DNA from: Isoetes taiwanensis
Taxonomy: Eukaryota > Streptophyta > Lycopodiopsida > Isoetales > Isoetaceae
Direction of reading: 5' to 3'
Length of the DNA stretch: 64,000 bases
Assembly: GCA_021234155.1 (NCBI GenBank)
Contig: JAJEKV010000058.1
Coordinates: 3,730,600 to 3,794,599 of the forward strand
Shown: positions 1-64,000 of the stretch, in pieces
Layout: the number at the start of each line of letters is the position of its first letter
Position numbering within the stretch: position 1 is the stretch's first letter
Program-made: the position numbers and the translations under genes
Notes under the pieces: model-generated
What the model was told of the DNA's origin: nothing
What the model saw: only the letters and a program-made list of their open reading frames with translations
The model's database searches: none

Positions 1-1280
1 TCTTTTGTTGGGTCATTTATTTTAGATTCCAGATATTTCAGATATTTCGTTCATTTTTGAACCCCAACTTCCATTCCGAATTAGAAAGATTGCCACATGG
101 CATCACCAAATTAAACTTCAAACAAAAATGGAGACCCAACTTCCATTTTGTGCATGGTCACAATTCTCAAATTAAGAGTAACGGTGATAAAAGACGGGAG
201 ACCTTGTGCACGGATTTCCAAACTTTTCAGCATTGCATACTAAGTGTAGGTGCTTGTCGAGCTAGTTTCATATGTTTGCATGCATGTTTTCTAATCATTT
301 TATGTGTACGAGCTACTTGCCATAGTTGTCAGGATGTTTTGATGCATGCAAGACAAACTTTTATCCTCTGTTATCTCGCAGTAAGAGCTATCGTAATAGT
401 CAGCTCTACAAGCAAATTAGTTTTTTTTTTTTTTTTTAGCGGGGCTTGTCTAACCCCCACCCCCTACTACAACATTTTCACGGCTTCTTAGACTATTCAC
501 GTGCTATGCCATATCGCACCATTCATTTTGCCTATTCGATTATCTAATATTAAATCATACGGCTATGAAAATAAAAAAATCTAGAAAATTGCGTGAGTGA
601 GTACGCCGGAGTTCGACTCGAGCTTCCTTTGGGTAAGGTTGCTTACGAAAACAGTATTTGTGGTTGGCCTTCATTTACTCCATTCTGAGGTTAATAATAG
701 TAGTTTTTCAGTTGCAAGTCCTCATTTGTGTCTACATAAGCCATTGAGTATTCCATTGCAATCTGGTCGTTTCAAATCCGAACCCCTGCTGAGTGCACAA
801 GCTACATGCAACATGACGTTTCTGAAGATATCCTTTTGGTCTGTCTTATTCAGCTAAAATATGATCTGCATTTCTTTTGAGTTCTCCTTCGAATTTTTTC
901 TTCTGCCATCTACTTTCCCTTCTTTCGTTCCTTCCTGTTTCTAGCAGTTGGATTAAAGGGCACCCTGCACCGTTTCTTCATTTAGGTGGAACGTTTGATG
1001 TTGGGAGAACGAGAGTAGCTACTTATGGGTTGTGAACACACTCTGCAATATGTTCCATAGGTGTGTTTATGCTCAATTGTTTGGATCTACAGTATAAGAA
1101 GATAGGCATGTCGCTTCTCAATAACACTATCATGTTGCAATTTGCTAAACTTATCAAAGGAGGATGTAATGCCAGCTTTATACCTTAGCACAAATCATCT
1201 AGCTCTAGAATACGAGAATGTAGTAAGAATATTAATAACATGTGGTCTTTGTAGTAAGATTTGGAATCTAGGCTCGAAAC
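1..1280. other. Intergenic, no gene recognised
   Basis: The stretch is AT-rich with short chance reading frames on both strands and a 17-base T run near 420-437. No domain motif, repeat or RNA gene could be supported. The open frames here (for example 57-491) are low-information translations without recognisable family motifs. Confidence 0.5.
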
Positions 1281-1536
1281 ATACTCAAGGTTCTTTCCTT
1301 ACTTGTATTGTTGAAAGTTGTTTAGCTCCAAAAATGGTTTCTACTGTATCAACACGCCTCACTCCATGCTCCACAACGTTGGCAGCTCCAAAAAGTTTTG
1401 TCCAATCGCTGTTAGTACTGAGATTGATTCTCCTCCATTTGAGCTTCCTCATCAGCATAAACAAAGTATCTGAAATTGTAACCAAATCAACTGTTAATCT
1501 TATGAATCCAATTTGTATCATATCAAACCTGTTTAA

Positions 1537-4475
1537 TTATTCCTTCAGGGGGGATGATTTCGCAATTAAAAATGAAGGCATTCCTTCCTTTCCAAATTCT
1601 CCAGAGGAGGATATAAATCCTCCAATCACCGGGATTTGAGGGCATAAAGAAGCCAGTTTCATCAAAGCTACCAAATCTGAACAAAAAATGTTAGTGGTTA
1701 GCCCCAAAATCCATTCCGACCACAAGCATTGCCTGAATAGATGATTCTCATCCTCCTTAGCATTCAGACACCTATCACAAACATCAAAGTTAGCCATAGA
1801 TAATTTGTATCTCTTACAGTTGGCTGTCAGGCCTTTATGCCAAAGCTGCCACATGAAATCTTTAATTTTCGGATTAACCGAGCTGCTCCACATATATTTC
1901 AGGTTTCTTCTGGCTGTGTCAGGGGAAACTCCCCATTTTAGATGGATGGTGATCTCTTGATTGCACATCAGAAATCTGTAAGCCAGTCTCACTGAGTAAC
2001 CTCATTTCCCGTTATGTTGCCAAGAGTCCACAGAATTAGACTAGCTGCCATGAGAAATGGTATTAGTAATAGCCTCACCGAGCATTTTTATGTGGTTGTC
2101 TTCCTCTGCAAGAACAGAGTTTTGGAAAGTAATAATCCCATCATTGTCAAAAAGGTCGTTAATAAGAATTACCCCCTTTACTTTCCAAAGCTTAGCTTGC
2201 TCAGGGAAATGGCAGGGTAGGCACATATTAGGATTGTCAAGGATTAGAGCCGAGTTCCAAAAAATTGACTGCTCCATAGAAAGCCCGTTCTTCCATGTAT
2301 ACATATTTCTAATTTCCAGCCAAGCCTTTATCCACTTCTTGATAATTCCAGGGGTATTAGCTGGGACAGAGAATGGAAAATATATTGAATGTGGAAGCTC
2401 CATCTTAAGGGATCTCCAACCATAAGGATGACATCTGTTGATGTAATGTCTGATCAAAATAGAGATCGGGTGCCTGATTTTATCATAGCAGGCTTTGTAA
2501 AAATATTTGGCAGCTAGGGCCAATTCCTGTTTTCCAATATTAATGGTGCCAAGACCACCCTCTTTTTAGCCTTACAGCATTCTCTCATTGACACAGGGCG
2601 CCAGCATCTTCTATTCTGACCCACAAGCTATGAATCTACCAATAATACTCTGAAGTTTGTTAGAGACCTTTTTAGGAGCTAAAATAACCGAGGATTGGTA
2701 GACCTGTGACGACGAGATCACAATATTGGCAATAATAGCCCTGCCATTTTTGGATAGATATTTGGAGTTCAAATAGTCAACCTTTTTATAGAACTTGTCA
2801 ATAATATCACTCCATAAGTCAAAAGCATTGCATCTAATAGCAAAGGGAATAGGAGGTGTTATACTTACAGCCTAAAAGGCTAGCCACCTGTACACCTTTA
2901 TCTTCATCTCTCGCTTGAATTGCCGATTTGAGAGGGTTGATCTTGCAGCCTGAGGCATTCCCAAAATCATAGAGGATCTGCTGAGTGTTAATGATAGAGT
3001 TATGATCCATGGATATCAGAATGAAGGTATCATCTGCAAAATGCCCATTAAGGATTTGGTCTGCTTGAGAGTTCTGAGGGAGGTCTAGACCCTTAATTGA
3101 GTTAGAAAGTTTAGCATCTTCTAGTTTGTTGTGAAGAGCCTCCATAACAATCAAGAAGAGAAAGGGTGCAAGAGGACAACCTTGTTTTACACCTCTTTGA
3201 ATAGAGAAAAAAGGGCTGCATTCTCCATTTATTAGAACAACAAATCTCGAATTCTTGAGAATAGCTCTAAAGATACCAATACTTTCTTCATTAAATCCCA
3301 AGGCTTTGTAACTTTTGAAGAGAAAATTCCAGCTCACTGTATCAAAAGCCTTGGTAATGTCCAGTTTGAGAAGAGCCACCTCCTGTCTGGAATCTTTAGC
3401 CCATTGCAGACCTAAAATAGCAGTGACAACAGTATCATGAGTATATCTATCTTTAAGGTAAGCTGATTGAGAGTTGCTAATTATAGAATCCAAAATCTTC
3501 TTAAGTCTAGCAGCAATAGCACCTGCAATAATCTTGTAGATAACATTAGTCAAAGAAATAGTTCTATAGTCAGAAAAGAAGATAGGAGAGTCAATTTTCG
3601 GGATAAGAGCAATTAGGATGGTGTTGATCCTAGCATCCAGACATTTACCAATTCTGAACCCGTTGGCTAACTTGATGATACAATCCCCTAAAATGGGCCA
3701 GGATTTCTTGAAGAATTCAGCTGGCAGACCATCTGGCCCAGGGGTTTTTCCATTATTCATACCTTTGACCACTTCCCTGAGCTCTTCATTTACAAAGGGA
3801 TTGGTTATCATATCATTCTGAGTGTCATTAACCCTTTTCCTCATATTGATGAAGTTGTCCATCATCCTCAGAACAATCTATATTAGTTCCCATGATGTTA
3901 GTAAAGTGATCAACTGCCGCCTTTTTGAGATTATAACCCCTTGAAATGAAATTATCTCCAATCTTGACTTCATAGATTTGATTCCTTTTGATCCTTGTCT
4001 TGGTCTTAATAAAGAAGTATTTGGAGTTGCACCTCTCATCTTCCTTGAGCTCCTTGATCTTGGCTTTCATCCTCCATCCTTTGGCTATATGAATTTCCTC
4101 TTTTTCAATCTGAATTCTAATATTTTCCTACTGTTCTATGGGTGCAAGATCCAATCTTCTTCTCAGGTCTTGTAAATGAGCTTGATTCTGAAGAAAAATG
4201 CTTCTTCCCCATTCTTTGAGCCAATTCTTAATGTGCTTTGCCAGATTAATCCACCACCACATCCAACCAGTTTCACCACAAGGTTTAGGGTGACAATTAA
4301 TAATCTCTTGCAGTCTGGTCATGAAATCCTCCTGATCCAAAAGGCTAACATTCATCTTAAAATAGGCCTTCTTTTTATCTCTGTTATCCTTTCCTATAAT
4401 AGTGATCATCTGAGGGAAGTGATCCGAGAGTGTGTAACCCTTCATATTCGCAATATGGTGTGTAAAACCTGTCAT
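1537..4475 (-). pseudogene. LINE-A ORF2 remnant: endonuclease end, reverse transcriptase, zinc-binding domain
   Basis: The protein would copy the LINE RNA into DNA at a nicked target. Visible in order on the minus strand are: the endonuclease end with TLSDHFP (about 4475-4400); the RT finger motif GKTPGPDGLPAEFF; LIALIPKID and SDYRTISLTN; the palm motif KLDITKAFDTVSWNF; GVKQGCPLAPFLF; and the catalytic box as FADD (about 3040-3030). The zf-RVT-like end CDRCLNAKEDENHLFRQC is near 1790-1720. The frame breaks near 4100, 2830 and 2040-1990, and the endonuclease N-terminus is absent. No working enzyme could be made. Family assignment is firm from the RT motifs. Confidence 0.88.
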
Positions 4476-4491
4476 GAAGGCAGCAGATACC

Positions 4492-6088
4492 CTACAGATT
4501 CCAGATAATTATCTTAACAGGATTAATCATCAACATTTGTACAAACCTTTGGCCATCCTTGATTGAATGGCCGAGTTTCTCGGGCTCAGTCTGACAGGTC
4601 CAATGTAGGATTTTTTCTGACCTCTTCCTCTTCTTTTTGAGGTGATCTATTTCCAACCCCATCTCATCACAGGAATGAATGAAGTCACTCTCTGAACTAT
4701 GTTCCTTTGTTTCTTCCTCTTCATAGGTCCCTCCCTTGATTGGGAAGGACAAAGTCACCATACCTGTGTTAATCTTAACAGCAAGATTGACATTTTTTAA
4801 TATGTGATTCCAATTATTGTCTAAAAACAAAGAATTGGGATCGGGGGCCAAGAGATACTCCCTGTTATCCATACTCTTTATATTGTTACAATCATCAACC
4901 GTAGCAATTTGAATTTCCCTATCATCTTTACCAGATCCATTGCTTTCCTCTTCTTTTATAGTATACGTTTTTGGACGCCCTTCCTGTCGTAACAGGGTAG
5001 GATGTTTGTTGTAGAGATTGTTCCCATAATCTCCCGACCCTTTCTTTAGATTCTGGTGAATCAGATGCTTGGAATAGACAATTTTGAGGTTAATGATTTT
5101 ATCCTCGGACAATTTGATCTTTACTGCATCCAACCACTTAGAATTGATTTCTTTTGAAATGCAGATCGATGGAAAATTTGTTTGAGGGATATTTATGCAT
5201 ATAATTTTCCCAAGATTGCCAGAGATGGCCTTAAGATGTGATATGGTCCACAAGGCTGGAGGCAGATTAGGGAAGGTAACCCAAGTAGAAGTCGAGATAT
5301 GATTAGAGTTACCGGGGGTAAACAAAGGGCTTCATCTCATGATGTAAAAATTGCCATTGCTAATTTTACCCGACTTCCTTTTTAGAATGTAATTTACACT
5401 ATAATTATCCCTGCACAAAATTTGAAAGGTTTTATCATCAATTTTAAGCAGGGATTGAATGGGAATTCTTTGCATTTTGGCAATCCAGAATTTAACCGCA
5501 CCAATTGATGGGCATTTGATGGGGAAATGGATAAGAAGCCCTTTCTTAGAATAAAGGTTAGCAGCAATGGGTTCCCTAATGCTTGAGAGATCAATGAAAT
5601 CCAAGCTATCAGAGGCCTGGTTAGAACAGGAATCCGGTTGCATATACGATACTTCTTTTGTTCAGCCCCAAACCATTGATCTCTTTGCAATTCTTGCAAT
5701 AGCACTGCTCTGTTTCTAACGGATTGAAATAACCGTTGGCATCCCTGATTTTGCATGCACAAGTGTCTTTTTTGAGCTTCGTCTGAAAGGTTTCATACTT
5801 CTGAGAAACTACCCCAAGAAACTAGTCTGCTTCCGATGGCAACCTACTTAGAACTTGTTTCCGATGCCTTTCAATGACATGATCTTCAGCTTCCTCCCAT
5901 CTTTTTATCAGTTTGATTGAGGCTTTCGAGTTCCATTGAAGACTCTCCAGATCAACCAGAGACATCTTGGCAAGATTAAGCAACGCATTCATAGATTTCT
6001 GGAAAATGTTGTTTTTTAGGCTATAACAGTCCTTTCTGTATGACCTTGTTTGGCCAAGATTTCTGTCCATATCTTGAAGCAGTTCCAA
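4492..6088 (-). pseudogene. LINE-A ORF1 remnant with DUF4283-like domain
   Basis: In plant L1 elements ORF1 is an RNA-binding partner of the reverse transcriptase. The segment around 5580-5100 reads GLLIHFPIKCPSIGAVKFWI, then later LPPALWTISHLKAISGNLGK. This resembles the DUF4283 domain that opens many plant L1 ORF1 proteins. It is followed by a long polar, lysine- and glutamate-rich tail ending near 4492. The frame is interrupted near 5335 and 5770. No CCHC zinc knuckle was seen. It lies directly upstream of ORF2 on the same strand. Confidence 0.65.
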
Positions 6089-6847
6089 GGTAATCCAGAC
6101 CCAATCCCTGTCATTCGCCCTTTCGGAGTTGTAATCTTTTTCTAAAATTTTCAGTTTTTCCAGAGTATCACATATAATATCGCCGCCCTCTGTTGATTTT
6201 TTATAAGCTCAAAGGTGATATACAAAGATTTCATCTTGTCCCATACTTGATCTTTCCTGTCCTCCATCCAGAAGATGTTTGTCCACTCTTCGTCCTCGAT
6301 GTTTTTAAGTTCTTTCTCCATAACTTGCTAGTTCTGTGTGAGAACCGATCTTCCTTTTCCTTCCTTGGTCATTTTTAGTTTTCACTCGCGAATCTCCACA
6401 CCAGGATTTGAAGGTCAGTGAAGAACCAAGCCGGGCGAAGATCAAAGAAATCCATCCAATGTAAAATCGGTTCAATCCCAAATCTTTCAAGCACCGAAAT
6501 TTGAAAGAGGTTGCGTGAAAATCTTCCTAAGGCAAGATATCGCGAATTATGAGTCGAAACTCTTAAAGATCTGGCTCTGTCAAAACACAGAATACTGAGA
6601 AAATGACTGTTCAAAGCTGATCTACTAAATCCTATTCTAGTTCTAGAATTGTACGTTTGGATGATTAGACTATCTAAAGCTGATATTGTCACATCAAATT
6701 CTGAAGGGATAACGGGGAAACCCAGTCCCTGGAGAACAGCCTCCAACAAGCCCTCATCCACCGGGGCTGGGTTTCGCACGGAACCCAAGGCACGTCGCGA
6801 AGCGCCTAACGTTCATCTCCCTCCCCTCGGAGTTGTTCTCAACATAG

Positions 6848-9000
6848 ACATTGACACCCAATTGATTCTAAATTGATGGACATAGAAGTCATTCACAAGC
6901 ATTTCATCAAACAAACAAAAGGACTAACCCTTCGAGAGCTTTTCAAAAAATCCAGTTAGATTGCGTGACAGTCCCTTCAGCATGGTGATTTTCTCCTCCT
7001 CGTAGCTGCATTTCTTCTTCTCCAATTCTAAGCTCTCTTTATGAGCCTTTTTATTGAATTCTGTCGTAGCAGTAATGGCCTTCACAACCTCTGCTGCAGC
7101 ATTCTAAATTGTCTTGGGTTTTGTTAGTCCTGTGCCTCCTGGTTCAGGACTATTCATGCATACGACGGACCAGGTCAAGCTCAAGGATCCACAGACAGGC
7201 ATGGGTCAGCCATCAAAGGCTCAGCAGAAGACCAAGCAGCAGACCACGCAGTCAAAGCCTGCGTCCGTCAACAAGAGGCGCCGCTCAGACAAGTGATGAC
7301 CCGTCACCGCCCGTGTCAGCGTCAGCGTGATTCTAGGCATTTCAAGAGGCACCGCCAACATTCCTGCAAATCAGGCCTCCTTCCAGGAGTCGGCACCGAG
7401 ATCAGTCCGAGTGTCTATATTGGGCCAGAGGCCATTGTACTATATATATGAGTAGAGCTAGCATATGATGGCTAGATGAGTTTTGAGTCTTGTCTCTTTT
7501 CAGTCTTCTCTCAATTGCGAGAGCTCATGTATGTTCATCATTGATATCAAGGAAGCATATCATTTTCCTCTCATTGTTCTTTTCTGTTCCGTTTTCTTCT
7601 TCTTGTTCTTTTCTTGCAAATCCCGCGTGACATAGTCCCCAGGATTCTCCTGTTAGATCCAAGGGTCCTCACAGAGGGCTGTCTTGCAGGAGTTCCCGAA
7701 AGGTTTCTGGGCCATGCAAGTGGGTTTCTCTTCAGATTCCTTTGGTCTATCTTTCGATGCTTTTCTTTTTTCCATACTAGGCATATCAATTTCTTCAACC
7801 TCATCTAGATCGTTTTCCATCGGAGTGTTAGCATCACTTGCACTTTCGTGAGCATAACACATAATATATGCTCGTTGGTTCATGCATTGATCTATAAGAT
7901 CATCCACCTACATGTCTCACTCCTTTCCGCACTAGACATATTATTTTGATTTTTATCGGCCCTTGTACTCCTTATACATGGCTTGCCACTTTTGTCTAGG
8001 TCCGGACACTTCAACACCAATTGCACGTAAAGTTTGTGTGAAATATCAACATCTTGTCTACCTGCTTTAGTGAGAAATTTTTCGTGCATCGTTCTACGAA
8101 GATGAAACAACATAACAACCCAGTGATCCTTCCAGTTAATGCCCTTGTCCTTCACAATATCTCTTGCTGACATTTTAGTAATCTTGGGTTACGGCCTCGC
8201 CTTTTTTTTTTCAGATAGCTCATTAGAAACATCTTGGGAGCCAAGTGTGTCAGACTGAAATACAGGTGGACAAGTGAAGATGTTAGCAGGAGGAGCAAAC
8301 ATCTCAGACATTTCTGAAAAGGCTGAAAGTGCATCATAAGGATAACGTGGACGGCTAATTGGACGATAGGGATAGTGAACAACAGGAGGTGTGTTGGTTG
8401 GATGTTTGGCATGTCTTCTAGAGGGGAATTCTCATCAATGCTTTGAGAAAGAAGAACGAATGAGGAATAACTTGATTGGAACATTTGGCTATAAGGCTCA
8501 AATTCGGCCATATCTGGAAAAAAAGAGCAAAGCAAGAAGGAAGATTAAAAATAAATTCATGAGGAAAAATCTACATCATTCTTAGACTACTTGCAAAGAA
8601 AGCATTCTATCTGTTAATTTGATTATCATTCAACTTACATGCATAAATTAAGCATGGATAATCCAAACAAAATGTCCTTTGAAAGTATAGATCGGAATTC
8701 GAATAAAATGTTCTCTATGTGGAAGCCTACAATTATGAATAACAAAATACTGACCTATTTCAAAGATTCTTGTAGAAGGGCAATGGTGCTAGCAAAATGG
8801 ATTTCTGCAGAGGAGAATCAACTTCTTTAAGCCTTGGAGAATGAACAGGAAAAAGGTCAATCATTTCTGGTTCAGCTTTTTGATGATGAAGGAAGGAAGG
8901 AAGGAAGTATATTTTAACGTCCGCGGAGGCCAAACTTGACCTATGAGACGGTACATGCAGTACACAAAGCAGATAAAACCACACCAAAAAGACAAAATGC
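6848..9000 (-). pseudogene. Myb/SANT-like PIF/Harbinger-associated gene, copy 1
   Basis: This copy shares long stretches with the array at 28.5-40.2 kb. On the minus strand it has a Pro/Ser-rich N-terminal part (about 8535-8190), then a trihelix-like segment (NWKDHW, later CRWMILI in place of CRWYDLI). An acidic segment (LDEVEEIDMPS) follows, then a Lys/Glu-rich coiled-coil-like tail (near 6940-7080). This matches the Myb/SANT-like DNA-binding partner protein of plant PIF/Harbinger elements by family resemblance. A 580-bp insertion at 7122-7701 cuts the tail. Frameshifts elsewhere make this copy non-functional. Exon limits are not resolved. Confidence 0.6.
7122..7701. mobile_element. 580-bp LTR-like insertion
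   Basis: Other copies of the surrounding repeat read straight from CTTGGGTTT into CTGGGCC. Here the two halves are separated by 580 bp flanked by GGTTT (7117-7121 and 7702-7706), a 5-bp target duplication as made by LTR-retrotransposon integrase. The insert begins TGTTAG and holds a TATATATATGAG promoter-like box near 7440. It ends CCCGAAA rather than the usual CA. It may be a solo LTR with an eroded end or a small terminal-repeat element. Confidence 0.6.
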
Positions 9001-9640
9001 TACTATACAATGTGTCCCTACCAGGGTTGCCCTTAAGGCAAAATCTGTCTAAGCATAATTTAGAAGGTCGGGCGAATAATAGAGTTGCAAGGTTAGCTAT
9101 GCTGGCGAATGTTTTCTAGACATGAATGCTTTTTATAGAAATCTAGGCGAATCATGGCCAATATTATTTTGCTAAGATTTAAGTGTCTTTATTTTTCAAG
9201 TGCAATTTCTGTGGTGAGATTTTATTCATCGGCATCTATATTTAATCAAGAACACAAACACATTATAACTATAGTTGCATGATGCAATACGACAACTTAA
9301 CCTTTGCAAATGAGAACGCGGCTTATCCTTGTACATAAAACAAATCTATTAAAAGGGAGGTCTGTAAAAAATGCTCTCCAGTGCATCCTTAGAAGTATTT
9401 GAAACACAATAGCTACAAAAACAACTCTTAAAATTATCATATGTATCTGGATGGATATAGAGAATAGATTAGGTTATGAAGAAAGCCTGGAATACTAGGC
9501 GATTCTTTAAGAAATCTTCGAGAAGGAGGGTAGAGGATAAGGCGAATCCATAGTTATGACGCTTAGTGGATGTGACGAATTTTCAAGTGGAGTGAGATTT
9601 GTTTGTAGAAAAGTTGGCTAATTTTATTTTTTTCATCTAT
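9001..9640. other. Intergenic, no gene recognised
   Basis: No open frame with recognisable motifs, no repeat structure and no RNA gene could be supported. The stretch lies between Myb/SANT-like copy 1 and the 3' half of the split LINE-D. Confidence 0.4.
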
Positions 9641-9650
9641 ACGGGCCCTA

Positions 9651-9979
9651 CTAAACCATAGCATCAAAATTTCTCGATACCCTTAAAAAATAGCCTTTTG
9701 GCGAACTTTCGTCCTTAAGGGCTACCCTGGTCCCTACTACTGGGATGAAAAAACCCCCACATGGGAGGAAAAACCCTGGTAGTAGGCTCTCAGATCCCTT
9801 GTCCTGTAAGGGATTCTCTGATTGTAGAGACTTGCAAAATGTAGGATGCGAGACACGCAACCATTGGCGATGCCAGCAATTGATGCAGCGGTGCCGTAGA
9901 GCATCTAAGATCAGCATGTGTTGCTCGGATATGCGTATATGCCGGACACTCTTGCAGAGCATGGTGCTCATCCTCTACT
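9651..9979 (-). pseudogene. LINE-D reverse transcriptase, C-terminal half (split by the 18-kb element)
   Basis: Read on the minus strand, this encodes LVEDEHHALQECPAYTHIR and following residues, the histidine/cysteine part of a LINE zinc-binding C-terminus. The preceding part, with RTGSHHLRIETGRW and ERICQCCHMRT, lies at 28056-28520 on the same strand. Joining the two restores the same residue spacing as in the LINE at 63.1 kb (CLVC, three residues, LIEDEAHVFLYC). The halves were therefore one ORF, interrupted by the element at 9980-28051. Confidence 0.75.
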
Positions 9980-10004
9980 AACAAGATTGCGTATTAAACG
10001 GGAG
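9980..10004 (+). repeat. Left terminal inverted repeat of the 18-kb element
   Basis: It begins AACAAGATTGCG and ends TTAAACGGGAG. It matches the reverse complement of 28027-28051 except at positions 7, 12 and 13. It is immediately preceded by TACT, the presumed target duplication. Confidence 0.8.
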
Positions 10005-10360
10005 CAAATCATCGAAACGAGAGCAAAAGGAATATTCCTAAAAGATTCCCTTTTTTACAAAAAAAGGGGGGTAAAATGAGGTTAAAAAAAAAAGTTGCAT
10101 GAAATTCAATTTTGATCCCCCCCTCCCCCCCAAATGACTAGATTTTTTGTGGAACGAAAGAATTGACTTTTTCAAAGTGACACTTTTCAGAGCAAGTAGA
10201 ATGTTCTTGAGTATGTTTTTATAGAGAAACTCTAATTTCAAAGGATAAAATATTTAACAAGAAATTGAAGTAAAGTCTGTAACTGATACTGTAGTATTCT
10301 CAAAATTTGAAGATAAAATCTTCATATTCACATGCAAAATTTACAGTCTTTTTCTAAGAC
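10005..10360. other. Left subterminal region of the element
   Basis: It lies between the left terminal repeat and the stop of the DUF7869-type gene. It contains homopolymer-rich tracts (A runs near 10050 and 10085, C runs near 10120) and no coding signal. It presumably holds the 3' end and polyadenylation region of the minus-strand gene. Confidence 0.4.
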
Positions 10361-13300
10361 TCAATTATGTGCAAAAGTGTGAGGAGTGATGAAGGAGGGA
10401 TCCAGAACGTCATCATGTTCATTTATGCCATCCTCATCTCCTTCACTTCTTTCGCTATCACTAAAGGAAGTGCTTGAGTTGTCTTCCTCATCACTATCAA
10501 CAGATGGTGAAGCATTGCCACCACCACTCCCTTCTTCATCCTCTTCCTCGTAATTACAAGCCTTTTTAAGCAAATTGATAGTTCTCTGGCGCAGACGATT
10601 GTCAGATTTCAATTTGAAATCGTAGCATAATATAGTCACATCACTTAAGTTCAGCTCGTCCCTACAACCCACTTTCTTAGACTTCCTCCCCTTTCCTTGA
10701 GTTCTCATTTCTAACTCATACCTACCTTCAAAAGCATTTTCTGAACGTGTGGCCAGCCAATGAATCTTGAGTTTAGTTACTAAGCCTTCCGCCTTTGATC
10801 GTATCAAGAACTTTTGCTATCCAAAAGGCCGACCTTTGTCATCTTTCTCGGTTGGAAGAGCAATCAAAGATACCTTTAGCTATTTACGTGATACTCATTT
10901 TAAGCGTCTTGGTCCGAGGTACATGACTGGGTCCTCTTCTTCCTCTCTGCCGGGTGCTATTGCAAAGATGACTTAGACCTGCCACGGTTTCGGGATTGAT
11001 GGAAGGTATCGGGCCATTGAAATGGTTCTTGCAACTGTCTTAGAGCTAGATGTTCCAAGACATCCTTCTGGTCAAGAAAAAAATTTCTCCACCACATCTG
11101 ATCTTCTTCTGAGAAGTACTTGAAGCCAGAGTAAATGTCATTTTCAATGGCTTTTAAGGATGTCAATGGGGTACTTTTCTTCTGTTTGGACTCCTTAGGA
11201 TTTTTGAGAGGTAGTTGCTCAGCACGCTCTATGAAGCAATGGTCTGGAACAAATTTAAGGAAGTGCAATCCCTCTGGTGGACTCCAATCCTTAGTTGTGG
11301 TGTACTTCTTCCCCTGTAAGAAGCTTTGTCCATCCTTCAAGTAGAACTTAATGTGATATTGAAAGGTAAGATCATTCAACTTGTTCCAGCTAGTTCTCTA
11401 TCTGAACGTTGAGGAAAAACAAACTCTCTAAAGTCAGCAGTCTCTTTAAGAAGCTCGACCACTGGAACAGGAGTGTAAGAATCTTCAATGATTCGAACTA
11501 AAGTAGGAAGACAAAAAGCTTTCTTCCTTCTAAGGCGCACAGAAAATCTGCTGAACATCTGGTCAATCTGATCATGGGTGTGCCCCACAAGTAAAAATCC
11601 GAGCCTTACTTTTCTGAAGATCCTTAGCTCCACTAGCATAGCACAATAAGCAAAGAGTGTTTGATTCTTGTTCTCTCTTGTAGTGTTGTCAAGTTGCAGG
11701 TAGAGCACTGGTGGTAGTTGCTCTTGCTCGCAGAGGACCTTGTTAAGAATTGTAATTGTCAGGTTTGGGTCACCATGCAAGTTTGGATACGTCAAAAATA
11801 CTTTGCACTTTAGACTTCCTTTGAATCCTACAAGGTGGACTTTAACAAAATATTCCTCTGGCACATCTTTTGGAATATTTAGGAAATGGGGTAGAGTTGT
11901 CTTTTTTTGATCCATTCCATCAATTACAATCGACATATATTGCAATGGACGTTCGAGAGCTTTTTTCTGTGCTTGGCCAGCTTTCTTCTCTCTGCTGCTT
12001 GTTGTTCACGATGTCTGGCAAGATTCTGTTGCACAATATCTGTAAAAGAAATTAGGTTAAAATATTCTTTTTATAACAAGTAAGAGGCTGGAGAGCTTGA
12101 GCTTACTTCTTTCGACCTCTGTCTTTGCAGTTTCTCGTTGACTTTTTAACTCTGCACATCTTGAGCAAACAGACGTTCTATGTCTTCTTGGAATTTTTAC
12201 CAGGCCAAATTCACTCTTCCACAATCTAGTGAAGTGTGAGTAAGAGATGTGCTGAAACTGAATGCAAGTCTCTTTGTATTCTTTGAAGACATCCTTTTTT
12301 GTAATATTGTCTGTCAGATGATACATGTTGCTATTAGGCAACTTCTCACATGTCTCTCTAAAATATTTCTCCATCCATGTCACAGCAGCCAGGGCATGCA
12401 TGGTCACAACTCTTCTTGGACCACAATGATCATCAATTGCTGGATTTTTGTCCAGTCTTTTGTGTATTCGAGACATTCTTGTGGACCCTAAACGGTGGAC
12501 AACCATGAATCATTTTTGGCAGACTTGTTCACGGTTAACGTAGTGCAAGAATGTGTTGCAGTCTGGTGTTACATGAGTAGGCATTCTGGTCAGCCAATGT
12601 CATTGAACTGTAGTTGTCTCTAACTGCTCGTAATTTAGCCATGTTAAATCTGTTTGATGCAACCCAATGAGCAGCATTTAGTTCTCAAGAGTCTCCTCAT
12701 TTTGTGTACATCCATAAGGTTTCTTCTTCTTACAGAGGAGCATGCTCTCAAACTCTTTGAAGATTGGCCGGAGAACATGTAATCTCGTTGTTCCTCGTTG
12801 GTGTCTTCATCGTCTGATGAAACTTCTACTCTAGGGGTGACTTCCTCAGTCCTGAGTGGTGTGTTTGTAGAGGAAAACAGGCCACGTGAAGTTGTTCCCG
12901 GAAAAGGCGGTAGCATAGTGTTAAAGGATGGTGATGGCCCATAAGAGGTTGTGGCTGCAGCAGTTCTTGTACCCTCCTAAGAAGGAGTTCTTGCAAACAT
13001 ATCCTTTAGAGCGGACTGGAATTCTGCAAATCCATGTGTCACAACCATTGTATTACAAGGAGTACATGCTGCAGCATCGTCTTCATTTGTAGTGAAGTCC
13101 CGGGGACGTAAATTGTAGTGAATCTCACGCCTTCTTACGGTTCCTTGTGTACTTGCACGAAGGGGGGTGAAACTACAAACGGTGGGGGTAGCTTGTTCTT
13201 GAGCACTCGTTGTGGTGGAGCCTCTGTAGGTCCGGGGGATGGAACAAAGGGTGGTGGCAGCATGCTCCGAACTGGAGGTGATGCTTTGGAAGGAGATGCG

Positions 13301-13488
13301 AGTGCACTGTTTATTGGACTTGGTGACGGTTGGAAGGGTGGTGGTAGTCCGTTACGTCTTTGGACTAGGAGTGTCTTGAAAAGCAACAACGATGTTGTAG
13401 AGGTAGGCGCGTCGGAGAATGCGGGTCTTTCAAGAAAATGCGTTGCTCCCAGCCGTTTCTTCAAACTAGACGAAGCTTGAGACAACAA
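10361..13488 (-). pseudogene. DUF7869-type DDE-like protein (candidate transposase), disrupted
   Basis: Read on the minus strand from about 13488. First is a proline-rich start with repeated LPPPF, then a short second segment (12916-12644) with an acidic run and LRTKCCSLGC. Next is a segment (12560-12100) with RMSRIHKRLDKNPAIDDHCG, YSHFTRLWKSEFG and VCSRCAELKSQR. An intron with GTAAGC and TTTTACAG ends follows (about 12110-12020). The core at 11945-11376 has IVIDGMDQKKTTLPHF, VLYLQLDNTTRENKN and VGHTHDQIDQMFSR. These match the DUF7869 pattern, and the spaced Asp residues suggest a DDE-type nuclease fold (inference). A C-terminal part (to 10957) and an acidic tail (to 10361) end it. A stop near 12513 and frameshifts near 12560 and 11380 disable it. 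As the element's only DDE-like gene it is the likely transposase. Confidence 0.72.
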
Positions 13489-14170
13489 AAGGTGCCGGAA
13501 GTTTGTTCACGGGCGGTTCGGTCATCTTGACAACCCCTGAAAATAGTGTAGAGATTTGAGAAACTTTCTAGATTGCAGACCTTTTCTTATTCCCGAATAC
13601 AAGTTCACGTAGTACAAGTGGACGTTGCTGTAACAAATAAGTAAAAGGCAAACTAAAAGCTATTCCGGAATACACTGGACTAGAACAGTAAAGCTAAACG
13701 ATTCCACTTCACATAGAATACTGGAAGCAAGACTAAAGGGATACGCTTAAAAGGAAATAATGGCACCCTCGGCCATGATTCCGGTTTCGAGCTCAAGTCA
13801 AGCGGCGCCAAATACTCGAATATTATATTCAGAGACTGTATTCCGATTCGCATAGAGAAGACATGGACAGGTGAGTAAAAAGTACAACGTACAATCATTT
13901 CTTAGTGTGTTTCTTATTCCGGAATAGGTTTTGGTTTTCTTCTGGAGGCCAAAGTGTATTCCGGAATACAATTTAGGTGGTTTTTTTGTAAAAATATTGC
14001 AAATTTAAGAAAAAGTAGCTTGCTTTTAACACTTCCTAGACGATAAAAAAACCTTTAGAGGGGCTTAAATTTGTGTTGTTTTAGTAAAAAAAGTCCAATT
14101 GTTATTCCAGAATATGTTTTTGTGTTGTTTTCATCCTCTAAATTTGGGTTTTGTCTTAAATATATTACAG
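13489..14170. promoter_or_regulatory. Divergent control region with repeated palindromes
   Basis: It separates the minus-strand DUF7869-type gene from the plus-strand genes. It holds palindromic or near-palindromic copies of TATTCCGGAATA: 13588-13600 (degenerate), 13661-13672, 13838-13850 (half site), 13915-13926, 13957-13968 (extended to GTGTATTCCGGAATACA) and 14103-14114 (TATTCCAGAATA). A splice-acceptor-like TATTACAG ends at 14170. A shared promoter and 5' introns are inferred from position. Whether the palindromes bind a protein is unknown. Confidence 0.55.
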
Positions 14171-14953
14171 ACACGACGGTAGCAAGAAAGCTTCTCGTAA
14201 GCCAATAAAGTTAAAGACAAAGTCACACCCACAGGCAAGTGTACCACCCACAGAAGAACCCATCGTGGTAACTAAAATTTTCGCATTAATGCTGGTTTAT
14301 CACAAGGGGAACGGAGGAAAGTACAAAGACACTTACTTTCCTCCACGCTCAGAACCGCCCTCGAGGAAAGCTCTATACCGACCGACTTTTATTTGCATGG
14401 GATTAATAAGAGCAAGTCGAAGTGGTGGGCGGCCGTGACAACAGGGAAGGCTCTCGTTCAAGACATCCCAAGAATATATTGTTGTGGACCAGGGCTATTT
14501 TAGGCTTGGTAGAGTGACACCTTCAGCTTTGTACAAGTACGTGACGCATTACATAAACAAGCTGAGGTTGTGGGAAATCATAAACAGAGTGCAATCCACA
14601 CAAAGCGAGGATTTTGCACACAGCGCCTCCGAAGATGAGAGAGTGGTGGAGGACAATGCCGGTGATGGCTCCAGTCAGGAAGAAGAGGACGGAAGTCCCA
14701 GTACATCAGAGGAGCATCAAAGATTGAGCGGCTTAAGAGGCAATCAAGGCGGCAAAAGAGCCGAAGAAACGCAAAGTGCAGGAGATTGTAGTACAGGAAA
14801 TTCCTGAGGAGCAGCCAAAGAAGAAGAAGGGAAAGGGCAAGGCACCCGGGGTTGCCATTAAGGAAAAGAAGGTGGACAAGACATCGGAGAGGATGGAAGA
14901 AATAAACCAAAAGAAATATGTGCAAGGTGTGATTTACTTGCCAAGAATCCCAT
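14171..14953 (+). pseudogene. Unknown element-encoded protein with acidic stretch and PKKRKV motif
   Basis: I do not recognise a family. An exon seems to open after an acceptor (TATTACAG) at 14171. The first part is basic (DGSKKASRKPIKLKTKSH), followed by YHKGNGGKYKDTYFPPRSEP. A frame change near 14410 leads to KWWAAVTTGKALVQDIPRIY, and another to FRLGRVTPSALYKYVTHYIN. An acidic Ser/Glu-rich stretch (about 14620-14730) follows. The end is lysine-rich, with PKKRKV at 14761-14778, identical to the classical monopartite nuclear-localisation consensus, then KKKKGKGK. It stops at 14953. Shared orientation with the ParB-like and methyltransferase genes suggests one transcription unit. It could be a DNA-binding accessory protein (inference). 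Confidence 0.45.
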
Positions 14954-15007
14954 GAGGTTGCCACCAAAAAATGAAGATGGTGAACGCCCTTCGTGTTCTG
15001 AAAATAT

Positions 15008-15140
15008 ATGTCAATTCAATTTAAGGAACCCAAGGATAGAATAAGGAGCAATCCCAATGCCCACGTTGCTCCAATTGTCGTTCTTGTTGACAGAACCCAA
15101 TGCATGGACCCCAAGGACTACGACAGGGAAAATGCAGACA
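15008..15140 (+). pseudogene. ParB-like nuclease-domain protein, 5' part (split by LINE-B)
   Basis: From the ATG at 15008 the frame reads MSIQFKEPKDRIRSNPNAHV, then APIVVLVDRTQCMDPKDY. This fits the start of the ParB/Srx-like fold, where a P-x-x-x-I-R-x-N-P element precedes a PIVV strand. The frame stops making sense at 15140, the end of a 12-bp sequence (AAAATGCAGACA, 15129-15140) that recurs at 21698-21709 after a LINE poly(A) tail. The codon interrupted at 15140 is completed at 21710. The gene was therefore one ORF before the LINE arrived. Confidence 0.7.
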
Positions 15141-16706
15141 GGGACCATAACATCATCTTCAGACAAGCAAATGAAAATCAAGGTTCTAAACAAAGGGGTC
15201 TTCATCAAGGAAGATCGACCTTTAGTTTGCCAGGATAAACCAATTCTGGAAACAAAACAGACTACTGAGATGGCAAAAATAAATAAAGCAAACATTGAGC
15301 ACAACAGGTATATGCTAAAAGGGAAAGGTAAATCCTCAGTTTTGCCCCCAAAAGTTGACTTGCATAAGACTCTTTCAAACATTATGAAGGATTCCAGGCA
15401 ATCTATCAGTCAACAACCATTATCAATCAAAGGATTTGCTGTTACTGAGAGAATCAAAACTACCTCACATGGTTTGAATGGGGTTTCATTACTTAATGAA
15501 AAAGGTACACATCTCAAAGAAAAGGACAAAGAAAAGGGCAAGCAGGTTACAACATCATCAACTGAGATTTCAACTGAGATTTCTCCAGCTCCAGTCAAGG
15601 TTCCACAGCACCAACATACCTTGGTCCACCAAGAAATCGAACTTGCTGAACCTGCTGAAGAGTATGAGGAGCTACTTGATACACTAAAAGTATCAAATTC
15701 ATTTGCCATTCTTGCAGATATGCCAGAAGATCCTGATGCTAATAAAACTGCAGATGAAAATTGTATTGGTCCCACTGAGCTAACCATTGAGCCAACCTCT
15801 CTTCTCTCTCATCCTGAAAACACACCTACAAATACATCCATCACATCCATCACACATCCCATCCAAAACATTACATTACCATTTGAAACTGCACTTGATC
15901 CCCCCCTCTTACATGTTGACCTCTCTGAAACTACTGAATTATCCTTGCCCCCTAGTAAGAATGCAGCCATTTCCCCAATGATAACTCAACAATTGCAGGA
16001 ATTGATGACAGCCATTGAGGTATTGCCAGATCCTTCTAAACAGATGTCAGTGGCCACAAATGATAGGGATGAACAGATCAGAAATATCTCAGACAGTTGG
16101 GAACACAATTTGCTGCATACAGAACATGAGCACACAATAGCAACAGCAGAAGCATGTGATCAGCACCAATCAGAGGAAAAAACAGGAAACAATGCAAACT
16201 CCACCCTACATCATATGAGATCCTCAGAGTCACCATGCTTGGAACAAGCTACTACCAGGCAAGATCTTTCCATTCTAAAAGTTGCAGATAATTTGTTACT
16301 TAACTGCTCTAATGTGGATAATAATATGGATAATGTTGATAATAATGTAATTACCCCCACAAACTTCACTGATTCTTCCTTATCTGAGAATGTAGTCCAT
16401 GAATGTTGCAAATCCAAATTCTGGCAGTGCTCTCACTCTGACATAATAGCTAAAGAAAACAACTTTGCAGAACCTCACTCTGACAAGGAAAATGCCCCTG
16501 ATCTTCATATTCCAAACATTGATAACTTATGGGATGGAGATTTTTATTTGCTTGCTCATCAAAACAGTCCTACTGTTGACCACCCAAAAAATCAATCCTC
16601 CAAAAGAAATAGGAAGAAAAAGGGGAAAAGCATTCTTGGCCAAATCCAAAACACACCTGCAGCCAATACTCGACAAAAAACCAAAAGGGCTAGCAGATTC
16701 CACTAG
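15141..16706 (+). pseudogene. LINE-B ORF1, C-terminal part
   Basis: The open frame runs unbroken to 16706, but its upstream start (15057) lies in the host gene, so the true LINE part begins at 15141. The protein is polar and low in complexity, rich in Ser, Thr, Asn, His and Glu, with a basic end (SSKRNRKKKGKSILG). The DUF4283 and zinc-knuckle parts expected near the N-terminus are absent because the element is 5'-truncated. It ends 34 bases before the ATG of ORF2 at 16741. Confidence 0.65.
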
Positions 16707-16740
16707 CTATCTCTAATATTGCCTTATCCTTTCTTTCTCC

Positions 16741-19700
16741 ATGAAGATTCTCAGTTGGAATCTCAGGGGTATCAAAGGCCCTTTAAAAAGAAGAAGGGCT
16801 ATCTCCCAGATCAGAAGTTATGATGCAGATATCATTCTTCTTCAGGAGCTTAGACTTCCTAGCTTTGAATGCTCAAATTTAGCAGATTGGATTGGCCCTG
16901 GCTTTTCTTCTACTTGGATTGAGGCCAATGGTACCTCTGGTGGCCTTTGCATTATTTGGAGACATCTTACACATAGCTATGTTCACACTAGCCCTTGCAG
17001 GTCCTGGCAATCTGTCATCTACAAACACAATGATTTTAGCTTTGGAATTATAAACATTTATGCTTCCACTGATTCAAGAATTAGAGCTAACACTTGGCCC
17101 ATGGTTAGCAATTTTATTACATCTCAGGACTGTGACACTTGGATCATGGCAGGGGACTTTAATAACACACCTACTTGGGATATGAAGATGGGTAAAAGCA
17201 TGTTAGGGTGTGCCTTAAAAAGTATCATTTAGGGACTAAAAAGGTACCCAAAAAGGTAGCTAGCTCTGGGTACTGGGTACTTTTGTAATATCTCAATAAA
17301 AGCTACGTTTTAGAATTGTTGTATTTATTTTGGCTTCCAATAACATTACTTTTATCTTAACGTTGAATATTAACATGACAATGACTTTTATTTTGGATTT
17401 TTGAGTTAGTTTTAATGAAAAGAAAATTAAAAAGTACCCAATTCTAAAGTACCTAGTGTATGTACTTTTGCAGGTTCCAAAAGTGGTACACCCTAACATG
17501 CTTTCACCCAGATAGGAAAAAATCTTAACATGTCATCTGAAGAGATTTTACAGTGGGATCAAATGCTTGATATGCATTTCTTTCAGCATATCCCCTCCTC
17601 TACCTCTGCCTACACTTGGTCCAATAAGCAAGATGGAAACAGCAGGGTATATTGTGCTCTGGACAGGTTCTACATAAACAACACTCATAATGATATTTGG
17701 AATAACTGTTTGGTTAGCAGTGATGAGTGCACATCTATATCTGACCACCAGCCTCAATTCTTTACTATCAACTACACTTTATCTGTTAAGAGGAATGGCA
17801 ATACCCCTTTTAAGCTCAATTGCTCCCTTCTTGACTCTGATACTTTCTGCAAAGATTTCATTGCCTTCTATGGAACTCTCCCCCAAGTTAGATCCACAAA
17901 TTCCATGAAATCCTTTTATACCAACATAAAAGACTCCAAGAACTGGATCAAACAGTGGTCGAAGAATTTACATGAAAGCAAGCAAGCAGAGAAAAGTGCC
18001 TATCTTAAAGAAATGAAAGAGGTAAGAATGAAGTTGCAAGAGGACCCCCTTAATGTTGAGCTTCATTGGCAAGAAGGTAATCTAGAAAGGGTTATCAAAA
18101 CAATTGAAGAGATGGAAGCAAAAGGTGCATCCATCAGATGCAAAATCAAGTATCTTTCCAACATGGATCATGGAAATTCCAAGTTCTTCTACAGAGTTGC
18201 CAAATCCAGACTTTTAAAGAGTCAACTAACCACTGTCAAAGATGAAAATGGTACTATCTACTCAGATCAAAAAGAAATTTCCAATTTCTTTTGCTCCAAT
18301 TATGAGAAATTTTTCTCCCAACCAGTAGACAGCTCTGTGCAAATTGTTGAAGCCAAATCTTTTACTGATCTCATTGAAAATAATGGTCTCCATAGTGATC
18401 TGATCATGACCCCCTCTACAGATGCTATCCCTACTGCTGAAGAGATTTTCTCAACCCTCAAGAGTCTTGCCAAAGGCAAAAGCCCTGGCCCTGATGGTCT
18501 TCCACCCGAATTCTACATTAGATTCTGGGATACTATTAAAAATGATTTTATGCACATGATTAAGGGTTTTTGGAATTCCAACCATCTGCATCCTGCTCTT
18601 TCTTCTGGCCTTATCACTTTAATACCTAAAGTTGACAATCCCCAGTCCTTTTCAGACTGGAGACCTATCTCTTTAACAAACTCCACTTATAAGGTTTGTG
18701 CTAAGATTATAGCTAACAGGGTAAAAGCTCATCTTCAAGAGATCATCAGTCAGAATCAATCTGCTTTCCTCCCAAACAGATACATCCTAGATAATTACAT
18801 TGCAGCCATGGAAGGAATGCACTGGAACAATCTAACTAAACAAAATTGTATTTTATTGAAGTTAGATTTTTCAAAAGCCTTCGACACTGTTAGGTGGAAC
18901 TTCTTAGAATTCTCCCTGCAAAAATTGGGCTTTAGTGAAAAAATTATCAAGCTTATTTTGGGATTAAATTCTAGATCCCAATCAACTGTTCTTGTGAATG
19001 GCTCCCCTGGATATTTCTTCCCTCTGGCCCGAGGTGTCAGACAAGGTTGCCCCCTAGCCCCTTATCTCTTTCTCGGGTCAGAATAGATGCTCACTAGAGT
19101 GATTATACATCAACAATCTGTGGGGAGCATAGTTGGTCTGAATCTTCCTGATAATACTTCCAACCTTTCCATTCTGCAATATGCAGATGATTCCTTCAGC
19201 TTTCTCAAGAATGAGTCAGGCATCATTGCCAACTTCTTGAACACAATTCACATCTTTGGAGCACCCGATTCATCTCAACAGAACAAATGCACTATCATTG
19301 AGATTTAGATGTTGATAGTATTGCTGGCATCAAGTGCATCAAATCAACTGAGACAACCAACCTTTTGGGTATGCCATTGTCCCTCAATCCCAGTCTCAAA
19401 GGATTATGGACACCTATTGTCTCCAGAATCAGAAAAAAGCTAGGCAATTATGGCAATTGTCTTTTTCTTTGTGCGTAATCATAATTGCTAATTTCGTTTC
19501 TTGTTTGCCTCTCACATTCACTACTCTTACGCGCCCTTTTAGCTCCAAAATGTATCTATCAACAAATTGAGAGAATTGTTAGAAACTTCATCTGGAAGAA
19601 ACACCATATGGTTAACTGGAATACTATTACCAGAAACAAGAAGCAGGGTGGCATAGGATGCAAAAACTTGGCTCTGCAGGGATATGCTTTGGCTGGAAAA

Positions 19701-20832
19701 TATATTTGGAAATCCCTGTTTTTGCATAATAATCCAGCCACAATTTTTATCAATTACTGGCTTTCATGCAGTCATCCTAAAGGACATCCTTCTATCAGTC
19801 ATGATTTGCCTTCTTCAGCTTTCACAACTCTGAAACCTGCACCAAACATATCTCCTCTTATGAAAGGCATCATCCTGGCCTGGAACAAAGTTCACATCAA
19901 CTTTGAACATTCAAGCACTCAAAATAGCCACTCGAGCACAAGCATTTTTTGGAATCCTAATCTTTCCAGAGATAATAGTACTCCTTTGGCTATTAAGCAT
20001 CCTAAGTTATACAAAAAGTGGACAGACTATGGTATTTCTAAGCTAGGTGATTTATGGGTTCAAACAAGATGAATGTCCTGGACAAATCTGAAAAATAAGA
20101 TTAGAGGCAGCTCATCTGATAAGCTATTGTTTAGATTTATCAGGCAAAAACTTAGCAACATCAATCTCTTTGACAGTCCTGTCACTAATGACTGGTTAAT
20201 TATGGGTAAGCCTCAATATAGTGTTTCCAAAGTCTACACCTGTTTAAATACGCCACACCAGACCTCCAAATCTAAACTTTATTGGGGTCTCACAGATGAT
20301 TATGAAAAAAGGCTTTTTAGAAATATTTGGAACTCATACTTGCCACCAAAGATTTCCTATTTCATTTGGTTAATTGCCAACAAGAGCTTGCCAAACATGG
20401 AATTTATCAAATCCTGTGCATCCCAGCTGCCCTCTTGGTTGCAATAATGTTGAAACTCTAGAACATATCTTTGGCTGTGCTATTCTAAATTCTTTCTGGA
20501 GGTGGTTTGAATTTACTTTCAATATCACTTGTCCTGCTACTTTGCTTGAGTTCCTGATGAATGATGATGCATTTAAGAATTCCTTGTGTTACATTGCTTT
20601 GTGGAATGTATGGAAACATAGAAATAGATGTCAGTATGGTGGAAAGACAATTTCTATATTCTGGATTAAATCTCAAGTTATCTATGACATAGAATTGGTT
20701 GCAACAAGTCAGATACACCAACATAAAGATTTCTTAGATTCTTTGGACAATAAATGGTTAAGCATTGGCAATTTCTTTGGTGCATATAAAATATTTAAGC
20801 TACATTGTCATGAATCTCTTACTGACACTTAA
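16741..20832 (+). pseudogene. LINE-B ORF2: APE endonuclease, reverse transcriptase, zinc-binding domain
   Basis: The start KILSWNLRGIKG opens the endonuclease, followed by LQELRLP, then IMAGDFNN at 17145-17168. A MITE interrupts at 17190-17509. The frame resumes with ISDHQPQF (about 17740). RT motifs follow: GKSPGPDGLPPEFY, LITLIPKVDNP, DWRPISLTN, KLDFSKAFDTVRWNF, GVRQGCPLAPYLF, then ILQYADDSFSF near 19180. An in-frame TAG at 19084-19086 lies between the last two, and a TGA at 20070-20072 lies later. Frameshifts occur near 19300 and 20400. The end has GCNNVETLEHIFGC, a zf-RVT-like motif. Family assignment is certain and function is lost. Confidence 0.92.
17190..17509. mobile_element. 320-bp MITE inside the LINE-B endonuclease
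   Basis: Both ends share an inverted repeat of about 25 bp (GGGTAAAAGCATGTTAGGGT at the left; the right end carries its complement with one early change). The flanks are AGAT (17186-17189 and 17510-17513). Removing the insert with one AGAT restores the LINE reading frame, WDMK into IGKN. It has no coding capacity, and the middle is AT-rich. The superfamily is unclear from a 4-bp duplication. Confidence 0.8.
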
Positions 20833-20955
20833 TTTGTTACTGGTAGATTACATGAGGAGCCTAAGTAGGGACATTGGCACTTCTGTTGAGCCTGCAGAGT
20901 ACAGAATGTTCCTAGGACAGAGGCTAGTTCATGACATACAGTATACATATGACAT

Positions 20956-21309
20956 GTGGGACGTGTCCTGGGTCGGGGCATCACTGACATTGACATACCA
21001 AATATCCCGGATGATGAACTTGATTGGGCTATGGAATTTTGCAGAAGCACATACCTCATGGTGCAACTATGGTGGTTTATGGAATGTAATAGCAGAAGAA
21101 TGACTGATCAACAGTTTGAGAATTACAGAGAATGCTATTACCACTACAGGGGTTTGGCAGATGCATATGGAACACTAATCATTCTAATGTCCACCACAAA
21201 TGCAGATAGGCTGATTATTGAGTTGAATTGGGGAAATGGCCGCACTCTTATCCTCCAACCTCAGTTCCAAGCTCACTTTGATTATCTCAGCTCTTACCAC
21301 TTCCATTGA
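20956..21309 (+). CDS. Unrecognised 117-codon frame in the LINE-B 3' region
   Basis: It lies between the end of ORF2 and the poly(A) tail. The translation begins MGRVLGRGITDIDIPNIPDD and continues with LDWAMEFCRSTYLMVQLWWF and an Asn/Tyr-rich middle. No known LINE domain is apparent. RNase H motifs are absent. It may be a third ORF of this LINE lineage, a captured fragment, or a chance open frame in a 3' untranslated region. It has no stop over 354 bases, whereas neighbouring LINE sequence is broken. Confidence 0.3.
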   Translation: MGRVLGRGITDIDIPNIPDDELDWAMEFCRSTYLMVQLWWFMECNSRRMTDQQFENYRECYYHYRGLADAYGTLIILMSTTNADRLIIELNWGNGRTLILQPQFQAHFDYLSSYHFH

Positions 21310-21674
21310 CATCCCTATTCTCTTCCTTTCCTTTGATCTGCACCTCACCTTTTGGACCACATACTGATCTTCATATATTTGCAGTATTTCATTAGCATTT
21401 AATCTATTTTGCAGGAATTCATTTTGGACTGGTCTTTGACTGGTTAAGGCTGATGTTGCTGAACTTTTTCAACAATGTTCTTCTCAGTTGCAGTAAAACA
21501 AACTTACCAGCTACTAATAAGGCTGAGTAATATTTTGGATATTACTATGTGCTTCTCACAGCACTTATCTTATTTTTATTTATCTATTTGCTTTTCTATG
21601 AGTGGCCTACTTATAAAGGCTCACTCAGTATGTTGTACCTTTTTCTATAATTAATGAAAAAAACCCCATTCACT

Positions 21675-21700
21675 AAAAAAAAAAAAAAAAAAAAAAAAAA
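21675..21700 (+). repeat. Poly(A) tail of LINE-B
   Basis: A run of A residues follows CCCCATTCACT and runs directly into the target duplication ATGCAGACA. It marks the 3' end of the retrotransposon. Confidence 0.9.
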
Positions 21701-21709
21701 ATGCAGACA

Positions 21710-22096
21710 CTTATATGCACTATGTCCTTGGGGGTAACCACAGTTTTAAAGCAAGGAGGCAGTTGTACAAGGAGAAAAACAACCCGAGATATCTCTCTGT
21801 GCTCTGCGCTGTTTACTGCGGCCTAACAGATGAAGAAGCGAAGATAGTTGCCAACACGCATAATACTGACAACGAATATAAGCTTACAATGAGCTTCGTG
21901 GACAAAATCAGGTTCATGCATAGGGAATATATTATATTCAAAGAAAAATATGGAGAAGATTTAAAGAAACCAGCATACTCTCTTGAACTAAAGGAAGCGT
22001 GTCGTGGAGTCTTCACCTCAAGTATGACGAGGCTAACAAAAGGCAGTCTCTCATACCACATGACAACGGGTTTCAACTAGCCTTCGAGAACGGCAG
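21710..22096 (+). pseudogene. ParB-like nuclease-domain protein, 3' part
   Basis: This continues the gene begun at 15008. The first residues, YMHYVLGGNHSFKARRQLY, match the ParB signature in which a GG-N/E-H/R motif precedes a helix with A-x-x-x-L. The helical downstream part has LSVLCAVYCGLTDEEAKIVA and TMSFVDKIRFMHREYIIF. The long frame stops at 22080. A shift just before it would read NGFQLAFENGR into a splice donor (GTAAGT at 22097). No HTH of a classical ParB was seen, so the link to chromosome partition is by domain only. ParB-like domains can be nucleases or CTPases. The role here is inferred to be DNA-directed. Confidence 0.65.
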
Positions 22097-22704
22097 AGTA
22101 AGTTTCTTTTGTATTCTGGAATAGGCCTGAAACCCTCCCATCGACATCGCCACATCAGCAGATATAGGACCACGCAAAATGAAATATTTAGCATGTTTGA
22201 ACGTGGAACTCGAAAAGTAAAAGGAAAGACAAATTTGAAAAGAAAAGGGTTTCGGCGTCCCTAAGAAGGAAATGACCATAAGCGTGAAGAGAAATGGGGG
22301 CTTTTTACTGACCTCGACATACCGAAAGGCTACCGCGTAGAAGGTTGTGGACAAAGAATTCACGCTTTGAAGAAATGTCCAAGGAGCCTGCACAAGTAAG
22401 AACTACGAGAACATTCTTTCCAGTTTTTTCTTAAGTTGGGCGTAGTGTATTCGAATACACTTTGTCTTCTTGTGGAAGCCAATGTGTATTCGGAATACAC
22501 TTTGGGTTTGCACGCCATTAAAGCCAATGTGTATTCGGAATACACTTTGGCTTGCACGCCATTACAACCAATGTGTATTAGGAATACACTTTGTGTAGAA
22601 ACTTTGAGAAGCGTGTTCCAGAATACCTTACCTCCTGTCGAGATGTTTCTTCTTTATGTTTTCCTTCTTAGTTAACTTTCTTCTAATGTGGTTTTGTTTT
22701 ACAG
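22097..22704 (+). other. Probable intron carrying the palindrome cluster
   Basis: It starts with a donor-like GTAAGT after ENGR and ends with TTTTACAG at 22704. It contains one TATTCTGGAATA near the donor (22112-22123) and a tandem array of related palindromes (22445-22626). The sequence in between shows no other coding signal. Confidence 0.4.
22445..22626. repeat. Five tandem palindromes of about 42-bp period
   Basis: The palindromes are GTGTATTCGAATACAC (22445-22460), GTGTATTCGGAATACAC (22484-22500 and 22529-22545), GTGTATTAGGAATACAC (22573-22589) and GTGTTCCAGAATAC (22613-22626). Spacer units share TTTG, TTGCACGCCATTA and CCAAT. Steps are 39, 45, 44 and 40 bp. The palindromic core is conserved while the centre base varies, as expected for sites read by a symmetric binder. 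Confidence 0.85.
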
Positions 22705-23033
22705 CCAGAAAAATGTCATCACATGTCAAACATGTTTGATGGAACAACTTAATGTTGACAGTTGGGACAGATGTAAAGAACTTTACCCCATCGCAACCCC
22801 GGATTTAAAGGATAGTTCAATATGCTCCCAATTTTGAAGAATTTGGGTATCTTTGAAGAGTTTTTGCCTTTTCGTTTCTCGTGTTACAAAGACGATCTTT
22901 TTTGCAGAGTAAAAAGAAAAATAAGGACCTGCCGGAGGGCTTCATGCATCTTGTCGGGCCGGTAGCGTGAAGAGAGGACGCTATGACAAAAGGTGTTTTG
23001 GACAATGAGCCCTCCGTAATTTAACGTTTTACA
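22705..23033 (+). other. Stretch between the intron and methyltransferase exon 1
   Basis: An exon-like piece may follow the acceptor at 22704 (KNVITCQTCLMEQLNVDSWD in one frame), but frames break quickly. No family is recognised. It may encode the linker between the ParB-like and methyltransferase parts if they form one protein. That cannot be decided from this decayed copy. Confidence 0.3.
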
Positions 23034-23392
23034 ATGTTTGATCAAAACAACCTTTACTGTATAGTACATGGTGATTGCACCAAACTGGCCGAAACAATAA
23101 AGCCCCAAGATTTTACCTTGGTAGTAACTGACCTTCCTTATGGATTCAAGCTCAAAGACAGCAGCTACGACGACCAGCCATTTAAAAACTCTGAGTTTAA
23201 TGCTTTCGTCGACGGCATAAAGCAGATTACCACGGCAAAACATTGGAGGTTGGTTGTATTTCACTCAAGCATGCAATCCGGCCTTGTGGAAGCTGGTTTC
23301 AAGAATCATTTTGGTTCCCCTACGCAAGCTGGTTATGAAAACATGGTTTGGTAAGCACTTATTCTGGAATACATATGTCCTTTTATCTTTTT

Positions 23393-23578
23393 GGGAAAAA
23401 CTCCAGATTACCCTTATGTTTTGACTTATTTTCCCACATACCCCTGACTTTTCAAATATTAATTGAATCCCACATATTATACATTGTACATTGACCAGGG
23501 CCATTCCATTAATATTTGAAAAGTTAGGGGTATGTGGGAAAATAAGTCAAAACATAAGGGTAATCTGGAGTTTTTCCC
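23393..23578. mobile_element. 186-bp foldback MITE, Mutator-like
   Basis: The ends form nearly perfect inverted repeats of about 76 bp, beginning GGGAAAAACTCCAGATTACC. It is the same family as the 1.16-kb element at 26736-27897. No clear 9-bp target duplication is present here (TATCTTTTT against TTTTAAATT), so one flank may have eroded or the copy may derive from recombination. It sits in the methyltransferase intron. Confidence 0.75.
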
Positions 23579-25377
23579 TTTTAAATTAAGGGTGAAATCA
23601 CACTTACGGCCGCCCGTCCGTTTAATTTTTTTTTGCCCAATCACAGGTCTCCATTTTGCGATTCTGGGCACCCCCCCTATCACACTGGGTGCCCTAAACG
23701 TGGGCAGGGTTCAGATTCCTGGTCGGGGGATAGGGTCCGCCCAAGATCTTGGGCATCACACAGGTCAGCACCGGAGTCCAGTTTGGCAACAAAATTATCT
23801 TCGACCTCGTGGCGGGATCGGGAACTGGATCAGCGAATAGAAGAAGCGAGCACAGGTGCGTTGCTGCAATTGAGAATGAATTGTTCTTTTTGCATACGAT
23901 TTGTTCTTCCGCTTGGCAAATACAAAAGATCTTTGTCCAACTCATGTATAAACCGTTGCAACCTTTTTTATTTTCTTCAAAGCTTTTGCAATTGAGAGCT
24001 CTTGCCATTGTTCTTTTTCTTTTATGAAATTGTTGTTCTTCCAGCCCAATGCACATCATCGGATCATGCATGAAGCCTGCAAACTTTTTGTTTTTCGGTG
24101 CAAGATTTCAGACAGGTGGAATGGCGAGCTTATAGTCAATCTAAGATCTTTTGCTTGGGATTTAGCAAGGCTTGTAAATGAAGGACATAATCCTAGCTCC
24201 AAGAAGCAAAGACGATGGTTAAATGCTTGCTTGTTGCGATGTCACGTGTATGGTTTTAGTAATCGATTAGCAAAACCCATGAATGTGTATCTGCATTCTT
24301 GCGAGTTATTTCAATGCTCATGCTTATTTCTACATGGTGATCATGATGTTTTTCTTATTTCTTTTCCGTTATGTCTTCGTTAAAAGCCGCAGACAATCCG
24401 ATTCTTCAATAGCACTTGCAGTGCAAAGGTAAAAACGTGTCATATGGTTCTTGGACTCACAAGCATAAGATTGTTAAATCATTTAATTGTTCAACCATTT
24501 CATAAGCTATCTATATTGACCAGCTCCCCTAAAAAATGAAAGTGAAATAACAAAAAGAGAACCAAGCACGTCAACCTGAGTGGACACCATCCTAAGCTAG
24601 TTCAACTTTATACCATGTAAAGAGCTCGATGCAAAGATTCGACTGTAGGCGGGAATGAAAGGCAAAGAAGGCAAAGATCAAGAATTAAGGAATGACAAGC
24701 GAAGATAAAGGATTAAGGAATGACTTGCATTAAAGTGCAAAGCAGCATGGATCCAGAATGATTGCTTCAAGAATCTGCCTCAAAAAGGCCTGATGCAACA
24801 TTCGACCAAAGAAGGCAGAGGTTAAGGGATGCACTGGCACTAAAGAGCAAAGTAGAACAGACCAAATGATTGCTTCAAAAATTTTCCTCAAACTTAGAGC
24901 AAAAGAACAGAGAATGCCAAACAATCTGCAATAAAAACTCCATGCACAGGTTCTCCCTCAAACTTAAACCAAAACAACAGAGAAGCCAAACAATTTGCAA
25001 CAAAAACTCCATGCACAGGTGCTCTTCAATTAACATCCAAAGGCCAACAAAGATCAACTACATACAAATGACACCCAATGTACTCCACAACAAGCGGTGA
25101 ATTCAACTTACATAAGAATTGTTCATTTGGCTGCACAAACATAGGCACTAAGAAAACTAGCTCTTTTTTTGGAAAGTACCCGTAAAACCTTCAAATTTGT
25201 ACGCTAATGTCGTGATATATCCTCCAGTAGGCATCGCTATTGTGCAGGGACCATTTTATGTAGCAAGAAGTACCGTGCAACACAAAAGTACTGTGCAGCA
25301 AGAAGTACCGTGCATCAGCCTTTGAGTTAAAGCCATTTTTTCACATTGATGAACAGCTTGTGATCAGCATCAGCCAT
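23579..25377. other. Intron filler of unknown origin
   Basis: This is part of the swollen methyltransferase intron. One frame near 23790-23880 resembles a methyltransferase motif I (see rejected items). The frame at 24024-24383 has no recognised family. A short tandem repeat of about 70 bp lies at 24906-25021. The rest appears to be old transposon sequence, since it ends at a PIF/Harbinger fragment. Confidence 0.4.
24906..25021. repeat. Imperfect tandem repeat, period about 70 bp
   Basis: Two copies begin AACAGAGAA and contain CAAACAATYTGCAAYAAAAA followed by CTCCATGCACAGGT. The copies differ by a few substitutions and a short indel. Confidence 0.65.
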
Positions 25378-25779
25378 TCAGCTTTTACAAAATTCTGAAT
25401 GTCCTGCAATGTACAAGAGCTTGCAATCTAAAAAGAGTAACAGAGAAAAACATAACATAACAATACGAAAAGCTTTAATTTGCATGGCTAGTCTGGTCAG
25501 AGCTATCATCACTTTCCTTTCCACTGGGATAGCCAACCTAAAACATGTATCTTGTTTCATCAACATTGGGCCCAGTGTGGTGCATAAATATTCAAATGTA
25601 TCTCTAGAAACACACAACCTCTTCTTAAATTGATTCTTATGGTATGTGTTCTGCAACATTAAGTCTAATCCAGGGCCTCTATTATATGCCCACAACCTTC
25701 TTTTTGTGTTCCTGCAAATAATTTGGGGTATAATTTGGGATCTGTATTCCACAAGAAGTTCTTTTCCTTTTAGTAACAC
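25378..25779 (-). pseudogene. PIF/Harbinger transposase N-terminal fragment
   Basis: The minus-strand frame contains FKKRLCVSRDTFEYLCTTLG, then MLMKQDTCFRLAIPVERKVMIALTRLA. This pattern is typical of the region ahead of the DDE domain in plant PIF/Harbinger transposases. The catalytic DDE part is missing and the C-terminal 40 residues look unrelated. It lies inside the methyltransferase intron, upstream of its acceptor, and is a nested scrap rather than an element gene. Confidence 0.65.
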
Positions 25780-26530
25780 CTGCGAGCATTGTTAGGAGTT
25801 TCTATTCTGGAATACGTTTCTTTCGGCTGTACTTAAATCCTCTTTTATTTTTTTGTTCTTAAGGTACAAAATAAATATAAATTACCATGGCGGAGGGCCT
25901 AGACTGTTGAGTAAAGTCGAATATCTCCACGTCGCTTATTGGAGTTTTGATGGGAAACGTACAATGGAACACTTCAACACAGCAGCATGCCAGAACTTTT
26001 CGAACGTGTTGGAGTTTCCAGCGGTTTTGCAGAAGCTGCAGGACCCTAGTGCACAAGGAAGAATAGTGAATCACTATCGAAGCCACGGTTGATTAACCAT
26101 CTTCCGGACATGTTCTCACGCCCAGAGATTGGATGCTCGACGATTTTCTCGGCTCGTACAACAACTATTGCTTGTGCACTTAAGAAGGGTCGTGAATCGG
26201 TAGCAATTGATATTGATAAGGAGGTCGCCGGGTTTCATTAAAATGAGACTTTCTGCTTTACCAACTCTACCAGACGAGAATCAAGAGTTGGGGGCAAAGT
26301 CTAATTCTGATTTTGCTAAGATGACATCTTCGGAAATACAGCCTCCCTTTACAAGCTCCTTGGATGACGAAGCTACTTTTGCAGAGTTGAAAGAAGTAGC
26401 TCTTTGCCGCCATATCGAATCAACCATCATTAATCGGAAGCCTAAGTCGCCAGAAAACGGTGAGAAGATAGAAACCGACCAAGCAGAGAGCAGTAAGAAA
26501 AATGAAGAAGACTACAATTTAGATCTCTGA

Positions 26531-26735
26531 CGGACCTTTTGCTGTGGTTACTGACTGATATTTATTATTGATTGCCATTACTGATGTAACACAAAAACAG
26601 TAAAGAAATTATTATTGTTATTTTTACTAAATTTGTGTTTTTTGTACATCCACCTACAAATAATTTTGTACTCATGTCTCAATTGTGCTATTTTCACGTG
26701 CTTCACTCCAAAAAACGAAAGTCGTGTTTAAAAAA
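26531..26735. other. 3' flank of the methyltransferase gene
   Basis: AT-rich sequence after the stop at 26530, presumably the 3' untranslated region. It ends in TTTAAAAAA, the 9-bp target duplication of the next insertion. Confidence 0.4.
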
Positions 26736-27897
26736 GGGAAAAACTCCAGATTACCCTTATGTTTTGACTTATTTTCCCACATACCCCTAACTTTTCAAAT
26801 ATTAATGGAATGGCCCTGGTCAATGTACAATGTATAATGTAGTTTTGATAATTGTTAACATACCCTTATGTTTTGACATAATTTCTCAAATACCCTTATG
26901 TTTCCTTCGAATTCACAAAATACCCTTGATGCCTCTAACGTGTGTTTTATTTCAAATTTCAAACTTGCAGCTCCATAGAAATACCCTTGCAGCTCCATAG
27001 AAAAGTCTGTGGCAAAAGTCTTTGGCAAAAATCCTCTAGTAAGTCTGAGCTTACTGTGGCTGGAGTGGCTTTAGAGTAGGAATGAATCCGTGGCTGAAAT
27101 CAATTGGCAAAATCCGAGTTGGCTGTGTAAAATCCGAGCTTACTGTGGCAAATTCCGAGCTTACTCTTGCTGGAGCGGCTATATAGCAAGAGCAAAATCC
27201 GTCCTTTCGTGCTGGAGCAAAATCCGAGCTGGAGCGGCAAATCTGTGGGAAATAAGAAACAAAATCAGAATCATTGGCAAAATCCGAGCTTACTGTGGAA
27301 AATTCCAAGCTTACTCTTGCTGGAGCGGCTTTATAGCAGGAGCAAAATCCGTCCTTTCGTGCTGGAGCAAAATCCGAGCTGGAGTGGCATGCAATTTCTA
27401 TGAAAAAGGAATCGGTTTTCGCGGGAGGTAAGAATCAATTCGTTCTTTGTGACAAAAGAAATGGATTTGCGGACAAAGAGATCGGCTTTTGTCTTTGAAG
27501 AGATCGATTCGTTCTTCGCTTTTCTTTGAAGAGATCGCTGTGACAAAAGAAACGGATCGCTGCTGCTCCAATAGAACCCTAACACCAACTCTAATTCCTT
27601 GCTCTGTAGCACCAAAAAAAGCAACCACCGAAAATGTTGTAGCACCGAAAAAAGCAACCACCGAAAATGTTGTAGCACCGAAAAAGCCCACGAACATGCT
27701 GTAGCATAAGCTTTTTCTAGAATTTGGCGGGAGCGGAAACGAACCGCTTCCCAAAAGGGCATTTGAAGAAATACGAAAAAATGGAGGGCATCTTGTGATA
27801 AACCAAAAACTGACCAGGGGCATTCAATTAATATTTTAAAAGTCAGGGGTATGTGGGAAAATAAGTCAAAACATAAGGGTAATCTGGAGTTTTTCCC
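26736..27897. mobile_element. 1.16-kb Mutator-like element with long inverted repeats
   Basis: The terminal inverted repeats of about 85-90 bp begin GGGAAAAACTCCAGATTACC. The flanks are perfect 9-bp duplications TTTAAAAAA (26727-26735 and 27898-27906), the Mutator hallmark. The interior has two copies of a roughly 190-bp block with repeated GCAAAATCCGAGCT (27090-27390), and three 33-bp repeats beginning GTAGCACC at 27606, 27639 and 27672. No transposase is present, so it is non-autonomous. It shares its ends with the MITE at 23393. Confidence 0.88.
27606..27704 (+). repeat. 33-bp tandem repeat inside the Mutator-like element
   Basis: Three copies of a unit starting GTAGCACCGAAAAAAGCAAC step by 33 bp and keep an open frame (an 11-residue unit VAPKKATTENV). 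No family is recognised. Confidence 0.75.
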
Positions 27898-28026
27898 TTT
27901 AAAAAATACCCCAAAAATAGGCCCAAAAAAAAGCTGATACTCCTGAAACTTTAAACCTCTCTTAAAAAAGCCCACTTTTTAAAATGACGTGTTTTTTCTA
28001 AAGGAATCTTTAAAACGGCTGCAACA

Positions 28027-28051
28027 CTCCCGTTTAATTTGCAACCTTGTT
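28027..28051 (-). repeat. Right terminal inverted repeat of the 18-kb element
   Basis: Read on the minus strand it begins AACAAGGTTGC and ends TTAAACGGGAG. It is followed on the plus strand by TATT, the partner of TACT at the left end. Confidence 0.8.
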
Positions 28052-28055
28052 TATT

Positions 28056-28520
28056 GTCCGCATGTGGCAACACTGGCATATTCTCTCATGCCGGGGGATT
28101 CTCTGCCCTCCATCTATAGTCCAACGACCTGTTTCAATTCTGAGATGATGGGATCCCGTCCTCACGGAGGCAATAGCTCTCCGTTTCTTCATAGATATAT
28201 GCACTTTCAAGTACTGGTATGGGCCATGTTCCAGTGTTGGATTAATTTCGTGTGGTAGTGCTCTGTTTTAGGCTTTGCACGAGTGGCTGCATCCCACAGA
28301 GTGGTGGCAAAGCGCTCATTCAGGTGTGCAGCCTGTCCCTGGGCATCAGGCATAGCCACAATCTGCTGGTAGTCTATAGACCACGTTGCGAACCACCCCT
28401 AACAGTGCTCCTGCCATACCCTCTTCAGTCGTTGTGGCTCTTGTGCCAATAACAAAGCCTTCGGGGAAAGACGTTGTGCATCCATGTTGATGACCTTGTG
28501 GAAATATGCAAGATGTCTGC
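28056..28520 (-). pseudogene. LINE-D reverse transcriptase, upstream half
   Basis: The minus strand encodes NPTLEHGPYQYLKVHISMKK, then RTGSHHLRIETGRW, PRHERICQCCHMRT, ending at the element border. The LINE at 62916-64000 has the same pattern (RTSSHRLRVETGRW, KDERYCLVC), so this is the same family. The rest of the zinc-binding domain lies at 9651-9979. A further upstream frame near 28270-28520 probably belongs to it. Confidence 0.72.
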
Positions 28521-29879
28521 GCATAGCTTTGGAGAAAGAATGAATTGGAAAAAGATCAAGCAGTTCTGGTTCAGCTTTTTGATGCTGAAGTTGATGATGT
28601 AAGAAAGGAATATTCTGAATAACATGGACTGTACATATCATGGTGAGTGTGTCATATACTCATACCATGGTGAGCAAATCATATCATTAAGTTGAGCCCT
28701 GAAATTGGCGCAGGCTTTCCTGATTCTGTGCACAGTTACACAAGGTAACAGACTGTATCAAATGGCTATAAACAACGAAGGCACATATTATGAATTAACA
28801 CTAGACAATGACTCATAATTCCTCGGCCTTTATTAGAGCCATATTTGTAACACTTTCTGATGGTAAGAGTGAGGCAGCTAATGTGTTATCATTGGAGAAT
28901 AAGCAAAACTGCCATTGGACAAATATGATGCAAACACATCTGTTATAAATGGAGGAACCGCAATATCATCCATGTGAAGAAGAGAGAGAATCTCACTTAC
29001 GTCCATTTCTTGAGAATTCTGTTGGACTAATAGATTCCATTTTATAAGGTGCAAGAATAGACACTTAGTTCCAAATGTATGCTTTAGGCTAGTTAAAAAT
29101 TGCCAACTGTATGCAGCATATGCAATGCATCAACTTTCAGGTAATAATGACATTGTTTTTTTACTTGTCTAATCGGCCTATAAATCTAAAGCCTAGGATC
29201 GCTATTTCAGAGACTCAGATGGCAGAAGTGCAGCAGGTGCGGACGATGTTTACGTGATAAAAGCAATCCAACAAAAACTTAGCTATTGACCTGAATTGGG
29301 GCAAAGTCCACCTTCTCGTTGCACAAGCCCTAAGAAAGTTTTTGGCTCGAGGGACTAAACCTTGAGTGTGTAAAAAAACATGATATATAAGTTAGCAAGT
29401 AATAAGGTTATTAACTATCATTTATAATATTCACTGAAATGTCAACAAGAGAAGCAGATATTCTTCAATACAATGCCCATGCAACAATATAGTTTGACAA
29501 AGTATAGAGAAAAGAGAAGAAAGAAAATATACAACAACAATTGCAGATATTAGCAAACTTCTTTTTGCTCAACATTTCATCTATTGAAATGCAAAATAGA
29601 AACAACTACAGCATAAACATTGACATCCAATTGATTCCAAATTGACAAGCATTTCATAAGCATTCACAAACAAACAAATCATTTATAATTTGTAATATTC
29701 GCTGAAATGTCAACAAGAGGAGCAGATATTTTTCAATTCAATATCCATGGAATAGTACAGTTTGAGAAAGTATAGAGAAAAGAGAAGAAAGGAAATATAC
29801 AATAACAATTGCAGATATTAGCAAACTTCTTTTTGCTCAGCATTTCATCTATTGAAATGCAAAATAGAAACAACTACAA

Positions 29880-30190
29880 TATAGAGATTGATACCCAATT
29901 GATTTCAAATTGATGGACATAGAAGTCACTCATAAGAATTTCATGAAATAAACAAAAGGACTAATCCTTCGAGAGCTTTTCAAAAAGTCCCTTTAGACTG
30001 CATCATAGTTCCTTCAACATGATGATTTTCTCCTTCTCATAGCTGCATTTCTTCTTCTCCAGTTTTAAGCTCTCTTCATGAGCCTTTTTATTGAATTCCG
30101 TCATAACATTAACGACCTTTACAACTTCTGTTGTAGCATTCTTAATTTTCTTGGGTTTCTGGGCCACGCAAGTGGGTTTCAATTCAGATT
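29880..30190 (-). pseudogene. Myb/SANT-like unit, copy 2 (tail only)
   Basis: It contains only the C-terminal Lys/Glu-rich coiled-coil-like tail and the LDEVEEID-adjacent end. It is nearly identical to 33950-34260, with both joined to the same downstream sequence (AATTCAGATTATAGTGCTAT). They are products of one duplication. Confidence 0.6.
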
Positions 30191-30449
30191 ATAGTGCTAT
30201 AACATGGACTGTACATATCATGGTGAGTATATCATATACTCATACCATGATGGGCAAGTTATCTCATTAAGTTGAGCCCTAAAATTGGCGCAAGATTTCT
30301 ACTGATTTTATGCACAGTTACATAAGGTAACAGACTGTATTAAATGGCCATAAGCAACATAGGCACATATTATAAATTAACACTAGACAATGACTCATAA
30401 TTCCTTCACCTTTACTAGGGCCACATGTGTAACACTTTCTCATGGTAAG

Positions 30450-31490
30450 AGTGAAGAGTAACACCAATTGATTCTAAATTGATGGACATAGAAGTCATTC
30501 TCAAGAATTTCATCAAACAAACAAAAGGACTAATCCTTCGAGAGCTTTTCAAAAAGTCCTGTTAGACTGCGTGATAGTTCCTTTAACATGGTGATTTTCT
30601 CCTTCTCGTAGCTACATTTCTCATTTTCCAATTTTATGCTCTATTCATGAGCCTTTTTATTGAATTCCATCATAACACTAATGGCCTTCGCAACCTCTGC
30701 CAGCATTGTTAATTTTCTTGGGTTTCTGGGCCACGCAAGTGGGTCTCTTTCAGATTCCTTTGGTCTATCTTCCAGTGCTTTTCTTTTTTCCACACTAGGC
30801 ACATCAATTTCTTCAACCTCATCTAGATTTTTTACCATCAGAGTGTTAGCATTACTTAAATTTCGTGGGTATAGCAAATAACATGTGCTCATTGGTTTAT
30901 TTATTGATCTATAAGATCGTACCACCCACATGTCTCACTCCTTTTGCACCAGACATATTATTTTGATTTCTATCGGTCTTGTACTCCTTATACATGGTTT
31001 GCCACTTCTTTCTGCAAGCCTCGCTGTCCCTGTCCAAGTCTGGATACTTCGACACCAATTGCACGTAAAGTTGTGCGACATATCAACACCTTGTCTACCT
31101 GCTTTAGTGAGAAGCTTCTCGTGCATCTGTCCACAAAGATGAATCAGCGTAACAGTCCAATGATCCTTCCAGTTAGAGCCCCTGCCCTTCACAATATCTC
31201 CTGCTGGTGTTTTAGTAACCTTGGATTTATGACCTCGCTTTCTGTCATTCTGGAACATAGATGGACAAATGAAGATGCTAGCAGGAGGAGCAGACATCTC
31301 AGATATTTCTGGAAAGGCTGAACGTACAACATAAGGATGATGTGGACGGCTAACTGGACGGTAGGGATAATGAACAACAGGAGGTGTTTGTTGAATATTT
31401 GGCATGTTTTCTAGAGAGGAATTCTCATCAATGCTTTGAGAATGAGGAACGAAACAGAAATAGCTTGATTGGGACATTTGGATATCCATA
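30450..31490 (-). pseudogene. Myb/SANT-like unit, copy 3 (near full length)
   Basis: On the minus strand it encodes MDIQMSQSSYFCFVPHSQSI, a Pro/Ser-rich part, and PASIFICPSMFQNDRKRGHK. The DNA-binding-like core is GSNWKDHWTVTLIHLCGQMH, broken by frameshifts near 31080 and 30930. The acidic LDEVEEIDVPSVEKRKA and the tail to about 30540 follow. The plan matches a trihelix/Myb_DNA-bind_4-like partner of a PIF/Harbinger transposase by resemblance. It is not functional. Confidence 0.6.
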
Positions 31491-32699
31491 TGCCTGGAAA
31501 AAAGAGCAAAGCAAGAAGGAAGATTATAAACTCTACTGATACAAAATTAAATTCATGAGGAAAAATACTACATCATTCTTAGACTTCTTGCAAAGAAAGC
31601 ATTCTATATATTAATTTGATTATCATTCAATTTACATCCAAACAAAATCTCCTTTGAAAGCATAGATCTGAATTCGATTAAAATGTTCTCTAAGCGGAAG
31701 CCTACAATTATGAATAACATAATACTGACCTGTTTCAAAATTTCTTGTAGGACGGCAATGGCGCTAGCGAAATGGAGTTCTGCAGAGGAGAATCAACTTC
31801 TTTAAGCCTTGGAGAATGAATAGGAAAAAGGTCAAGCATTTCTGGTTCGGCTTTTTGATGTTGAAGCTGAGGATGTAAGAAAGAAAAATTCTGAATAACA
31901 TGGACTACTCACATCATGGTGAGTGTGTTATATACTCATACCATGGAGAGCAAGTTATCTCATTAAGTTGAGCCTCAAAATTGGCGCAGGATTTCCACTG
32001 ATTCTATGAAGGTAACAGACTGTATCAAATGGCTATAAGCAATAGAGGCACATATTATGAATTAGCACTAGGCAATGACTCAGAATTCCTCGGCCTTTAT
32101 TAGGGCCACATTTATAATACTTTCTGATGGTAAGAGTGAGGCAGCTAATGTGTTGTCAGTGGGAGAATAAGCGAAACTGCCAATATCATCCATGTCAAGA
32201 AGAGAGGGAATCTCACTTACGACCATTTCTTGAGAATTCTGATGGACTAATAGCAGCATATGCAAGGCATCAACTTTCAAGTAGTGATGACATTGCTTTT
32301 TACTTGTCTAGTTTGCCTATAAATCTAAAGCCCATGATCACTATTTTAGAGACTCACATGGCAGAAGTGTAGCAAGTGCAGACAAAGTTTACGTGATGAA
32401 AGCAATTTAACAAAAGCTACTGACCTAAATTGGGGCAAGTCCACCTTCTCGTTGCACAAGCCTTAAGAAAGTTTCTGGCTCGAGGGACTAAGCCTTGAGT
32501 GCGTAAAAAAACATGATATATGAGTTAGCAAGTAATAAGCTTATTAACTATCATCTTCAATTCAATGCCCATGCAACTGTACATTTTGAGAAAGTATAGA
32601 GAAAAGAGAAGAGGGGAAATATACAATAACAATTGCAGATATTAGCAAACTTCTTTTTGCTCAATATTTTATCTATTGAAATGCAAAGTAGAAATAGCT

Positions 32700-33155
32700 A
32701 CAACATAGACATTGACATCGAATTGATTCCAAATTGATGGACATAGAAGTCATTCACAAGAAGTTTCATCAAACAAACAAGGACTAATCCTTCGAGAGCT
32801 TTTCAAAAAGTCCCGTTAGACTGCATGATAGTTCCTTCAACATGGCGATTTTCTCCTTCTCATAGCTTCATTTCTTCTTCTCCAGTTCTAAGCTCTCTTC
32901 ATGAGCCTTTTTATTTAATTTTGTCATCACACTAACGGCCTTCGCAACCTTTGCTGTGGCATTGTATTTCTTGTTTTTCTGGGCCACGCAAGTGGGTTTC
33001 TCTTCAGATTTCTTTGGTCTATCTTCTGATGCTTTTCTTTTTTCCACACTAGGCACATCAATTTCTTCAACCTCATCTAGATCTTTTGCCATTAGAGCAT
33101 TAGCATCACTTGCACTTTCATGAGCATAGCACACAACATGTGCTCGTCGGTTCAT
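32700..33155 (-). pseudogene. Myb/SANT-like unit, copy 4 (C-terminal part)
   Basis: The minus-strand frame from 33155 reads MNRRAHVVCYAHESASDANA, then DLDEVEEIDVPSVEKRKASE and AKAVSVMTKLNKKAHEESLE. The DNA-binding core upstream is replaced by an unrelated segment (from 33165) shared with copy 7. Confidence 0.6.
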
Positions 33156-33949
33156 ATATTGATCTAGGGTCTAGATTTGGGAGAGTTTTGGGGACAATCC
33201 TCTATGAGAACCCTTGTGTCATGCAAACTACTCCTCAAGAAAGAACGACTGTCACACGGGTTTTGCAATACAAAGGAAATGAAGGAAATAAGACAACAAG
33301 CAAATCTCACTACCAATCTTTTCTTGAGAATTCTGATGGACTAATAGATTCCATTCTATAAGGTGCACGAATGGATACTTGGTTCCAAATGCATGCTTTA
33401 GGATAGTTTCAAATTGCCAATTGTATGCAGCATATGCAAGGCATCTTTTTTCAGGTAATAATGACATTGCGTTATACTTATCTTGTTTGCCTATAAATCT
33501 AAAGCCTAGGATCACTATTTCAGAGACTTACATACATGACAGAAGTGCAGAAGGTGCAGACAATGTTTACGTGATGAAAGCAATCCAACAAAAACTTAGC
33601 TACTGACCTGAATTGGGGCAAGTCCACCCCTTCTCGTTGCACAAGCCCTGAGAAAGTTTCTGGCTCGAGGGACTAAACCTTGAGTGTGTAAAAAATTATA
33701 ATATATAAGGTAGCAAGTAATAAGCTTATTAACTATCGTTTATAATATTCATTGAAATGTCAACAAGAGGAACATATATTCTTCAATTCAATGCCCATGC
33801 AACAGTACAGTTTGAGAAAGTATAGAATAGAATAGAATAGAAAAGAGAAGAAATAAAATATACAATAACAATTGTAGATATTAGCAAACTTCTTTTTGCT
33901 CAACATTTCATCTATTGAAATGCAAAATAAAAACAACTACAACATAGAC

Positions 33950-34260
33950 ATTGACAACCCAATTGATTCCAAATTGATGGACATAGAAGTCACTCATAAG
34001 AATTTCATGAAACAAAAGGATTAATCCTTCGAGAGCTTTTCAAAAAGTCCCTTTAGACTGCGTGATAGTTCCTTCAACATGATGATTTTCTCCTTCTCAT
34101 AGCTGCATTTCTTCTTCTCCAGTTTTAAGCTCTCTTCATGAGCCTTTTTATTGAATTCCGTCATAACACTAACGGCCTTTACAACTTCTGTTGTAGCATT
34201 CTTAATTTTCTTGGGTTTCTGGGCCACGCAAGTGGGTTTCAATTCAGATTATAGTGCTAT
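33950..34260 (-). pseudogene. Myb/SANT-like unit, copy 5 (tail only)
   Basis: The frame from 34242 encodes KNATTEVVKAVSVMTEFNKK, then HEESLKLEKKKCSYEKEKII and LKGLFEKLSKD, a predicted coiled coil. It is the duplicate of copy 2. Confidence 0.6.
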
Positions 34261-35229
34261 AACATGGACTGTACATATCATGGTGAGTATGTCATATACT
34301 CATACCATGGTGGGCAAGTCATCTCATTAAGTTGAGCCCTCAAATTGGCGCATGATTTCTACTGATTTTATGCACGATTACATAAGGTAACAGACTGTAT
34401 TAAATGGCCATAAGCAACAGAGGCACATATTATAAATTAACACTAGACAGTGACTGATAATTCCTTCGCCTTTATTAGGGCCACATGTGTAACACTTTCT
34501 CATGGTAAGAGTGAGGCAGCTAATGTGTTGTTAGTGGGAGAATAAGCAAAACTCGCAGTGGACAAATCTCATGCAAATACATCTGTTTTAAATGGAGGAA
34601 CTGCAATATCATCCATGTCAAGAAGAGAGGGAATCTCACTTACGACCATTTCTTGAGAATTCTAATGGACTAATAGATTCCATTCTATAAGGTGCAAGAA
34701 TGGACACTTGGTTCCAAATGCATGCTTTAGGCTAGTTCCAAATTGCCAACTGTATGCAACATATGCAAGGCATCAACTTTCAGGTAATGATGACATTGCT
34801 TTTTACTTGTTTAGTCTGCCTATAAATCTAAAGCCTAGGATCACTATTTCAGAAACCCACACAAAAAAAGTGCAGTAGGTGCAGACAATGTTTACATGAT
34901 GAAAGCAATCCAACAAAAACTTGGCTACTGACCTGAATTGGGGCAAGTCCACCTTCTCATTGCACAAGCCCTATGAGAAAGTTTCTGACTCAAGGGACTA
35001 AACCTTGAGTATGTAAAAAAACATAACATATAAGTTAGCAAGTAATAAGCTTATTAACTATCATCTATAATATTCACTGAAATTTCAACAAGAGGAGCGG
35101 ATATTCTTCAATCCAATGTCCATGCAACAGTACAATTTGAGAAAGTATAGAGAAAAGAGAAGAAAGGAATATACAATAACAATTGCAAATATTAGCAAAC
35201 TTCTTTTTGCTCAACATTTCATCTGAAAA

Positions 35230-36293
35230 ATAGAAATGACTACAACATAGACATTGATACCAATTGATTCTAAATTGATGGACATAGAAGTCATTCTCAA
35301 GAATTTCATCAAACAAACAAAAGGACTAATCCTTCGAGAACTCCCCATTAGACTGCGTGATAGTTCCTTTAACATGGTGATTTTCTCCTTCTCGTAGCTA
35401 CATTTCTCATTTTCCAATTTTAAGCTCTATTCATGAGCCCTTTTATTGAATTCCGTCATAACACTAATGGCCTTCGCAACCTCTGCCAGCATTGTTAATT
35501 TTCTTGGGTTTTTGGGCCACGCAAGTGGGTTTCTTTCAGATTCCTTTGGTCTATCTTCCAGTGCTTTTCTTTTTTCCACACTAGGCACATCAATTTATTT
35601 AACCTCATCTAGATCTTCTGCCATCAGAGTGTTAGCATTCCTTGTAGTTTCATGGGTATAACACATAACATGTGCTCATTGGTTTATTTATTGATCTATA
35701 AGATCGTACCACCCACATGTCTCACTCCTTTTCGCACCAGACACATTATTTTGATTTCTATCGGTCTTGTATTCCTTATACACGGTTTGCCACTTCTTCC
35801 TGCAAGCCTCGCTATCCTTGTCCAAGTCTGGATACTTCGGCACCAATTGCACGTAAAGTTGTGCGACATATCAACACCTTGTCTACCTACTTTAGTGAGA
35901 AGCTCCTCGTGCATCTGTCCATAAAGATGAATCAGCGTAACAGTCCAGTGATCCTTCCAGTTAGAGCCCCTGCCCTTCACAATATCTCCTGCTGGCGTGT
36001 TAGTAACCTTGGATTTATGACCTCGCTTTCTATCATTCTGGAACATAGATGGACAAATGAAGACTAGCAGGAGGAGCAGACATCTCAGATATTTCTGGAA
36101 AGGCTGAATGTACAACATAAGGATGATGTGGACGGCTAACTGGACGGTAGGGATAATGAACAACAGGAGGTGTTTGTTGGATGTTTGGCATGTTTTCTAG
36201 AGAGGAATTCACATCAATGCTTTGAGAATGAGGAACGAAACAGAAATTGCTTGATTGGGACATTTGGATATCCATGGCTGGAAAAAATAGCAA
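35230..36293 (-). pseudogene. Myb/SANT-like unit, copy 6 (near full length)
   Basis: It has the same plan as copy 3, from MDIQMSQSSNFCFVPHSQSI near 36270 through GSNWKDHWTVTLIHLYGQMH to the tail near 35330. The tail is damaged where others read GAGCTTTTCAAAAAGTCC. Frameshifts break the core. It corresponds to copy 3 in the previous 4.8-kb unit. Confidence 0.6.
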
Positions 36294-37559
36294 AGCAAGA
36301 AGGAAGATTATAAACTCTACTGATAAAAAATTAAATTCCTGAGGAAAAATGCTACATCATTCTTAGACTTCATGCAAAGAAAGCATTCTATCTGTTAATT
36401 TGATTATCATTCAATTTACATCCAAACAAAATGTCCTTTGAAAGCATAGATCTGAATTCGATTAAAATGTTCTCTAAGTGGAAGCCTACAATTATGAATA
36501 ACAGAATACTGACCTGTTTCAAAATTTCTTGTAGGACGGCAATGGCGCTAGCGAAATGGAGTTTTGCAGAGGAGAATCAACTTCTTTAAGCCTTGGAGAA
36601 TGAATAGGAAAAAGCTCATCCATTTCTGGTTCGGCTTTTTGATGTTGAAGCTGAGGATGTAAGAAAGAAAAATTCCGAATAACATGGACTACTCACATCA
36701 TGGTGAGTGTGTTATATACTCATACCATGGAGAGCAAGTTATCTCATTAAGTTGAGCCTCGAAATTGGCGCAGGATTTCCACTGTTTCTATGAAGGTAAC
36801 AGACTGTATCAAATGGCTATAAGCAATAGAGGCACATATTATGAATTAACACTAGGCAACGACTCAGAATTCCTCGGCCTTTATTAGGGCCACATTTATA
36901 ATACTTTCTGATGGTAAGAGTGAGGCAGCTAATGTGTTGTCAGTGGGAGAATAAACGAAACTGCCAATATCATCCATGTCAAGAAGAGAGGGAATCTCAC
37001 TTATGACCATTTCTTGAGAATTCTGATGGACTAATAGATTCCATTCTATAAGGTGCAAGAATGGACACTTGGTTCTAAATGCATGCTTTAGGCTAGTTCC
37101 AAATTGCCAACTGTATGCATCATATGCAAGGCATCAACTTTCAAGTAGTGATGACATTGCTTTTTACTTGTCTAGTTTGCCTATAAATCTAAAGCCCAGG
37201 ATCACTATTTTAGAGACTCACATGGCAGAAGTGTAGCAAGTGCAGACAACGTTTACGTGATGAAAGCAATTTAACAAAAGCTACTGACCTAAATTGGGGC
37301 AAGTCCACCTTCTCGTTGCACAAGCCTTAAGAAAGTTTCTGGCTCGAGGGACTAAGCCTTGAGTGCGTAAAAAAACATGATATATGAGTTAGCAAGTAAT
37401 AAGCTTATTAACTATCATCTTCAATTCAATGCCCATGCAACTGTACAATTTGAGAAAGTATAGAGAAAAGAGAAGAAAGGAATATACAATAACAATTGCA
37501 GATATTAGCAAACTTCTTTTTGCTCAATGTTTTATCTATTGAAATGCAAAGTAGAAATA

Positions 37560-38062
37560 GCTACAACATAGACATTGACATCGAATTGATTCCAAATTGA
37601 TGGACAAATAAATCATTCACAAGAAGTTTCATCAAACAAACAAGGACTAATCCTTCGAGAGCTTTTCAAAAAGTCCCGTTAGACTACATGATAGTTCCTT
37701 CAACATGGTGATTTTCTCCTTCTCGTAGCTGCATTTCTTCTTCTCCAATTCTAAGCTCTCTTCATGAGCCTTTTTATTGAATTCTGTCGTCACACTAACA
37801 ACCTTCGCAACCTCTGCTGCGTCATTCTAATTTTCTTGCTTTTCTGGGCCATGCAAGTGGGTTTCTCTTTAGATTTCTTTGGTCTATCTTCTGGTGCTTT
37901 TCTTTTTACCACACTAGGCACATCAATTTCTTCAACCTCATCTAGATCTTTTGCCATTGGAGCATTAGCATCACTTGCACTTTCGTGAGCATAGCACACA
38001 ACATGTGCTCGTCGGTTCATATATTGATCTAGGGTCAAGGTTTGTGAGAGTTTTGGGGACAA
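37560..38062 (-). pseudogene. Myb/SANT-like unit, copy 7 (C-terminal part)
   Basis: It matches copy 4. The frame from about 38020 reads MNRRAHVVCYAHESASDANA, then PMAKDLDEVEEIDVPSVVKR, with a frame break near 37830 before the tail. Upstream it has the same replacement segment as copy 4. Confidence 0.6.
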
Positions 38063-38769
38063 TCCTCTATGAGAACACTTGTGTCATGCAAACTACTCCT
38101 TAAGAAAGAACGACTGTCACACGGGTTTTGCAATGCAAAGGAAATAAAGGAAACAAGACAACAACAAACCTCACTACCGATCTTTTCTTGAAAATTCGGA
38201 TGGACTAATAGATTCCATTCTATAAGGTGCACGAATGGACACTTGGTTCCAAATGCATGGTTTAGGATAGTTTCAAATTGCCAATTGTATGCAGCATACG
38301 CAAGGCATCAACTTTCAGGTAATAATGACATTGCATTATACTAATCTAGTTTGCCTATAAATCTAAAGCCTAGGATCACTATTTCAGAGACTTACATGAC
38401 AGAAGTGCAAAAGGTGCAAACAATGTTTACGTGATGAAAGCAATCCAACAAAAACTTAGCTATTCACCTGAATTGGGGCAAGTCCACCTTCTCATTGCAC
38501 AAGCCCTAAGAAAGTTTCTGGCTCGAGGGACTAAACCTTGAGTGTGTAAAAAAAACATAATATATAAGTTAGCAAGTAATAAGCTTATTAACTATCATTT
38601 ATAATATTCACTGAAATGTCAACAAGAGGAGCAGATATTCTCCAATTCAATGCCCATGCAACAGTACAGTTTGAGAAAGTATAGAAAAAAGAGAAGAAAT
38701 GAAATATACAATAACAATTGTAGATATTAGCAAACTTCTTTTTGCTCAACATTCATCTATTGAAATGCA

Positions 38770-39842
38770 AAATAGAAACAACTACAACATAGACATTGAC
38801 ACCCAATTGATTCCAAATTGATGGACATAGAAGTCATTCAAAAGAATACCATCAAACAAACAAAAGGATTAATTCTTTGAGAGCTTTTCAAAAAGTCCTG
38901 TTAGAATGCATGATAGTTCCTTCATAATGGTGATTTTCTCCTTCGCGTAGCTGTATTTCTTCTTCTCCAGTTCTAAGCTCTTTTTATGAGTCTTTTTATT
39001 GAATTCCATCATAACATTAACGGCCTTTGCAACCTCTGCTGGAGCATTCTTAATTTCGTGGGTTTCTGGACCAAGCTCTTCAGATTCTTTTGGTCTATCT
39101 TTTGGTGTTTTTTTTTTTTCCACACTAGGCACATCAATTTCTTCAACTTCATCTAGATCTTCTGCCATCAGAGTGTTAACATCACTTGCACTTTCGTGAG
39201 CATAGCACACAACATGTGCTCGTTGGTTCATGTATTGATCTATAAGATCATACCACCTACATGTCCCACTGCTTTCTGCACCAGACACATTATTTTGATT
39301 TTTATCGGCCTTGTACTCCTTATACATGGCTTGCCACTTCGTCTTGCAAGCCTCGTTGTCCTTGTCCATGTCCGAAGACTTCGACACCAATTGCTCGTAA
39401 AGTTTGTGCGAAATATCAACACCTTATCTACCTACTTTAGTGAGAAACTTCTCTTGCATCTGTCCACGAAGATGAATCAGCGTAACAACCCAGCGATCCT
39501 TCCAGTTAGTGCCCCTGCCCTTCACAATATCTCATGTTGGCGTTTTGGTAACCTTGGGTTTACGACCTCGCTTTTTTTTTTCTCAGATGGTTCATTAGAA
39601 ACACCTTGGGACAGGTGGACAAGTGAAGATGCTAGCAGGAGGAGGAGACATCTTAGACATTTCTGGAAAAGCTGAACGTACAACATAAGGATAATATGGA
39701 TGACTAACTGGACGCTAGGGATAGTGAACAATAGGAGATGTTGGTTGGATGTTTGGCATGTCTTTTGGAAAGGAATTCTCATCAATGCTTTGAGAAAGAG
39801 GAATGAAAGAAGAATAGCTTGATTGGGACATTTGAGGCTCAA
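38770..39842 (-). pseudogene. Myb/SANT-like unit, copy 8 (best-preserved C-terminal half)
   Basis: The frame 39390-38869 is open for 173 codons: DNEACKTKWQAMYKEYKADK, then SSGTCRWYDLIDQYMNQRAH, the acidic LDEVEEID segment, and the coiled-coil-like tail ending GLFEKLSKN. The KW-x-x-MY-K-x-Y-K pattern followed by W-Y-D-L is typical of Myb/SANT-like trihelix domains in PIF/Harbinger partner proteins. A frame break near 39415 separates it from the N-terminal part at 39420-39842. This is the best reference copy in the window. Confidence 0.65.
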
Positions 39843-40190
39843 ATACGACCATGTCTGGAAAAAAAGAGCAAAGCAAGAAGGAAGATTAAAAACTCTACTG
39901 ATACAAAACTAAATTCTTGAGGAAAAAATCTACATCATTCTTAGACTTCTTGCAAAGGAAGCATTCTATTTGTTAATTTAATTATCATTCAATTTACATG
40001 CATAAATTAAACATGGATAATCTAAACAAAATGTCCTTTGAAAGCATAGATCTGAATTCAAATAAAATGTTCTTTAGGTCAAAGCCTACAAGTATGAACA
40101 ATAGAACACTGACCTGTTTCAAAATTTCTTGTAGGACAGCAATGGCTCTAGCAGAATGGAGTTCTGCAGAGGAGAATTTCGATGGAGGGA

Positions 40191-40924
40191 AAACTGCATG
40201 CTCTCCTTTTGGCAACACCGTATCTCGCTTTGCATCTTGCAGATTTCACTGGCACGAAGGCTTCCAATTGACTCTATGTTGCAGTCGTATTTTGTTCGGG
40301 GGGATTTCCCCCGGAAGAAAATGAGACTCCTATTTAGTACGGAATGGAGTTGGGACGTATCTAGTTTATCTTATTCTCTGATGTGGCAGAAGGTTATTGG
40401 GTTAAAAATAAGACATTGTGGTAGTGGAAATTCACCGTTAGCCGGGTAAAACACGACCAGCTCCGGTATTTACGGCGTTGGTAAAATACCAGTCAAATAG
40501 CATCGCAAGAAGATTCTTGAGAAGCATATACTAAAACCCTTTTGGGCAAGGATGGAGTTCCCATCATGTAGGAGAATATCTGAACCCTTGAGGAATTTGA
40601 GCCCTGTTAGGGTAGAGCCGTTTTATCACGCTTAACGGTCGCGATTGCCTACCTACAATAAGCGGATGTCGGGCCCTCATCTGGGCCGTTGGATTCTTAG
40701 GGCGCTGGATAGCATAGAAATGGGACGGCGGCCTCATATATGCTTAAGCTCTGTAGCAGGGCGCCGGATCGATCAGTCGAGGTCCTCATTCTTCATTTGG
40801 CAGCTTGTATCTAGCTGCTTAGCTTGAGCTCGGCTTTTAGATCTGCAAGCTTCGGCGTAGTAGCAGTTTTTTTGTTCTCTTTGGCCCTATCCGTTGCGGC
40901 GGGTTTATCTTCAAGCCAGCGAAA
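40191..40924 (+). promoter_or_regulatory. EF2 promoter and 5' leader
   Basis: The region lies between the end of the repeat array and the EF2 start codon. It has TGGGCC at 40682-40687, matching the plant site II element common at translation-machinery genes. It also has GGGCCC at 40671 and a TATA-like CATATATG at 40735-40742 that would put transcription start near 40770. The leader then runs to the ATG at 40925. No start upstream competes in frame. These assignments rest on motif and position only. Confidence 0.45.
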
Positions 40925-43830
40925 ATGGTTCGTCTCTTTCTTTCCCTGCTTCATTTACTCGAGATGGGCTTTGTTTCTTTTCAAGGACCATTTTTTTTTT
41001 TCCCCTTCATGTTTTCTTTACATTGTTTCTGCAATTTCAATTTCTTGCTCTGAGATTTCTTGAAGTTAGAAAAAATTAAACAGATCTGTATTGAATCTGA
41101 TTGCTTCTATAGTCAGTCGACGTTAGAATGGATAGATATCCAATTACCATCGCATAAATTTCTGATGCTTGTTCTATACTCTTTTGTGTGAGGAACAGGT
41201 GAAGTTTACAGCCGATGAGTTGCGACGGATTATGGACAAAAAACACAATATTAGGAATATGTCCGTCATTGCTCACGTCGACCACGGTAAGATCTTTGTT
41301 ACAGTATTGCAAAAGCTGATTTCTTAGTTTTATCTGCTTTGCTTTTATGCCTCTCACAAATCTAATATTGCTTTTGCTTGATTTTACAGGAAAATCTACT
41401 CTAACAGATTCGTTAGTGGCAGCAGCGGGTATTATTGCTCAAGAGGTGGCAGGAGATGTCCGTCTGACTGATACACGAGCAGATGAAGCAGAACGTGGTA
41501 TCACAATCAAGTCTACTGGTATTTCCCTTTACTACGAGATGACTGATGCGTCGTTGAAGGGTTATGCTGGAGAGAGGGATGGAAATGAGTACCTGATTAA
41601 TCTGATTGATTCACCTGGGCACGTTGATTTCTCATCTGAGGTTACTGCCGCGCTTCGTATCACTGATGGTGCCCTGGTTGTGGTAGATTGTGTTGAGGGT
41701 GTTTGTGTCCAGACTGAAACTGTGCTTCGTCAGGCTTTGGGTGAAAGGATTAGGCCAGTTTTGACTGTTAACAAGATGGACAGGTGTTTCTTGGAACTGC
41801 AAGTAGAAGGAGAGGAAGCTTACCAGACCTTCCTTCGTGTCATTGAGAATGCCAACGTTATTATGGCTACCTATGAGGATGCTCTTCTTGGTGATGTTCA
41901 AGTGTATCCTGAAAAAGGTACTGTTGCTTTCTCTGCTGGCCTTCATGGATGGGCATTTACTTTGACCAATTTTGCCAAGATGTATGCCTCAAAATTTAAC
42001 GTGGATGAGAAGAAGATGATGGAAAGGCTTTGGGGTGAAAACTTCTTTGACCCAGCAACGAAGAAATGGACAACCAAGAATACAGGTTCTCCTACCTGTC
42101 AAAGAGGGTTTGTCCAATTCATTTATAATCCAATCAAGCAGATTATCAACATATGCATGAATGACCAGAAAGACAAGCTGTGGCCCATGATGGCCAAGTT
42201 GAATTGTTCTTTGAAAGGAGAAGAGAAGGAGCTGATGGGAAAAGCCTTGATGAAGCGTGTGATGCAGACATGGCTTCCTGCAAGTGATGCACTTCTTGAG
42301 ATGATGGTGTTTCATCTGCCTTCTCCTGCTACGGCTCAAAGATATCGTGTGGAAAATCTCTATGAAGGTCCTTTGGATGATCAATATGCTAATGCTATTA
42401 GAAATTGTGATCCTGAAGGCCCTCTGATGCTTTACGTGTCTAAGATGATTCCTGCATCTGATAAAGGAAGGTTCTTTGCATTTGGTCGTGTCTTCTCAGG
42501 CAAGGTTTGTACTGGTTCAAAGGTACGAATTATGGGGCCTAATTATATTCCAGGGCAGAAGAAGGATCTTTATACGAAGAGCGTTCAGAGAACTGTCATT
42601 TGGATGGGTAGAAGACAAGAGTCTGTGGAAGATGTGCCATGTGGTAACACGGTTGCTATGGTTGGTCTTGATCAGTTTATCACAAAGAATGCCACACTTA
42701 CAAATGAGAAAGAAGTGGATGCACACCCCATTCGTGCAATGAAATTCTCAGTCTCACCTGTGGTGCGTGTTGCTGTGCAATGTAAGGTGGCCTCTGATTT
42801 GCCAAAACTGGTTGAAGGTTTAAAAAGGTTGGCAAAATCAGATCCCATGGTTGTCTGCACGATTGAAGAATCAGGGGAGCATATTATTGCAGGAGCAGGG
42901 GAGCTTCACTTGGAGATCTGTCTGAAGGATTTGCAGGAAGACTTCATGGGTGGAGCTGAGATTGTTGTCTCAGATCCTGTTGTGTCCTTCCGGGAGACAG
43001 TTTTGGAGAAATCCTGTCGGACTGTTATGAGTAAGTCTCCAAACAAGCATAACCGTCTCTACTTTGAGGCCAGACCACTTGAAGAGGGGTTGCCTGAAGC
43101 TATTGATGATGGTAGAATTGGTCCTCGTGATGATCCTAAGGTTCGCAGCAAAATTTTGGCAGAAGAGTTTGGCTGGGACAAGGATTTGGCAAAAAAGATT
43201 TGGTGCTTTGGGCCTGACACAACTGGACCTAACATGGTTGTAGATATGTGTAAGGGAGTTCAGTATCTGAATGAAATCAAGGATTCTGTTGTTGCTGCTT
43301 TCCAGTGGGCTACAAAGGAAGGTGCTCTTGCAGAAGAGAACATGCGTGGTATTGCTTTTGAAGTCTGTGATGTTGTCCTCCATGCCGATGCTATTCATCG
43401 TGGAGGTGGTCAAGTAATACCAACAGCAAGGCGTGTTATGTATGCTTCTCAGTTAACTGCTAAGCCACGATTGATGGAGCCTATTTACCTAGTGGAAATC
43501 CAAGCTCCTGAGAATGCTCTTGGTGGAATTTACGGCGTGCTGAATCAGAAGAGAGGACACGTGTTTGAGGAAATTCAAAGGCCTGGTACACCTTTGTACA
43601 ACATCAAGGCTTATCTTCCCGTTATTGAATCATTTGGATTTTCTGGCACACTTCGTGCAGCTACATCTGGACAGGCTTTCCCTCAGTGTGTCTTTGATCA
43701 TTGGGAATTGATGAACAGTGATCCCACTGATGTCACCACACAGGCTGGTGCTCTTGTCATTGATATTCGTAAGCGCAAGGGGCTCAAGGACCACATCACA
43801 CCTCTGTCTGAATTTGAAGATAAGCTGTAA
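40925..43830 (+). CDS. EF2: Elongation factor 2 (translocase GTPase), intact, three coding exons
   Basis: It drives ribosomal translocation in the cytosol using GTP. Exons: 40925-40927 (the ATG alone), 41199-41286 and 41390-43830. Together they give 843 codons plus stop, the usual plant length. Exon 2 opens [20 protein letters not shown] and ends in HVDHG, split by a phase-1 intron that rejoins as HVDHGKST, the P-loop. Further GTPase motifs are [17 protein letters not shown] and NKMDR. The C-terminal domain has [12 protein letters not shown], holding the histidine modified to diphthamide, and a final LSEFEDKL. The acceptors are AACAG and TTTTACAG. The donor after ATG is GTTCGT, slightly non-consensus. 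There are no frameshifts or stops. It is the only clearly functional conserved gene in a repeat-rich setting, and is expected to be highly expressed. Confidence 0.95.
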
Positions 43831-44640
43831 GAGCATCAGTTAAACTTCAAGGTGAGATCTTGTTTTATTTCTTCATAGCTAAGTTGTCATACCGATCCAG
43901 ACTATACAGAAGCCTGGATTGGTTGTACTTTTTTGACAATGGTGCCTATCTTCACTTCATGGCTCCAATGAAATGGAGTAAACAGTAGTGAATTATGGCT
44001 CTACTGAGTTTTGAGTTTTTTTACAGCAGATACTTGACATAATGATAATTTTTTCATTGTTATTTTGTAATACCTTTATTTGTAGGTATATATATAATTT
44101 GGTATATTAAGAAATTATTTTTCCAACTAATTCTTGCTGCAAGCCTCTTCGTTTTGAATCTTCTATCAATATGTTTATGGATTAATCCTACTGCTATTTG
44201 CAGGTTTGTGGCTCTTTTTCTATTTGATCTGGACTCGCTAGAATCAAATTGGAAGAATATATCAAATTGGAAGAATATATTATACGTTTAGAATTGATAC
44301 TAGTGTTAGGGGTGCAGCAATAAAAATTCACTACAAAAAGGCAAGAACCAATAGAGCGTAAGAGCAAATATAAGGGCAAGAATCCAAACAGTATAAATTA
44401 TTGATTTATTTGTCCATGCTTGATTGAACATGGCCAAATATACCAGATCGCTTTCCCGAAGGCTTGACTTGGGAGCCGCATGATTTACAAGGCCTCTAAA
44501 ATAGGAATAGGAGCCTACTAGCTAAAGATCTATCATGCAAAACACTTACTAGAGTATAGAACTGATATAGAGCTAACCCTTGAAATAGTTGAGACATAAG
44601 GTTTTCTATCCTAACAAGGCTGATCCCTCTTTCAAATTTT
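43831..44640 (+). other. EF2 3' flank, possible 3' UTR intron
   Basis: After the stop, AACTTCAAG/GTGAGATC looks like a splice donor and TATTTGCAG/GTTTGTGG (about 44204) like an acceptor, so an intron in the 3' untranslated region is possible. Short repeats include two tandem 18-bp units (ATCAAATTGGAAGAATAT) near 44242. No other gene is seen. Confidence 0.3.
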
Positions 44641-44684
44641 TATTTTAGGGACATTTCTAAAAATGGCCTTGTATTTTACTGAAA

Positions 44685-44743
44685 TTCTTGTGCACAACAT
44701 GGAAGTGAACAACATGTTCTTGTGCACAACATGGAAGTGAAGC
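44685..44743. repeat. 32-bp tandem duplication
   Basis: TTCTTGTGCACAACATGGAA recurs at 44685 and 44717 with the same downstream GTGAA. It is a recent local duplication. Confidence 0.75.
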
Positions 44744-44804
44744 TTGATGAGATTTAAGGAACCCGTTTCACATGAGTTAGTAGATTGCATCGTGGTAGAC
44801 TCTG

Positions 44805-45059
44805 GTGGCAAAAGTGCTTGCACGTCGTGTGGTAGAGGAGTTTATTTTATCATGCTTGGCAAATAAGATGTGTGTTTTAGTCCATAGATTTCGTCCTAAG
44901 GTTCCTGCGACATGCCCTTTATGTGCTCAGAGAGATGAGACGATTGAGCATTGTTTCTTCTTGTGTCAACATTCTAGACCGGCTTGGTTGTGGCTTCAGA
45001 GTCTCTTTAATTGCAATTTGAATAATCAACATGTCTTATTGACAATGTACACAAGTTAA
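44805..45059 (+). pseudogene. LINE zinc-binding domain fragment (zf-RVT)
   Basis: The frame reads RFRPKVPATCPLCAQRDETI, then EHCFFLCQHSRPAWLWLQSL. This is the C-x2-C ... H-x4-C arrangement found at the C-terminus of plant L1 reverse transcriptases. Nothing upstream belongs to a reverse transcriptase, so it is a stand-alone fragment. Confidence 0.6.
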
Positions 45060-45330
45060 TCTGGCAAAGAGGGCATTTCATTTAGCTTCAACATAGATCA
45101 TTTAGTCATTTTGGAATAGAAAAAGTTCTTCATTCTAGAATGGGACTCGCATGAAACCAACAAACCGCCCGACTTAGACTTGCTTCTCATTCATCTCAGC
45201 AGATTTTCTACAATGGTGGATAGTGGATAGCCGCACACATGCGAACTACCCACAAAAAATAAAGGGAAAATCCAATTATATCATTAGGACCCCAAAAATA
45301 CAATGCTAACAGATGTTCGGCTGGTGTACC

Positions 45331-45411
45331 TGCCGAAAGCTTATCACCGGGATTAAAAAACCCCGCCCTTTCGGGTTTTCGAGGAAAAACCCTAGTGATA
45401 AACCTTCGGCA
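45331..45411. repeat. 81-bp foldback (imperfect hairpin)
   Basis: TGCCGAAAGCTTATCACCGG at the left pairs with the complement of GTGATAAACCTTCGGCA at the right, with a few mismatches. Between them are two complementary C- and G-rich pieces around CCCTTTCGGG. It may be a tiny foldback element or the precursor of a small RNA. The neighbouring 45412-46100 has GC-rich words such as CGCCGCCCGCA but no gene. Confidence 0.6.
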
Positions 45412-46099
45412 AGGGGCTTAGACAAACGCAAGGCAGAGAAATCGCTCCCAAAAACCCACGAATGGAGAAGTCGAAACAGATGCCGCTCGCCAACCTGTAC
45501 CTGCACAACACCAACACAAAAAAAAAAAACAAAAAAAAACAAACCTCCCAGAGTGGAGGGGCTGATTACGCGCGTGCCACGCGACAAATATAATAAACAA
45601 AGAAGGGGGAGAGGGTGGGTTCAAAGAGAAATAGGTACTGCTGAGAGAATAGAATATGATTTTATCGTCCACGGAGAGAAGAGGAAGCGCCGCCCGCAGA
45701 ACGGGCATGCGCCGCCCGCATGCATGCAAAACATGCATGCTCATCCCATTCTAGAATGGCGATCCGATGTCTCGGATCAATGGGATTTTCAAGGGCAATA
45801 GAACCCATGATGCTCAAGTCCTCATTGAAGCTAAAGCATATATAACTTCATCAGTAAAGGACAAAGTAGTTTTGCTTTGGTGGACAATTTTTCTATTGGA
45901 TTTTCAGTCCTCTATCTATGTTTATAGTTTATTCTGATTAATAAAGTCCCTCATCCTTCAAAAAAAAAAGGGGAAAAAAAAGGATGTGTGTTAAGGTGAC
46001 ATTAGTTATTTGCTTGAATTTTATTGCAAGTAAGAAAATAAGATTATGAAGCTGATGATACTGATATATTCAGAGCATACAATGGCGTATATGCCATCA

Positions 46100-49000
46100 C
46101 GATAGATTATTGTACAACCATGAATGCCGATATAACCCAAGTCATTCAGAGCTTTACATGATGAACATGACTACAATACAACAACCATGTTTAGTTATAA
46201 CATACAAAGAGTACATAGAAATACTAGCATTTCCACCCACAAGGAAAGCTTATTCTAGGATTTACATGGCCAATTTATCTCTTACAATGTCCTTAAAACC
46301 ATTCCCTCCTATAAGGAATGGAACATCTCTTAGCAAGTTAATCAAATCCACTAACTCATCTTCTTTTTTATTTTTAGATAATGTTGGGAATTGTGCAAGG
46401 GAATGCCGCATGTTACGCCGCATGCGGCGCTCCCTCTCCCCCTGCGGGACGCAGATGAACAGGAATTTTGAATTTTGCTCTTAATGCAGGATGCGGATTT
46501 GAATTTCGCTCTTAATGCTAGGTCGGATTTGAAATGCAGATCCCTACATTGTTACGGATGGGTTGAAAATGTAGAGCAAGAAGCGCCTGCAAGGATGTAG
46601 AAGGAGCGACTGCAAGGACCTGCCGGAAGGTAAAAGCTCCATTTCTAGCAGAAAGCAAATGTTCCTTCTAAATCATGTTATATTTCCCCAGAATCATGGT
46701 TTTGTTTTCCTTTTGTAGTGGCGAAGACCCATTTGATGTATTTGGTGCAGATCAAGAACACGAAGAGAGGCTAAATCTGTTACTCTTTTGCTGTGACAAA
46801 TGGTTTGCTTTTGCAGGCATGGACCCACATTTTCTTTCAAAGAGTTTGGTTTCAATGGGAAGGACTCAGATTTTTTATGCAGACGCCTTTGCAGACAATC
46901 TTTCTACTTCAATTGTGTGGAGCTTGGAGAAACGCCATAGTCGGAATCATTGGAACTGGCTTTTTGCTTAGCACATCTGACAATTTCTTTTAAGGTAGAA
47001 GCAAATTTGAAGACGGCGAGTTCTGCTATGGCATTATCTTATTCATTTTGCAGGTACATCCAAAATTTCTTTCGCTTAGATTAGATAGGTTTTTTATGCT
47101 TAGTGCTTTAGTTTTGTTTCTGCAGATACATTCGAACTAAAGGGGGCATCTTACCAGATGCTCCAAGCTTGGGTTCCTCAGGTTCGTTCTTCTATAGCCT
47201 CTAATTTTGTAGTTGTGAATTAAATTAAACGCAGTGCTTTTGTCTGCATCTCGATTTGCAGCAGGTCAAGAAGAGGGAGCTTTGGTTATATTGATGAGGA
47301 AGAAGAGTCGGCAAAGCACACAATGTTATCTTGATTCCTGAAGTGTTAGATATGTACCATTTTATTCTTTCACTCCACATTAAGAAAGGGTTATCTTGAG
47401 AAATAGTTGCTGCTTCAGATTGATCCTGCACAGTGAACCCAAGATGAAAGAACCGAAGCAAATGCAAGGTGTGATTTCCAGAATTGTTTCATTCATTCAT
47501 TGTTCAAATTTCCGCTTTTGGATATGGCTCTCTGAGCTCTGTTTGTTACTTTGTCTCTTTGCCTTTTCTTTCTTGCGACAGTGTTAAAGTGCAAGGAGCT
47601 TTTAGATACTGCCATGACTAAACAAACAGGGTTTAGTTTGAGCTTTTGCATTTATCCCAGGTTTGAGGGGAAAGGAAAATGCTTTATTGCTAAAACTAAT
47701 TATAATAGTTAACTTTAATGGTTATTTTCGAAGATTAAGTTGTTCATGGAAGGTAGAAGATGTAGATGCTGTGAAATCTGCAAGTAATTGAGAAATACCA
47801 TTTACAATGCATGTTTGTGAAGTCTGCAGCTCTGTTTTTCTCATTCATTTGTAGGTACAAATTTGAAATTAGGAGAGCAGATTCGTGTGAAGAAAGCAGA
47901 TTCATTTTGGGAATAGACTCATTCCTAAGGTCCACTGCTCACCATTGTTGGTTTTGACAAGAACATTAAGAAATGTTGCAGTTGTATATGTAGATTGAGT
48001 CAGTAGCCTAACCTCTGATGATCAAGTTTAGTCTTCAATTTCAATATATTGGCAATATTCTTCAGCATGTCAGTAAAAGGTCCTATCTTCACTAGGTTTA
48101 TTGCAGAGCTCTTTATACATTGGGGCGAATAATAGATGGTTGCATAAATAATTCAAACTGCAAAAGGGACGTTCTTCATGGTAGATAAGCTCATCCCTTG
48201 CACTTTAGCTGTGTGGCACAGATGATTTGAGGGAAGTAGAGCTTGCTGGCTTCAATAAATATTTGGTCTACATAGAAACCAGAAAACAAACAGTTAGTAC
48301 TAATAAATTCATCACACGTTTTATTTTTATCATGGATTTTAATTTTACAGATACAATGCACAAAACATTTGATGTTTTATGCACAACTTGGACTGAGACA
48401 TCATTTGCAGCTTTGAATTGATTCACAATATTCTGGAGCAAGTTTTTAAACTCTTTAGGGCAAATTTACGAGCTCTCCATATATCTTTAAAAGTTATGTG
48501 CACTGAATTGGAACTTGCTGGTATAAACATGTCACTAGAAAGGTTATGCAATCTTAATTATCGCATTTGTTGTTCATTGAAGTAGTGCACTATAAACATG
48601 TCACTAGAAAGGTTATGCAATCTTAATTATCGCATTTGCTGTTCATTGAAGTAGTGCACTGATATTTGGTCTGTGGAAAGCATGCAGCCTTTGCCTCATG
48701 CTTCTTTACTTGCAAGTACCGCACCATCATCAAATGTTAATGTCGCTTGCATGGTTGTTTTCTTCCCTAATTTGTGGAGTTGGATCCATGTTTAACATCC
48801 ACGTCATTATTGTTCTTAGAAGGGGCTCTTATCAAAATGATAGACTGCACTCTGGTATATGGAAGGACCTGCACGAAACTTCTCTTATTGGCTTAAGCAC
48901 TGAGAAAATATTCTTAAAAAAATATATTCATACCCTTGCATTTACTATCCATTGGAATAGTGTAATGTATATATAATTTGTGTCCTCTAAAAATCATTGA

Positions 49001-49690
49001 TCTTTATTGGAGATGACTATGCTGAGTTGCAACATTAAGGATTGAAGAAGGTAGGACTTTAACTATCTAGCACAATTCATTCATTTGTTCAAACATGAAT
49101 TACTTATCTAATGTATTCTCCTTGCAGATGAGCACAGGGTGCCTTGAATCTATGATGAGATAGGATGGATATATCCATTTGAATATGGTCCCTCTTACTG
49201 TGTACTCTTTATCGAGCGGATGCACGTTCTTGCTGGCCTTTTAGAAAACGAAAAACATTGGTCATTGAAGAAGCATTATTCTACCATTTTGTACTATACT
49301 GTTTGCTGCAAGAAAACAAGAAGGCGAAATGTCCTAATACTCCATGAGTAGACCAAAGAGCGACTGTTAACTAGAATTTGCACGGCCATATATTGTAGCA
49401 ACTATATAAGCAAAAAACATTGTATTCTTTAAGCTTTCTCATTTTGGGTGTTTGAAGAAGATTTTCGTCTGCCATTCCTAGCCTAGGTCCAAGTGTATAT
49501 GGTGCTAATATCATACACACTATATAACAAGGGCCATTGATTTTAAATTTATGAATATATCATGTGTCTCTTGCAAGGCATTGCTCCATAGCAATATATG
49601 AATGCTTTAATATTGCATGTGCTGCTGAATGGTTTAATATTGCATTTCTGGTTTTGCTGAGCTAACATTCTCACATGGCTACAAAGTGTA
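46100..49690. other. Unassigned region with possible decayed exons
   Basis: Several pieces look exon-like, bordered by acceptor-like TTTTGCAG or TTCTGCAG (for example near 46814, 47053 and 47124). A frame at 46675-46971 contains GEDPFDVFGADQEHEERLN. No family was recognised and the pieces do not join into one protein by eye. It could be a decayed or low-expression spliced gene. I cannot support a gene model. Confidence 0.25.
48522..48659. repeat. 69-bp tandem duplication
   Basis: TATAAACATGTCACTAGAAA begins at 48522 and again at 48591. The two units differ at one or two positions, implying a recent duplication. Confidence 0.85.
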
Positions 49691-49894
49691 CATTCTTCTC
49701 AATGGTTATAAAATCTGCATGAACAAAGCCTCCATACCAATCCATATGTAGGGAATTTAAATTCAGCTATGAAGATCTTCCTATACAGAACAAGTAAAAT
49801 AACACATGTCCATAGATTTGCCTCGACTCCAATGTGACTACGAGTTGTGGGATGGATGGCTAGAAGGTTGAGTCCAAGCACTTGTGCACGCAAT

Positions 49895-50010
49895 ATTTCA
49901 TTTTACCATGTGACATTCCACTACATCTATCTCATGAATTGAAGCCAAAAGCCTAACAAATATTTCATTTACCCCTGGGACATTCCACTACATCTATCTC
50001 ATGAACAAAG
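49895..50010. repeat. Imperfect tandem duplication, about 70 bp
   Basis: Both units share ATTTCATTTTACC or ATTTCATTTACC followed by GACATTCCACTACATCTATC and TCATGAA. They differ by indels between the shared blocks. Confidence 0.65.
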
Positions 50011-50604
50011 GCCAATAACAGACTGATTCTAAGCTAAACTAGAGATTTACATGGGTGCAGATTTTTTTGATAATTGCATTTTTTGAAATTACATTCAAGT
50101 CTAGCATGATCAAGAACAAAGTCAAGACTACACCAAGTCCAGCGTGATCAAGAACACTTTCACCAGCAAGAGGGCACCAACCAGCAAGAACAGGGCCAAA
50201 GCATCACTTTTTAAACAAGTATAACTTGCCAAGCCTGCATTAAACTAGAAGGCAGTGCATTTTTTCTTGTATAATCACATTTTTCTACTTAGATTGTCCT
50301 ATAGATTTATTTATTTATTTCTAAGCACCAATAAAAGTATCTTTGATTGTCTCTAAGGATTTATTTGATCATGTTTTGTTGTCGATGATGTCAAAATTTT
50401 GCTATGATTTCACTATGAATTAGCTTAATGGTTTACATTGACATTTTAAGTTAGCCTCTAGCCTTTGCACTATACCTTAAGCTTTAATTTCAATGTCCAC
50501 AGCTAAAACAGGCATATGGTTGATTAAAACATATGGTCGTTTCAAAGTCCAAAATTAAAATAGGCATATGGAAGGCCAACACGTTATATTGTTTTATTAA
50601 CAGA

Positions 50605-50770
50605 GTTAACATAACGGATCATGTTGTGAAGGTATATTTAACGGAATCCATTATATTACAAATTTTAATATAACAAATTATTATGGCGTGAACAATATAT
50701 TTTGTAGGATCCGTTGTCTTAAAAATTTTAACATAACGGACTATGGCATGAAGGTATTTTAACGGAACAA
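50605..50770. repeat. Direct repeat around TAACATAACGGA
   Basis: TAACATAACGGATCATG near 50607 and TAACATAACGGACTATGGC near 50730 each lead into TGAAGGTAT and TTTAACGGAA. This is part of the material left of the Helitron-like terminus and may be internal to that element. Confidence 0.5.
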
Positions 50771-50896
50771 CATCTACAACTACACTAATTTGAACATGAA
50801 CATCCACATGCTCCCATGCAATTAGCACCTTCATCAAGGAAATAAAATAGAAATAGACGATTCTTATCTAAACCCATTGCATACGTCCACAATTAA

Positions 50897-50927
50897 TGCC
50901 CGGCATCGCCGGGCAAGCGTTTCTAGT
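50897..50927 (+). mobile_element. Helitron-like 3' terminus
   Basis: An 8-bp stem TGCCCGGC / GCCGGGCA with loop ATC (50897-50915) is followed 8 bases later by CTAG (50923-50926) and then T. A short GC-rich hairpin just upstream of a CTRR end, inserted before T, is the hallmark of plant Helitron 3' ends. The element would extend to lower coordinates. Its 5' TC end and any Rep/helicase were not found. Confidence 0.5.
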
Positions 50928-51399
50928 TACTTATTCCTTACTTAAATAACCCATTCTATACCTTATGTTATTAACACTATTTTGTCATAATTCCTACATA
51001 CGTTTGGAGTCTAATTCCTCCACCATTATCTCTTTTATCTCTTCATTCTATTATGTATGCTTTCTAACTATTTGTAGGTTTGGAGTCCAATGAAAAAAAA
51101 ACAATCTTTACTAATGCACCATTGGAACTAGGCTTGAGCCCAAGACCTATTTGGTCTTGAAACTAGTGTGCTACCACTAAACCAAATGTCCAATTTGTTT
51201 TCCCTCCTATATAAAGCAATTTTCTTTTCTGTTCTCATCTATTTTCTTCCTAAAGGCTGCATTTATGGTAGCTTATATAAATCTTTTGGGTTTTCTGTTC
51301 TCAAATTTTTTTCTTCCTTGGTAATCCGTCCATCTTGACATGTGTCTTTGAAATTAAAGGTTGCATTTATGATGCATTTATGGCTCCATACTAACTAGG

Positions 51400-51842
51400 C
51401 AAGAGTGACACGAGTTTCAATATTCCAAAATTGTGGAAAACCTAAGTGATGTAGACATTATACAAAACCTAAGCCTTGCGATTGATACGTGGCAGATCCG
51501 GCCTTGGGTATATTGAATTGACACATGGTTTATTTGGAGTAGATTATGATGGATTTGTATTGACATGTGTCTTATTTCATTTATGAGAATGATTTTGAAT
51601 TAGTTACTTTTCTTCTTTACTAATTAGGCGAGAGCGACATGTGTCTTGATTTCAATATTTCAAAATCGTGGAAAACCTAAGTGATATATATACATTAGAC
51701 AAAACCTAAGCCTTGCAATTGACACGTGGCAGATCCACCCTTAGGTATATAAGCACATGGCATATCCACCATTAATTTTGAAATAGATTATGATGGATTT
51801 GTATTGACATGTACCTTATTTTATTTATGGGAATGATTCTAA
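51400..51842. repeat. Tandem duplication of about 220 bp
   Basis: Both units contain GTGGAAAACCTAAGTGAT, ACAAAACCTAAGCCTTGC, ACGTGGCAGATCC and GATTATGATGGATTTGTATT in the same order (51400-51603 and 51622-51842). The divergence is moderate. No coding signal. Confidence 0.75.
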
Positions 51843-51876
51843 ATGATTATACCTATTATATTATACAAGAAATTTA

Positions 51877-51902
51877 TCGCGGCGGCCTTGCGGCCGCCGC
51901 GA
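51877..51902. repeat. GC-rich perfect hairpin in AT-rich DNA
   Basis: The stem TCGCGGCGGCC (51877-51887), loop TTGC and complement GGCCGCCGCGA (51892-51902) form an 11-bp perfect hairpin within AT-rich surroundings. It resembles a transposon terminal or subterminal hairpin. No CTRR motif follows, so it is not a clean Helitron end. Confidence 0.8.
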
Positions 51903-52504
51903 ACATTTCTCTTCTTCAACCCGCTGCAAACGAAGTTTTGTGCTAAGTTGAATAGATCTCAATTCTGGACATCCTTGAGATGCAAAAGAACATGCAGGAG
52001 TTGAACCTGCACTATTGCCATCTTTTTTGCATCAAGGACGACATGGTGCCCGAAAATATCTTGAACATGGATGGTAATCAAAATTATGTAATTATTCTTG
52101 GCTTAAACTTTTCACATCTTCCCCTTAACACCACCTTGCTGCTAATCAACTCATGTGTGCCAAGCCTTGTGCATATAGACTTTGAATGTTAAAAATATAT
52201 TGCATGGTTGATTTGCAAATTTAGAGGTAAAAAGAAAAGCCCAATATTTTCAAATAGTAGGACTTGTCTTGCAATTAGTATTCAGAACTCGTCTATTAAG
52301 CTCGATAGTGTAGTCTTCTAAAACTATATATACACTTGCTGTCTACTAGGATCTAATCTAGCAACTTGCTTACTCCAAACACTAGCACTCACTAGAGCTT
52401 GAGAAGGTCTGTCCTGGCGTTACCCAGGCCCATCCCACTGATCCTGGTACTATTACAGATATGTCTTGTTCTAGACTATAACACAACACAAAAACATTCA
52501 GGCT

Positions 52505-52660
52505 ACCTAGTAGAGGGCTGATTTCTCAAGCCCCAAAACTAGGCGTTCTTTATATATGAAAAACTGTTGCAATGATTCTTAAACATAACTCAACACTTAA
52601 CATTTAGGGATATTTAGTCGAGGACTGATTTCTCAAGCCCCAAAACCATGTATCCTTAAT
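52505..52660. repeat. Imperfect direct repeat, about 110 bp apart
   Basis: GGGCTGATTTCTCAAGCCCC and GGACTGATTTCTCAAGCCCC, each followed by AAAAC and later by GTTGCAATGA, occur near 52514 and 52623. Confidence 0.6.
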
Positions 52661-54437
52661 GAAAAGTAGTTGCAATGAATTTAAAAGCATAAGTACAAAG
52701 TAGAGAGAGTAAATTATAAAGTAGACTATTATTAAAGTGTATAGTTTAAACAACTTGTAAAATGTATAATATACAGTTACATTTTTTTCGTAAATCCATA
52801 ACCTTCCACGTTAACACCAACCCTGGTAGCAAAAACAGAGACAATTGGAGGAGAAAACCCGTACCTGCAGCCAATCATGCAAACATTAGCAGTAATCCCG
52901 GTAACGATGCAAGGGCCAAAAGGTACATTGGGTCTCTCAGTTTATTACTGATCACCAATTGTATCCTTTTGCCCTGAGTTAGCATAAACAAGAAAGAGAA
53001 ATGGAATTATAACTTGAAGTTTTCTCAAATCTAAAACATGAGGTGAGAAACAATGGATTCTAGCATTTAAATCCATTTTACAACTGCCATTCTTGCTATA
53101 ATACTGTATCAAGATATTAAGCAAAAGCCACATGATCTTAGTGAGGTATAGCCATACTTTAGCAGCCCTAAGGAGCTAAAGAGCATCATGTTGCCGAATT
53201 AGCATTATGATGAACATGCTAAAGAACTGGACATAAACAATTTATGGCCAATAAGCAAACAAATGCTATTTAGAATCATAAGCAAATAATTAAAGAATAT
53301 AGAGGCATCTTTCTATTCAAGATTAAATCAGATATGCCATTGTATTTTCCCAATTCGGTATCAAAAGAATAAGAAGAAACCTGGGGACTATAGCATAAGG
53401 GAAGATCATAAACATGGCTATTCCATCAAATATTGAGGAAATATGTCACCTTGTTTGAAATTGACATGGTTAGTTAATAACAAGGACTCCCTCTATCACA
53501 TGTAAAGACGAGCTCACACTCTATAGAGGCCTATTAGCAGCATAAAGTCCCACTAACCTTGATAACTAACACTCCAAAAATATTTGAAGCTCTGTTGTCC
53601 AAGTAAGAAAGCTCAAAGCCTGCTCAATTTTTTGCAAAACCTGATTTTAACATCTTCATACATTAATTTGTTACATGTTCAAAGTGCAAGACTGTTTCAA
53701 AGCACCATGGCTGCATAAAGCATGCAATGAAAGTATGTAACCATAAACATAATGAATGCATAAGCTAGCTTTGTGCATCAATCAAAGCACAACCATTCAT
53801 ATCCAAACAAAATTATGAAATATAAGAGAGCTTTTCCAATTTTGTATGTCATAAAATCTTTCATTTTAATGTGCAATCTTATTTCCCCATCAAAGTATAG
53901 AGCCATATTCAAGGCTAGAAAAATGAAAACACATTGTGTTCAAACCTGGCCTTTTAACAGGCTTAGCAAGAAGTGGCCTTAACTGATAAATCTTCAAGGC
54001 ACAAATCATATATTAACTCTCAAATGTGAAACTGTATAACCATAAGGACTTACACAAGGCCCCCAAAAATTAATAGTTATCAGTTTTTCACAATAGTATT
54101 TACATGAAACCACCTTAATTAAGTAATGATAGTTTGTGGGTTAATAGTTATCTAATGTGGTTTTTATTTATGATTTATTCTTCTAGTTTACTACGGCATT
54201 TCGCTATCATGGCTATTTATGGTGGTTAGATTGTATGGTTTAATACTATGTTTTTACTAGTGTTTTATTGCTATGTTTTGAGTATATGACCTAATTAGTA
54301 ATGTGGCAAAAACTAGTATTGATTCTTTCTCTAAATGCTAATGAAGTTAATTGCATCTCTTTACATGAATCAATATTGTTTCATAAAAAAAAAGCTCAAT
54401 GTTTTATCGAAAAAATCATAGGCTAACTGTTAATGAT

Positions 54438-54611
54438 ATGCGCAGCAAAAAACTCTGCAAAATAGGAGAACAAAATCTACAGCTTGTTTCAAATTTATTT
54501 AAGGATTTATAAATAGTGGAAGAAATGCGCAGCAAAAAACTCTGCAAAATAGGAGAACAAAATCTACAGCTTGTTTCAAATTTATTTAAGGATTTATAAA
54601 TAGTGGAAGAA
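54438..54611. repeat. 87-bp tandem duplication
   Basis: Two units start ATGCGCAGCAAAAAACTCTG at 54438 and 54525 and end GTGGAAGAA. They are nearly identical, so the duplication is recent. Confidence 0.9.
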
Positions 54612-56193
54612 ATGGACAATGACATGCCTTCGTGCGGGGATATGCCTGGCTCCATCTGACCCGTGAATAAATCTTCATGTATTATAAAAAATTGTGATTC
54701 CTTATGATGGAATAACTGATAGTGGTGATTCTACTGGGAAGTATTTACATAGTATGATTCCGTCTGGTGATATTAGTTTGTTGTGATTTTGCCGAAAGGG
54801 TTTGCTTTGAACGACCAGGATCCATTGGATGGCTGGGATTTTGGTTTGGGAAAATTTTCAGCCTCAACAGGCACCTTTTTGATTTTTCTAACTTCAACAC
54901 AAGGCCTCAATTCCTCCGAAGATATCAAGAAAATATGTTATTTTCAGCCAAAAATTTTCCTACTGTTTTAAAGCTATACAGCTAAATCTGGATTTTGTCC
55001 AGCAGGTTACAAGGGTTCTAGGAAACTTCCCGAACCAAGGCTGGGATCCAGCAGAAAGTAGCTGCCGTTGTCAAGTACGCAAAACAGAGGCTCCAGAACA
55101 GGACCCCTTTTTTTGGGGGAGGGGGGATGATGTGTGATTTTGTCTGGAGGGTTATCTTGCACCACCACATTGACCATTGACCGCACATAGGCAAATAGGA
55201 TTAGGCCAGATTTCCACTAACGACGATTTTCAAAATGATGTGGTACCATAGTTTTCAGGCAGTAACATCGAATTGCCAGCAATTTCTACTCTAAAGCCTT
55301 CTATTAACGACAACTGAGAAATAATAATCACTATTTTTTAGCTGTTTTTAGATATCCTTCACGGTTCACCCTATTGCAACAACAAAAAATAGTACCAGCT
55401 ATAGAGCTACCACACAAATAATGGAAAGAGGGATGAACAGCATTTGCTATTACTATTGGCTTTTACTTTGAATGAATACTGCCATTGCCGTTGGTGAAAA
55501 TCCGGCCTTAATATATTTTTGGAAATTGAATATTTTTCAAAATTAATATATTTATTACGGTCTAGTGCGGCGGGGGCATTTGAACGTTGAGTACGAAATT
55601 ATGAGACTGATAAGAAGATATTGAGGCTTCAGTATTTGTTCAAGCTCTGCCGGACTGTGATATGTGTTGATAGCCGTTTGAACATAGATCTTGATTGGAG
55701 GTTTGAATCGCTAAAGGTTAATCACAGTCTTTGCTATTTTTTTTTTGGCTAGGCTTGTTGTTTACTTTCTGTATCAACATATCTTGGTGAAACCAAAATT
55801 TTTTATAAGCTTCACTTTTGTATTGTTTCTCTGCTTACAATTCCAGCAATTTTCATTTTTGTGCCATCTTACGCTAGCTAATTTCTGTTTATAAGATTGT
55901 TACTCATATGTAAGGGCATCAACTAGAAGAAGAGTGGAGTTGTGAACAATTTCTTTTCCTGGTAGAGTGGTTTAGGTTCATTTCCATAGTTCCTTGTAGC
56001 CTATTTTTTGTACTGATCTCAGTAGGTGTCTGCATATGCAGTTCGTAATTTTCTTCAAGCCATTATTTGACATCAAGTTGGTTTAATTTTTTGCTTTGCT
56101 AGATATAACAACCAGCAGTTTTGCCTCAGTATGTGAAAGAGGTTGTACAAGAGTTTGATGTGCCTTATTACTGATTCAGTTATCCTTGACGAA

Positions 56194-57882
56194 ATGGCTT
56201 CAAATTCAAACCTAGAATGCAAGGATGCAGTGAAGCATGAAATGCCTGATATAAGTATTCCTGGTTGGCGGGATAGATTTAAACATTTATGTGACATGAC
56301 TGTTGTAGTTAGCAAAACAAGGTTCCCTTGTCACAGATTTGTTTTCTTTGTAAGGAGTAAATACTTCGCCGATATTTGTGCACAGAAAAAATCGGCATCC
56401 AACATTCGTGTCAATTTATCGAATCTCCCAGGGGGTGCTGAGACATTTGAGCTAATAGCAAAATTTTGTTATGGTCAAGAGGTAGAGCTCAATACCTCAA
56501 ACATCATGAATCTGGAGATGGCTGCAGTTTTTTTAGGCATGTCTTCGGAGGATGGAGTTGGAACAAATCTAAGGGGCATATGTGATCGATTTTGGACGAA
56601 GGAGGTATTTCCTTTCTGCAATGTGATTATGGATCTTCTTAGATCTGTTAAGCTCGTAACTTTTTCTGGGGAAATTCTTGGTGTTGTCCATGGCTGCATA
56701 TTGGCCCTTACTTTCCATGTCGTTAAAAACGAGACAGATTCATTATACTTGGATATCCCAAGTCTTTTAACAGGGCTAACGAATTTGCAGCCCAATGTAC
56801 TACAACTTGTCATTGACAATTTCAGGGAGCAAGGAGTAACATTTATAAACTCAGCTTCTGCCATATGCTCGTGGTTGCATTCAAATGTGGAAATTTCAAA
56901 CAACCAGAAAAGTATTGAACTCTTGATTGGTTTTTTGATCCGGCAGCTGTACAAAGTTTCTCATGAAAGTATAACCTATCATGCATGTTCAGCTAAAGTG
57001 AAGGCCTCTGTTCAGTACCTTTTCTCATTGTCAAAAGCTTGTTCCATGTTTGGCATAGTGAAAGATGAGGTAACTATGCTAAAGAGTTGGTATTTGTATT
57101 CAATAGATGAGGAACATCTATTGAACCTTCAGATTGTGACATTTTCATTTCTCATTCTTGATTCAAATATAAATCAAACTGAAGAAAGGACGTGTACAAA
57201 GAGGGCTAATGTGGCAGGAAAGTACTTGTTGCGTTTTGGCAAAAATCCTGTATGTTCACTTCAAAAATTTCATGATCTGGTGATGAGTATTGCAGAAATA
57301 TACTTGGTGCATGCCATCAGAAATCCTGGATATTTACCTGAAATTTTCCGCGAAGTAGTGAAGAGCGTTGCAGGCATAATGCCATCACATGATATGTTGT
57401 ATGATGCAGTAAAAGCACATGTGAATTATCATTCAGATCTGGGGCAGCAGGGCAAGATGTTAATCTGTAATCTGGTTGATGGTGAAAGACTTTCTAGTGA
57501 CAAACTAGATGATGCTCTGCTCTCGAATTTTTGTCTTTCAACTGCTTCCCTTATTAATCTTCTAAAGAAGGAGCGGGGAATTGTAGGTACTTCAAAAACA
57601 GAGGAGAAATCAGCAGATCACTGGTATACAGTTTTTGTCAAATTCGATCATGATACAGGTGCTTTCTCTGTAAACAGGTCTTACGATGTTAAGAAGCTGA
57701 AGGAAGATATTAGAGCCAGGAAGGGATCAATGGGCGAATTTAACTTGAAGCTTTGGTATAATTTCAGATATCTGCCAGATGAATTGAAGCTTTGTGATTT
57801 AAATATTGGAAGAAATTCCACACTATATGCTACCTCGATAAAGAACCGCCGGATTGAAACAAAAACAAAACCGCCGGATTGA
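56194..57882 (+). CDS. BTB/NPH3-family protein with C-terminal ubiquitin-like domain
   Basis: NPH3-family proteins are plant CULLIN3 ubiquitin-ligase adaptors, often linked to phototropin signalling at the plasma membrane. The chosen ATG at 56194 has plant context (GAAATGGCT); an in-frame ATG at 56143 would add 17 residues. In the 562-aa product, residues 33-120 are the BTB fold (LCDMTVVVSKTRFPCHRFVF, FCYGQEVELN). The NPH3 region spans about 127-430 (LRGICDRFWTKEVFPFCNVI, later AHVNYHSDLGQQGKMLICNL). Residues 478-552 (57625-57849) read like ubiquitin: YTVFVKF, YDVKKLKEDIRARKG, then LCDLNIGRNSTLYATSI, the L-x-D-x-N-I-x-x-x-STL signature. The gene is intronless over the coding part, unusual for this family. 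The stop coincides with the neighbouring LTR border. Confidence 0.85.
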   Translation: MASNSNLECKDAVKHEMPDISIPGWRDRFKHLCDMTVVVSKTRFPCHRFVFFVRSKYFADICAQKKSASNIRVNLSNLPGGAETFELIAKFCYGQEVELNTSNIMNLEMAAVFLGMSSEDGVGTNLRGICDRFWTKEVFPFCNVIMDLLRSVKLVTFSGEILGVVHGCILALTFHVVKNETDSLYLDIPSLLTGLTNLQPNVLQLVIDNFREQGVTFINSASAICSWLHSNVEISNNQKSIELLIGFLIRQLYKVSHESITYHACSAKVKASVQYLFSLSKACSMFGIVKDEVTMLKSWYLYSIDEEHLLNLQIVTFSFLILDSNINQTEERTCTKRANVAGKYLLRFGKNPVCSLQKFHDLVMSIAEIYLVHAIRNPGYLPEIFREVVKSVAGIMPSHDMLYDAVKAHVNYHSDLGQQGKMLICNLVDGERLSSDKLDDALLSNFCLSTASLINLLKKERGIVGTSKTEEKSADHWYTVFVKFDHDTGAFSVNRSYDVKKLKEDIRARKGSMGEFNLKLWYNFRYLPDELKLCDLNIGRNSTLYATSIKNRRIETKTKPPD

Positions 57883-57904
57883 AACAAAAACAAAGACACC
57901 AAGA
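57855..57904. repeat. 25-bp tandem duplication at the NPH3/LTR junction
   Basis: ACCGCCGGATTGAAACAAAA followed by ACAAA occurs twice, with TGAAAC starting at 57855 and 57880. The second copy supplies the NPH3 stop codon and the presumed first bases of the LTR. Confidence 0.8.
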
Positions 57905-58171
57905 ATTGGAAGAATCGGGGTGATCCTCTATATTTATACATCTTCAATATGATTACAACAAAAGTCATTTATCAAAGACACCAAGAATTGGAAGAATCGG
58001 GGTGATCCTCTATATTTATACATCTTCAATATGATTACAAGAAAAGTCATTTATAGCATAACAAAAAAGCAACGTCTCTCTTTTTGTTATTAGATAGATA
58101 GATAGTAGTTTTAACGTCACACCACTAGTTATTATAAACAGAATCTTTTATAGATGACTATTTTTAACACA
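57880..58171 (-). mobile_element. Copia 3' LTR (probable)
   Basis: Read on the minus strand, a polypurine-type tract AGAATAGGGGGTG follows the pol gene and runs into TGTTAAAAATAG, the expected LTR start. The opposite border would be TTTGTTTCA at 57880, giving TG...CA ends over about 292 bp. A promoter-like TATAAATATAGAGG lies inside. An 82-bp tandem duplication occupies 57891-58054. No second LTR was found in the window, so the assignment rests on position and ends. Confidence 0.55.
57891..58054. repeat. 82-bp tandem duplication inside the LTR
   Basis: CAAAGACACCAAGAATTGGA begins at 57891 and 57973, and both copies run through ATATTTATACATCTTCAATA to AAAGTCATTTAT with one difference. It duplicates the TATA-like box. 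Confidence 0.92.
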
Positions 58172-58184
58172 CCCCCTATTCTGC

Positions 58185-61057
58185 TTATAATGGAGGCGCC
58201 AAACCTAGAGTCTCTCTATGAACTTGAAACCTGTCTACACACAAAGGTTTTGTAAGCAGGTCTGCTGGCATTTCGTCGCTTGGAAGATACTTCATTTTTA
58301 TAGATCCATCCAGAACCTTTTCCCTTGTAAAGTGGTGATGGATAGAAATGTGCTTAAATTTCTTGTGATGTATCAGATTTTCTGTAAGGGCAATACTGCT
58401 CTTGTTATCACTGTATTCAATTGTGGGCCATGCTTGATTATACCCGATTTCTGCTAGGAATTGTCTTACCCAAATTGTCTCTCTTACAACTGCAGATGTG
58501 GCTACATACTCTACTTCATAGGATGATAAAGCCACAGAGGTTTGTTTTGAGCTTGTCCATGTAATTGCTGCCCCATGAAGCATGAGAGAAAAACCTGTGG
58601 TGGATCTCCTTGTGTCCTGATCCCCTGCCCAGTCAGCATCTATGAATGATACCAATTTTACTGTTGGATAATTGGAATCTGGCCCATACTTCAGACCTAA
58701 TATAGCAGTACCTTGCAGATATCTAATAATTCTTTTCACTGCTTTCCAATGATCTGGCCATGGATGTTGCATGAATCTGCTCACAGCACCAACTGCTTGT
58801 GCTATATCAGACCTAGTGCTGACCATGATATGCATCAAGCACCCAACTGCATTCCTATATAGAATTTTTTCCATCTCAAGTTCTTCCTTTCTAGTTCGAG
58901 GTTCCATTTCTTTACTGAGTCTCAAATTAAGAGCTGCTGGAGTTTCCTTTGTCATGCATTCCCTCATCCCAAACCTGCTGCATAACTTCCGAATTGCATG
59001 TTCTTGATGGATGACTAATGTTCTTGCTGCCCTACCTCTGTACACTTGCAGTCCCAAACATGTTTTGATTTCCCCCAAATCTGTCATACGAAACTCAGCC
59101 TTCAAAGCTTTCTTGATAGCATCGATCCCTTCCATGCCCTTGCCGATTATGATGAGATCATCCACATATACTATAACCATGAGAACATTTTGCATGTTCC
59201 ATTTCACATAAACATTCCACTCTGATATGCATCTATGCATCTAGTGAAACCGAGATTTTGAAGGAACTGGTCTATTCGATTGTACCACACCCTTGGACTC
59301 TGTTTAAGACCGTATAAAGCTCTATTCAATCTACATACCTTGCCTTGTGCTTGATCAAAGCTTGCCGGTTGCTCATGTATATTTCTTCCTCTAAAAATCC
59401 GTTCAAAAATGCCGTCTTTACGTCCATCTGATGGATTTCCAGGTTCTCTTGTGCTGCTATTGCCAAGACAGTGCAAATTGAGGTCATTTTTGCTACGGGA
59501 GAAAACGTTTCATCAAAGTCAATTCCATGTTCCTGAGAGAAACCTTGAGCCACCAGCCGGGCTCGATATCTTTCAATGGAGCCATCACTCCCTTGCTTTA
59601 CTTTGAACACCCATTTGCATCCGACTGGTGTCCTATCTTTTGGCAGGTCTACTAGATCCCATGGATGTGTCGCATGCATAACATCTATTTCTTCTTGCAT
59701 TGCCTCTCCATTGCCTCTTGAACAGACAGAGGTTCAAGCAATTCTGCTTTAAAACACTTAGATGCACACTTCTCCTCCATATATTGATGCCACCAAGACC
59801 CATGCATCTGTTCAAACTTATGCTCATATTCCCTGACTTGTGCCAGTGCTGCCGACCCTTTTGATCGTCTCCATTCAAGCCACCTTGCTGTAGGATGATG
59901 TCCTCTATTACTTCTGCGAATCTGCCCTCCAAGTTGCTCTGGGATTTCCATGTCCCTAGTTTGTGTCTCCGTTCGGTCCTGCACAACAGGCTGCCATGAT
60001 CCTGTTGTGCGATCATTCTCACCATCTTCTCTTCCCCGCTATCATTCTCTTTGTGTTGCTGCTCGCCTGGAGTTGTATCATTCTCTCCTTGAATTTCCAG
60101 CCATAGGTCTGTATATTCTTGGAAAAGATCACCTTCCTCCAATTCTTGAGCAAGATTCAGACCATAATCATCAAATACTGCATGACTAGTTCTAATTACT
60201 TTTCTAGTATTGACTATCCAACAATTTATACCCTTTCCCATTCATAGTATAACCCAAAAAAATGCATTTTCGAGCTCGATCATCCAATTTGATTTTCTGA
60301 ATTTCCTTTGGAGTGAATGCATAAGCAATGCATCCAAATACTTTCAAGTGAGCAACATCTGGCTTTTGTCCATTCTATGCTTCTTCTGGTGTCTTTGAAC
60401 TGCAATTGTCGGAGCCTTATTTTGAAGATAACAAGCAGTTGAGATAGCCTCTCCCCAAAATTGGTCTGATACTTTTGCCCATTTCATCCACCTTAATGCG
60501 CACTCCTTTAATGTTCTCATTTTTCTCTCTGCCACTCCATTTTGACCATGTTCATATGGATTTGAGAGTTCCCTCCTAATTCCTTCTTGATGAAGATATG
60601 CATCAAACATATGAGATACAAATTCTGTCCCATTGATGCTTCGGATTGCGCATACACAGTATCTTATTTCTTTTTCAACTTGCTTTCTCCAAGATTGGAA
60701 AACAGCCAGCACCTCATTCTTCTTTCTCAGAAAGAATACAAAGGTCTTCCTGGTGTAATAATCTACTATCACCAGGAAGTATTCTGCCTTGCTAAATGTC
60801 TTCACAGACATGCGTCCACTCAAATCGGTGTGGATCAGCTGCAGGGGCCTTGTGGCTCTTGTACCTTTCTTCTTAATTTTCTTGTTATGCAATTTGCCTA
60901 CTATGCACCCTTCAAACAGACCCAAATTGCCTTTAGAAGATACCTCCATGCCTGTCACCATGTGTTCTTGCTGCAGCTGCTGTAATCTTGTTTGGTTGAT
61001 GTGCCCAAACTGCCTGTGCCACAATTGAAGGTCTTTATTTGGGCCTGCTGCGACCAA
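58185..61057 (-). pseudogene. Copia pol: GAG-pre-integrase, integrase, reverse transcriptase, RNase H
   Basis: On the minus strand: LQLWHRQFGHINQTRLQQL opens the zinc-binding part, then LQLIHTDLSGRM and FVIVDYYTRKTFVFF-type integrase motifs, and PYEHGQNGVAERKMRTL. After a gap with frame breaks (60340-59700) the RT starts DLPKDRTPVGCKWVFKVKQG, then ETFSPVAKM, HQMDVKTAFLNGFL, YGLKQSPRVWY and IVYVDDLIIIG (YVDD box). RNase H follows with DADWAGDQDTRRSTTGF and ends ADLLTKPL. Frames break near 60240, 59660, 59330 and 59210. Gag, protease and the 5' LTR are missing. The remnant extends weakly upstream to about 61230 (VIAKAGRTGHLYKL), where unrelated sequence begins. Confidence 0.93.
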
Positions 61058-61246
61058 CGCTTGAATCTCTTCATGTTCACCTTCAATTAGCTTGTATAGA
61101 TGCCCAGTCCTCCCTGCCTTTGCAATGACTCGATTTCATCTACTATTTGACCTTCCATTGCTCCACTTCCTTTCTGAGGATTGTCATATAAATTCATGGG
61201 TCTTTCTTTCTTAGCTTTGGGCTGCCGTTGCAGCTCCACGTCAAAT

Positions 61247-62915
61247 TTATATCAGAGGTTTAGGATCACTCAGAACAATCTTGTCTGCGGGGGCCAGTTT
61301 GTTTCTTTTCATATCACTCTTGGGTGTTGACCAAGCAGTTTGGAACTGTAACATATTTCTAAAATAGCTGAGTTCGGCCCCTAAAAATCCGCCCAACTCC
61401 CTTAAATTCCGGTCATCCCAAAATATTTTCGGCAATTTTCATGCAAGAAAATACAAATTTTTTGGTAAAATACAGTAAAAAAATGCATTAAGTGCACGAT
61501 TTCGTGCAATTCTAGCTCGGCCACGTGTATGCCACGTCTCCTGCCATGTCATACCTTTTTTTCCCTCTTGTTCGATCGTGGCTTCATCTTCCATGAGGTG
61601 GAATCAGCAATCGGCTATGCAACCTAAGACATTGAGAATTTTTGTCAAAGGTACGCTCTTGCTTATCAAGTTCTTTAGGTGGATTAGTCTGACAAGTTAG
61701 TGTGGAAGCTTGGAAGATCTGTTATGGATGTCTTTTAGCTTCCAATTTTTATTGTTAAAGCTAATAGATCTATACGGCAAGGTATATCGCACCAGGAGAA
61801 GGTTTTTTAAAATGATAAGGGAGTCTATTGAGCCAAATTCTCTCCATTTCTATAGCTGGATGATAAACAATATCGGAAGGATGATGCATTATACTTTCAT
61901 GGAAATACTTTAGATAGGTACAGAGTAGAATAAAAAACTTGATAAGTAATCTGCTGAGACTAGGATTAATAAATGATTGTAACTCCCCCTTCTGCAACTA
62001 TATCATTTCCCGTACGTTTGTTAATCTGGTAAATTGTATTGGAATTTGTGAGTTTCATGGTCTGCAAATACTTAGTATCCCGATGTACGATAGTCCTATT
62101 TACAAGATTTCTGAAGTATAAGGCAAAGACAGACCAAAATCTAAAACTAAAACATTTCATATTCTTGTTAAGCAACATATTAGGAGCTCACATCCTGTTC
62201 GATTACATGGGGAATTGTAAAAGCATACACAAATTTGTAAAAACATGTTGAGCAAGTTGGTGTTATGGTTGCAAAAACCATCAGTGACTTTTTTTACGAA
62301 GCTTACAGGTTGCACATTTATTGTGTAGTTTACAAAGTTGAAATGTGTATGTTGGTCTTATAAAGTATGCAGGACAACATAGAACACTTGCATGCCAATT
62401 GAAAAGCTTGGCTTAGTCTATTTGATGGAATTAGATGCACAGCTATGAGAAAAGTATTGGAAAAACCTGTCTGCTAACTTGTAGGCGGTATTGAGGGTAT
62501 GAAGAAGTTGATTTCTATTCCTATTACGTTTCCATTCATTTCTAATATTCTAATATGGAAATACAGCAATAATACAAATGCATTCAATATTCTTGGTGCT
62601 ACTGCTATTTTGTTGTTGCAGTCTTCCAATAGTAGGTCTTCTTGTAAGAAGTCTTGTATTCAATGAGATACTAGGTAGAGCCTTGTATTACTAGCTAGCA
62701 GAAGAACAAAAGGATTCTCAAAAGAAGCCCCTAGTTCTTCGGCTCAATGGAGGTTAGTGCTCTCTCTTTCTTTATAGATTTTACTCTCTCTTGAAATAGC
62801 CACCTAGGCTAGTTATTGAATGCCAAGGTAGTAGAATGTAATTGTAATTGTAATATTATTATCACGCCCACTTTGGACCTTGAAAGGCCATGGAGCGGCA
62901 AATACACAATAATAT
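61247..62915. other. Unassigned region
   Basis: It begins where Copia similarity ends. A minus-strand frame at 61247-61435 has no recognised family. The stretch 62620-62900 is rich in LTR- or UTR-like words (TCTCTCTTTC, AATGTAATTGTAATTGTAAT) and may be the 3' tail of the LINE that follows. No gene is supported. Confidence 0.4.
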
Positions 62916-64000
62916 TCATAGTTTCAGTACTAGTGAACGGTGTGCTTCTACAGCTCTAAAATAGTGACCAAGCAGCATAGGGTCCTTATCAAGTAATGTC
63001 AGAAAATCATTAGCCTGTATACAGAACCTGTTTCTAATCTCTTCATAAGCTGAACAGTATAAAAACACATGGGCTTCATCTTCGATCAACTTCTGTTCAC
63101 ACACCAAGCAGTACCTCTCATCTTTTGGAACATTGTACCATCTGCCCGTTTCCACACGCAGCCTATGGGAGCTTGTCCGGTATTTTGCTATGGACTGCTT
63201 CAAGAATCTCGGAGTTTGTGCTTTCAAGTACGTTTGTTCCGAATAGACCAACAACGGATTTACTTCCGAAATGTATGTGAGCATGCGTGATCCTTTGGTT
63301 GCCCATAATTTTTCCACAACACGTGTCTGTAGTAGATCTCGGGCCCCAAGCTCAGTATCCGGCCAATGTATACTTATTCCCCAACGTTCAGCCCATTTTA
63401 GCAAATTTTGATACCATCCTGAAGAAGTAGATTGCGACATAGCTATCTTGGATAGGCGCCCATCTGGCTGCTGGCGAATCCTGTTGACAAAGTTTATTGC
63501 CTGATAGAGAGCTTCCGCTTCCAAAGGAAGCATGCCTGTCTCTGCTAGTATAATTGCAAATGGAATTTGCTGTTTAACCCCCAATTCCTCATAGAGAAAT
63601 ACTTTCAACACTATTTCAATCTGCAATCAGTGATGTGCAGAGATGCAAGGCCCCCATATACGTGATCCATATAGGATAATGATTTACACTAATGTTTTGA
63701 ATAAGATTTTCTTTAGCCCCCAGTCACTGAGAGAAGCTTTATGACATCTAGTTAACATACCGTATAAAGCTGCTTTGCCACCTGCTATCCGTTTTCTGAC
63801 ACATTCTTTCCAGGTATATTTAGATGAAAACTCTAACCCTAGATATTTGTAACAATCCACTATTTCTAAAATATCACCTTTATACCTGAATACAGGCCTG
63901 TGAGTAGTCCCAAAGATCATCACTTTAGATTTGGCTAAATTGACTTTCATGTGTCTAGCATCACAGAAAGCAGCTAGATTATCAAGGTGAGACTGCAAAC
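62916..64000 (-). pseudogene. LINE-D-family reverse transcriptase, C-terminal part, running off the window
   Basis: On the minus strand, 63998-63684 reads MKVNLAKSKVMIFGTTHRPV and CYKYLGLEFSSKYTWKECV, the region after the catalytic box in LINE reverse transcriptases. The next frame (63626-62916) has KAQTPRFLKQSIAKYRTSSH, RLRVETGRWYNVPKDERYC and CEQKLIEDEAHVFLYCSAYE, a zinc-binding end. A frame break separates them near 63640. It is the same family as the LINE split by the 18-kb element, and serves as the uninterrupted reference for that insertion. Confidence 0.8.

Follow-up and report, generated by a model that had tools for sequence, protein, structure and literature searches.

A two-gene DNA transposon, most likely Sola-like, with an accessory gene for a methyltransferase with a probable ParB-like domain, in the quillwort Isoetes taiwanensis

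We consider it likely that the interval 9980..28051 of the window (the whole 64,000-nucleotide stretch of DNA that was analysed) represents one inactivated copy of a DDE-type cut-and-paste transposon that is present many times in the quillwort Isoetes taiwanensis, is about 8 kb in size and belongs most likely to the Sola superfamily (Sola1-like). The element consists of two divergent genes, one for a transposase with the Pfam domain DUF7869 and one for a protein in which a probable ParB-like domain is joined to an N6/N4 DNA methyltransferase. The name Sola, the most likely one, is taken from the anatomy and from the accessory gene that the element shares with a published Sola1, and we regard the element as probably a further member of a known transposon kind, with an interesting accessory gene.

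The borders of the element are sharp. The left terminal inverted repeat (TIR; 9980..10004, + strand) pairs with the right one (28027..28051, - strand) at 22 of 25 positions (88%), as the sequence-only reading had claimed, and the endpoints it gave are borne out by other copies in the genome. Left-end scoring covered 40 rows from the Isoetes taiwanensis genome, one of them the window copy itself; 31 of the 39 others start at query positions 19-21 (window 9978-9980) and eight overshoot by at most 9 bp. On the right, 39 other ends were scored; the start lies within query 28-30 (window 28051-28053) for 28 of them, while the remaining 11 overshoot, none by more than 12 bp. The remnant of a palindrome adjoins the right TIR (approximately 28012..28037, + strand), where L061-L063 have AAACGGGAGTG CTGCAA CACTCCCGTTT. 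The closest pair of right ends is 99.6% identical, and because of this identity we take the element to have moved recently.

The flanks of the window copy, TACT (9976..9979) and TATT (28052..28055), are identical at three of four positions. Their reading as a target site duplication (TSD) is upheld by the other copies: seven were checked, one of which (C1055) has its right end outside the 901 bp examined, and the remaining six, with both ends readable, all show a perfect 4-bp TSD (AACT, CATT, GAGA, ATAA, AAGC and TATT). The insertion site tells the same story, since the interval separates two halves of a host LINE on the - strand (9651..9979 and 28056..28520). When the flanks are joined minus one TSD, the reading frame is open across the junction (...ICQCCHMRT-V-EDEHHALQECPAYTHIR) and runs colinear with ...YCLVCEQKLIEDEAHVFLYCSAYEEIR in the LINE found at 62.9-63.6 kb, which agrees with the earlier claim that removal of the interval restores the LINE.

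The native size is a different matter, and here the proposed 18-kb element has to be given up. Three secondary insertions account for 10,085 of the 18,072 bp (6,557 + 2,363 + 1,165), leaving about 7,987 bp; the native element is therefore about 8 kb, and four complete copies elsewhere measure 8,010, 8,046, 7,476 and 8,037 bp. The first insertion (15141..21697, + strand, 6,557 bp) is a LINE with poly-A and a 12-bp duplication AAAATGCAGACA; it splits the ParB-coding part, and its empty site is found in L061, L062 and L063. The second (23393..25755, 2,363 bp) starts with a MITE with GGGAAAAACTCC ends, and the third (26736..27900, 1,165 bp) has GGGAAAAACTCC inverted ends and a probable 9-bp duplication TTTAAAAAA. 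An assignment of the whole element to Harbinger through the ORF 25378-25791 is rejected, as that ORF lies mostly within the second insertion and has no Pfam match. With some 10 kb of the 18 kb foreign to the element, one could ask if several unrelated elements lie side by side here, with a chance resemblance of their ends and no single mobile unit; the four complete copies elsewhere, with the same ends, a common interior and perfect TSDs, refute this and leave it a negligible probability. The sequence-only reading had named two observations that would count against its borders, homology running past 9980 or 28051 and unlinked ends without a shared interior: the scored copies do not show the first beyond the few base pairs given above, and the four full copies, which share their interior, speak against the second.

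The transposase gene lies on the - strand (10364..13126, from tblastn with the ORFs of L065 and L064 and from the window ORFs) and is broken here by stops and frameshifts; it probably has one intron near 12.0-12.1 kb, and its start may reach about 13.5 kb. Its Pfam match is DUF7869 (E 1.9e-51), the sole Pfam match of the longest transposase ORF at E up to 1. In the window the domain (PF25273) occupies 11412..11858 on the - strand (E 9.2e-49, residues 50-198 of ORF 11376-12005), and we propose it as a DDD catalytic core, with acidic residues invariant across subfamilies; in six aligned transposase sequences the acids are invariant in IDGMD, QLDN and HTHDQID. The structure model is poor (pLDDT 42), with an order of strands and helices compatible with RNase H, and a search of PDB sequences gave no match. 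Pfam DUF7869 thereby gains a proposed function, that of a transposase.

PIF/Harbinger, hAT, CACTA/EnSpm and KDZ elements make target duplications whose length differs from 4 bp. MULE duplications measure 7-12 bp and mariner duplicates TA (PMC10741241). The 4-bp TSD in six of six readable copies does not fit PIF/Harbinger, hAT, MULE, CACTA/EnSpm, Tc1/mariner or KDZ. Sola is described as having a DDD transposase, a 4-bp TSD, a size of 2-9 kb (some above 15 kb) and TIRs of 11-1124 bp, and is known from Physcomitrella (PMC10741241). Set against this description, the element has the 4-bp TSD (all six readable copies; three of four positions in the window copy), TIRs that at 25 bp fall inside the range, and a size of 7,476-8,046 bp in four copies, inside 2-9 kb. 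The claim of an unfamiliar type is thus only partly right: the transposase belongs to Pfam DUF7869, and the anatomy fits Sola, including a published Sola1 with a ParB-methyltransferase.

Some room is left for a two-gene DNA transposon of an unnamed superfamily defined by DUF7869, Sola-like in TSD length only, which captured its ParB-methyltransferase gene independently. DUF7869 is not named in the literature searched, and two short peptide patterns yielded no confirmed relative of the transposase among 160 bacterial or archaeal pattern matches and none among 48 viral ones; with two such patterns for each set, the negative result speaks only weakly against a prokaryotic or viral origin. DUF7869 was also found in none of 14 control genomes; the control genomes named in the N6_N4_Mtase scan are prokaryotes, so that this says little about eukaryotes. 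On the other side, TSD length, size and TIR length fit Sola, as would the conserved DDD-like pattern, and Sola is already reported from moss and ferns (PMC10741241, PMC9033089, PMC6786969, PMC3627910), and we judge the unnamed superfamily unlikely compared with a Sola-like element.

The accessory gene runs on the + strand, against the direction of the transposase gene. Its N-terminal part and the start of the ParB-like domain lie at 14160..15139, the remainder of that domain follows the nested LINE at 21700..22121, and a linker to which no fold is assigned covers 22102..22386. The methyltransferase is encoded by two exons, the first (22845..23351) with a motif IV-like D[LI]PYGF and the second (25796..26527) frameshifted here and carrying motif I, DAFSGSGTT, in intact copies. 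This part matches N6_N4_Mtase (PF01555, E 1.5e-17) and CcrM (NCBIfam, PDB); its motifs come in the order IV then I, and its motif IV is DLPY or DIPY rather than DPPY. The assignment of the other domain to ParB is weak. It matches TIGR03764 at E 1.7e-4 (21 bits vs a cut-off of 143.75) and DUF6551 at 0.0015, five of five weak plasmid matches are annotated ParB (E 0.03-0.3), and hhalign gives a P of 0.0099 but a probability of only 4.2%. No ParB match was found in PDB, phage sequences gave no match, and the structure model of this part is poor (pLDDT 41).

Both genes are abundant and constrained. All 150 places scored for DUF7869 (of 9,902 first-look candidates) and all 150 scored for N6_N4_Mtase (of 1,443 candidates) lie above the Pfam cut-off. 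Starting from 35 names per gene, and removing repeats of one place (three for the methyltransferase, five for the transposase) as well as copies that had no match or whose gaps exceeded 10%, we obtain dN/dS values of 0.243 for the methyltransferase (n = 27 copies) and 0.278 for the transposase (n = 24), compared with 0.92-1.01 in the shifted sense frames. The antisense frame -1 is also low (0.38 and 0.36), as expected since codon third positions coincide. Purifying selection acts on both genes.

The two genes also move together. Among the 150 x 150 best matches there are 21 divergent gene pairs, 18 of them spaced 5.5-6.2 kb, and the pair is kept in each of three divergent subfamilies tested; linkage counts on hand-picked subsets (60/150, and 28/150 picked with knowledge of the pairs) are biased and were left out. 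Many copies are broken by indels and stops, which would suit a methyltransferase that is a passenger without a role for the element, but its dN/dS is as low as that of the transposase and its gene keeps the same position in subfamilies with only about 51-53% transposase identity. A mere passenger is accordingly improbable.

How such an element might work can be sketched from its sequence. The DUF7869 protein, with a Cys-rich N-terminal part and a proposed RNase H-like core holding the invariant acids, would cut the TIRs and integrate the element through staggered cuts 4 bp apart, with a mild preference for AT-rich sites within C-NNNN-G. The second protein, a putative ParB-like domain with a CcrM-like (beta-order) N6-adenine methyltransferase, might bind the element or its ends and then methylate the element, which could mark DNA competent for transposition (e.g. 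after replication) or counter host silencing. The window copy itself inserted into a LINE and was afterwards disrupted by three further insertions, one of them a LINE and two with GGGAAAAACTCC ends. No candidate target motif of the methyltransferase stands out at the ends of the element: GATC and GANTC fall below expectation and CATG, GTAC, CCGG and GCATGC above, with none of the six motifs concentrated in the terminal 250 bp.

A bolder proposal, which we put forward tentatively and hold to be possible rather than probable, is that the transposon marks itself epigenetically: its ParB-like/N6-methyltransferase protein would place 6mA on the element's own copies, for self-recognition, for licensing of transposition or for escape from silencing by cytosine methylation. 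The quillwort nuclear genome would thus hold a system of adenine methylation encoded by a transposon, for which at least 150 copies of the methyltransferase gene were scored. What we have is an amplified transposon lineage in a vascular plant, Isoetes taiwanensis, in which selection constrains the methyltransferase gene as strongly as the transposase. This makes it testable, on long-read data that already exist (Nanopore reads went into the assembly, PMC8566536), whether eukaryotic transposons that took up adenine methyltransferases of bacterial type label their own DNA, and further whether such self-marking aids movement or escape from silencing.

Bce_0392 of Bacillus cereus is described as a bacterial ParB-methylase fusion (PMC5512222) and, with CcrM, resembles the accessory protein in joining a ParB-like domain, a putative one here, to an adenine methylase and in the motif order IV then I; it is, however, prokaryotic and stands outside a transposon, whereas here the ParB match is weak and motif IV reads D[LI]PY. 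Sola in general, as summarised, is defined without an accessory methyltransferase, which is present here, and a 4-bp TSD cannot separate Sola1 from Sola2. A further parallel is Sola1-1_Ec32 of the brown alga Ectocarpus, described as a Sola-1 DNA transposon in which a gene combining ParB-like and N6/N4 DNA methyltransferase parts faces the transposase from the other strand (PMC12477816). That element measures 21.5 kb and comes from a brown alga, ours about 8.0 kb and from a plant, and the two are likened by description. In both, a methyltransferase gene with a ParB-like part (by a weak match here) lies opposite the transposase strand, and the Ectocarpus report also has nested insertions in giant elements, as in the window copy (PMC12477816).

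The genome from which the window comes (1,110 contigs, 1,658,258,908 bases) was searched with probes for both ends of the element, the left-end probe being 181 bases that span the left border, and we find that the borders proposed from sequence alone, 9980 and 28051, are sound. Apart from the window itself, 31 of 39 left ends start within window 9978-9980, the other 8 running past it by at most 9 bp; of 39 right ends, 28 terminate at 28051-28053 and the remaining 11 run on by at most 12 bp. Because the ends of other genomic copies coincide with both positions, these are the exact borders of the element and chance is excluded. The left-end probe gave 40 scored matches, the window among them, and since only 40 candidates per end were scored, of 1,401 first-look candidates on the left and 1,155 on the right, the copy number is a lower bound. 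Nearest-neighbour identity reaches 99.6% for right ends and 97.6% for left ends, and thus some copies have moved recently. The claimed 25-bp terminal inverted repeats (9980-10004 and 28027-28051, 22 of 25 positions paired) were confirmed at both ends, and searching with both ends recovered inverted pairs, both members on a shared contig and 7.5-8.05 kb apart. Four such copies, L061-L064, for which the whole interval was retrieved, share their interiors. Just inside their right end lies a palindrome, AAACGGGAGTG-CTGCAA-CACTCCCGTTT, which repeats the inner part of the terminal repeat, is missing at the left end and has both arms altered in L064.

The 4-bp flanks had been read as a target duplication, and the host LINE as regaining its frame once the element is removed; both readings hold. 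The flanks of the window copy, TACT and TATT, differ by one mismatch, and the duplication is perfect in all six other copies with both ends readable: AACT, CATT, GAGA and ATAA in L061-L064, and AAGC and TATT in two of three further copies tried, the right end of the third lying outside the retrieved stretch. With one duplication kept, joining the LINE flanks gives a continuous reading frame that matches the LINE at 62.9-63.6 kb of the window. Across 60 end flanks (30 per side, counting the window's own pair and, for some copies, both ends), A or T occupies 176 of the 240 duplicated positions (four per flank), and reading outward from the element a C precedes these positions in half of the left flanks (15 of 30) and in 12 of the 30 on the right, which hints at a palindromic C-NNNN-G target. 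Elsewhere in the window, 28537-40177 and related blocks at 6840-8891 form an array of mutually similar blocks in several copies, about 78-96% identical (for example 30463-34229 and 35259-39076), of which Tandem Repeats Finder detected merely 268-bp and 27-bp parts. By eye we recognise long intact open frames resembling elongation factor 2 (41320-43830) and a BTB/NPH3 protein (56137-57882), and Copia-type retrotransposon frames on the minus strand (58185-61135).

The size of 18 kb given by the sequence-only reading is wrong. The four complete copies (8,010, 8,046, 7,476 and 8,037 bp) align full-length with 9980-28051 except over three window stretches that they lack, and removing these 10,085 bases leaves an element of 7,987 bp. 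The first insertion (15141-21697), a poly-A-tailed LINE, comes with a 12-bp duplication, AAAATGCAGACA, and its site is uninterrupted in L061, L062 and L063; the second (23393-25755) is absent from all four copies; the third (26736-27900) has GGGAAAAACTCC ends in inverted orientation and probably a duplication of 9 bp, TTTAAAAAA. Together with stops and indels, these insertions leave the window copy broken. In two insertions sharing GGGAAAAACTCC ends, 107 bp (23476-23582 and 26732-26838) are 100% identical in inverted orientation, unlike copies of the element itself, which are otherwise about 90-94% alike; the pair are possibly very young or converted MITEs.

The transposase gene runs leftward from the middle of the element, and its 784-aa open frame in L062 carries the Pfam domain DUF7869 (PF25273; E 1.9e-51, residues 302-491). 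Cys-rich segments lie ahead of the domain, and what may be a small beta domain comes after it. The acids in IDGMD, QLDN and HTHDQID are invariant in six sequences (subfamilies 56-98% identical to L062) and make up what is, judged from these motifs, a DDD-like pattern. Structure prediction by AlphaFold was poor (pLDDT 42), though the order of strands and helices in this part would suit an RNase H fold. That the DUF7869 protein moves the element by cut-and-paste is well supported, and we regard it as nearly certain. In a genome profile search, all 150 scored places, the best of 9,902 first-look candidates, lie above the Pfam cut-off; several DUF7869 subfamilies, about 55-65% identical, occur within this one genome (loci L067, L069, L070 and L077).

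The interesting part of the element is its accessory gene, which runs rightward and encodes, in order, an N-terminal domain with no Pfam match, a ParB-like segment, a linker and an N6/N4 DNA methyltransferase split over two exons. The second exon in L061 matches PF01555 (E 1.5e-17), and the nearest solved chain to the methyltransferase is CcrM (E 6e-7). The family has D[LI]PYGF as motif IV, as do the two other subfamilies where it is readable in frame, and motif I reads DAFSGSGTT; we take the order IV then I to mark the beta class. The segment before the linker is probably a ParB N-terminal domain, a reading that rests on weak matches: TIGR03764 (1.7e-4), DUF6551 (0.0015) and five plasmid matches, all weak and all annotated ParB. 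Aligned to one plasmid ParB by hhalign, it gives a P of 0.0099, yet a probability of 4.2%, and PDB searches, a phage search and a structure model gave no ParB support. Relatives of the methyltransferase exon in the genome are 71-100% identical among the best 150 of 3,509 candidates (the first being the query's own place), and all 150 places scored with PF01555, the best of 1,443 candidates, exceed the cut-off.

Do the two genes travel together? Among the 150 best DUF7869 places and the 150 best methyltransferase-exon places we find 21 divergent pairs 3-15 kb apart, 18 of them at 5.5-6.2 kb; five more pairs within 40 kb do not fit, two because their separation exceeds 15 kb and three because both genes point the same way. 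The gene pair is also at the expected place in all three divergent subfamilies examined (51-53% identity in the main transposase alignments and 34-55% in the N-terminal parts), where the accessory coding sequence is partly frameshifted and identities are 46-53% for the ParB-like segment and 31-60% for the methyltransferase. Nei-Gojobori pairwise dN/dS is 0.243 for the methyltransferase (27 copies) and 0.278 for the transposase (24 copies), averages over non-independent pairs that include neutral decay of copies, against 0.92-1.01 in shifted sense frames. Both genes were clearly constrained during the spread of the family. The methyltransferase may plausibly act on the element's own DNA, an idea held tentatively, at a probability that varies by version and stays short of even.

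The element had been called a type unfamiliar to the reader, a description we uphold only in part: it likely belongs to the Sola superfamily. Sola elements are described as having a DDD transposase, 4-bp target duplications, terminal repeats of 11-1124 bp and lengths of 2-9 kb, some above 15 kb, and as occurring in the moss Physcomitrella while being uncommon in flowering plants (PMC10741241); many are reported for Azolla (PMC6786969). Target duplication length can't separate Sola1 from Sola2, because dictyostelid Sola2 elements also have 4-bp duplications (PMC3627910). In the literature searched, which does not cover key older papers, we recognised no description of the gene pair in a land plant, and its absence from print is not established. 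The closest published case is Sola1-1_Ec32 of Ectocarpus, which likewise carries a ParB-like and N4/N6 methyltransferase gene opposite the transposase strand and is 21.5 kb long, against 7,987 bp here with insertions removed; its authors suggest self-binding and self-modification and refer to earlier examples from green and red algae (Iyer and colleagues; Petroll and colleagues) (PMC12477816).
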